DNA of 36,544 nucleotides from Planctomycetota bacterium (GTDB taxonomy: Bacteria > Planctomycetota > JAMOSO01), in assembly GCA_027063065.1 (NCBI GenBank), contig JAMOSO010000039.1, positions 1 through 36,544 of the forward strand, given 5' to 3'. The number at the start of each line of letters is the position of its first letter. The first letter of the stretch is position 1. A program made the translations under genes and the position numbers. Positions 1-36,544 of this stretch are shown in pieces. Under the pieces are notes generated by a model. The model ran no database searches. It saw only the letters and a program-made list of their open reading frames with translations, and was not told the DNA's origin.

Positions 1-753
1 CTCTTCTTCGATGTCGGTGTATTGGTCTATTTGGGTTTTAAGGCGTTGTATCTCTTTAAAATGGGTGATAAATTCTGCCCGTGCGGTGTCGCCTTTAAGG
101 TTGTTGACCTCTTCTGGATTGCAGGGTAGATTTTGCGACGCCATAAAAACCTCTAATTTATCTATTGCCTCTTCTAGTTTGTTAATCACCTCGGGGGCAG
201 GTTCAACAAGCCAAATTTCTTTGGCTTGTTCTGCTTTGCTTACCCCAGAAAAAAGTGATATGGCAGTATTAACGGCGCTTTCTTGATAGCGAAAATCCAA
301 AATCATTCCGTGGGGTTTGGTGTCGTTTAATACGCGATTAGTGCGTGAAAAGGCTTGAATTAAACCGTGATATTTAAGTTTTTTATCCACATATAAGGTA
401 TTAAGATATTTAGAATCAAAACCTGTAAGAAGCATATCCACCACAATGGTAATATCTATTTTATCCTTATGGGGGACATCTTTATTGCTGTATTTTTGGT
501 CTTTGATGCGTTGCTGAACATCTTGATAATATTTGTCAAATTCTGTAATGGTATGGTTTGTGCCGTATTGGGTGTTGTAGTCGTCAAGAATTGCCTTTAA
601 AGCTTTTTTCTTTTTTTCTGGTTCAACTTTATTATCCGCTTTTTCTTGCTCTAAATCCTCTTGAAGTTGCTTAACATCTTTATTGCCCTCGGCAGGCGGA
701 GAAAACACACAAGCGATATTTAGGGGTTTATAATCGGCATCTTGGTCTTGTTT
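1..753 (-). pseudogene. hsdR: HsdR C-terminal portion, downstream of a premature stop, partial
   Basis: This frame continues the upstream hsdR frame exactly, in the same register, after the TAA at 754-756. I read all 251 codons down to base 1 and found no further stop. The conceptual product carries the second helicase half of a type I restriction subunit: a region with ACVFSPPAEGN, then DMLLTGFDSKYLNTLYVDKKL (motif V region) and LIQAFSRTNR (motif VI arginines), followed by a charged helical part. The first in-frame ATG lies deep in the segment, so it is unlikely to be a separate gene. It is best read as the detached 3' part of one hsdR gene whose true end lies beyond the left edge. Confidence 0.85.
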
Positions 754-2370
754 TTACGCCTGTATTTCTTTAAATAAATCGTAATACTTAATGGCTTGAT
801 TAATAGAGGTTGTTGCAAAAACTGCATTAAAACGCCGTTGGTTGGTGGCGGAGTCGTGCTTGGATAAAATCTCATTAACTACTGCTTTTGGCTCGGGTGA
901 TGTTGATTCGCTGATGGTATCTTTATCGTCTTTGGGTCTTTCGCCAAAGTAATCAATATGAAAACGCAATACATTGCGATCTTCAATGGCGTTGGTGATG
1001 GTATAGGCGTGGAGTTGTTTTTCAAATATATCTTGGGTGGTTTTATGTGAAGCCTCTGTGCCTTCGATTGTTTTGTAATTGGAGTTATCTTCAAAAATGG
1101 GCGTACCTGTAAAGCCAAAAAGTTGGGCATTGGGAAAGAATGATTTAATGGCTTTGTGGTTTTCGCCAAATTGCGAGCGATGGCACTCGTCAAAGATAAA
1201 AACAATGCGTTTATTGCGTAATGGCTCTAAACGCTCTTTATAGGTTTGTTTGCCCTTGGTTTTATCGGCTTGGGTGCGTTTGCTTGTTTGATCGAGGGCA
1301 ATACCTAATTTTTGAATGGTGGTAACAATAACCTTATCAGCGTAGTCCTCGGAGAGCATACGGCGGACTAAGCTTTCAGTATTGGTGTTTTCTTCTACGC
1401 AGTTATCTTGAAATTTATTAAATTCTTCTCTGGTTTGACGGTCAAGGTCTTTGCGGTCAACAACAAAAAGACATTTATCAATATCGGGATTGTCTTTAAG
1501 TAAGGTTGATGTTTTAAAAGATGTTAAGGTTTTGCCACTGCCCGTTGTATGCCAAATATAACCGTTGCCACGGTTTTGGTGTATGCAATCAACTATCGCC
1601 TTAACGGCATATATTTGATAGGGTCGCATAATCATAAGTTTTTGCTCGCTGGCGACTAAAACCATATATCTGCTTATCATTTTGCCTAAGGTGCATTTTG
1701 CCAAAAAGATTTCTGAAAACTCATGCAGGTGATTGACCTTGCTGTTGTCTTCTTTGGCTAACTCGTAAACGGGTAAAAAGCGTTCATCGGCGTTAAAGCT
1801 AAAATGCTGATTGGGGTTATTGGCAAAATAACGGGTTTTGTTTTCGTTGCTAACGATAAACAACTGCATAAAACACATTAATGTATTAGTATAGCCATTG
1901 CCCGGATCGTTTTTATATTCAACGATTTGTTCCATCGCACGCCGAGGGCTGACATCTAAGGCTTTTAGCTCTATTTGCACCACAGGAACACCGTTAATAA
2001 GTAAAATAACATCGTAACGGTGATTGCTATTGCTGGTATTGATGCGTAGTTGGTTAATAACCTCAAACTCATTTTTGCACCAGTCTTTTATATTAACAAG
2101 GGTATAATGCAATGGGGTATCATCATCACGCTTAAAGGTGTTTTGTTGGCGTAAAGTTGTGGAGGCAACAAATACATCGGGGGTGATAATACTATCGTAT
2201 AAACGGGCAAATTCTGAATCGCTTAGACTGACCCTGTTAAGTGCCTCAAATTTATCGCGAAAGTTTTGCTCTAAAGATGCTCTATCCCTAATGTCTTGGC
2301 GATATGTATATTTAAGATCTTTTAATTTTAGAATTAAAGATTCTTCTATTTGTTTTTCTTTAGTGGTCAT
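754..2370 (-). CDS. hsdR: Type I restriction enzyme R subunit, N-terminal 538 residues, ended by a premature TAA
   Basis: HsdR is the ATP-dependent translocase and endonuclease of type I restriction systems. The nuclease core is visible as D120 and the E134-L-K136 motif. The first RecA-like domain has Walker A GSGKT at 277-281, a DECH box at 394-397 and TGTP at 421-424. The family is usually around 800-1100 residues. This frame stops at 538, right after YYDLFKEIQA, where the second RecA domain should follow, and the missing part lies in the same frame downstream. Translation probably starts at ATG 2370, with a GGGGAAG Shine-Dalgarno stretch about 10 bases upstream. GC is clearly higher than in neighbouring genes (29 of 60 bases at 1921-1980 against 12 of 60 at 5341-5400), which suggests acquisition by transfer. 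No hsdM or hsdS is in the window. As written the protein should lack translocation and cleavage activity. Confidence 0.92.
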   Translation of the reverse strand: MTTKEKQIEESLILKLKDLKYTYRQDIRDRASLEQNFRDKFEALNRVSLSDSEFARLYDSIITPDVFVASTTLRQQNTFKRDDDTPLHYTLVNIKDWCKNEFEVINQLRINTSNSNHRYDVILLINGVPVVQIELKALDVSPRRAMEQIVEYKNDPGNGYTNTLMCFMQLFIVSNENKTRYFANNPNQHFSFNADERFLPVYELAKEDNSKVNHLHEFSEIFLAKCTLGKMISRYMVLVASEQKLMIMRPYQIYAVKAIVDCIHQNRGNGYIWHTTGSGKTLTSFKTSTLLKDNPDIDKCLFVVDRKDLDRQTREEFNKFQDNCVEENTNTESLVRRMLSEDYADKVIVTTIQKLGIALDQTSKRTQADKTKGKQTYKERLEPLRNKRIVFIFDECHRSQFGENHKAIKSFFPNAQLFGFTGTPIFEDNSNYKTIEGTEASHKTTQDIFEKQLHAYTITNAIEDRNVLRFHIDYFGERPKDDKDTISESTSPEPKAVVNEILSKHDSATNQRRFNAVFATTSINQAIKYYDLFKEIQA

Positions 2371-2503
2371 TAACTACTTCCCCATTTTGTTAGTATAATT
2401 GTATATAGCACCAGTTTTGCAGAGTAAGTTTAATTATACAAAATTTTAAGCTTGCATCTATAAATTAACAATATTTTAAGATTTATGTCCATTTTAGTAT
2501 ATG

Positions 2504-4624
2504 TTATACGTTACATAGGCAATGTACTGCTAGTTTTTTGATGCTGGCTTCTACTGTAGCTTGGTTGGCTTGTAGGGTTGGTTTAATGCCGTAGCTTTGT
2601 AATTTGGCTGTACAGGGCTTACCTATTGAGACGGTAATTATCTTTTTTAATAAATCAGAGCCAAACTGATTTATAAATGATGTTACGGCAGATGCACTGG
2701 CAAAAAATATAGCATCACCATTGGGTGTGTGATCATATTTTATTGGAATATTATTATATAAAATCACATCATCAACTTTATGTCCCATATTTTGTAAACC
2801 GTTACTTAAAGTCTGTGGGGCTTCAGATGAAATACATCTTAAAATATTTAAATTATTACCTGAGACTTTATTTTGAAATAATTTTAAAATACCTTCTGAA
2901 CTAAAATCATCATCTGGGCTTAAATCTGCTTGTAGACCAAGTTTGTTTAATTCGGTTTTAGTTTTTGTACCTGTTACCATAATATTTGGCAATTTACGCA
3001 AATCCAAGTTGTTGGCGACAATAATTTGTTTAAAACATCTAACTGCTGATGGCGATGTTAAGGCAATCCAATCATATTGTGTGATATTATTAAAAGATGT
3101 TGCCGCAGAAAAATTTGTTTGTAGTTTTATTAATGGGTATGCCAAAGGTACACCACCAAAGGCACGTACAACTGATTTTGCGTTTGGCATAATGGCATCA
3201 CTACAAGTTAATATAACTTTAATGCCTTTTAAAGCTCCATTTTTTGTATTATGCAAATATTGTGCCTGTGTAAATTTACCAACCATAAATAATCCCGGTT
3301 TTTTGCCATCATAATTATTTAGTTGTTCAGCAATGTTTTTAATTTTTGCATGCAAGATGTTTTCTTCTCTGGTGCCAGCAGCAAATACAACAGCTACTGA
3401 TTCTTCTGGGTTATGGCCATCGGCTAATAATTGTTGGCAAACAATTTTAATTTTTTTAATTGCCATAAAGAATACCAAAGATGATTTACTACGAATATCC
3501 TGCATAATAGATTTCGTTTCACCACCAGCAACACGTGGAGTAATAACACTAAAGCCCCTAGATACGCCACGTCTAGTTAATAACATTCCTGTTCCTGTAG
3601 TGGCTGCACTAAGACTGCTTAATCCAGGAATAACCCAATATGCCAAACCTGCATTAGATAGGGTTTCGGTTTCTTCGGGTAAGCGGGCAAAAACCCCAGG
3701 GTCTCCGCCTTTTAATCTTACTACATTAAAGCCTCGGCGAACATAATCTAAAAGCAATTGATTAATTTTGTCTTGACGTACTTGTATACCATCGGCGCGT
3801 TTGCCTACATTGATGGCTTTAGCGGTGTCTTTAAGATTTTCTAAAAGACGCGGAGCTATTAAAGCATCGTGCAAACATATATCACAATTTTGCAAGGCGT
3901 TAATGCCCTCGACAGTACATAGATTTTCATCACCAGGCCCAGAACCCATAAAACAACAAGATTTAGTATAAAAACTGCGTAATTTTATAAATCTTTGATC
4001 ACCTTTTTTAAAGGTTAAAGCAATAAAGCCTTGCCCCTCTGGTGGTGCTAATTCTTGAATGCTTAACCATTTATTAATGCGCTCTTGTAAATTTAAACGC
4101 ACTAAAGCCGCGCCTGCCATTAACAATAAATCAAAATCTCCATTATCTAGTTGCTCTATGCGTTTTTCGATTGTGCCACGTATGTTTTTGTTTTGCCATT
4201 GAGTAAAAGTAGCATCTGCCCATGCTTTGCGTCTATCAGAACTAATGCCAATCCTCGGGTTTTTAGGGATATCATCAAAACTTTGACCTTTAGGTAACAC
4301 AATTACATCCCTTGGATCGGCTTGCCATGGCAACCAAAACCAATCTAAATCATTGTGTAAAATATCTGGTAAATCTTTTGCACTATGTATGGCACAATCA
4401 ATTTCACCATTTAAAACAGCTTTATCTAACATATCAGTAAAAAAATCAGCGGGACTTTTATCTAATGTTGTGTTTAAATCCTTATCGCCTGCACTGCTAA
4501 AAGGTTTTAAATCAAAACTTAAATTGTTCAAATCTGCCTTTATAGCATTTAATGTGTTTTGAGTTTGCACCATAGATAAATTACTGCTACGGGCGCCTAC
4601 GATAAAGTGTTGTTTAAATGTCAT
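2504..4624 (-). CDS. hemC-cobA-hemD: Fused HemC (domain 3 missing) - CobA (SUMT) - HemD
   Basis: This is a three-part tetrapyrrole enzyme of 706 residues. Residues 1 to about 215 match hydroxymethylbilane synthase: the GARSS start, HSAKD at 80-84, SSDRR at 128-132, R149-G and EKRIEQL, and PPEGQGFIAL. About 221-455 is uroporphyrinogen-III C-methyltransferase (GSGPGDENL, RLKGGDPGVFAR, VIPGLSS), which makes precorrin-2. About 466-706 is uroporphyrinogen-III synthase. The HemC part stops where domain 3 should begin, so the conserved cysteine that anchors the dipyrromethane cofactor is absent. Only C223-C224, at the junction with CobA, could replace it. It is the last gene of the riboswitch operon and starts 4 bases after the cbiA stop. 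The CobA and HemD parts look complete. Whether the HemC part is active cannot be judged from sequence. Confidence 0.9.
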   Translation of the reverse strand: MTFKQHFIVGARSSNLSMVQTQNTLNAIKADLNNLSFDLKPFSSAGDKDLNTTLDKSPADFFTDMLDKAVLNGEIDCAIHSAKDLPDILHNDLDWFWLPWQADPRDVIVLPKGQSFDDIPKNPRIGISSDRRKAWADATFTQWQNKNIRGTIEKRIEQLDNGDFDLLLMAGAALVRLNLQERINKWLSIQELAPPEGQGFIALTFKKGDQRFIKLRSFYTKSCCFMGSGPGDENLCTVEGINALQNCDICLHDALIAPRLLENLKDTAKAINVGKRADGIQVRQDKINQLLLDYVRRGFNVVRLKGGDPGVFARLPEETETLSNAGLAYWVIPGLSSLSAATTGTGMLLTRRGVSRGFSVITPRVAGGETKSIMQDIRSKSSLVFFMAIKKIKIVCQQLLADGHNPEESVAVVFAAGTREENILHAKIKNIAEQLNNYDGKKPGLFMVGKFTQAQYLHNTKNGALKGIKVILTCSDAIMPNAKSVVRAFGGVPLAYPLIKLQTNFSAATSFNNITQYDWIALTSPSAVRCFKQIIVANNLDLRKLPNIMVTGTKTKTELNKLGLQADLSPDDDFSSEGILKLFQNKVSGNNLNILRCISSEAPQTLSNGLQNMGHKVDDVILYNNIPIKYDHTPNGDAIFFASASAVTSFINQFGSDLLKKIITVSIGKPCTAKLQSYGIKPTLQANQATVEASIKKLAVHCLCNV

Positions 4625-4628
4625 ATTT

Positions 4629-5999
4629 CTACCAATTATTAAAATGTTTAATGCTGTCTATTATATTGGGATTTGACAGGCAATGTATATGAATATATGA
4701 AGCTATTGTGTTGTTGATTTTATATCCACACGCATCGACTATACCTTTTGTGGGATGTGTTACGCTATAGATATTTTTTATTTTGTTTAACGCAGATGAT
4801 TCGGAATAATGAAATTCATGTCCGCGTATAATATCCCCTTTTTTACCTAAAAAACAATTTTCCATCAATGTTACTTGTCTATATCCTAAGCGTTTTAGAC
4901 GATTGTTCATTTTTGATTCTATAGGGAATATCCCGCACATATTAAATGAATTATTATTTAAAGTTGTAATGGTTTGTGATAAATACATTAATCCTCCACA
5001 TTCAGCGTATATTATGCCACCCGAAGAAGAAAAATCCTTAATACTTTTTAGCATACTATTATTTTGAGATAGCTCTTTGGCAAATATTTCTGGAAATCCA
5101 CCGCCAAAATAAAGCATATCACTTTTTGGTATATGTTTATCCATTAATGGCGAAAATTTAATTACATTAAAGCCATGCTCTTTAAATAGGTTAATATTAT
5201 CTTGATAGTAAAAACTAAAAGCTTTGTCATAGGCTATTGCAATAGTTTTGTTGTCAACAATGTTTGAGATTGTTGTGTTATTATAATGAGGCAGGTGTTT
5301 TTTGCTTAGCTGTAATAATTGTTTTAAATTGATATTTGTTTCAATTTTTTTTGCTATTAAATCATATTTTATTTGATTATCATTTTCTATTTCTGGCACT
5401 AAACCCAAATGGCGTTCAGGCAAAGTAAAGTTTTTATCACGATTTAAATAACCAATTAAAGGTGGTAATTGTTGTTGTTCTAAAACAGTTTGCAATAATG
5501 ATGCATGATAATCTGAGCCTATACCATTGGCAATAATACCAATTATGTTAATGTCTTTGTCAAAATCGCAATATCCTTTAACTAAGGCTCCAAAGGATCG
5601 TGCCATCCCTTTAGCATTGACAACTAAAACTACGCCGACATCTAATATTTTTGCGATATCAGCACTACTGCCATAATTAGATTGTACGTCTAAACCGTCA
5701 TATAGACCCATTACCCCTTCAATAATTGCAATGTCAGCGTTTTTAGAGGCATTATAAAATGATGCTTTTAGGTTTTTTTTACCCATTAGCCAAACATCAA
5801 GATTGACAGATTTTTTTTTAGCTACCTCTGTTTGAAATCCAGTATCGATATAGTCAGGTCCGCATTTAAAAGGCGCAACGACCTTGCCCATATTTTTAAA
5901 GGCTGAAATTAAACCTAAGGTTATTGTGGTTTTGCCACTACCTGAGCCGATACCAGCCACTAAAAAAGCATTAAAGTTTGTGTTGGTTTTATAGTTCAT
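4629..5999 (-). CDS. cbiA: Cobyrinate a,c-diamide synthase
   Basis: CbiA amidates the a and c side chains of cobyrinate (or its hydrogenobyrinate analogue) using ATP and glutamine. The N-terminal dethiobiotin-synthase-like domain shows the P-loop GIGSGSGKTT and the PFKCGPDYID and EGVMGLYDG signatures. The C-terminal class I glutaminase domain has FGGGFPE, the nucleophile region YAECGGLMYLS, and a late histidine in SYIHIHCLS. The length, about 456 residues, is normal. I place the start at ATG 5999, which overlaps the cbiH stop by 11 bases. A GTG at 6017 would add six residues (29-base overlap), and neither has a strong ribosome site. It sits between cbiH and the HemC-CobA-HemD gene and is the last corrin-ring tailoring step seen here. 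CbiP, CbiB and the nucleotide-loop genes are not in the window. Confidence 0.95.
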   Translation of the reverse strand: MNYKTNTNFNAFLVAGIGSGSGKTTITLGLISAFKNMGKVVAPFKCGPDYIDTGFQTEVAKKKSVNLDVWLMGKKNLKASFYNASKNADIAIIEGVMGLYDGLDVQSNYGSSADIAKILDVGVVLVVNAKGMARSFGALVKGYCDFDKDINIIGIIANGIGSDYHASLLQTVLEQQQLPPLIGYLNRDKNFTLPERHLGLVPEIENDNQIKYDLIAKKIETNINLKQLLQLSKKHLPHYNNTTISNIVDNKTIAIAYDKAFSFYYQDNINLFKEHGFNVIKFSPLMDKHIPKSDMLYFGGGFPEIFAKELSQNNSMLKSIKDFSSSGGIIYAECGGLMYLSQTITTLNNNSFNMCGIFPIESKMNNRLKRLGYRQVTLMENCFLGKKGDIIRGHEFHYSESSALNKIKNIYSVTHPTKGIVDACGYKINNTIASYIHIHCLSNPNIIDSIKHFNNW

Positions 6000-6738
6000 A
6001 TTTGGTGTGATAGCCACGATGTGTAATCATTTTGCCTTTGATAATATCAGTTTGACTATTGCCAATGATGACAGTTGTCAGCATATCAATATCTTCTAAA
6101 TTTAAATTGCATAATAAACCTACCCAAATAGTTTTATTGTCTCGTCCTGCATTTTTTACATAGCCAGCTACTATTTTTTTATTTGGATTTTTATTTAAAA
6201 AAATATCTTTAGTTTGGGCAATTAATTTATGTCGGCGTTTACTGCGTGGGTTATACAATACAGTAACCATATCCGCATTTGCTGCTGCGTTTAAACGTTT
6301 GATAATTAGTTGCTCTGGCGTTAATAAATTTGACAAGCTAATCACAGTAAAATCATTTGTTAATGGAGAACCTAATTCAGCACCTACAGACAACGCAGCA
6401 GTAATGCCTGGGATAACCTCGACATTTATGTTGTATGCTTTTTTATCAATTATTTCAAATAAAAGTGATGCCATACCATATACAGAAGAATCACCAGAAC
6501 AAACAATCGCTACGGATTTACCATTTTGAGCCTCTTCAACCGCTAAGTTTGAGCGTTCTACCTCATGCATCATACCTGTATCTATTGTTTTTTTGTTATG
6601 GCATAAATCTCTAATTAAGTCTATATACAATGTGTATCCAACCACGACTTCTGCATTATCTATTATAGCTTTAGCTTGGGGAGTTAAGTACATTGTATCA
6701 CCTGGCCCTAAGCCAACTGCGTATATTGTATTTGTCAT
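5989..6738 (-). CDS. cbiH: Cobalt-precorrin-3 C17-methyltransferase
   Basis: CbiH is the SAM-dependent enzyme that methylates C17 and contracts the ring in the anaerobic B12 pathway. The protein is 249 residues, normal for the family. It shows the tetrapyrrole methylase signatures: AVGLGPGD at the N-terminus, VVGYTLYIDLI typical of the CbiH/CobJ branch, VCSGDSSVYGMAS, VIPGITAALSVGAELG, and YNPRSKRR near the end. It starts at ATG 6738, six bases after the cbiFG stop, and its 3' end overlaps cbiA. It has no extra C-terminal iron-sulfur or nitrite-reductase-like domain of the kind fused to some CobJ/CbiH proteins. Confidence 0.95.
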   Translation of the reverse strand: MTNTIYAVGLGPGDTMYLTPQAKAIIDNAEVVVGYTLYIDLIRDLCHNKKTIDTGMMHEVERSNLAVEEAQNGKSVAIVCSGDSSVYGMASLLFEIIDKKAYNINVEVIPGITAALSVGAELGSPLTNDFTVISLSNLLTPEQLIIKRLNAAANADMVTVLYNPRSKRRHKLIAQTKDIFLNKNPNKKIVAGYVKNAGRDNKTIWVGLLCNLNLEDIDMLTTVIIGNSQTDIIKGKMITHRGYHTKYEL

Positions 6739-6744
6739 AAGTCC

Positions 6745-8583
6745 TTAAATTGCAATGGCAAGAGTTACTGTCTTGCCCTTTATTTTTGGTGTTATAATTC
6801 TATTGTTTTTTGATGCCAACATAGCCGATGCTTCAGCCACTGATGCCGTACCTATTTTACCTTTTACTTGTTTAGATGGGGTTGGAACATTGACATTATT
6901 TAAATTTTCAACTGTAAAAAACTGTGTTTTTACATTTAACTCTGTTGCTAATTTAACAATAGCCGGTTCATTTTGTTTGATATCAACACTTGCTATTGTA
7001 TCAATCATATTAATATTGCTACCAATTTCTAACAAAGCGGTGTTTAATATTTGTTTTAATTCTTGATAGTCTCCGCCAGCTTTAGCACCTATACCAATAA
7101 CTAATTTAGGTTTAATAAAATTTAATACATCTAAATCAAATATACTTTTTATTTTGTGTATATCGTCATTAGATAAATCCAAGCTAACTATGGCACTATG
7201 TTTTTGTAAATCAATATCTTGCACGCTGTTAATAAACGAGACGCATTTATTATTTGCATAAAATTTATCAAATATTTGTTTTGGCCAAATTACAGCTATG
7301 GTTTTGTCGATTATGGGTTCAATTAAAAGCATATTCAATTTTTTAATTTTAGTTTTGTCTAAAATTTGCCAGCCAAATTCTGTAGCAACACAATCAAATG
7401 CACGATGCCCTAAGACATCAGATGCAGTTGTAATTACTGGTATTGCCCCTACTATATTGGCTATTGATTTTGTTAATTCGTTGGCACCGCCAATATGTCC
7501 AGATAAAAGTGATATTGCATGCATAGCTTTATCATCTAAGCAAATAATAGCAGGATCATTTAACTTTGATTTTATTAAATTAGAGATTTTTCTAACTACT
7601 ATGCCAGTTGACATTATAAAAATATGTGCATCAAAACAATGCCATTGCTTGTCCAAGTCATTTTTTAAATTGCTAAAGATTTGTGCATCGGCAATATCAG
7701 CTATTTGATTTGCAATTTTAAAACCATTTTTTGTAATTGACCAAATTGCCAACTTGCCCTTAAACCTAAATGGAAATTCCTGTGTTTTAAAACTGTGGAT
7801 ATCTGTAATATGCCCTTCGCCTTTGCGATAGCCATGGGTAAATTTTTGATCGTATAATAATGAATCTTGACCATTGCCAGATAGAGCATTACCAACTAAG
7901 ACTATTGCTTGTCTGGTGATATTAGCCAACGCCACTTTTTGAGCAACTGTTGCTAAGGTGGCTTCAACAATTTTTTGATCTGGCCAACTTGCTCTATAAA
8001 CTACATATATTGGTGTTTGCTTTGTATATCCAGCGATTAATAAATCTGTAACCAACCCGTCAATATCACCAACACTTAAAAAAAGCCCCATAGATGTATT
8101 ATGCGATGCTAATAATTCTAAACGTTCTTTAGGCGGTACTGGTGTGCGTCCAGCACGCCTGGTAAGAATCATTGTTTGGGTAATTCCAGGTAAGGTTAAT
8201 TCTTTTTTTACTGCTGCTGCTGCTGCAAAAACAGAGCTAACTCCTGGGATAACTTCATAGTCAATACCTTGAGCATCTAAGCGCTTTATTTGCTCGGCTA
8301 TTGCACCATACATTGCTGGGTCACCAGTATGAACCCGCAAAACATTTTTGGATTCTTTAATACCTGCAATCATAATATCTATAATTTTATGTAAATCCAT
8401 TCCTGCACTATCGTATAATTGAGTATTTGGTTTATGCTCTGTAAGGATTTCTGGATTGACCAAAGAACCTGCATAGATAATTATATCGGCCTGTTTAATG
8501 GCGTTGTGTAGTCTTATAGTTACTAAATCCTTTGCACCAGGACCTGCTCCGCCAAAAATTATTTTATTTTTAAATTCATTCAT
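6745..8583 (-). CDS. cbiF-cbiG: Fused cobalt-precorrin-4 C11-methyltransferase (CbiF) and cobalt-precorrin-5A hydrolase (CbiG)
   Basis: This is a two-enzyme fusion of about 612 residues acting on consecutive steps: CbiF methylates C11, then CbiG opens the delta-lactone and releases acetaldehyde. The first 250 residues show FGGAGPGAKDL, YAGSLVNPEIL, RVHTGDPAMYGAI, VIPGVSSVFAAAA and TRRAGRTPVP, all typical of CbiF/CobM. From about 275 the CbiG part begins with LAIWSITKNG, then IFIMSTGIVVR, LLSGHIGGANEL, TTASDVLG and the C-terminal GIGAKAGG and IGTASVAEASAM. I chose ATG 8583 because it overlaps the upstream TGA as ATGA. An earlier start at 8598 would intrude into the previous gene. Known genomes usually carry these as two genes, though fusions occur. 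Confidence 0.93.
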   Translation of the reverse strand: MNEFKNKIIFGGAGPGAKDLVTIRLHNAIKQADIIIYAGSLVNPEILTEHKPNTQLYDSAGMDLHKIIDIMIAGIKESKNVLRVHTGDPAMYGAIAEQIKRLDAQGIDYEVIPGVSSVFAAAAAVKKELTLPGITQTMILTRRAGRTPVPPKERLELLASHNTSMGLFLSVGDIDGLVTDLLIAGYTKQTPIYVVYRASWPDQKIVEATLATVAQKVALANITRQAIVLVGNALSGNGQDSLLYDQKFTHGYRKGEGHITDIHSFKTQEFPFRFKGKLAIWSITKNGFKIANQIADIADAQIFSNLKNDLDKQWHCFDAHIFIMSTGIVVRKISNLIKSKLNDPAIICLDDKAMHAISLLSGHIGGANELTKSIANIVGAIPVITTASDVLGHRAFDCVATEFGWQILDKTKIKKLNMLLIEPIIDKTIAVIWPKQIFDKFYANNKCVSFINSVQDIDLQKHSAIVSLDLSNDDIHKIKSIFDLDVLNFIKPKLVIGIGAKAGGDYQELKQILNTALLEIGSNINMIDTIASVDIKQNEPAIVKLATELNVKTQFFTVENLNNVNVPTPSKQVKGKIGTASVAEASAMLASKNNRIITPKIKGKTVTLAIAI

Positions 8584-10256
8584 TTTATATCCATACAAAA
8601 TATTCTAATTGGATTATCATTTTCTAGCATAGTGCCTTTGCCTAATTTTTTTTGCCTGCGTATCTGTAATTCTAAACTTTCGCTTATTTCATTTTTAAAG
8701 TTATTTATAATTTGACAAATTGTTTCTTGCATAATTGCAGTAATAACTAAACGAGTTCCAGTGGGTAATGATTTTAAAATCCATTGAATAATTTTGATAA
8801 TATCATTGCCTCCGCCTCCAATAAAAACAGATTGCGCTTTTGGAAGATTTGGCATAGTTTTAAAAATATCACCCTCTATGGCAGTTAGATTGTTAATGCC
8901 TAAGGCTACACTGTTTTTAATTATATTTTGACAACGCTTGGCTGATTTCTCAACAGAATATACTGTAAGTTCATTGGCTATGGTACATGCTTCTAAACCA
9001 ACTGAGCCAGAACCTGCCCCTAAATCCCATAAAATAGAATGGGGTTTTAATTTTAATTTTGATAATACTACAGCTCTAATTTCTGGATGAGTTATACAGT
9101 TAGAGTCTTTGTAAAACAAATCATCGGGTAAACCTAAAGCTATTTCTTTAACTGATTGCCCTTCTTGTAAAATAAAAATAAACGTTAAATTTGCAAAAGT
9201 TTTTTGTAAAATATCACCCAAGTTTAACCTGTTTAGTGTTTCCTCTGGCAAGCCAAGATTTTGACAAATAACACATTTGCGTTGTCGATTGTTTGGGTTA
9301 TAAGCAATTAAATCTTGCGCAATTTGCCATGGATTATTAATGCTATCACATAAAATACATACTAAGGGAGAATTATTAATTTGTGCGATAGGCAGTTTTT
9401 TACTGCGTCCATGCACCGAATAATAATTTAATTCTGAATATACTAATCCTAATTTGGCTGCACCTACCTGTACAGATGTTGTATTGGGTATGTATTGCAC
9501 TTGGTCGTGTGTAAATCGTTTTGCAAGTAATGCTCCAATGCCATAAAATAATGAATCGCCAGAGGCTAAAATAACAATTTTTTTATTTGGATATTTAATA
9601 AATACTTCATCTAGTTTTTTAATAATTTCTGTATCAATATGTATTTTAATAGAAGTTAAATCATTAAAGAGATTTAGCAGTCGTTTGGCTCCAACAATTA
9701 TATCGGCATTGTAGATAGCGTTTAAATGGTGGGTAGTTAGGCTTATTTTGCCAAGTCCGCAACTGACAACTTTTATTTTTGTATTTGCTAAATTAATAAA
9801 ATCTAAGTCTAAAATATTGGCGATAATTTTTTTAATTTTGATTGCTTGCCGACAATTTTTGCCGTATGTGGATACCGATACTAAAATTTCTTTGTTGCTA
9901 AAAGTAGCTGGAAAAATACAATCGCCATTAATCCAGTTTTTATCGATATTAATTGCTAAAATATTTTTTGCTCTAGCCCAATTTAAAATATTTTGATTAA
10001 TATCTAAATAATTAGTAGCGGCTATTACTATAAAATAATCATCAATATCTGAAGCAGAAATTTCTTTGTCAATATAGATAAATTTGTCATGGTATTGTGT
10101 AAAATCAGGGTTTAATTTTGGTGCAATAACTGTTACTTGCATATTGGCTAGCAACAGTTTTTTGCATTTTTTAAAAGCTGCTTTGCCACCTCCAACTATT
10201 AAGACTTTTTTGTTATTTGCCAATAATGTCATTGGTAAAAATTGTTGTTTATTCAC
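8580..10256 (-). CDS. sirC-cbiE-cbiT: Fused precorrin-2 dehydrogenase (SirC/CysG-N type), CbiE and CbiT
   Basis: This is a three-domain protein of about 558 residues. Residues 1-160 are a Met8p/CysG-N-like NAD-dependent precorrin-2 dehydrogenase: VLIVGGGKAAFKK binds NAD, and NIDKN carries the conserved aspartate near position 105. About 161-360 is CbiE (precorrin-6B/7 C5-methyltransferase: VVSCGLGKIS, LASGDSLFYGIG, VHGRS). About 375-558 is CbiT (C15-methyltransferase and decarboxylase: THPEIRAVVLSKL, DLGAGSGSVGLEA, VFIGGGG). The start is set at GTG 10256, because GGAG lies six bases upstream and it overlaps the cbiD stop by eight bases. The open frame extends to 10289 but has no better site there. 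CbiE-CbiT fusion (CobL) is well known. The added dehydrogenase domain is less usual and couples sirohydrochlorin supply to ring methylation. Confidence 0.92.
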   Translation of the reverse strand: MNKQQFLPMTLLANNKKVLIVGGGKAAFKKCKKLLLANMQVTVIAPKLNPDFTQYHDKFIYIDKEISASDIDDYFIVIAATNYLDINQNILNWARAKNILAINIDKNWINGDCIFPATFSNKEILVSVSTYGKNCRQAIKIKKIIANILDLDFINLANTKIKVVSCGLGKISLTTHHLNAIYNADIIVGAKRLLNLFNDLTSIKIHIDTEIIKKLDEVFIKYPNKKIVILASGDSLFYGIGALLAKRFTHDQVQYIPNTTSVQVGAAKLGLVYSELNYYSVHGRSKKLPIAQINNSPLVCILCDSINNPWQIAQDLIAYNPNNRQRKCVICQNLGLPEETLNRLNLGDILQKTFANLTFIFILQEGQSVKEIALGLPDDLFYKDSNCITHPEIRAVVLSKLKLKPHSILWDLGAGSGSVGLEACTIANELTVYSVEKSAKRCQNIIKNSVALGINNLTAIEGDIFKTMPNLPKAQSVFIGGGGNDIIKIIQWILKSLPTGTRLVITAIMQETICQIINNFKNEISESLELQIRRQKKLGKGTMLENDNPIRIFCMDIK

Positions 10257-11364
10257 GCCATTCTCCGCAAAATTCTGTATTAAACCCAAATAACATTATT
10301 TTAAATTTGGTCTGATTGTTCCACTGTTTAAATACTTTTAAAGCTTTTAATGCCCAAATATTATATATTTGTTTTACGATTTCTGGCTCGCATTGCATAA
10401 TAAAACTACGGATTGTGGAGGCTTTTTGTAAGTGATTAACAATTTTTTTATCAATATTATAATCGTCTAAAATTTTAGCTATTTTTTGCATATCAGTGCG
10501 CACATTATGGGCGTGTGTATATCCATAGCCCAAAGCATATTTTGCCAATTTGCCTGGCATACAACCAATGGTGATGCTATCAATTGCATATTTTTTGGCT
10601 TGAGATATTGATTCTTGTATAAAATCTCCCATTCTGATGATTTTAATCTCTGGAAAATCTGGTTGCATTTCTTTGAGTAAACGATGAGTTTTGCCTCCTG
10701 TTACCAGCATTATTTTTTTATCATTGGTGTTAGCAGCACCTTTAATAAGCATCAGTATAGTTTTTTTATACGCGTTATGACTACATGGTATCACTATGCC
10801 AGATGTACCCAAAATAGAAATGCCTTCAACTACTCCCAATACAGAGTTTAAAGTTTTTTTAGCCAATGCTACGCCATTTTCAACGGATACTTCAATTAAA
10901 ATAGGATTAAATTTTTGCATTTTTTTAGATAAAATATCTAAGTTACGCAAAATCATTTTTTGAGGTTGAGGGTTAATTGCCACTTTACCATTTGGCACAT
11001 CTAACATATCATTAGTTACTATACCAACTCCCTGTCCTCTGCGTAAAACAATATCTATATTGTCATTGCTGATTTTTATATCACTATCAAGTAAGTTTTG
11101 ATTAAATATTGATAATTTAACTTTAATTATAGCATTATTAGTAATATCTATATCATCTCCGCCATCTTTTTTTATAGATACATCAACATCATCATTATTA
11201 ATTTTGATATCTAAAATATTTAAAAATCTAATTTGTGAATCGGGAAATTCTATCCCAATTTTTTTTAAATCATTTGCATTACAACCATATAAAACTTGAA
11301 ATGCGACTGCACTAGCAGCGCAAACACAAGCTCCTGTTGTAAATCCTGTGCGTAGATTTTTCAT
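10249..11364 (-). CDS. cbiD: Cobalt-precorrin-5B C1-methyltransferase
   Basis: CbiD transfers a methyl group to C1 in the anaerobic corrin pathway. The 371-residue protein has the family hallmarks: RTGFTTGACVCAAS at the N-terminus, KKDGGDDIDITNN near 65-78, GQGVGIVTND, an INPQPQKMI segment, ILGTSGIVIPCS and the later VTGGKTH and IGCMPGKLAKYALGYGYTHAHN region. It starts at ATG 11364, one base after the cbiC stop, and ends inside the start region of the SirC-CbiE-CbiT gene, so translation is probably coupled on both sides. Presence of CbiD and CbiG marks the cobalt-early (anaerobic) route. Confidence 0.96.
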   Translation of the reverse strand: MKNLRTGFTTGACVCAASAVAFQVLYGCNANDLKKIGIEFPDSQIRFLNILDIKINNDDVDVSIKKDGGDDIDITNNAIIKVKLSIFNQNLLDSDIKISNDNIDIVLRRGQGVGIVTNDMLDVPNGKVAINPQPQKMILRNLDILSKKMQKFNPILIEVSVENGVALAKKTLNSVLGVVEGISILGTSGIVIPCSHNAYKKTILMLIKGAANTNDKKIMLVTGGKTHRLLKEMQPDFPEIKIIRMGDFIQESISQAKKYAIDSITIGCMPGKLAKYALGYGYTHAHNVRTDMQKIAKILDDYNIDKKIVNHLQKASTIRSFIMQCEPEIVKQIYNIWALKALKVFKQWNNQTKFKIMLFGFNTEFCGEWRE

Positions 11365-11365
11365 C

Positions 11366-12022
11366 TTACAATTGCTTTAAAGTCTCTTCTAGCATACCGT
11401 GAAAAGCTGCCACAGCTAAAGGGCTACCACCACGCCTACCGTCTATTGATACATAGGCAATGTCGCTTTCATAGAGCATTTGTTTTGACTCTATAACATG
11501 TACAAAGCCCACAGGCATACCGATAATTATTCGTGGTTTTAACAATCCTTCAGAACTCATTTTAACAATACCTGCCAATGCTAATGGTGCATTGCCAATT
11601 AATATAATACCATCATCTATGTCGTCTTTTGCTACGTCTAAAGCTGCAAGAGAACGTGCTATGTTTTTTTCTTTGGCAATTTTTGCAACCCGTTTGTCGG
11701 CAACTAGACAAGTAATATCTTTGGTTTTATAAATAGGATTAATTTTAGAAATTTTTGCTTTTGAAATCCCACTTTTAATCATATTAGAATCACTATAAAT
11801 AGAACATCCATCCTTTAAAGCCTGTAAAACAGTATCTATTGGATTATGTGCAAACCTAAATAATTCACCAATTGATAAATCCGCAGTTGAGTGAATTACC
11901 CTCCTTACTACTGGCCATTCTTTTGTGTTAAATTTTTTACCAGTGTATTCTTGCTCGATACATTTAAAACTTTTTTGTTCTATTTGTATTCCTGGCATAT
12001 CCCAATTTATTTGCGTATTCAT
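11366..12022 (-). CDS. cbiC: Cobalt-precorrin-8 methylmutase
   Basis: CbiC moves the methyl group from C11 to C12, giving cobyrinate. The protein has 218 residues, normal for CbiC/CobH. The conserved catalytic histidine is in VVRRVIHSTAD near residue 44. Other family signatures are SIYSDSNMIKSGI, IGNAPLALAGI, IGMPVGFVHVIESK and the C-terminal DGRRGGSPLAVAAFHG. The start ATG overlaps the stop of the upstream membrane protein gene as ATGA, with AAAGGTGG just upstream as ribosome site. It is followed one base later by cbiD. Confidence 0.96.
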   Translation of the reverse strand: MNTQINWDMPGIQIEQKSFKCIEQEYTGKKFNTKEWPVVRRVIHSTADLSIGELFRFAHNPIDTVLQALKDGCSIYSDSNMIKSGISKAKISKINPIYKTKDITCLVADKRVAKIAKEKNIARSLAALDVAKDDIDDGIILIGNAPLALAGIVKMSSEGLLKPRIIIGMPVGFVHVIESKQMLYESDIAYVSIDGRRGGSPLAVAAFHGMLEETLKQL

Positions 12023-12951
12023 ACAGCCACCTTTAGAGTTATTAATATCGCTATTATAGCTACTATAATTTTTATAATTTGTGAAATTGTAACAATATAT
12101 AAACCTGTCTTTCCAGGAAATATCCCCAATGCCGATGGCAGAGTATGTCTTATGGCTCTGACAGGAGTTGTAAATATATAACCAACTAAAAGCGTTATAA
12201 AAACTTGTGTTTGGCTTAGTACCCCATCGCGTAACGCCAATGATGCTGCCGATACAGCTGGCATTATTCCAGAAAAATGCACACCTATTATAACCATTGA
12301 TTCTGGACGTAATATAGATTTTAAATTATCGGGTAAGATTGATGTTGTTAATGCCAAATAACCGTTAATATTTAAAAAATAAATAATGCTATAAAGAGGA
12401 ACAGTAATAATTAAAACACGCAATAAAATAGTTTTATTGCGTTTAAAAAAAACTTGCCAAAGTGTTTTGTGTTTTTTATTTGTAGGTGTTAATTTAATAT
12501 CTTTATTTATATCACAAACACTACTATTTTTGTTTAATATTAATAATGCCAATATAGTAGTAATAAATGCGCCTATTATTTGCACGCCAATATAAGCTAA
12601 ACCGACTTTGCCCAACAATGGTAAAAGCACAAAACTTGATACTCGTAAATGCACAAAAACGGCGGCCGTTGAATTGGCTAATGCGGATAAAATCATTTCT
12701 CGCTTAGATATTAGCCCTTCATCACAACTGCTAGCTAAAATGGTATTGGCAGCTCTAGGTGAAGCAAATGCCGTTACAAAAGCAGTACAACCTAAAGACG
12801 AAAGACCCGTAAATTTGGACAAAGGTTTTAAAATAAAAGCTAAACGATTTTGTAGGTTTATGCGTTCAAAAATCGTGCCAATAAATACACCAATAGAAAT
12901 CATCAAGGCCAATTTAAAAAGGCTAATTAGCAATGTGATTACATCTGACAT
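12019..12951 (-). CDS. Nucleoside-recognition (Gate)-domain-like membrane protein within the B12 operon
   Basis: This is an integral membrane protein of 310 residues with roughly seven or eight hydrophobic segments and two similar halves. The first has TAFASPRAANTILASS after a KPLSKFTGLSSLG loop. The second has VHFSGIMPAVSAASLALRDGVL followed by VGYIFTTPVRAIRHTLPSALGIF. Paired segments of this kind recall the nucleoside-recognition (Gate/YjiH-SpmA-like) fold, whose members are transporters of mostly unknown substrate. It lies between cbiL and cbiC with a 3-base gap and an ATGA overlap, so it is cotranscribed with corrin synthesis. Import of cobalt or corrinoids, or export of an intermediate, is my inference from context. 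No cobalt-transport signature (CbiM or NikM type) is visible. Confidence 0.6.
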   Translation of the reverse strand: MSDVITLLISLFKLALMISIGVFIGTIFERINLQNRLAFILKPLSKFTGLSSLGCTAFVTAFASPRAANTILASSCDEGLISKREMILSALANSTAAVFVHLRVSSFVLLPLLGKVGLAYIGVQIIGAFITTILALLILNKNSSVCDINKDIKLTPTNKKHKTLWQVFFKRNKTILLRVLIITVPLYSIIYFLNINGYLALTTSILPDNLKSILRPESMVIIGVHFSGIMPAVSAASLALRDGVLSQTQVFITLLVGYIFTTPVRAIRHTLPSALGIFPGKTGLYIVTISQIIKIIVAIIAILITLKVAV

Positions 12952-12954
12952 TTT

Positions 12955-13662
12955 TTATTTTTTGCGTCCTATTAAATGTGATAAATATTCTACAGATGTC
13001 TTTTTTATTTCGTCTAATGAGTTACTAATTTTTTCATCTTCTAGACCAACTCTTTGAGCATATAATAAATTATTTTTTCCACTGTTTTGTAAAATATCAA
13101 TAATGGCATTGCGTGTTCTATATGTTTTTAAACATACTACGGTGTCCGCTTTTTTTACTAAGTCTAAATTAACAATTTCTTCCTTCCACGCGGGTAGTAG
13201 CATAAGTGTTTCTTCGTCTTCAACTATGGGCATATTTTTACGTGATGCGCTATACTGAAATGAAGTAATCCCTGGAATTGTTTCAACTTTAATATCCGCA
13301 ATAATATTTAATACTTCTTTCATTAAATAAGTGTAAGTGCTATAGATTAAAGGGTCGCCTATAGTTACAAAGGCAACATCTTTACCATCTTTAAGCTTGT
13401 CGCAAACTAATAAGGCATTTTTGACCCATGCTTCTTTTCGTTGGCTATGTGAACGCGACATTGAAAATACCAGAGGTATCTTAATTGCTGTTATGCCTTC
13501 TATGGCACTAACTATTTTAGACGATATGCTCTCTTTGCTATTTTTACCAACGGCTTCAAAAATATAATCCACCTTTTTAAGTACATCTACAGCTTTTAAT
13601 GTCAACATAGATGGGTCGCCTGGACCCACACCTACACCTATAAATTTGCCATATTTAGTCAT
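12955..13662 (-). CDS. cbiL: Cobalt-precorrin-2 C20-methyltransferase
   Basis: CbiL methylates C20 of cobalt-factor II or cobalt-precorrin-2, the first methylation after cobalt insertion. The 235-residue protein has the tetrapyrrole methylase pattern: GVGVGPGDPSMLTLKA at the start, then IKIPLVFSMSRSHSQRKEAW (CbiL/CobI type), FVTIGDPLIYSTYTYLM, ETIPGITSFQYSAS, a LMLLPAW segment, and DTVVCLKTYRTR. Its ATG shares one base with the btuF stop (TAATG). In this operon it follows the chelatase and the ABC transporter, as I recall for the periplasmic cbiK locus of Desulfovibrio. Confidence 0.95.
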   Translation of the reverse strand: MTKYGKFIGVGVGPGDPSMLTLKAVDVLKKVDYIFEAVGKNSKESISSKIVSAIEGITAIKIPLVFSMSRSHSQRKEAWVKNALLVCDKLKDGKDVAFVTIGDPLIYSTYTYLMKEVLNIIADIKVETIPGITSFQYSASRKNMPIVEDEETLMLLPAWKEEIVNLDLVKKADTVVCLKTYRTRNAIIDILQNSGKNNLLYAQRVGLEDEKISNSLDEIKKTSVEYLSHLIGRKK

Positions 13663-14516
13663 TATTTCTCGTTTTTATTATAAATTAAATTGTAAATTTT
13701 TAATGCGGCTTTTGCCACATTAATGCCTGGTCTCGATACAAGTTTTTCATTGATAATGCCAAAATTGCCACGTTGTACGCATGGTAAAAAAGCTATTAAA
13801 CTTTCTTTGTCTGGACTTTTTGGATGGCGATTCATCATACCTCGTTGTTGTAAGTAAAAGTCTGGATTTGCCTTTATAATAGCTTCTATATCAATGCGAT
13901 TGACACTTTTATTTCCAGCGACTACTATTTTAGCTCCTGCGTAATGGATAATATCAGCTACTATACTATTTTTGCCACAGGTTAAAAAAGTAGGCGCTTG
14001 GCGAACTTCAACAAAAACTGTTTTTTTTTGTTTTAATTTTGTAACTAAATCATTTAATTTTGCCAAATCTGTATTAATATTCTTAACTATTTTTTTAGCC
14101 GATTGATAGCAATTGGTTTTATTTCCCAAGGTTAAAATTAAATCCTGTACTTCTTTAATGTTTGTGGGCGCAACAATTAAAAACTGAATATTTAATTTGG
14201 TTAAATACTGATTTAATTTTTCAAACCGTGAATGATTTTTAGCAAAAGCTATTACAAAATCTGGTTGACAGGATATTACAGCTTCTATAGATGGATTCAT
14301 ATGATTGCCTACAGAAATTACTCCAAGTTTTTTAGCCTCTCTACTTGTTGTGCCAACTATTGAGTCTTCAGCTCCGATAGCTATTAACATCTCAGTATAT
14401 GCAGAATATAAAGACACGATACGAGGCTTTTTATGGTTGTCTGCAAAAGCAACAGCATTGCTAAGCAAGCAAAGAATGCTCATATAAATAACGGTATATC
14501 TTTGGTGTTTTAACAT
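13662..14516 (-). CDS. btuF: Periplasmic corrinoid or metal-chelate binding protein, BtuF type
   Basis: This is a substrate-binding protein of an ABC importer (class III, one rigid helix between two lobes). It has 284 residues, with an N-terminal hydrophobic signal sequence ending near AVAFA-D at about residue 25. Motifs are KPRIVSLYSAYTEMLIAIGAEDSIVGTT, SIEAVISCQPDFVIAF, and FVEVRQAPTFLTCGKNSIVADIIHYAGAK, the last typical of BtuF/FepB-like proteins. The ATG overlaps the btuD stop by one base. B12 or cobinamide uptake is the simplest reading given the riboswitch. Uptake of iron-siderophore or heme cannot be excluded, since the families are close. Confidence 0.85.
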   Translation of the reverse strand: MLKHQRYTVIYMSILCLLSNAVAFADNHKKPRIVSLYSAYTEMLIAIGAEDSIVGTTSREAKKLGVISVGNHMNPSIEAVISCQPDFVIAFAKNHSRFEKLNQYLTKLNIQFLIVAPTNIKEVQDLILTLGNKTNCYQSAKKIVKNINTDLAKLNDLVTKLKQKKTVFVEVRQAPTFLTCGKNSIVADIIHYAGAKIVVAGNKSVNRIDIEAIIKANPDFYLQQRGMMNRHPKSPDKESLIAFLPCVQRGNFGIINEKLVSRPGINVAKAALKIYNLIYNKNEK

Positions 14517-15277
14517 TACAATCTCACATTAATTGTTTTAGACACTTGATTAAATTCAATGTCTTTTAAATCAATATTATAAAATTTACTTATTAGCTTT
14601 GGTTTAATTGCTTTATCAATAGATAATGTGTCAGATTGGTCGCCACCATTTAAATACATAATCTTATCGCTAAATCTGATTGCTAAATTAATATCGTGTA
14701 TAATAGCTATTATTGTTACATTTTTATCTTTGGCTAATGATTTTACTGCACGCAAAATCGTTGCAGTATGATTAATATCTAAATTAGATGTTGCTTCATC
14801 AAATAGTAATATGGGTGTATCTTGTATTATTGCTCTGGCTACAAAAACTAATTGTTTTTCTCCACCGCTTAATTCATTAATATAACGGTTTTTAAGATAT
14901 GCAATTCCTATTTTATCAATAGCATGGTCGATAAGTTTGTTTTGTGTTGCTTTGCTTAAAAATTTAGATTTTGCATATAAGCCCATAGCTATTGTTTCTT
15001 GAACAGTAAATGGAAATAGCGTCTCTAATTTTTGAGGTACTAAAGCCATAAGGCAGGCTATATCTTGATTGGACATCTTAGATATGTTGGTTTCATTAAT
15101 TAAAACGCTACCTGTTTTAGGCATTAAGATATTGTTAAGACATTTTAAAAGAGTTGTTTTGCCACCACCGTTAGGTCCTAATATCGTTAATATTTCTCCA
15201 GCTTTTAAATTAAAGCTAATATTTTGTATCACATTTTTAGTATTATATGCGTAACTGATATTATTAACTTTAATCAT
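14516..15277 (-). CDS. btuD: ABC transporter ATPase, BtuD/FecE family
   Basis: This is the ATP-binding subunit of the importer encoded with btuC and btuF. It has 253 residues with Walker A GPNGGGKTTLL near 34-44, a Q-loop in LMALVPQKLETLFPFTVQ, the ABC signature ELSGGEKQLVFVARAI, Walker B TPILLFDEATSNLDI and the switch histidine in IIAIIHDINLA. It fits the FecCD/BtuCD-associated ATPase group rather than sugar or amino-acid importers. The start ATG overlaps the btuC stop by four bases. A short C-terminal tail after the switch region is normal for the group. Confidence 0.9.
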   Translation of the reverse strand: MIKVNNISYAYNTKNVIQNISFNLKAGEILTILGPNGGGKTTLLKCLNNILMPKTGSVLINETNISKMSNQDIACLMALVPQKLETLFPFTVQETIAMGLYAKSKFLSKATQNKLIDHAIDKIGIAYLKNRYINELSGGEKQLVFVARAIIQDTPILLFDEATSNLDINHTATILRAVKSLAKDKNVTIIAIIHDINLAIRFSDKIMYLNGGDQSDTLSIDKAIKPKLISKFYNIDLKDIEFNQVSKTINVRL

Positions 15278-16290
15278 CTTAATTTACGCATTAATAAAAT
15301 ACAAAAAAAAGGTCCACCTATTAAAGAGGTAATCACCCCTACTGGTATTTCTCCAGCAAACGATAAGGCCCTTACTAAAATATCTGCCCATAATAATATT
15401 AGACCGCCAAAAAAAAATGATAGAGGCAATACTACTTTATGGGTAGCTCCAAATACCGAGCGTATAATATGTGGTGCAACCAAGCCTACAAAACCAATGA
15501 TACCGCTTACAGCTACAGATGTTGCAGATAACAAAGCAGAAGAAATTATTAAAATATATCTTGTTCTTTTGACATTAACGCCTAATGCCGAGGCTTGTTC
15601 ACTGCCAAATGCCAATAAATCTAATTCTTTAATGTGCAATAAAATTAATGCAGTTCCAAGTATAAAATAAGGACTTAGTATCAGCACTTCTGTCCAGCTT
15701 CGACCAGAAAAGCTACCCAATAACCAAAATATTAAAGCGCCTAAAGAATCGCCAGAAATACTTTTAATTAAGCTTAATCCAGCAGATAATATAGCCCCAA
15801 CCACAATACCAGATAAAATTAAATTGCGAGGTTCAAAGCCACCACTTTTGGCACTTAATATCATAACTGCTAACAATGTTATAATTGCTCCAATAATGGC
15901 AAATAATGGTAAAAAATACCCCCCTAGGCCTAATAAAATAGCAACAGATGCACCAAATGCCGAGCCAGATGCAATACCTGTAGTATAAGAGTCCGCCAAT
16001 GGATTAATTAATAATCCTTGAAATACTGCTCCAGAAATACCAAGTGATGCCCCTACCATAAATGCCAATAACATTCTTGGTAAGCGTATTTGATAAAATA
16101 CCAAATGGGCAGTTGGATTAGAGTTGTTATTAAAAAGTGTAAAAACACTGTCATACGAAATATTTGCGATACCTGTAGTTAACCCTACAGGTATCGCAAA
16201 TACTGCCAATAAAATTAAAATGACAATAAAAATTTTTGACACAATTTTTTGTATAATATTAAAATTTAATATTATAATCTTTAATAGCAT
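15274..16290 (-). CDS. btuC: ABC transporter permease, BtuC/FecCD family
   Basis: This is the membrane subunit of a B12 or siderophore-type importer, about 338 residues with some ten hydrophobic helices. FecCD-family signatures include RLPRMLLAFMVGASLGISGAVFQGLLINPLADSYTTGIASGSAFG, LSGIVVGAILSA, LLGSFSGRSW, ALGVNVKRTR and GFVGLVAPHIIRSVFG, ending in GEIPVGVITSLIGGPFF. I place the start at ATG 16290, with AGG just before it. A GTG lies three bases earlier. Either start overlaps the cbiK end by about 32-35 bases, a long overlap, so a slightly later start is possible. It pairs with the ATPase and binding protein downstream. Confidence 0.92.
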   Translation of the reverse strand: MLLKIIILNFNIIQKIVSKIFIVILILLAVFAIPVGLTTGIANISYDSVFTLFNNNSNPTAHLVFYQIRLPRMLLAFMVGASLGISGAVFQGLLINPLADSYTTGIASGSAFGASVAILLGLGGYFLPLFAIIGAIITLLAVMILSAKSGGFEPRNLILSGIVVGAILSAGLSLIKSISGDSLGALIFWLLGSFSGRSWTEVLILSPYFILGTALILLHIKELDLLAFGSEQASALGVNVKRTRYILIISSALLSATSVAVSGIIGFVGLVAPHIIRSVFGATHKVVLPLSFFFGGLILLWADILVRALSFAGEIPVGVITSLIGGPFFCILLMRKLR

Positions 16291-17218
16291 CACCTATATG
16301 TTGTACATATATCTTGACCCATTCAGGATTCATACCTAAGCCAATCACTTCAGTATCAACATTGATACCCGCTTTGGTAAAAATACTTTTCCATGAATCC
16401 TCTTCTTCGCTAGCCATATCATTATTGGCATGATCTCCTGCAACTACCATAAATGGCTTAAGTAATATTTTTTTTACTTTAGCCTTTTGCAGACCGTCTA
16501 AAACATCATTAACAGTTGGAAACCCTTCTACAGTGCCTACAAAAATATTTGGATAATTATATTCCTTACGCAGTGCTTTTTGAAATTCTGCATAAATACC
16601 TGTGCTTAAAAACTCATTACCATGTCCCATATAAACTAATGCAACGCCATCTGCTTTAGCTTTTGTTACATCGTTTTTAAGTGCTTTAACTCCTGTTAAA
16701 ATATCATCATGATAAATATGTTCTGTACCAGGTTTGCCAAGGGCTGGACGGCCTATTACTAAGTTGTCAAAAGGCATAAATTTCTTTTTACCTGTTTTAA
16801 TAGAATTTAATCCATTTACATAAGAGCATAAGTCTTCATATTCTTCACCAGCAAATATATGGCTTGATTGTACAATAATTGTACGGTAACCATCATTTTG
16901 CAAATTGGCGATGGTTGCCAAAGGAGTTTTAACATTATAAATATTAGCAGGAACGGTTGGATTTTCTTTTTTGTATTGTGTATCTAAAGCTCTTCTTTGC
17001 CAAATTTTTCTAATGATATTAGATGTAAAGGCCAGTTCTACTTTTGCATTTGGATATGCTTTTTGGGCAGCTAATTTAATGTTTAGAATTGATTGCAATG
17101 CTGTTGGGTATGTAGTTCCAAAAGCAGCTATTACTATAGCTTTTTTATTCATTGATTCTTTTCCTTGTACAGAACAAACAGCTAAAATCATACATAATAA
17201 AATAGATATTTTCTTCAT
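16259..17218 (-). CDS. cbiK: Exported sirohydrochlorin cobaltochelatase
   Basis: CbiK inserts cobalt into sirohydrochlorin, the committed step of the anaerobic B12 route. The mature part matches the CbiK family: IVIAAFGTTYPTAL, VQSSHIFAGEEYEDL, the metal/acid-base histidine in YMGHGNEF (about residue 199) and the second in VVAGDHANNDMASEE (about residue 263). The N-terminus is a basic, hydrophobic signal sequence (MKKISILLCMILAVCSVQG), as in the periplasmic CbiK of Desulfovibrio. The start is ATG 17218, with AGGA seven bases upstream. The open frame reaches 17245, but those residues precede the ribosome site. It is the first gene after the riboswitch and terminator. A periplasmic location is odd for a pathway whose other enzymes are cytoplasmic. 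Confidence 0.93.
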   Translation of the reverse strand: MKKISILLCMILAVCSVQGKESMNKKAIVIAAFGTTYPTALQSILNIKLAAQKAYPNAKVELAFTSNIIRKIWQRRALDTQYKKENPTVPANIYNVKTPLATIANLQNDGYRTIIVQSSHIFAGEEYEDLCSYVNGLNSIKTGKKKFMPFDNLVIGRPALGKPGTEHIYHDDILTGVKALKNDVTKAKADGVALVYMGHGNEFLSTGIYAEFQKALRKEYNYPNIFVGTVEGFPTVNDVLDGLQKAKVKKILLKPFMVVAGDHANNDMASEEEDSWKSIFTKAGINVDTEVIGLGMNPEWVKIYVQHIGDAIKDYNIKF

Positions 17219-17283
17219 TTTTTTCCTAATAATTAATAATAACAATAGATAGATTTTTTTTTTTGAATACTTGATAAAATAAA

Positions 17284-17312
17284 AAAGCCTCCTTTCGCAG
17301 AAAGGAGGCTTT
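17284..17312 (-). terminator. Intrinsic terminator of the cobalamin riboswitch
   Basis: On the minus strand a perfect 10-bp GC-rich stem (17309-17300 with 17296-17287, loop of three bases), extended by three A-T pairs, is followed directly by a T-rich run reading TTTTTTATTTTAT. It lies between the riboswitch and the cbiK ribosome site, which is where a ligand-controlled terminator belongs. Just outside it, ten-base arms at 17313-17322 and 17263-17272 are exact inverted repeats. Confidence 0.9.
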
Positions 17313-17365
17313 AAGTATTCAATAGCTCACCTGTCTGCCTCTATATTTGCGTAAGAGTCAGTACA

Positions 17366-17452
17366 TTTGAGATTCGTCTCCTGGCTTACAACTTTAGTTG
17401 CTTACAGTGGCGCATCCGCATTCGATTTTCACGAATTTCCGTTAATCTCAAA
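17366..17452 (-). promoter_or_regulatory. Cobalamin riboswitch aptamer
   Basis: Read on the minus strand, the segment has a closing P1 helix (17452-17444 with 17375-17366, TTTGAGATT and GAATCTCAAA). It also has the conserved GGAA and GTGAAAATC core, GCGCCACTGTAAG (GCCACTG core at 17411-17405) and the B12-box-like AAGCCAGGAGAC (around 17387-17376). Spacing and order match the adenosylcobalamin-type aptamer. It sits 150-230 bases upstream of cbiK, with the intrinsic terminator between, and so should shut off the whole biosynthesis operon when cobalamin is plentiful. Confidence 0.92.
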
Positions 17453-17515
17453 TAATTTAACTTTAATTTAACACTAATTAAAATTTATGTAAATATAATA
17501 CTTTTGGTTGTATAA

Positions 17516-17554
17516 ATAAACAAGCCCCAAATGTTAAATATAGGGCTTGTTTAT
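17516..17554 (-). terminator. Probable terminator after the antiporter gene
   Basis: A perfect 12-bp inverted repeat (17516-17527 with 17543-17554, stem ATAAACAAGCCC) begins 10 bases past the antiporter stop codon. It is followed on the minus strand by TTTATTTATA. It separates the antiporter operon from the riboswitch leader. The T run is imperfect and the loop is long (15 bases), so efficiency is uncertain. Confidence 0.65.
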
Positions 17555-17563
17555 ATTTAGTTA

Positions 17564-19204
17564 TTAAGCTAATGCTAAATTGGATTTTTTTAATAACTCT
17601 TTAATGTTTTTTCTGGTTAAAATTCCACAATATTCACCATTGTTAACTATACAGAGATGATCTACCATAAAGTTATTCATATAAGTAAATGCATCATTTA
17701 GCAAGCAATCTTTATCGATAGTTTTGCCTGATGTAATCATGACATCTGCCGCCATAGTCCAGTCCCAAATATCGCGTGATGATAAAATAGGTTGGATATT
17801 AGATATTTTAATTTCGCCTTTATATTTATTATCTTTATCTACTACGGCAATACAGTCGACACCATCATTAGAGAACATCTCTACTATTTTTTCAAATGGA
17901 GTGTTTTCGGCACAATATGTGCCTTCATCAGTAACTGATGCTACTGAATTTTCATTAAGAATGTCTTCTTTAGTTTTAACTTTATACATTTCATCAGCTC
18001 TTTTTAATGCAATTTTAACAGCAGCCGGACCAGTTAACTGAATTAAAAATGTTGTAGTTGTAACAATAGTAATTACGGCATTGCCTAAGGATATACCAGG
18101 GGCAACATTAATAGCTTGCAAATGTTCACCTGCAACAATAGCCAATCCGATAGCTACGCCACCTTGAGAAAATAAACCCAAACCTGTATTGCGTTGAACA
18201 ACAGCGGGCGCATTAGAAATTTTGGCACCAAAATAAGCGCCTAATACTTTACCACCATTGCGAGCAAATACATATAAAATAGCTATGCCCCACATCCAAA
18301 GTGGTACGCCAGAAAATTGTAATCTAGCACCAACCATAACAAAAAATAATATATAAATTGGAAAAGACATATTTCGAAGGCGTTCCATTATTATTTTCAT
18401 TTGTTGAGGTGCAGCATTAGCAGATACTATACCTGCGGTCATTGAAGATAAAATCAAATCAGCACCAACTATTTGCGCAATACCTAAAGATAATAAAACA
18501 ACACCAAGCACAGCGTAAAGTGGTGAATCTAATTGTTTTTGTTTGCGTAGATAAAATGCTAACCACCCACCAAAAATACCACCTATAATAATAGCGCCTC
18601 CAATATCCTTAGAAAAATGAAATATAGCATCACCAACGCTAGAGCCACCAACTCCACAAAGAAATTGAGATATATTAGATGCCACGGCGTATAAGGCCAT
18701 TGCTAATACGTCATCTAAAGCAACTATGGCAGTTAGCGTTGTTGTTACAATACCAGCAGAACGGTATTCCCAGATAACTCCCATAGTAGAAGCAGGGTCG
18801 GTAGCCGAAGATATAGCACCTAGCAAAATGCCAATGGCTAATGCGTAGGTAACATTGCCTAATACAAAATAAGAGACTAAAAAACTTACTAAAAATACCA
18901 GGAAAGTTGCCATCATACCTTCACATAGTAAAATTGCTAAAAATTGCTTGCCATATTTTTTTAAGGTGGCTATTTCAATTTCGCCACCAACTAAAAAGCC
19001 AATAATACCTAAAGCTATAAAGCTCAATGGAGTCAAGGCATGAATATCACTCATAGGAAAGAAATTTAGAAATTCTGAACCTATTAAAACACCTACTAAA
19101 ATATAGCCTAAAACCTGAGGCGAGTTAAGCCGTTTAGCGATACCAGAACTAATCATCGCTCCAATAATTGCAATAGCAATAACTAAAATAATACTGTGAT
19201 TCAT
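17564..19204 (-). CDS. CPA2-type monovalent cation:proton antiporter with C-terminal CBS pair
   Basis: This is a membrane antiporter of 546 residues. Residues 1-390 hold about twelve hydrophobic helices with KefB/NapA-like features: AKRLNSPQVLGYILVGVLIG, FLVGGEIEIATLKKYGKQ, the unwound-helix region GAISSATDPASTMGVIWEY and the ion-site region TAIVALDDVLAMALYA with paired aspartates. After a linker near residue 410, two CBS-like repeats follow (about 425-480 and 485-540), with VDCIAVVDKDNKYKGEIKI and VDHLCIVNNGEYCGILTRK. These usually sense nucleotides. It starts at ATG 19204, overlapping the stop of the upstream HTH-EIIA gene as ATGA. The ion (Na+ or K+) cannot be told from sequence. Confidence 0.88.
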   Translation of the reverse strand: MNHSIILVIAIAIIGAMISSGIAKRLNSPQVLGYILVGVLIGSEFLNFFPMSDIHALTPLSFIALGIIGFLVGGEIEIATLKKYGKQFLAILLCEGMMATFLVFLVSFLVSYFVLGNVTYALAIGILLGAISSATDPASTMGVIWEYRSAGIVTTTLTAIVALDDVLAMALYAVASNISQFLCGVGGSSVGDAIFHFSKDIGGAIIIGGIFGGWLAFYLRKQKQLDSPLYAVLGVVLLSLGIAQIVGADLILSSMTAGIVSANAAPQQMKIIMERLRNMSFPIYILFFVMVGARLQFSGVPLWMWGIAILYVFARNGGKVLGAYFGAKISNAPAVVQRNTGLGLFSQGGVAIGLAIVAGEHLQAINVAPGISLGNAVITIVTTTTFLIQLTGPAAVKIALKRADEMYKVKTKEDILNENSVASVTDEGTYCAENTPFEKIVEMFSNDGVDCIAVVDKDNKYKGEIKISNIQPILSSRDIWDWTMAADVMITSGKTIDKDCLLNDAFTYMNNFMVDHLCIVNNGEYCGILTRKNIKELLKKSNLALA

Positions 19205-19848
19205 AGCTGGGCTCCTCTTAAGGTTTTTTCTATTTCTGCATTATCTTGGCAAGCTAGTAATTGCTCTCTAATATTATCGTTTTTTAACAGTGCGGTTATT
19301 GTCGATAATGCTTTTAAATATTGGTTTTGCATATTAATCCCAGCTACTATTAAAATTACTATGCGCACAGGTTTAGAATCTATTGCATCATAGTCAATAA
19401 TATCTTTGGTGTTAACCGCAAAGAATACTTCAATTTGCGCTACATTATCAATGCGGATATGAGGAATTGCTATGCCTAAGCCAATGCCTGTACTCATTAG
19501 TGATTCACGGTGCCAAACTTCATTGCGAATTAAATTAATATCTATATTAGTTAGAACACTTGCTGATTTCTCTGTTAGAAAGTCTATTATTTCACGTTTT
19601 GAGCTAACATCAGTTAAAAAGAAATGATTGGGATGTATAAATTCTTGAATAGAACTTTTTTTGGGTTCGACTTCGCTGTGTCGTGTACCCAACTTTTTAG
19701 AGAGCCACATATCGACATCCGCTTTGCGAAATCTCCACGCAGAGCCTATTTTGCCTCCTGGAAAGTCGCCTTTTTCTGCCCAAGACACAACTGTTCTCTC
19801 GTTTACCTTTAATAACTTTGAAACTTCTTCTAACGTTAAAACTTCCAT
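19201..19848 (-). CDS. Excisionase-type HTH fused to a PTS EIIA (PtsN-like) domain
   Basis: About 215 residues in two parts. Residues 1-50 (LTLEEVSKLLKVNERTVVSWAEKGDFPGGKIGSAWRFRKADVDMWL) are a MerR/excisionase-like winged HTH. From about 75 to the end is an EIIA fructose/nitrogen-type domain whose phosphorylation histidine is in GIGLGIAIPHIR. The start is ATG 19848, with GAGG seven bases upstream. The frame extends to 19878 without a better site. No sugar permease domain is present, so a regulatory role like PtsN is likely. Coupling by ATGA overlap to the antiporter suggests it controls that transporter, by expression or by direct contact (inferred). PtsN is known to affect potassium transport in enterobacteria. 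Confidence 0.85.
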   Translation of the reverse strand: MEVLTLEEVSKLLKVNERTVVSWAEKGDFPGGKIGSAWRFRKADVDMWLSKKLGTRHSEVEPKKSSIQEFIHPNHFFLTDVSSKREIIDFLTEKSASVLTNIDINLIRNEVWHRESLMSTGIGLGIAIPHIRIDNVAQIEVFFAVNTKDIIDYDAIDSKPVRIVILIVAGINMQNQYLKALSTITALLKNDNIREQLLACQDNAEIEKTLRGAQL

Positions 19849-19889
19849 ATATACCTCAGTAAAGTATTTAAAATGCACTCAATAACATT

Positions 19890-19918
19890 ATTTTACATTA
19901 AATTGACATAAACAACAA
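19890..19918 (-). promoter_or_regulatory. Putative sigma70-type promoter for the HTH-EIIA/antiporter operon
   Basis: On the minus strand TTGTTG (19918-19913) is followed after 17 bases by TAAAAT (19895-19890), about 40 bases before the ATG at 19848. The match to consensus is partial, but spacing and position fit. In AT-rich DNA such matches arise often by chance. Confidence 0.4.
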
Positions 19919-19948
19919 CAAAAGACTGTATTAATATTTAAGAGAAAA

Positions 19949-20707
19949 TTATAGTTTTTTAGCTATTGAAATATGTCTAATACTGGGATATGGACATAAA
20001 TTGCTTACAAATGGCTCTCCTGCAATTAAGAGATTGATATTTAATTTTTGAAATAGATTCTTTTGAATTAACCATTCTTCTTCATCTACATTAATTACCA
20101 TCAAAAGACCATTTGGCGTTAATATATCCCATAAATGCTGTAAGTATTGTTGTGGTTTAAAATATTTTTTTGGTAAATGCCAATGCTTTGCTTCAGTATT
20201 TTCAATAAATGGCAAAGATGAAAATATAAAATTAGGTGATTGATGATAATTTAAAACATTACCATGTATATAATTTACATTAGCATATTCACTAATAATC
20301 CCTAAGGCAAAAGATACTTTAGTATGTCCATTTATGTACATTTTCCATGCATCTAATTCAATACCGTCAATGCGTATATTGTCGCATATTGATTTTGCCC
20401 AAAACCATAAACTAGGCAAGTAATGCCAATTATCACATCCAGCATCTAAAATATGTAAACAAGTTTGTTTGGTTAAAAAATGGTTTATAAATTTGTCTAA
20501 TAGTTGTAAATGATATAATTGAATATTAAACAAACTTTGTGAATATTTACTTTCTAAGTTTGTTAAATTATATTTATTAAATAAATATTTATAATCTTCT
20601 AAGTGTAAATTGTTTTTTTGTTCGTATGGTGGCTTATAAGATTTTCTACTAAGTTGTAGCTTATTGCGTAAGTTAAAAAAAATGCGATTTTTAATATCGC
20701 TTATCAT
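19949..20707 (-). CDS. Putative class I SAM-dependent methyltransferase-like protein
   Basis: A 252-residue soluble protein with no signal peptide. The middle shows a Rossmann-like SAM-binding pattern: CLHILDAGCDNWHYLPSL in the place of motif I, an acidic IDGIELDAW after the second strand, then a GNVLNY segment, FIFSSLPF at the post-motif, and DILTPNGLLMVINVDEEEW as the fourth or fifth strand. The motif I glycines are reduced (AGCDNW rather than GxGxG), so the call is to a fold and not a substrate. Its ATG follows the FKBP stop with no gap, so the two are cotranslated. The target molecule is unknown. It may act on a small metabolite or may have lost activity. Confidence 0.6.
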   Translation of the reverse strand: MISDIKNRIFFNLRNKLQLSRKSYKPPYEQKNNLHLEDYKYLFNKYNLTNLESKYSQSLFNIQLYHLQLLDKFINHFLTKQTCLHILDAGCDNWHYLPSLWFWAKSICDNIRIDGIELDAWKMYINGHTKVSFALGIISEYANVNYIHGNVLNYHQSPNFIFSSLPFIENTEAKHWHLPKKYFKPQQYLQHLWDILTPNGLLMVINVDEEEWLIQKNLFQKLNINLLIAGEPFVSNLCPYPSIRHISIAKKL

Positions 20708-21154
20708 TTAAAAAACTTTATGCAACGCAACGTCAAAAATCAAGGTAGCATAAGGGCCTATTTTGCCATTTGCAGAGCCTTTTTTGCCCCATGCTAAATG
20801 ATGTGGCACTACAAATTTATAACGAGCACCCTCATTCATCAACATTAAAGCTTCTGCATAACCTGGTATAGCCTCTTCAACCGATAAAATATCTTGTCTA
20901 CCTGATTTGTAAGTGTCGTCTAAGACAGTGCCTTCGATAGATAAAGCACGTTGGTCAATTTTAACTTTACTATTAATATCTGGGGCTTTGCCATTACCTT
21001 TGCGAATAATCTCATATTGCAAGCCACTACCTGTTAATTTAACTTCATGACGATTAGCATTTTTAATTAAAAATTCTTCGCCCCTTTTTTTGTTTAATCC
21101 AGCTGAACCGCGATTGCCAGATTTACTATTATTTCTAGCACCTCGTTTAGCCAT
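20708..21154 (-). CDS. FKBP-type peptidyl-prolyl cis-trans isomerase
   Basis: A 148-residue protein. The last 90 residues form an FKBP domain, with VEEAIPGYAEALMLMNEGARYKFVVPHHLAWG and IGPYATLIFDVAL. They match the core of short Mip/FklB-type isomerases. The first 35 residues are strongly basic and rich in Gly, Asn and Ser, with no signal peptide, so it is probably cytoplasmic and possibly associated with ribosomes or nucleic acid. The usual start of the domain (GxxVxVxYxG) is degenerate here (INSKVKIDQRALSIEG), so enzymatic strength is unclear. The start ATG overlaps the end of the esterase gene by eight bases. Confidence 0.85.
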   Translation of the reverse strand: MAKRGARNNSKSGNRGSAGLNKKRGEEFLIKNANRHEVKLTGSGLQYEIIRKGNGKAPDINSKVKIDQRALSIEGTVLDDTYKSGRQDILSVEEAIPGYAEALMLMNEGARYKFVVPHHLAWGKKGSANGKIGPYATLIFDVALHKVF

Positions 21155-21935
21155 TATTCAAAGGCAACCAGTTTAACACATTTTGAATTTGCTCATCCCA
21201 AACATCCCAATTATGGTCTCCTGGTCCTTCGTGATATTCTAAATCTATATTATTTGACAAGGCAAGGTTTTTAAATTTAACGTTGTGGTCATATAAAAAA
21301 TCTTCTGTTCCGCAATGCATCCATAATTTTGGCAAGTCAGTTTTATTTTTAGAATGTTTGTCTAAAAGACTTAATAAATCATTTGGGCTATTTTGCCACT
21401 GTTCTTGTTCACCAAAGATATTATGCCATTCTTTAATTCTATGTTCATCATCTAAATTTAACATAAATCTAGAATCTAACGCTCCAGATAATGACGCGGC
21501 AGCAGTAAATCTTTCTGGATAATTTAATGCCAATTTAAAAGCTCCATAGCCTCCCATAGATAAGCCTGCTACAAAGCTATCTTGCTTGCGAGTAGAAACA
21601 GGCAAAAAAAGCCTTGCTAATTGAGGTAATTCGTCGACAATAAAATCCCAATAATTTAAGCCATTAACCATATTTGTATAATAAGATCTATGTACATTGG
21701 GCATAACAATTACAATATTTTTATCGGCAGCATAACGTTCTAAGGAAGTTCGTCTGCACCAAATCGTATCATCGTCGCTTAAGCCATGTAATAAATACAA
21801 AACTGGATAGAAGTCCATATTCTTACTACTAGCCATACCTATTTGTGATGTTCCAACACTTTGAGGTACTATTGCATGAAAGCTTATGGCCATACCCAAA
21901 CTTTCTGAGTGACAGTTTATTTTTACTAATGCCAT
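21147..21935 (-). CDS. Esterase of the esterase D / tributyrin esterase family
   Basis: An alpha/beta hydrolase of 262 residues. The nucleophile is S126 in VAGLSMGGYGAF. The acid is probably D in GTEDFLYDHN and the histidine is in GPGDHNWDVWDEQ. LYLLHGLSDDDTIWCRRTSLERYA matches the oxyanion-hole region of S-formylglutathione-hydrolase-like esterases and the EstA tributyrin esterases. There is no signal peptide, so it is cytoplasmic. The gene starts 17 bases after the kinase stop and overlaps the FKBP gene. The natural ester is unknown. Formaldehyde detoxification is less likely, because no glutathione-dependent formaldehyde dehydrogenase is adjacent. Confidence 0.85.
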   Translation of the reverse strand: MALVKINCHSESLGMAISFHAIVPQSVGTSQIGMASSKNMDFYPVLYLLHGLSDDDTIWCRRTSLERYAADKNIVIVMPNVHRSYYTNMVNGLNYWDFIVDELPQLARLFLPVSTRKQDSFVAGLSMGGYGAFKLALNYPERFTAAASLSGALDSRFMLNLDDEHRIKEWHNIFGEQEQWQNSPNDLLSLLDKHSKNKTDLPKLWMHCGTEDFLYDHNVKFKNLALSNNIDLEYHEGPGDHNWDVWDEQIQNVLNWLPLNNG

Positions 21936-21951
21936 TTTATTTCCTAAAAAG

Positions 21952-24600
21952 TTATTGTAATATTTTAGCTACTGCTTGAGATAAAGATGAAGATGTGAAA
22001 GGTTTTTGAATAAAAGATTTAGCACCCAAACTTAATACCTCTTTGGCTTTTAATTCCACAGAAAAACCAGAGCAAATAATAACTTGTGCTTCAAAATTTA
22101 TTAATTTGATACGTTTAAAAGTTTCTAATCCATCTAAGTCTGGCATAATCATATCTAAAATGATTAAATCTATCTTACTGTGATTATCTGTATACCAGTC
22201 TAATGCTTCTTCGGCATCAACAAAACTTGTAACTTTATAATTAAGACTTTCTAATAATTTAACAGTAATTTCATTTACCTCGTCCTCATCGTCTATTACT
22301 AAAATAGATGATTGTCCCATAATTAGTTGATTTTGAGGCTTTGAATCAATTGATTTTTCAGTTTCAAGAGGAAACGATAAGACAAATTTTGTACCTTGAC
22401 CACATTTAGATTCTACTGTTATTGTGCCTTTGTGAGCTTCTACTGTTCCCATAACAGTAGCTAAGCCCATACCAGTGCCTTTGCCAACATCTTTAGTAGT
22501 ATAGAATGGTTCAAATATATTTTCCATTACTTCTGTGGACATACCTACGCCAGTATCTTTAATGGTTAGTTCTAAATTATTGCCATTTAATTTGGTAGAT
22601 AAATGTAACTCACCGCCATCAGGCATAGCATCTCTAGCATTAATACATAAATTTAAAATAGCATTTTGTAATTTTGATTCATCTGCATTGATTATTGATG
22701 AATCTGCATTAAATTGTTCTGTGATTACAATGTTTTTATGCAAACTACGTGTTAATAAGGATATAGTTTGGCTAACAATTTTATGTAAGGATACAGGTTT
22801 CATTTTAAAATTGCCTTTGCGCGCAAAGACTAACAATTGTGCCGTTAATTCTGCCGAATGTTTAGCTGCCATTGCTATTTTATTTATACCGCGTTTGATA
22901 GTTTCATCTAAGTTTTTATTTGCGGAAAGCATATCGGCATAGCCCATAATAATGGTGAGCTGATTATTAAAATCATGGGCAATACCACCTGCTAGTTGGC
23001 CGACAGCTTGCATTTTTTCATTTTGATGTAATTGCGCCTTTAGGTTATAATCTTCTGTAATATCTCGTAATAAAAATAAAACAGAAATTAAATTATCTTC
23101 TAAGTCTTTTTCTCCTACTGCACGCACTTCTATATGTAATTCTTGCTTACCTACTTTGATTTTTTCTATAAAATTATCGACATCAATACCTGCTTTTAAT
23201 TGTATTAAAGCTAAATTTAATTGTTTGGTTAGACGACAATCAAAATCTGCTAAAGTTTGTTGCATTTGATATTTATTGTCAATAAATGGTAAAAATGCTG
23301 ATTGTTTGTTGGCATATATCAAATTACCTTCTATATCAAATTTTAAAATGGCATCGGGACTATTTTCTGAAATTGACAAATATGCTTTAGATGCCATTTG
23401 TTCCTGCTCATATTTTTGTTTGCGTAGACGGTTAATCCTAAAAGCTAAAATCATCGATAACATTATCATCTCTACTGCAGAACCCAACTGCATAGAATGA
23501 TCATTCAAAAAGTTAGATTCTACTATACCTGCATTGCGTAATCCCCAAAGCGCTGATCCAATAAAAAATATGCTAAATGCAACTAAAAAATACTTGGCAA
23601 TATTATTGCCTTTTTTTATTGATAAAATAGTAGTTAAAGCAATGCTGATAGGTACTAACACACCTATTGGGATTGTTAATTTGGCTGCGAGGGCAAAATC
23701 TAAAAATGGCGTACAGCACATTAAAACAACAAAAGACCATCCTAATACTCTTAAATAGAAGTCTAATCGTGGTAGGTATTTATTGGTTTGTAAAAGTGAT
23801 CGACTAAATAATAATAACCCGTAGATAAAAAGTTGGGTAGATATTAAATGTATTAAGTTTAATTCGTAATATATAAAAAACTCTGAAAAATAGTAATGCA
23901 TTAATCCATTGTCTGTAAACTGAAACAATGCAAAACTTGCCACATAAAATACATAATATAAATAAGCTTTGTCGCCAATATTAAAATATAATACTAAGTT
24001 ATAAACTAACATAGCTATAAATATGCCGTAATATAGCCCGTATAATATTAGCAAACGACTTTGATGTTTTTCAAAAGCTCCTGATGACCAAATAGTAATT
24101 GGCAATGGTACTGTGCCTTGATCGCTATATTCAATTGCAATATCAATATATTCGTTAGTGCTTAATCGCAGTGGAAATACAGGTCTAACAAATGGATAAG
24201 TTCTAAAAGATTGGGGGACTATTTCGCCACTGCGCTGTAGTCGCCAACCTTTATCCAATGATGAGTTAGAATATAAAGTAATTTTATCAATGAGAGGAGA
24301 ATCAACCTCAATAACAATATGAGCGGCGGAATTGAAAGGATTGTATAATCTGGTTTTTAACCATACTGGATATTTACTAAATCCAAAATTTAAAGTTTGT
24401 TTGTCAGTCTTTTTAAAATTTTTTATTTTTTCAAAGTCTTTGATATCTTCTAAATTGCTTTTAGTCCGATGATATTGCATATAAGGTATTAATGCAAAAC
24501 TTGAAATTGCTTTTGGAACAATAACACCTTTATCTGTTTGTTGATTAGCCCAACTTAAATTGGCTAAAAATAACGATATAATTAAGATAAATAGTCTCAT
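21952..24600 (-). CDS. Hybrid sensor histidine kinase with 7TMR-DISM sensor, PAS, kinase and receiver
   Basis: 882 residues. A signal peptide (residues 1-18, ending LSWA) is followed by a 7TMR-DISM extracellular beta domain (about 20-175, with YPVWLKTRLYNP) and seven transmembrane helices (about 180-395). After these come a PAS-like segment (about 410-515), a HisKA dimerisation helix with the phospho-accepting histidine near 541 in GGIAHDFNNQL, an ATPase domain (NLCINARDAMPDGG; GVGMSTEVMENIFEPFYTTKDVGKGTGMGLA) and a receiver (about 765-882) with the phospho-aspartate near 815 in LIILDMIMPDLDG and lysine in IQKPFT. HDFNN-type kinases with a C-terminal receiver often act through a separate phosphotransfer protein. 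None is in the window. The signal is not predictable, though DISM domains often bind carbohydrates. Confidence 0.93.
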   Translation of the reverse strand: MRLFILIISLFLANLSWANQQTDKGVIVPKAISSFALIPYMQYHRTKSNLEDIKDFEKIKNFKKTDKQTLNFGFSKYPVWLKTRLYNPFNSAAHIVIEVDSPLIDKITLYSNSSLDKGWRLQRSGEIVPQSFRTYPFVRPVFPLRLSTNEYIDIAIEYSDQGTVPLPITIWSSGAFEKHQSRLLILYGLYYGIFIAMLVYNLVLYFNIGDKAYLYYVFYVASFALFQFTDNGLMHYYFSEFFIYYELNLIHLISTQLFIYGLLLFSRSLLQTNKYLPRLDFYLRVLGWSFVVLMCCTPFLDFALAAKLTIPIGVLVPISIALTTILSIKKGNNIAKYFLVAFSIFFIGSALWGLRNAGIVESNFLNDHSMQLGSAVEMIMLSMILAFRINRLRKQKYEQEQMASKAYLSISENSPDAILKFDIEGNLIYANKQSAFLPFIDNKYQMQQTLADFDCRLTKQLNLALIQLKAGIDVDNFIEKIKVGKQELHIEVRAVGEKDLEDNLISVLFLLRDITEDYNLKAQLHQNEKMQAVGQLAGGIAHDFNNQLTIIMGYADMLSANKNLDETIKRGINKIAMAAKHSAELTAQLLVFARKGNFKMKPVSLHKIVSQTISLLTRSLHKNIVITEQFNADSSIINADESKLQNAILNLCINARDAMPDGGELHLSTKLNGNNLELTIKDTGVGMSTEVMENIFEPFYTTKDVGKGTGMGLATVMGTVEAHKGTITVESKCGQGTKFVLSFPLETEKSIDSKPQNQLIMGQSSILVIDDEDEVNEITVKLLESLNYKVTSFVDAEEALDWYTDNHSKIDLIILDMIMPDLDGLETFKRIKLINFEAQVIICSGFSVELKAKEVLSLGAKSFIQKPFTSSSLSQAVAKILQ

Positions 24601-24643
24601 TTTTATATTTTAACTTAGTTTAATTTACAAGCAATAAATTTCA

Positions 24644-25405
24644 TTATTTGTTTAAATTCCAATAATCTGCAATCATTTGTATTCCCTCTTCATGTAAGCC
24701 TTTATCTTTAGCTTTATCAACAGTAATCGATTTACTTATCCATTTAATAGTCCAGCCAGAATTTAAAAAATCATCGGCAATAATACAGTTTTTCCCCAGC
24801 CTTACCTTTTTGTGTAAATTTAGGTTTTCGCGTTTATGCCACCACGCATAACTTACTGCTTCGGTACACGAAAATGCATAATCGTATTTTTGTAAGTGTG
24901 GTTGTCCGTGTTTTAAATCTAATTTAGCGCCTTGAACATCGTTACCATTATAGAACTGTAACTCTTCATCAATATTAAATTTAAAATGAATATCATAATT
25001 GGCTCCAATGATGTTTTTAACTTTTTTGCATGCGCCTTTGCGTTCTTCTAAAGATACATTTTTTGGGCTTAGGATTATTGCATAATCAGAAAATAATGGA
25101 TACAACGCAGAACGCTGTATTACACCTTCTGAAATTGCCTCAACTATCAAAGGATTTACAACGCCATCATCAGTGTGAATCCAAGCGTGTTTCATAAATC
25201 CTGGTATAAATTTATTAGATAAATAACCCGCATCATAATGTAGTCCAACATCGCCAAATTCTATTTTTGGTAATGCTTCTAATACTTCAGAATAATCTAT
25301 TTTATGCTTGTGTGTTCCCCAACTAAAACCTAATAAACTTGATGTTTTGTGTATATCTCCAAAAAGAAATACAATCTTAGCTTTGAAATAATCTATTAAT
25401 GACAT
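24644..25405 (-). CDS. YiiX-like (permuted NlpC/P60, peptidase C92) cysteine hydrolase
   Basis: A 253-residue protein resembling the YiiX/YebB group of circularly permuted papain-like enzymes. The visible order is GDVGLHY, then the histidine in MKHAWIHTDDG, VVNPLIVEAISEGVIQRS, DYAIILSPK, and the candidate nucleophile cysteine in YAFSCTEAVSYAWW. Such proteins hydrolyse amide or thioester bonds in cell wall or lipid-linked substrates, but few are characterised. There is no clear signal peptide. It lies 44 bases upstream of the hybrid kinase gene, in the same direction. A shared transcript is possible but not proven. Confidence 0.72.
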   Translation of the reverse strand: MSLIDYFKAKIVFLFGDIHKTSSLLGFSWGTHKHKIDYSEVLEALPKIEFGDVGLHYDAGYLSNKFIPGFMKHAWIHTDDGVVNPLIVEAISEGVIQRSALYPLFSDYAIILSPKNVSLEERKGACKKVKNIIGANYDIHFKFNIDEELQFYNGNDVQGAKLDLKHGQPHLQKYDYAFSCTEAVSYAWWHKRENLNLHKKVRLGKNCIIADDFLNSGWTIKWISKSITVDKAKDKGLHEEGIQMIADYWNLNK

Positions 25406-25605
25406 CCCACCCCCTATTTAAACAATATTTAAAATAATATTATACATTATGATATATAAAATCACCAGCAACTCAATTAATAAAATTACAATTTTTTAAT
25501 GATAAATATATTTTATTTGGTTATTAATTCTCTAGAAATTAGTATGTGTTATACATAGCTCTATAGATATATTATATGGTGGTGATATATTGGCGTTTTA
25601 TATTT

Positions 25606-26238
25606 TTACGGTAGATTGGTATTTTGCACTGTAGGCAATAATTGTTGTTGCCATTGCCATTTAAAAACTAAGCCCCAACGAATTGATGTTGCAATCGTTA
25701 ATAATAAAATCATCGGTAAAAAGATTTTGTAATTGCTAACTGATTGACGCATAGATATATAAATTGCAATAATTTTTATCAATAGAGTTATTAACCATAC
25801 CCATAAAACAACATAGACAATAGAATTGCAATACAGGCTTAAAAACTCTTCTGCACTAATTGATGTTCCTAAAAATATAAATAATAAACTAAATCCAACT
25901 ATTTTATTTTTAGCTATACTAATCTGACCAAGCCCGGGTGCAATAGCATCAAAAAAGACACTTTTCCACTGCTTGTCATCTGTGCCAAATGTAAAACTTT
26001 TTTGTAATGAAAAACACCAAATCAAAACCCAAATAACAATAAAAATTATTGCATATATTATGCTTATGTCTTTTGAGAATATTGCTTTCCACGCTCCAAA
26101 CCAACAAATGCTATCAGCCAATATTAAACCGAGACCCAGTTTTTTACGACCACTTACAAAGTGTCCCATACCACTATAAAACCAAGAAAGTAACAACAAA
26201 AACCAAGCAGATTTATTTATTTTTGTTGTCGATAGCAT
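25606..26238 (-). CDS. Membrane protein of unknown function with two glycine-rich repeats
   Basis: 210 residues with six or so hydrophobic segments. Two similar stretches stand out: SWFYSGMGHFVSGRKKLGLGLILAD near the N-terminus and DAIAPGLGQISIAKNKIVGFSLLF near residues 95-120. Both follow the xGxGHxxxGxxxxG pattern seen in TM2-like or DUF5683-like proteins. I do not recognise a specific function. The ATG is one base after the stop of the HEXXH membrane protein, so the two are almost certainly cotranslated. A helper role for that putative protease is an inference. Confidence 0.55.
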   Translation of the reverse strand: MLSTTKINKSAWFLLLLSWFYSGMGHFVSGRKKLGLGLILADSICWFGAWKAIFSKDISIIYAIIFIVIWVLIWCFSLQKSFTFGTDDKQWKSVFFDAIAPGLGQISIAKNKIVGFSLLFIFLGTSISAEEFLSLYCNSIVYVVLWVWLITLLIKIIAIYISMRQSVSNYKIFLPMILLLTIATSIRWGLVFKWQWQQQLLPTVQNTNLP

Positions 26239-26239
26239 T

Positions 26240-26911
26240 TTATACCTGTATGAAAAAATTAAAAATTAAAGTATAGTAATTATATGTATTGGTTATAGAT
26301 ATTTTATTGTATTTTATAGCATCAAAACCAAAATCTAATATATGTAAGCCTGTGGCGCATATTTGTAAATTTATAAAGATTAAAAAAGGTAAAGCAAAAA
26401 GAGCGCCAACGCCTGTAATATCAGATTGACCTTCCATAATACTTTCAATAGTCATAACAATATGAAAAGCCCAGCTAATGCCTATTAGCGCATATAAAAC
26501 ATAAGGGTATGCATTTAAGTTTGGATAAAAATAAATACAAATCCACCAAATCCCAATAATAAATAGGCTATAAATAGGGAAAAAGTAAGGTGCTAAAGCT
26601 ATAATAAAATTTGATTTTGACAATTTGACACTACCGCCATCTTTACCAAATTTAAAATCACTTATTTTTGCTCCAAATAATTTACCCCATATTGCATGAC
26701 TTAACTCATGTCCAAAAACATAAATGACAATTGGTTTATGTATAAAATAATGCAATAATAAATAACTTACAAAGCCATATAAAAATGCACTAGGTAAACA
26801 TTGATAATTCCAAGTTAAATTATCAAATGAAATTATTTTAAAAAAAGTTATAACAAAGGCCAAAATAGCAGGTAGTGATATTAGCCCAAATAAGGCGCCT
26901 AAAAATTTCAA
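26240..26911 (-). CDS. Putative membrane zinc metalloprotease (M50-like, HEXXH)
   Basis: 223 residues, five or six membrane helices. A zinc-site motif HELSH lies at residues 68-72 (VFGHELSHAIWGKLFG), followed by GGSVKLSKSNFIIALAPYFFPIYSL. The order and spacing resemble the site-2-protease-like M50 families, in which HExxH lies in a helix and a later segment closes the site. The usual NxxPxxxLDG motif is not clear; APYFFPIYS stands in the corresponding position. The start is TTG 26911, overlapping the upstream stop as TTGA with GAGGGG just before it. No other start explains the family match. The substrate is unknown. Confidence 0.7.
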   Translation of the reverse strand: MKFLGALFGLISLPAILAFVITFFKIISFDNLTWNYQCLPSAFLYGFVSYLLLHYFIHKPIVIYVFGHELSHAIWGKLFGAKISDFKFGKDGGSVKLSKSNFIIALAPYFFPIYSLFIIGIWWICIYFYPNLNAYPYVLYALIGISWAFHIVMTIESIMEGQSDITGVGALFALPFLIFINLQICATGLHILDFGFDAIKYNKISITNTYNYYTLIFNFFIQV

Positions 26912-27993
26912 AGTCCCCTCTTTAATCTATCAAATGGTTCTGATAATAACTCTCTAAAAGTAATTTTTAATGAAGCTGTTAAAGGAACGGCTAAAAGTAA
27001 TCCCAAAAAACCAAGTAAATTACCCCATACTAAAAATGACATTATCAATGTAACAGGATGCATGGTTACTTCTCGCCCTAATATCCATGGCGTAAATATA
27101 AAACCTTCTAAAAGTTGATTAATAGCATATACAAGCCAAATCCAAAAAATCGGCATTAAAGATTGTGTATCTAAAAAAACCATTATTGACATTGGTATAA
27201 TTACAAAAAAGCTTAAGAATGGTATTACTGTAGCCAAACCAAATAAAATACCAAATAACAAAGAGTATCTTACTCCGCATACGCTATAGCCAACAGTTGA
27301 TAGCACAGTAAAAATAATGGCAATAATTACTCTGCCTCTAAAAAATGAAGCTACTGAATTGTCTATTTCTAAGAGCATATGCTCAATTTGAATTTTATAT
27401 CTTGGTGGGATATTGCGCTTAATGGTATCTGCGACTTTGTCCATATCTTTAAGAAAGAAAAACATATACAATGGAATTAAAACCAAGGCAGTTAATATAT
27501 TAAAAGCCATAGATAGGCCGGCAAAAATACGTCCTGTTTCAGAATATAAATATTTAATCCACTGACTTAATTTAAGACTAGAGTAATGTTGAAGCTCTAA
27601 AATATTTGTTTGAACCATACCTTTAAGGTCTATATGTGGTTCAAAACGCTTATGCAAGTTATCTAAAATTGATTGTAATGTTTGTAAAGATTTAGATACA
27701 TACATTGGAGTTTGAGAGGTCAATTCACCTATTTGCGATACAAGCGCAGGTGCTACTATTAAAACAATACCGGCAATTAATAAAATTGTAATAATAAAAA
27801 ATAAAATAATTGCATATAGTCTAGGTAACCCGCGTTTTTGCAAATATGTTATAATTGGATCGCAAATATATGCCAATGCTAAAGCTACAAAAAAAGGTGT
27901 AAATATATTGCTTAAACTGGTTACAAACCATACGCAAGCAATCAAAATTAATAAGGCGACAGTTGAATATATAAAGCGGGATTTTTCTAACAT
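26908..27993 (-). CDS. AI-2E family transporter
   Basis: A 361-residue membrane protein of the PF01594 (AI-2E/PerM/YdiK) family. It shows the N-terminal VWFVTSLSNIFTPFFVALALAYICDPI, a long amphipathic middle region, then YMFFFLKDMDK, ASFFRGRVIIAIIFTVLSTVGY, LFGILFGLATVIPFLSFF and the C-terminal INQLLEGFIFTPWILGREVTMHPVTLIMSFLVWGNLLGFLGLLLAVPL. Family members transport autoinducer-2 or act as sodium/proton antiporters. The sequence does not decide between these. The gene starts 56 bases after the AEC transporter stop and overlaps the protease-like gene by four bases. Confidence 0.9.
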   Translation of the reverse strand: MLEKSRFIYSTVALLILIACVWFVTSLSNIFTPFFVALALAYICDPIITYLQKRGLPRLYAIILFFIITILLIAGIVLIVAPALVSQIGELTSQTPMYVSKSLQTLQSILDNLHKRFEPHIDLKGMVQTNILELQHYSSLKLSQWIKYLYSETGRIFAGLSMAFNILTALVLIPLYMFFFLKDMDKVADTIKRNIPPRYKIQIEHMLLEIDNSVASFFRGRVIIAIIFTVLSTVGYSVCGVRYSLLFGILFGLATVIPFLSFFVIIPMSIMVFLDTQSLMPIFWIWLVYAINQLLEGFIFTPWILGREVTMHPVTLIMSFLVWGNLLGFLGLLLAVPLTASLKITFRELLSEPFDRLKRGL

Positions 27994-28049
27994 TTTAATA
28001 TTCTAGCATAAAAAACTGGCTTTGGAAATTATCACTAAACTAAAATTTA

Positions 28050-29042
28050 TTATAATGACGATAAAAACGGAAAAATTATCGGTACTGTTAATAATGCTAA
28101 AGGAGTGCTCCACAAATTAGCAGCACTTGCTAAATCTTCATCCCCACCAAATTTATGAGTTATAACCGTGCTTACATTTGATGCTGGCATCATACTAATT
28201 AGTAATGGGATATATGATGCTTCTAAGCTCATTCCAGATAATTTAACAAAAGGCACAAATAATATTGGGATTACAACTAAGCGCATTAGACTATAATAAC
28301 ATAATAATTTCTTGTTGGTTTTGGCTGTAGACGATGCTAATGTTGCCCCTACACAAATTAATGCCAATGGGATTGTAGCTGAGCCCATAATATCTAATGA
28401 TTGCATAATGCTTTTAATAAAAACATATAAACTATTGTCAAAGGTTAAAGTGTTAGTATCGGGTATTTGCTTTAAATAATCTCCACCTCCCATAAAAGCT
28501 ACAATAAGACCTAAAATCATAGATAGCATAGGTCTATTAAAAACGTTTTTTATTCTAGTGGATAACGGTTGTCCTTTAGTTAATGGATAAATACCAACAA
28601 TCCAATAGACTAATCCACAGCCTAATGTATGCAAAAACATTGTACCTTCTTGTTTTGGCCATAGACTAATTACAATAGGCAAAGGTAAAAAAATATAATT
28701 GCAAGTTGATAATAAATGCACAAATGTGTTGCGAGTTTTTAAACTATATTTCAAAGGGATTACTGCAATATAACCTATGATTAAACCAAAGATTAAAATT
28801 AACATTCCCATCCCAATAGCCAGCATATTTTGAGAAAATGCTTGTGGGTCAACTTTGGTTACCATAGAGTAAAACCCCAAACATGGAAAGGTGATTTTTA
28901 GCATAATATCACCCATTATTTTACGGCCGTTTTCGCCAAAGAGTCCACTTGTTTGTGCTATGTAACCAGCTAGAGCAATTAAGCCTAAACTTAAAATGCT
29001 ACCACTTAAACTAAAGGACATTGCGATTTGTTCTTGTGTCAT
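28050..29042 (-). CDS. AEC-family (auxin efflux carrier-like) transporter
   Basis: A 330-residue membrane protein with about ten helices in two inverted halves. Family clues are GYIAQTSGLFGENGRKIMGDIMLKITFPCLGFYSMV near the N-terminus and, in the second half, ATIPLALICVGATLA and LLISMMPASNVSTVITHKFGGDEDLAS, where the conserved asparagine-containing crossing region lies. Bacterial members carry malonate, malate or other organic acids. Nothing here fixes the substrate. It lies just upstream of the AI-2E-type gene in the same direction, and its own upstream region holds tandem palindromes. Confidence 0.85.
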   Translation of the reverse strand: MTQEQIAMSFSLSGSILSLGLIALAGYIAQTSGLFGENGRKIMGDIMLKITFPCLGFYSMVTKVDPQAFSQNMLAIGMGMLILIFGLIIGYIAVIPLKYSLKTRNTFVHLLSTCNYIFLPLPIVISLWPKQEGTMFLHTLGCGLVYWIVGIYPLTKGQPLSTRIKNVFNRPMLSMILGLIVAFMGGGDYLKQIPDTNTLTFDNSLYVFIKSIMQSLDIMGSATIPLALICVGATLASSTAKTNKKLLCYYSLMRLVVIPILFVPFVKLSGMSLEASYIPLLISMMPASNVSTVITHKFGGDEDLASAANLWSTPLALLTVPIIFPFLSSL

Positions 29043-29100
29043 TGAATTATAAAATTGATTGTTAATTTAAAGGTGCGTCAATATATATAATTATATTGAT

Positions 29101-29142
29101 ATTACAATATATTATATCCGTGATTTGATAATATATTGTAAT
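29101..29142. repeat. Perfect AT-rich 15-bp inverted repeat
   Basis: Bases 29101-29115 and 29128-29142 are exact inverted copies separated by a 12-base spacer. The arms are nearly pure A and T. It lies upstream of the AEC transporter start and could be an operator or a hairpin. In such AT-rich DNA a long match is less surprising than in balanced DNA. Confidence 0.75.
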
Positions 29143-29180
29143 TCAACAAGCTATCCTTTTATATGGAAAGCTTGTTGAAT
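29141..29180. terminator. Hairpin after the cupin gene, possible bidirectional terminator
   Basis: A perfect 12-bp inverted repeat (29141-29152 with 29169-29180, arm ATTCAACAAGCT), with a few extra inner pairs, begins 10 bases past the cupin stop codon. Position suits a terminator of the sugar operon, but no clear T run follows on either strand. It abuts the preceding palindrome, sharing two bases. Confidence 0.5.
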
Positions 29181-29190
29181 TTGATATTAG

Positions 29191-29604
29191 CTAATTTTTA
29201 GGTTTGTAATTTCCGCCGATAGGAATATCAGTATTTTCAAAAAAATTGTCGGCAACAATACATGGTTTAGAAACTTCTAAAAGCAAACAAGGGCCTTTAC
29301 CAGTAAAGCTATGGTATTTCCATTGTTCAACAGGTAATACATCTCCCGGATTCATATCGCTGATAGTACCATCATAAGTCATACTGACAGAGCCTTTGAC
29401 AATAAAAAAGGTTTCGTGCTTTGTTTTGTGACGATGAAGCGGACAAGTTTGCCCATCAAAAACAAAAAGATATTTACCACAATAGCCTTCTTTAGCATCA
29501 TTGGCTATCCAATATTCAATTAAGCCTGTTTTATTAAAATCATTTAAGCCAAAGTCCAAAACGACAGGTCTTACTTCTGGCATTACCATTTGCCATTCAT
29601 CCAT
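29191..29604 (-). CDS. D-lyxose-isomerase-like cupin, frameshifted at its N-terminus
   Basis: 137 residues of a single cupin domain. The metal-binding pattern CPLHRHKTKHETFFIVKG (His, His, Glu) and the later histidine in QWKYHSFTG match the D-lyxose ketol-isomerase group, which interconverts D-lyxose and D-xylulose. The intact start seems to lie upstream: ATG 29684, four bases after the kinase stop with AAAGG before it, opens MDELDKTIASA and then meets TAG at 29651-29649. In the cupin frame, LEGQEATQTLDAFKKQ leads directly into MDEW. A single-base change near 29652 would rejoin both into about 163 residues. With no ribosome site before ATG 29604, the gene is probably weakened or dead unless the frameshift is a sequencing error. 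Confidence 0.75.
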   Translation of the reverse strand: MDEWQMVMPEVRPVVLDFGLNDFNKTGLIEYWIANDAKEGYCGKYLFVFDGQTCPLHRHKTKHETFFIVKGSVSMTYDGTISDMNPGDVLPVEQWKYHSFTGKGPCLLLEVSKPCIVADNFFENTDIPIGGNYKPKN

Positions 29605-29648
29605 TTGCTTTTTAAATGCATCTAATGTTTGGGTTGCTTCTTGCCCTT

Positions 29649-29684
29649 CTAAGCAGATGCTATTGTTTTATCTAATTCATCCAT
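29649..29684 (-). pseudogene. N-terminal fragment of the cupin gene, out of frame with the rest
   Basis: ATG 29684 with an AAAGG ribosome site opens an 11-codon frame, MDELDKTIASA, which ends in TAG. The position four bases after the kinase stop and the good ribosome site mark it as the original start of the cupin gene. A one-base shift (minus one) joins it to the main cupin frame. No slippery heptamer is visible. Confidence 0.65.
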
Positions 29685-29688
29685 TTTA

Positions 29689-30912
29689 TTACCTTTCATT
29701 ATAATTTAAAATCATTTTTGCAACGCCTGACAATGGAGAAGTTTCTAACATTGTAAAACCTTGCCTTAACTTATTATTTAATATCTTTACCCAAACTCTA
29801 TTTTTACTTCCTCCACCAGTTAAAAATAATTGTGGTGTTTCCGTAGTATTTTGACTAAGCAATTTGATATTATTTGCCAATTTAGTAGATAATTCAAATA
29901 AACAATCATAAGCTTTGTTTTCTAAACTATCGCTTGGTAAATCCACAGAAGCCCTATCCGCATAATCTGTAAAGGTTGCAAAATCTATATATTGAGGATT
30001 ATTTCTAATAAGCTCAGATATGACAGCCCCACCATTATCAGCAGTTAAAGCATAAAATAACCCATCAACATAATTGCCTCTAATTATATCCTTATGGGCA
30101 TTTTGCATAGTCGGTGTGCAAATGTAAGCAACCTGAGCAGTACCCAATGTAATTAAAATTTGATTTTGTTTTAAATCTGCACCATAAGCACCTGCTGTTT
30201 GATCATTGCCACAAGAAAATACAGGAATATCTTTCGTTAAAGAAAATATATTACCTTGTTTAGTTTTAGCTACTTCAGCACCCAAATTATAAACCTTGGG
30301 TAAATTATGTTGCTTTAAATTTAAATAATCCAAAGCAGTCTCCCAATATTGATTTTGTGATAATGAAAATAATCCATTCATAGATGCTATGTTGTTGTCT
30401 GTAGCAAATTTACCCGTTAATAAAAAAAATAGATATGACGGCAACGGAATGATTTTGAAATTATCAGTAAAATATTCTGGATTTGTTTTTTGTAAATCGG
30501 CTAATGTTGCCAATTGTAATCCAGTTTCAATATTAAAAAAACTACAGTGGTTTTGAAAGTCATCAAACTTTTTTGTATTTAGAATATCTATAATAGTATT
30601 AGTTGATCTAGTATCTAGCCAAGAAATAAAATTGGTTAAAGGCTTATATTGTTCATTGACAACAATATAAGTTTGAGCTTGACTAGATACTCCCACAGAA
30701 GATATGTCTTGTTTTGATATGTTTGCATTTTTACACACACCATTGATAATTTGTAGAAAAGTTTTTTGAATATGTTCAACCGATAGCTCACATTTAGGGG
30801 AAGTAGTCAAATACTCTAATGCACAAGTTGCCGAAGCTACCTCACGCAAATCTTTACTGAATAAAGAGGCTTTAAAACCTGTTGAACCTAAATCTATAGC
30901 TAAAGTAAACAT
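29689..30912 (-). CDS. FGGY-family carbohydrate kinase, xylulokinase-like
   Basis: A sugar kinase of the ASKHA fold, 407 residues, shorter than the usual 430-500. The phosphate-1 loop is LAIDLGSTGFKASLF at the N-terminus. GVSSQAQ and FISWLDTRS follow, matching the sugar-binding region of xylulokinase-type enzymes. VFSCGNDQTAGAYGADL holds the catalytic aspartate, and the adenosine region is LFLTGGGSKNRVWVKILN. It starts six bases after the Gfo/Idh stop and ends four bases before the original cupin start, so all three formed one operon. With a lyxose isomerase next door, D-xylulose is the plausible substrate (inferred). Its operon promoter was probably lost with the truncated first gene. Confidence 0.82.
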   Translation of the reverse strand: MFTLAIDLGSTGFKASLFSKDLREVASATCALEYLTTSPKCELSVEHIQKTFLQIINGVCKNANISKQDISSVGVSSQAQTYIVVNEQYKPLTNFISWLDTRSTNTIIDILNTKKFDDFQNHCSFFNIETGLQLATLADLQKTNPEYFTDNFKIIPLPSYLFFLLTGKFATDNNIASMNGLFSLSQNQYWETALDYLNLKQHNLPKVYNLGAEVAKTKQGNIFSLTKDIPVFSCGNDQTAGAYGADLKQNQILITLGTAQVAYICTPTMQNAHKDIIRGNYVDGLFYALTADNGGAVISELIRNNPQYIDFATFTDYADRASVDLPSDSLENKAYDCLFELSTKLANNIKLLSQNTTETPQLFLTGGGSKNRVWVKILNNKLRQGFTMLETSPLSGVAKMILNYNER

Positions 30913-30917
30913 TGATA

Positions 30918-31436
30918 TTATATCTCCACAGTAGTTTTGTTTTTATGACTTTCAAGAGCCGCTGTTAATAAACGATGGCTATATGCAACTTCATCTGGTG
31001 TAACACAAGATGCAAATGTTGAAAGTGGTTTTTTTTCTACTAATTCATAAATAAATGCAGCCCACATTTGCTGAATAATATCAGAAAAACCAATTTCGAA
31101 TATACCGCCTGTTATGCCTTTATAAGCAACAGAAGCTCCCATGTCAATATGTTGCCAAGCCTGTTCTCCACCGTTATATTGCATAATTTCTAAAGTTCTT
31201 GGTTTTTTACTGCTCCAACGTCCACAACCGCGCATACCTTTAATTTCAAAATACCATGTATCGGTTTCTCCCGGTGCAATACGTTGGGTTTTAATAGTTA
31301 TCGGAAACACCTCGCCAGTTTTTGGATCGATAGTTTCGCATAATAAAGTTCCGTTTTCCCAAGTTTCACAAGCTACCATATTGCCTTTAGCATCTGGTCT
31401 TTGTTTGACTAGATTAGACAAAATAGCTCTAACGTT
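30918..31436 (-). pseudogene. Gfo/Idh/MocA-type oxidoreductase, 5'-truncated, C-terminal half only
   Basis: The reading matches the C-terminal substrate domain of NAD-dependent Gfo/Idh/MocA sugar dehydrogenases: VKQRPDAKGN, CETWENGTLLCETIDPKTGE, TWYFEIKGMRGCGRWSSK, GGEQAWQHIDMG, GITGGIFEIGFSDIIQQMWAAFIYEL and VTPDEVAYSHRLLTAALES. The whole N-terminal Rossmann domain, with its nucleotide-binding glycines, is missing. The matching frame continues upstream of the TTG at 31421 through NVRAILS to about 31436, where IS-like sequence begins. The gene was therefore cut by the insertion and is not functional as a dehydrogenase. The remaining 3' part is intact and keeps the operon spacing. Confidence 0.8.
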
Positions 31437-31620
31437 AGAAGAGGTCCCAAAAAAAAGACAGTTGCTAAGAAAAAAATCGACTATAATATTTGAATAAAAG
31501 GAGTCGAAAATGTCCAGAAAACGTCGTTAACACTCAGCAGAATTTAAGGCTAAAGTGGCCTTAGAAGTTTTGAGTGGTCAAAAAACATTAAGTGCAAAGT
31601 GTTTTAAGAAAGTTATTTAA
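31435..31620 (+). mobile_element. IS3-type insertion sequence remnant (left end and start of orfA)
   Basis: From about 31435 an IS3-like left end is visible (GAGGTCCCAAAAAAAAGACAG), then a TATAAT box, an AAAAGGAG ribosome site and ATG 31510. Translation gives MSRKRR, a TAA at 31528-31530, then HSAEFKAKVALEVLSGQKTLSA. This is the start of an IS3-family OrfA transposase, normally MxRKRRxHSxEFKAKVALEAL. Similarity fades around 31597, and the recD stop is reached at 31624-31622, so the right end and the catalytic orfB are gone. The nonsense codon and truncation make it inert. It is the only plus-strand gene remnant in the window. Confidence 0.8.
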
Positions 31621-31621
31621 T

Positions 31622-33484
31622 TTACCATATATCTAAACCGCCTTCACGATGTAAGGTGGTTGTAATCGCCTTGCAAAGACTTGGTTTTGTGGCAAAAATA
31701 TCAACCCTTCTTTTTGCTCTTGTTAAGCCCGTATATAAAATCTCACGGGTTAAAAGTTTATTGTCAACATCGTCTGGTAAAGCAATTAATATACGGTCAA
31801 ATTCAGAACCCTGAGATTTATGAACAGTTATCGCAAAAGCTAATTGGTAAGCTGGCAATAAACTTACAGGTATAGAACGATAAGTTATACCATCTTCAAA
31901 AACCACCCTTAAACAATTAGAAATTTTATCATATAAGACAATACCAGTATCGCCATTATATAAACGTAATGGCATATTATTTTCAGAAATCATTATAACA
32001 ACACCATGAAATAAACTGTCTCTGCCCCATTGGTTTAATTCTTGTTTAATTGCATCAACAATTGTCTGATTAATATTATCACAGCCGTAAATACCTTTGC
32101 GTACAGCACATAAAACCCTATTGGCGTACACGGACTTAAATAAATTATCTAAAACGCTAATACTGTTATCTATAGTATCAAAGTCTATGTTTATATTTTG
32201 TAATAACTTTTTAAAACAATTTTCACCAGTTAAAAAATATTGCTTAAACCAATTTAAGTAGAAATCTTTAAATAATTTTATTTGATTCTGTTGAGCCTGA
32301 TGATAAAACACGCCTATATTATTTGTCAAATTATCTTGATTGTTTTGCTTTAAAAACGCAAAAGCATTTTCAATATTGCCAAATTTTATATATTCGCTAA
32401 ATTGAGCGATATCTTTTTGGCATCGCTGAGATGTTTTCAAAACTGTTACGCACCCAGCTATAGATTTATCCTTACTGTCAATCTCACATGTTATTGGTGG
32501 CATTAAATCAGCTAAAACAGCACCGGCACCAACCGAAGGCAATTGAAATTGATCGCCTAATAATATCAAAATACATTCATTTGACATAGATGTAATAAAT
32601 TTATCCATCAAAACCAAGTCCACCATTGAGACCTCGTCAATTATTATTAATTTGGCAAGCAATCTATTGCTACTGTTATACAAAAAATTTCTTCGACTTG
32701 GATTAGCGCCCAACAAGGAGTGTAATGTTTTTGGCTCTAGTTTTAATAAATTTTTATCGATGGCATCAATATGTGTTAAGTCTTTAGTGATAGCATTTTT
32801 TAAAGCCTCGCCCATTCGTTTGGCAGCTCGGCCAGTAGGCGCAACTAATTTAATATCATTAATATCAAAATTATATAAACGCACTATACACCTTAAAACA
32901 GCAGTCATCACGGTGGTTTTACCCGTGCCAGGACCACCAGAAATAATACTAAATTGATGTGATACTGATTTATGTATTGCGTCTATTTGTAATTTATCTA
33001 ATGGATATTTAATATTATTTATAACTTTTGTTACAACATCATTTTTATTTTTCAATATTTTAGGTTTTATACTTATCAATCTCTTTAAATTGCCCTCTAA
33101 AGATGATGAATGATTGGCATAAATTTGAAAATATAATTTTTGATTAGATATTAATAATGGGCTATTTTTAGACAAATCCAATGCAAAAAAAACATCGACT
33201 ACATCATTAGCATTTGCACCTATAAAATTTGCTAGCTTCTCCATTGCCGTAACATTTAAAAACAAACATAATGAACCGCTATTTAATTTATGGCACAACA
33301 GCAACAATCCTGCACAAAAGGCATTGCTATTACATTTATATACTTGTTGTAAATCTCTAATAATATACAAATCAGCCAAACCAATATTTAATTGATTTAA
33401 TATAAAATCAGTATTTAAATTATAATCTTTTACATAGTTTATTATGATTTTATCAAACAGTTCTATACTGGGCACAGTTTTCAT
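31622..33484 (-). CDS. recD: Exodeoxyribonuclease V alpha subunit (RecD)
   Basis: RecD is the 5'-3' helicase of the RecBCD enzyme for double-strand-break repair and degradation of foreign linear DNA. The 620-residue protein is normal length. Walker A GGPGTGKT is at 183-190. Next come VAPTGRAAKRMGE (motif Ia), LIIIDEVSMVDL (motif II), LLGDQFQLPSVGAGAVL (motif III), and the C-terminal LAFAITVHKSQGSEFDRILIALP and TREILYTGLTRAKRRVDIFA (motifs V and VI). ATG 33484 overlaps the recB stop as ATGA. The IS remnant lies directly after its stop codon without harming the C-terminus. Confidence 0.95.
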   Translation of the reverse strand: MKTVPSIELFDKIIINYVKDYNLNTDFILNQLNIGLADLYIIRDLQQVYKCNSNAFCAGLLLLCHKLNSGSLCLFLNVTAMEKLANFIGANANDVVDVFFALDLSKNSPLLISNQKLYFQIYANHSSSLEGNLKRLISIKPKILKNKNDVVTKVINNIKYPLDKLQIDAIHKSVSHQFSIISGGPGTGKTTVMTAVLRCIVRLYNFDINDIKLVAPTGRAAKRMGEALKNAITKDLTHIDAIDKNLLKLEPKTLHSLLGANPSRRNFLYNSSNRLLAKLIIIDEVSMVDLVLMDKFITSMSNECILILLGDQFQLPSVGAGAVLADLMPPITCEIDSKDKSIAGCVTVLKTSQRCQKDIAQFSEYIKFGNIENAFAFLKQNNQDNLTNNIGVFYHQAQQNQIKLFKDFYLNWFKQYFLTGENCFKKLLQNINIDFDTIDNSISVLDNLFKSVYANRVLCAVRKGIYGCDNINQTIVDAIKQELNQWGRDSLFHGVVIMISENNMPLRLYNGDTGIVLYDKISNCLRVVFEDGITYRSIPVSLLPAYQLAFAITVHKSQGSEFDRILIALPDDVDNKLLTREILYTGLTRAKRRVDIFATKPSLCKAITTTLHREGGLDIW

Positions 33485-36400
33485 TGGTTAGCCTTTCTTG
33501 TTACTAAATCTATCAATTTATCCTGCACATCTTCAATACACTCTTCATAATAAATACCATTTTGCTTAACACTATTGATATCTATACCACGAGAAAATAT
33601 ATACAAAGCACCCGCTAATCTAGCCTGTTTAATACCTAGGGAATCAAACCAATTTTGCATAGCAAAATTATAAAGTTGATATTGCAAATCATATTTATGA
33701 CTTTTGATAATTTCATTGTACAAAATATCTCTAGAATAACCGTCAATACTATAGTTACTTTTCCAATCTAAAATATAATATTTATTGTCTATCCTGAAAA
33801 ACATATCTATAAAACCTGTTAATTTATGACCCTGATAATCCAACATGAACTCTAACTCGTGTTTTCGATTATGTTTTGGTATATCAGACAAGCGTATATT
33901 GTTTAAAGCCGATATTGGTTTGTTTAATGTGTTAAAAACTAAACTAGCAAAACATTTAGAATATTGGTATTGATTATTATCGTCGTCAAAAACCACCTTG
34001 TCTTTAAATTTAAAATACTGCATTTGATGCTCTATAACTTGCATTAATGCATTATTATTAAAAAAGCTTTCTAAATTGGCTTGCTTGCTTACTTCTAAAA
34101 AATCGATATTTTCAAAAATGCCATGCAATACATTGCCTGTTTTTGCACCATGGGGTAATTCTAAATATTCAACATCATATATATAATCATCTGTAATATC
34201 ATCGTCCTGATGCAACAAATAGTCATCATAAGTGCTAACTGCGGAGTCAAAACTATATAAATGACTCAAACTAGAAAATGAATGTATATATTTACGCCTA
34301 GTTTTTAAATCAATTGCTATATCTGTAAAGCTAGATAAATTTTCTGTCAATTGCATTTTATTAACTGGCTCTGGTATTTTATTATCTATTTTTTTAAAAG
34401 GCGAAAACAAATCTTTGATATCTTGCAAATGGTTATTTATCAAAGATGTATAAGCTCCACTCATACGAGAAAGCGGTTGATAAAAAGGTAAAAACAATTT
34501 AAATATTGCTCTTGTAAAGGCCACATATAATAATCTTTCTATTTCTTTACTTTCTTTAATATCAAAGGCGTCTTTATTACATTGGCTTTTGCTAATATCA
34601 TAAATACTTTGCTGTTTATCGCTATCAAAATAAGTGTAAAAAGAACTACGATTTGGTGGTTGAGAAAACCCACCAAAAACAAATACCACTGGAAACTCCA
34701 ATCCTTTACTAGCATGAATAGTCATCAATTTTACGCTTTCTTTTTCTGTATCCTTTTGATGTATATCCTCATCTTTAGAGTTTTGTTGCCAATTATATAA
34801 ACGCCTACTCAGTGCCTGAATATTTAAATTTCCATTTATTGCGGCTTGTTCCAATTCATTGGTTATTTGTCTTAAATTAGCTATTCGGCGATAATTTTTA
34901 TTTTGATTTGCTAAGTAAAATATTGGCGAATATTCTTTTAAATACTGAAAAAATCTAGGCCATTGACCTTTTTGACTAAATGATAATATATTATTTAAAA
35001 ATGTTTGTAATCTTGGCAGTTTACCTTGCGTAAATAAATCTATTTGAGTTATATCCAAACCAAAAAAATCGGTAAGCAAAGCTTTATGCAATAAACGCAT
35101 ATCATTTGGACGTGCCATCGCCTGCAATAAAAATAAATATTCGCTGGCTTCTGCACTTTTAAATAAACCCGGTTTTTTATAAAAACTAGAAGCAATATTT
35201 TCTTTTTTTAAAATGGGTTCTAATATATCTGCATCACTACGAGAACGCACTAAAATACAAATATCAGAATAATCCAAAACCTTGCTATGTCCCTTAACTT
35301 TAAATGCAAAATTATTTTTTAGCTTTTTTATTTTTTTAGCAATATCATAAGCTAGCCCATATTTTAACATTCTAACGTTAACAGGTTCGTTTATTGTTTC
35401 TACTAAGCTGATACTAGCAAAACCAGTGGTATCTTTTAATATTAAAGGACCATTGCTTAAGATAAACTCTTGCTCAGGACACTCAACCCTAGCTGAATTA
35501 TCTTTATAAAAAGTTTTAGACCACAAAAGATCCAAGTTATTTAATAAATCTGGCAAAGAGCGATAATTAGTAGCCAACTTATAACATCCTACTGCTTGAT
35601 TACCTAAACTTAAAAAATCTGCTTTGGCTTTAAAAAAGGCATTTACATCGGCGCCTCTAAAACCGTATATAGCTTGTTTACTATCACCAATTAAAAATAA
35701 TTTATGTTCTGTTTGACCTGTAAAAATAGATTTAAATATATACCACTGCTTTAAATCGGTATCTTGAAATTCATCAATAAACGCATGGGAATACTTTGCT
35801 TGTAAAATATTTTTTAATTTTTTGGCATACTCCCCATTTAGACTAGCATATAAATTATCTATCATATCATTAAACGACAGAAAGCCTTTATCAGCCTTAT
35901 ATTGTTGAACGCGTTTTTTTAATTCTAAAATGGTTGCATAAGTAAATTTAGCTTTATTTAAAGCCTCTAACTGCATTACTGTATCACCAATGCTTTGAAC
36001 ATAATCGATAAATTTAAAAAAATAGTCCAATTGAGATTTGAATTTTTCTATCATTTTTGTTTGATAATTTTTAGTAATAGCTTTATAAAAGCTCTTGCCT
36101 TGCCAACTTTTTAGAATATTAGCAAATAAAACAAATTGTTCATCGTCTGAAAGCGCTTTTTTATACTGACTAATAACATCAAATAAAGGCATTAAAAATT
36201 CGCTATTGTTTTTTTGCCATGCAGCTGGTACATCACCATTTTGTTTTACTATACTAGCAAATTGATTACTTACACATTCTAAATCAAATTCAATCAATAA
36301 TTTAATAGAATCGTTAAACTTTTGCTTTAGAGAACTCTCATCATTAAAATTTGGATAAAAGCCATCATATTCAAGATCGGAATCTTGGGATATTTTTAAA

Positions 36401-36544
36401 ACATCACTTTGCCATTGCGTATTAAAATTTATCTTTTCTAATTGATTAGCAATATCATCCTCTTGTGGCCAATGTCTTTTAATAACATTTAATTGGGCTT
36501 TGTAAATGGGTTTATCCTCAACTAATTGCAAATCAAAAACGCCT
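33481..36544 (-). CDS. recB: Exodeoxyribonuclease V beta subunit (RecB), 5' end beyond the window
   Basis: RecB is the 3'-5' helicase and the nuclease subunit of RecBCD. The visible part is just over 1000 residues. The reading frame is open to the right edge (the nearest in-frame TTG, at 36531, is not a real start), so the N-terminal Walker A region lies outside. Seen in order are FIDEFQDTDLKQW (motif II, near 252), LIGDSKQAIYGFRGADV, LATNYRS, VKLMTIHASKGLEFPVVFV, RLLYVAFTRA and, near 922, the nuclease site LTGFIDMFFRIDNKYYILDWKSNY with downstream YDLQYQLYNFA. All nuclease residues (D, DxK and the late Gln/Tyr) are present. recC is not visible and may lie upstream outside the window. Confidence 0.95.
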   Translation of the reverse strand, partial: GVFDLQLVEDKPIYKAQLNVIKRHWPQEDDIANQLEKINFNTQWQSDVLKISQDSDLEYDGFYPNFNDESSLKQKFNDSIKLLIEFDLECVSNQFASIVKQNGDVPAAWQKNNSEFLMPLFDVISQYKKALSDDEQFVLFANILKSWQGKSFYKAITKNYQTKMIEKFKSQLDYFFKFIDYVQSIGDTVMQLEALNKAKFTYATILELKKRVQQYKADKGFLSFNDMIDNLYASLNGEYAKKLKNILQAKYSHAFIDEFQDTDLKQWYIFKSIFTGQTEHKLFLIGDSKQAIYGFRGADVNAFFKAKADFLSLGNQAVGCYKLATNYRSLPDLLNNLDLLWSKTFYKDNSARVECPEQEFILSNGPLILKDTTGFASISLVETINEPVNVRMLKYGLAYDIAKKIKKLKNNFAFKVKGHSKVLDYSDICILVRSRSDADILEPILKKENIASSFYKKPGLFKSAEASEYLFLLQAMARPNDMRLLHKALLTDFFGLDITQIDLFTQGKLPRLQTFLNNILSFSQKGQWPRFFQYLKEYSPIFYLANQNKNYRRIANLRQITNELEQAAINGNLNIQALSRRLYNWQQNSKDEDIHQKDTEKESVKLMTIHASKGLEFPVVFVFGGFSQPPNRSSFYTYFDSDKQQSIYDISKSQCNKDAFDIKESKEIERLLYVAFTRAIFKLFLPFYQPLSRMSGAYTSLINNHLQDIKDLFSPFKKIDNKIPEPVNKMQLTENLSSFTDIAIDLKTRRKYIHSFSSLSHLYSFDSAVSTYDDYLLHQDDDITDDYIYDVEYLELPHGAKTGNVLHGIFENIDFLEVSKQANLESFFNNNALMQVIEHQMQYFKFKDKVVFDDDNNQYQYSKCFASLVFNTLNKPISALNNIRLSDIPKHNRKHELEFMLDYQGHKLTGFIDMFFRIDNKYYILDWKSNYSIDGYSRDILYNEIIKSHKYDLQYQLYNFAMQNWFDSLGIKQARLAGALYIFSRGIDINSVKQNGIYYEECIEDVQDKLIDLVTRKANQ

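What the first reader, a model, noticed from the sequence alone, without database searches (positions are those of the whole stretch)
2504..4624. HemC without its cofactor domain, fused to CobA and HemD
The HemC part keeps the catalytic Arg and Asp motifs of domains 1 and 2 but ends at the domain 3 boundary, so the universal cysteine for the dipyrromethane cofactor is missing. CobA begins at once, with C223-C224 at the junction. Either these cysteines replace the anchor, another protein supplies domain 3, or the HemC part is inactive. Any of the three would be new for the family. The fusion would channel hydroxymethylbilane to precorrin-2, and its place in a B12-riboswitch operon suggests a B12-dedicated branch.
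Basis: partly seen in the sequence, partly recalled or inferred. Interest (0 to 1): 0.85.

Follow-up and report, generated by a model that had tools for sequence, protein, structure and literature searches.

The report
Tetrapyrrole-building enzyme missing its anchor domain
This gene belongs to a little-noticed branch of the enzyme that strings four pyrroles together on the way to heme and vitamin B12; the branch has lost the whole domain that carries the enzyme's covalent cofactor, yet here it seems to be the only such enzyme the bacterium has, so it probably works in a way the textbooks do not describe.

Summary
Observation confirmed and extended. The 706-aa ORF at 2504-4624(-) is HemC domains 1-2, then CobA, then HemD, with no HemC domain 3 and no cofactor cysteine. 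It is not a damaged copy: I found 17 domain-3-less HemCs in 17 genomes of at least two phyla, fused to CobA-HemD, fused behind SirC-HemA, fused to HemD alone, or standing alone. In a tree of domains 1-2 one branch separates all 17 from full-length enzymes (support 100/98). They keep the catalytic residues but share changes: position 60 is D/N in 17/17 versus 0/46 full-length, and cofactor-binding R131 is lost in 7/17 versus 0/46. The window's genome has one HemC, no domain 3 anywhere, an intact HemB and a true HemE, so this is most likely its only hydroxymethylbilane synthase, serving heme as well as B12. C223-C224 occurs only in this copy and no cysteine is shared by the clade, so the CC-anchor idea is rejected; domain 3 from another protein and inactivity are unlikely. 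Best reading: a two-domain synthase that makes the bilane without the conserved protein-bound dipyrromethane. Activity is a well-supported inference; the chemistry is untested. A short-HemC model already exists in NCBIfam.

The parts
2504..4624 (-). Fusion gene: HemC domains 1-2 + CobA + HemD, 706 aa
   Evidence: ORF; Pfam and NCBIfam domains; same architecture in L002, L035, L072, L073, L074 and others
3962..4624 (-). HemC domains 1-2 (aa 1-221), no domain 3
   Evidence: PF01379 8-212, 166 bits; no PF03900
4436..4447 (-). D60-F-F-T motif in the active-site flap, signature of the domain-3-less clade
   Evidence: Position 60 D/N in 17/17 domain-3-less and 0/46 full-length HemC
4373..4375 (-). 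D84, catalytic aspartate (E. coli D84)
   Evidence: Invariant in both classes
3953..3958 (-). C223-C224 at the HemC/CobA junction; not conserved
   Evidence: VT in L002 and L035, no Cys in L038-L040
3260..3961 (-). CobA, uroporphyrinogen-III C-methyltransferase domain (aa 222-455)
   Evidence: TIGR01469 203.4 bits against cut-off 185
2525..3229 (-). HemD, uroporphyrinogen-III synthase domain (aa 466-700)
   Evidence: HEM4 123.5 bits against 27.5
17354..17465 (-). Cobalamin riboswitch at the head of the operon
   Evidence: RF00174 38.8 bits against gathering score 31.5
4629..17245 (-). Rest of the cobalamin operon: CbiK, FecCD-type permease, ABC ATPase, binding protein, CbiL-like methyltransferase, membrane protein, CbiC, CbiD, SirC-CbiE-CbiT, CbiF-CbiG, CbiH-like, CbiA
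   Evidence: ORFs; Pfam for the cbi genes and CbiK; the transport genes and the CbiL/CbiH assignments were read by eye

Best explanation
The protein belongs to a distinct clade of two-domain hydroxymethylbilane synthases that lack the cofactor domain, and is its genome's only HMB synthase. [quoted passage not shown] the growing chain is held by the arginines rather than by a thioether to a conserved cysteine. The product passes to HemD and then CobA in the same chain. Shown here by sequence: the domain loss, its conservation, the clade, the retained active site, the absence of any shared cysteine and of any domain 3 in the genomes tested. Inferred: that it is active, that it has no protein-bound dipyrromethane, and that the chain is primed by PBG itself or by a non-covalent dipyrromethane. 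Channelling to HemD is a guess from the fusion.
For: Only HemC in the genome and no domain 3. HemB present and a true HemE present, so a working HMB synthase is needed. 17 domain-3-less members in 17 genomes that form one side of a single branch, support 100/98, all bootstrap trees. 18 residues invariant in both classes, including the catalytic Asp and Arg. Shared remodelling of the flap and cleft: position 60 D/N 17/17 versus 0/46; R131, whose loss impairs cofactor binding in E. coli (PMC3945110), gone in 7/17 versus 0/46. Pathway operons HemA - short HemC - CobA-HemD - HemB - HemL in G424 and a similar one in G409. dN/dS 0.30 in the one close pair. No shared cysteine.
Against: No activity or cofactor measurement. 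R132, also needed for cofactor binding in E. coli, is kept. Subgroups do share cysteines (C77, C172) that could serve as local anchors. The window genome is a 90.5% complete draft. The sequences are related, so residue counts are not independent events. The structure prediction failed, so the cleft was not modelled.
Confidence: 0.62

Rival explanations
1. The enzyme is active, and each subgroup anchors dipyrromethane covalently on its own cysteine inside domains 1-2 (C77 in the window, L002, L035 and L045; C172 in L037-L040 and L051). The cofactor is kept but moved.
For: C77 and C172 are each shared within subgroups; position 172 is next to invariant A170 and G173 of full-length enzymes, which change in this clade.
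Against: No column is shared across the clade; L072, L073, L074, L100 and the L078 group have other scattered cysteines. R131 is lost in part of the clade.
Confidence: 0.18
2. Domain 3 is replaced in trans or by the fused CobA/HemD domains, which hold the cofactor or close the cleft.
For: Most members are fused or adjacent to CobA-HemD.
Against: No PF03900 in 7 genomes. Partners differ (CobA-HemD, SirC-HemA, HemD alone) and some members stand alone, so no partner is constant in the chain.
Confidence: 0.1
3. The HemC part is a catalytically dead scaffold, and HMB comes from an unrelated enzyme.
For: It lacks the domain that carries a cofactor described as invariant (PMC3949521).
Against: Invariant catalytic residues, purifying selection in one pair, pathway operons with HemA, HemB and HemL, and no other HemC.
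Confidence: 0.07
4. Assembly error or recent deletion in this one genome.
For: Draft genome, 71 contigs, 90.5% complete.
Against: Same architecture at 42% identity in L002 and in other genomes; clean clade.
Confidence: 0.02

Closest known systems
Hydroxymethylbilane synthase / porphobilinogen deaminase (HemC, EC 2.5.1.61; PDB 1PDA, 4MLQ)
   Same: Domains 1-2 homologous along their length (4MLQ E 3e-31); catalytic Asp and Arg kept
   Different: No domain 3, no cofactor cysteine, D/N at position 60, R131 not required, fused to CobA-HemD
NCBIfam NF002202 (PRK01066), a 241-position 'hydroxymethylbilane synthase' model
   Same: Short; domain-3-less members match nearly its whole length and score close to or above their full-length hemC score (L038 172 versus 160; full-length L041 135 versus 342)
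   Different: All members tested stay below its cut-off of 251 bits; that it is the chlamydial HemC is from memory and unchecked
CobA-HemD and other tetrapyrrole enzyme fusions
   Same: Consecutive pathway enzymes in one chain; full-length HemC beside a CobA-HemD gene in L041 and L061
   Different: There HemC keeps domain 3 and is a separate ORF

Membership tests
Hydroxymethylbilane synthase (HemC), canonical three-domain | Domains 1-2 (PF01379) | tested here: met
   166.3 bits against 22.1
Hydroxymethylbilane synthase (HemC), canonical three-domain | Catalytic Asp84, Lys83 and cleft arginines | tested here: met
   Invariant in both classes
Hydroxymethylbilane synthase (HemC), canonical three-domain | Domain 3 (PF03900) | tested here: not met
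   Absent from the protein and from the genome
Hydroxymethylbilane synthase (HemC), canonical three-domain | Conserved cofactor cysteine (E. coli C242) | tested here: not met
   The segment is missing; no replacement Cys shared by the clade
Hydroxymethylbilane synthase (HemC), canonical three-domain | Bound dipyrromethane and HMB-forming activity | not testable with these tools
   Needs protein and assay
NCBIfam NF002202 short HemC | Score above the curated cut-off of 251 bits | tested here: not met
   Window 138.6 bits
CobA, uroporphyrinogen-III C-methyltransferase | TIGR01469 above cut-off | tested here: met
   203.4 against 185
HemD, uroporphyrinogen-III synthase | HEM4 domain above gathering score | tested here: met
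   123.5 against 27.5
Cobalamin riboswitch operon | RF00174 above gathering score in the leader | tested here: met
   38.8 against 31.5, window 17354-17465(-)

The most novel reading that the evidence does not exclude
A whole clade of hydroxymethylbilane synthases makes the linear tetrapyrrole with no covalently bound dipyrromethane cofactor, contradicting the view that the self-made, cysteine-linked primer is universal. It may even keep a form older than the acquisition of domain 3; the tree is unrooted and does not decide this.
Probability: 0.5. Interest if true: 0.88.

Novelty: new variant of a known kind. Interest (0 to 1): 0.72.

Why it matters
The dipyrromethane cofactor and its cysteine are described as invariant, and the three-domain fold as common to all enzymes of the family (PMC3949521). 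A conserved clade that has lost the domain, keeps the catalytic cleft and is the genome's only detected copy would mean that the reaction can be primed, and the chain length set, in another way. It makes an old question testable: what domain 3 and the cofactor actually contribute. Standalone members of about 220 aa are convenient minimal enzymes for that, and the fused members may hand an unstable bilane straight to HemD.

Tried and rejected
C223-C224 as replacement anchor: rejected, found only in this copy. B12-dedicated branch: not supported, one HemC and a true HemE. Second HemC or a separate domain 3: not found. Whole-window Rfam at gathering gave nothing; a focused search found the riboswitch. 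Viral-contig search: none. Plasmid search: the few near-full matches were two-piece hits, read as separate HemC and CobA genes and not followed up. Searches for papers on a domain-3-less HemC or on chlamydial HemC found nothing relevant in the held library. Searching the class and family of the window's genome returned only itself.

Full report
The observation. The ORF at 2504-4624 on the minus strand is 706 aa. Pfam gives Porphobil_deam 8-212, TP_methylase 225-431 and HEM4 486-695, with no Porphobil_deamC. NCBIfam hemC aligns only to model positions 2-210 of 293, while CobA (TIGR01469) passes its cut-off. The HemC part stops at the end of the last helix of domain 1 (about E. coli residue 217); domain 3, with C242 and R232, is missing. 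Residue roles and domain limits are from PMC3945110; the E. coli sequence used for numbering was taken from MG1655.

Its own genome. There is one PF01379 match, the window's, and no PF03900 match (repeated at E<=1). HemB is present. A uroporphyrinogen decarboxylase HemE is present, 355.7 bits against a cut-off of 303 (ORF read). So porphobilinogen is presumably made, and uroporphyrinogen III is used for heme as well as for B12. The genome is a 90.5% complete draft, so a missed second copy is possible, but it would have to be missed in the relatives too.

It is a family. A scan of genome contigs found L002, 42% identical over residues 7-701, with the same missing domain; its genome also lacks PF03900. 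Relatives of that genome, low-scoring genomes of the window's phylum and a domain scan of all loci, with L108 read, give 17 domain-3-less HemCs in 17 genomes. Fused to CobA and a HemD-like domain: window, L002, L035, L038, L039, L040, L072, L073, L074; in L039 the HEM4 match is partial, and the C-terminal part of L040 was judged by eye and is partly masked. Fused behind SirC-HemA: L078, L079, L088 (Pfam on the L078 protein; the other two by similarity). Fused to HemD only: L100. Standalone: L037, L045, L051, L108. They lie in at least two phyla, because the window's genome is not in the phylum of G392. PF03900 was absent in all seven genomes tested for it.

Clade and residues. A maximum-likelihood tree of domains 1-2 puts all 17 on one side of a branch and 21 full-length enzymes on the other, support 100/98, in all bootstrap trees. 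The root is unknown, so either form could be the older one. Eighteen positions are invariant in both classes, including R11, S81, K83, D84, S129, R132, R149, R155, R176 and Q198. Clade-specific changes: position 60 in the active-site flap is D or N in 17/17 and G, A or S in 46/46 full-length; position 67 is D in 16/17 (E in 40/46 full-length); T154, K158 and the hinge 195-197 change; R131 is lost in 7/17 and in none of 46 full-length. R131L and R132L in E. coli impair cofactor binding (PMC3945110); R132 is kept here. These are counts on related sequences, not independent events, but the pattern is of a remodelled cleft, not of decay. In the one close pair available the HemC part has dN/dS 0.30, against 0.20 for the fused SirC-HemA part.

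The anchor. C223-C224 occurs only in the window copy. At the junction L002 and L035 have VT, L038-L040 have no cysteine, and L037 ends before it. Across the clade no cysteine column is shared: C77 in four, C172 in five, others scattered. A single conserved thioether site can therefore be excluded; different sites in different subgroups cannot.

Context. In G424 the order is HemA, short HemC, CobA-HemD, HemB, HemL; in G409 a SirC-like gene, HemA, short HemC, CobA, HemB, HemL. G309 and G417 look similar by eye. In the window the fusion is the last gene of a long cobalamin operon whose leader holds a cobalamin riboswitch.

Mechanism. Most likely a two-domain HMB synthase: the arginine-lined cleft holds the growing chain, D84 does the chemistry, and there is no conserved protein-linked primer. 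In standard enzymes four units are added to the cofactor and HMB is released by hydrolysis from it (PMC7242693). Without it, a free dipyrromethane or PBG itself must act as primer, and the direct product might differ (aminomethylbilane, by inference). Fusion with HemD would suit an unstable product, but channelling is not shown. I put the chance that the protein is an active HMB synthase near 0.85 and that it lacks any covalent cofactor near 0.5 to 0.6.

Known or new. The literature read here calls the cysteine invariant and says all enzymes of the family have three domains (PMC3949521). NCBIfam nevertheless holds a 241-position HemC model, NF002202, on which domain-3-less members do relatively well (L038 172 bits against 160 for the full-length model; full-length L041 135 against 342), though below its cut-off. 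From memory it is the chlamydial HemC, which I could not check. So short HemCs are not unknown to annotators, but I found no paper in the held library that discusses one. I file this as a new variant of a known kind.

Limits. The AlphaFold model was unusable. No activity or cofactor has been measured.

Noticed in passing
window 16259-17245 (-): CbiK cobalt chelatase (PF06180) with an N-terminal stretch that reads like a signal peptide, first gene after the riboswitch: possibly a periplasmic CbiK.
   Followed up: partly
window 12019-12951 (-): 310-aa membrane protein inside the cobalamin operon, between CbiC and a CbiL-like gene, with no Pfam match; candidate transporter of unknown substrate.
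   Followed up: partly
window 8580-10289 (-) and 6745-8598 (-): Two further pathway fusions in the operon: SirC-CbiE-CbiT and a TP-methylase (CbiF-like) with CbiG.
   Followed up: no
L002 4018-6399 (+): Two in-frame 'KHSPF(Y/C)KGG' inserts, one in the HemC part and one in the HemD part, as if a dispersed repeat had entered the gene twice.
   Followed up: no
L100 1378-3021 (+): Short HemC fused directly to HemD without CobA; the CobA of that genome is on another contig (L075).
   Followed up: partly
window 17354-17465 (-): The cobalamin riboswitch scores above its gathering score only in a focused scan; the fast whole-window scan missed it.
   Followed up: yes
L136 16014-16658 (-): Nitroreductase-family protein near HemE in the window's genome, by eye like BluB, which would make the B12 lower ligand.
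   Followed up: no
window 754-2370 (-): ORF that reads like the N-terminal part of a type I restriction HsdR subunit, possibly broken.
   Followed up: no
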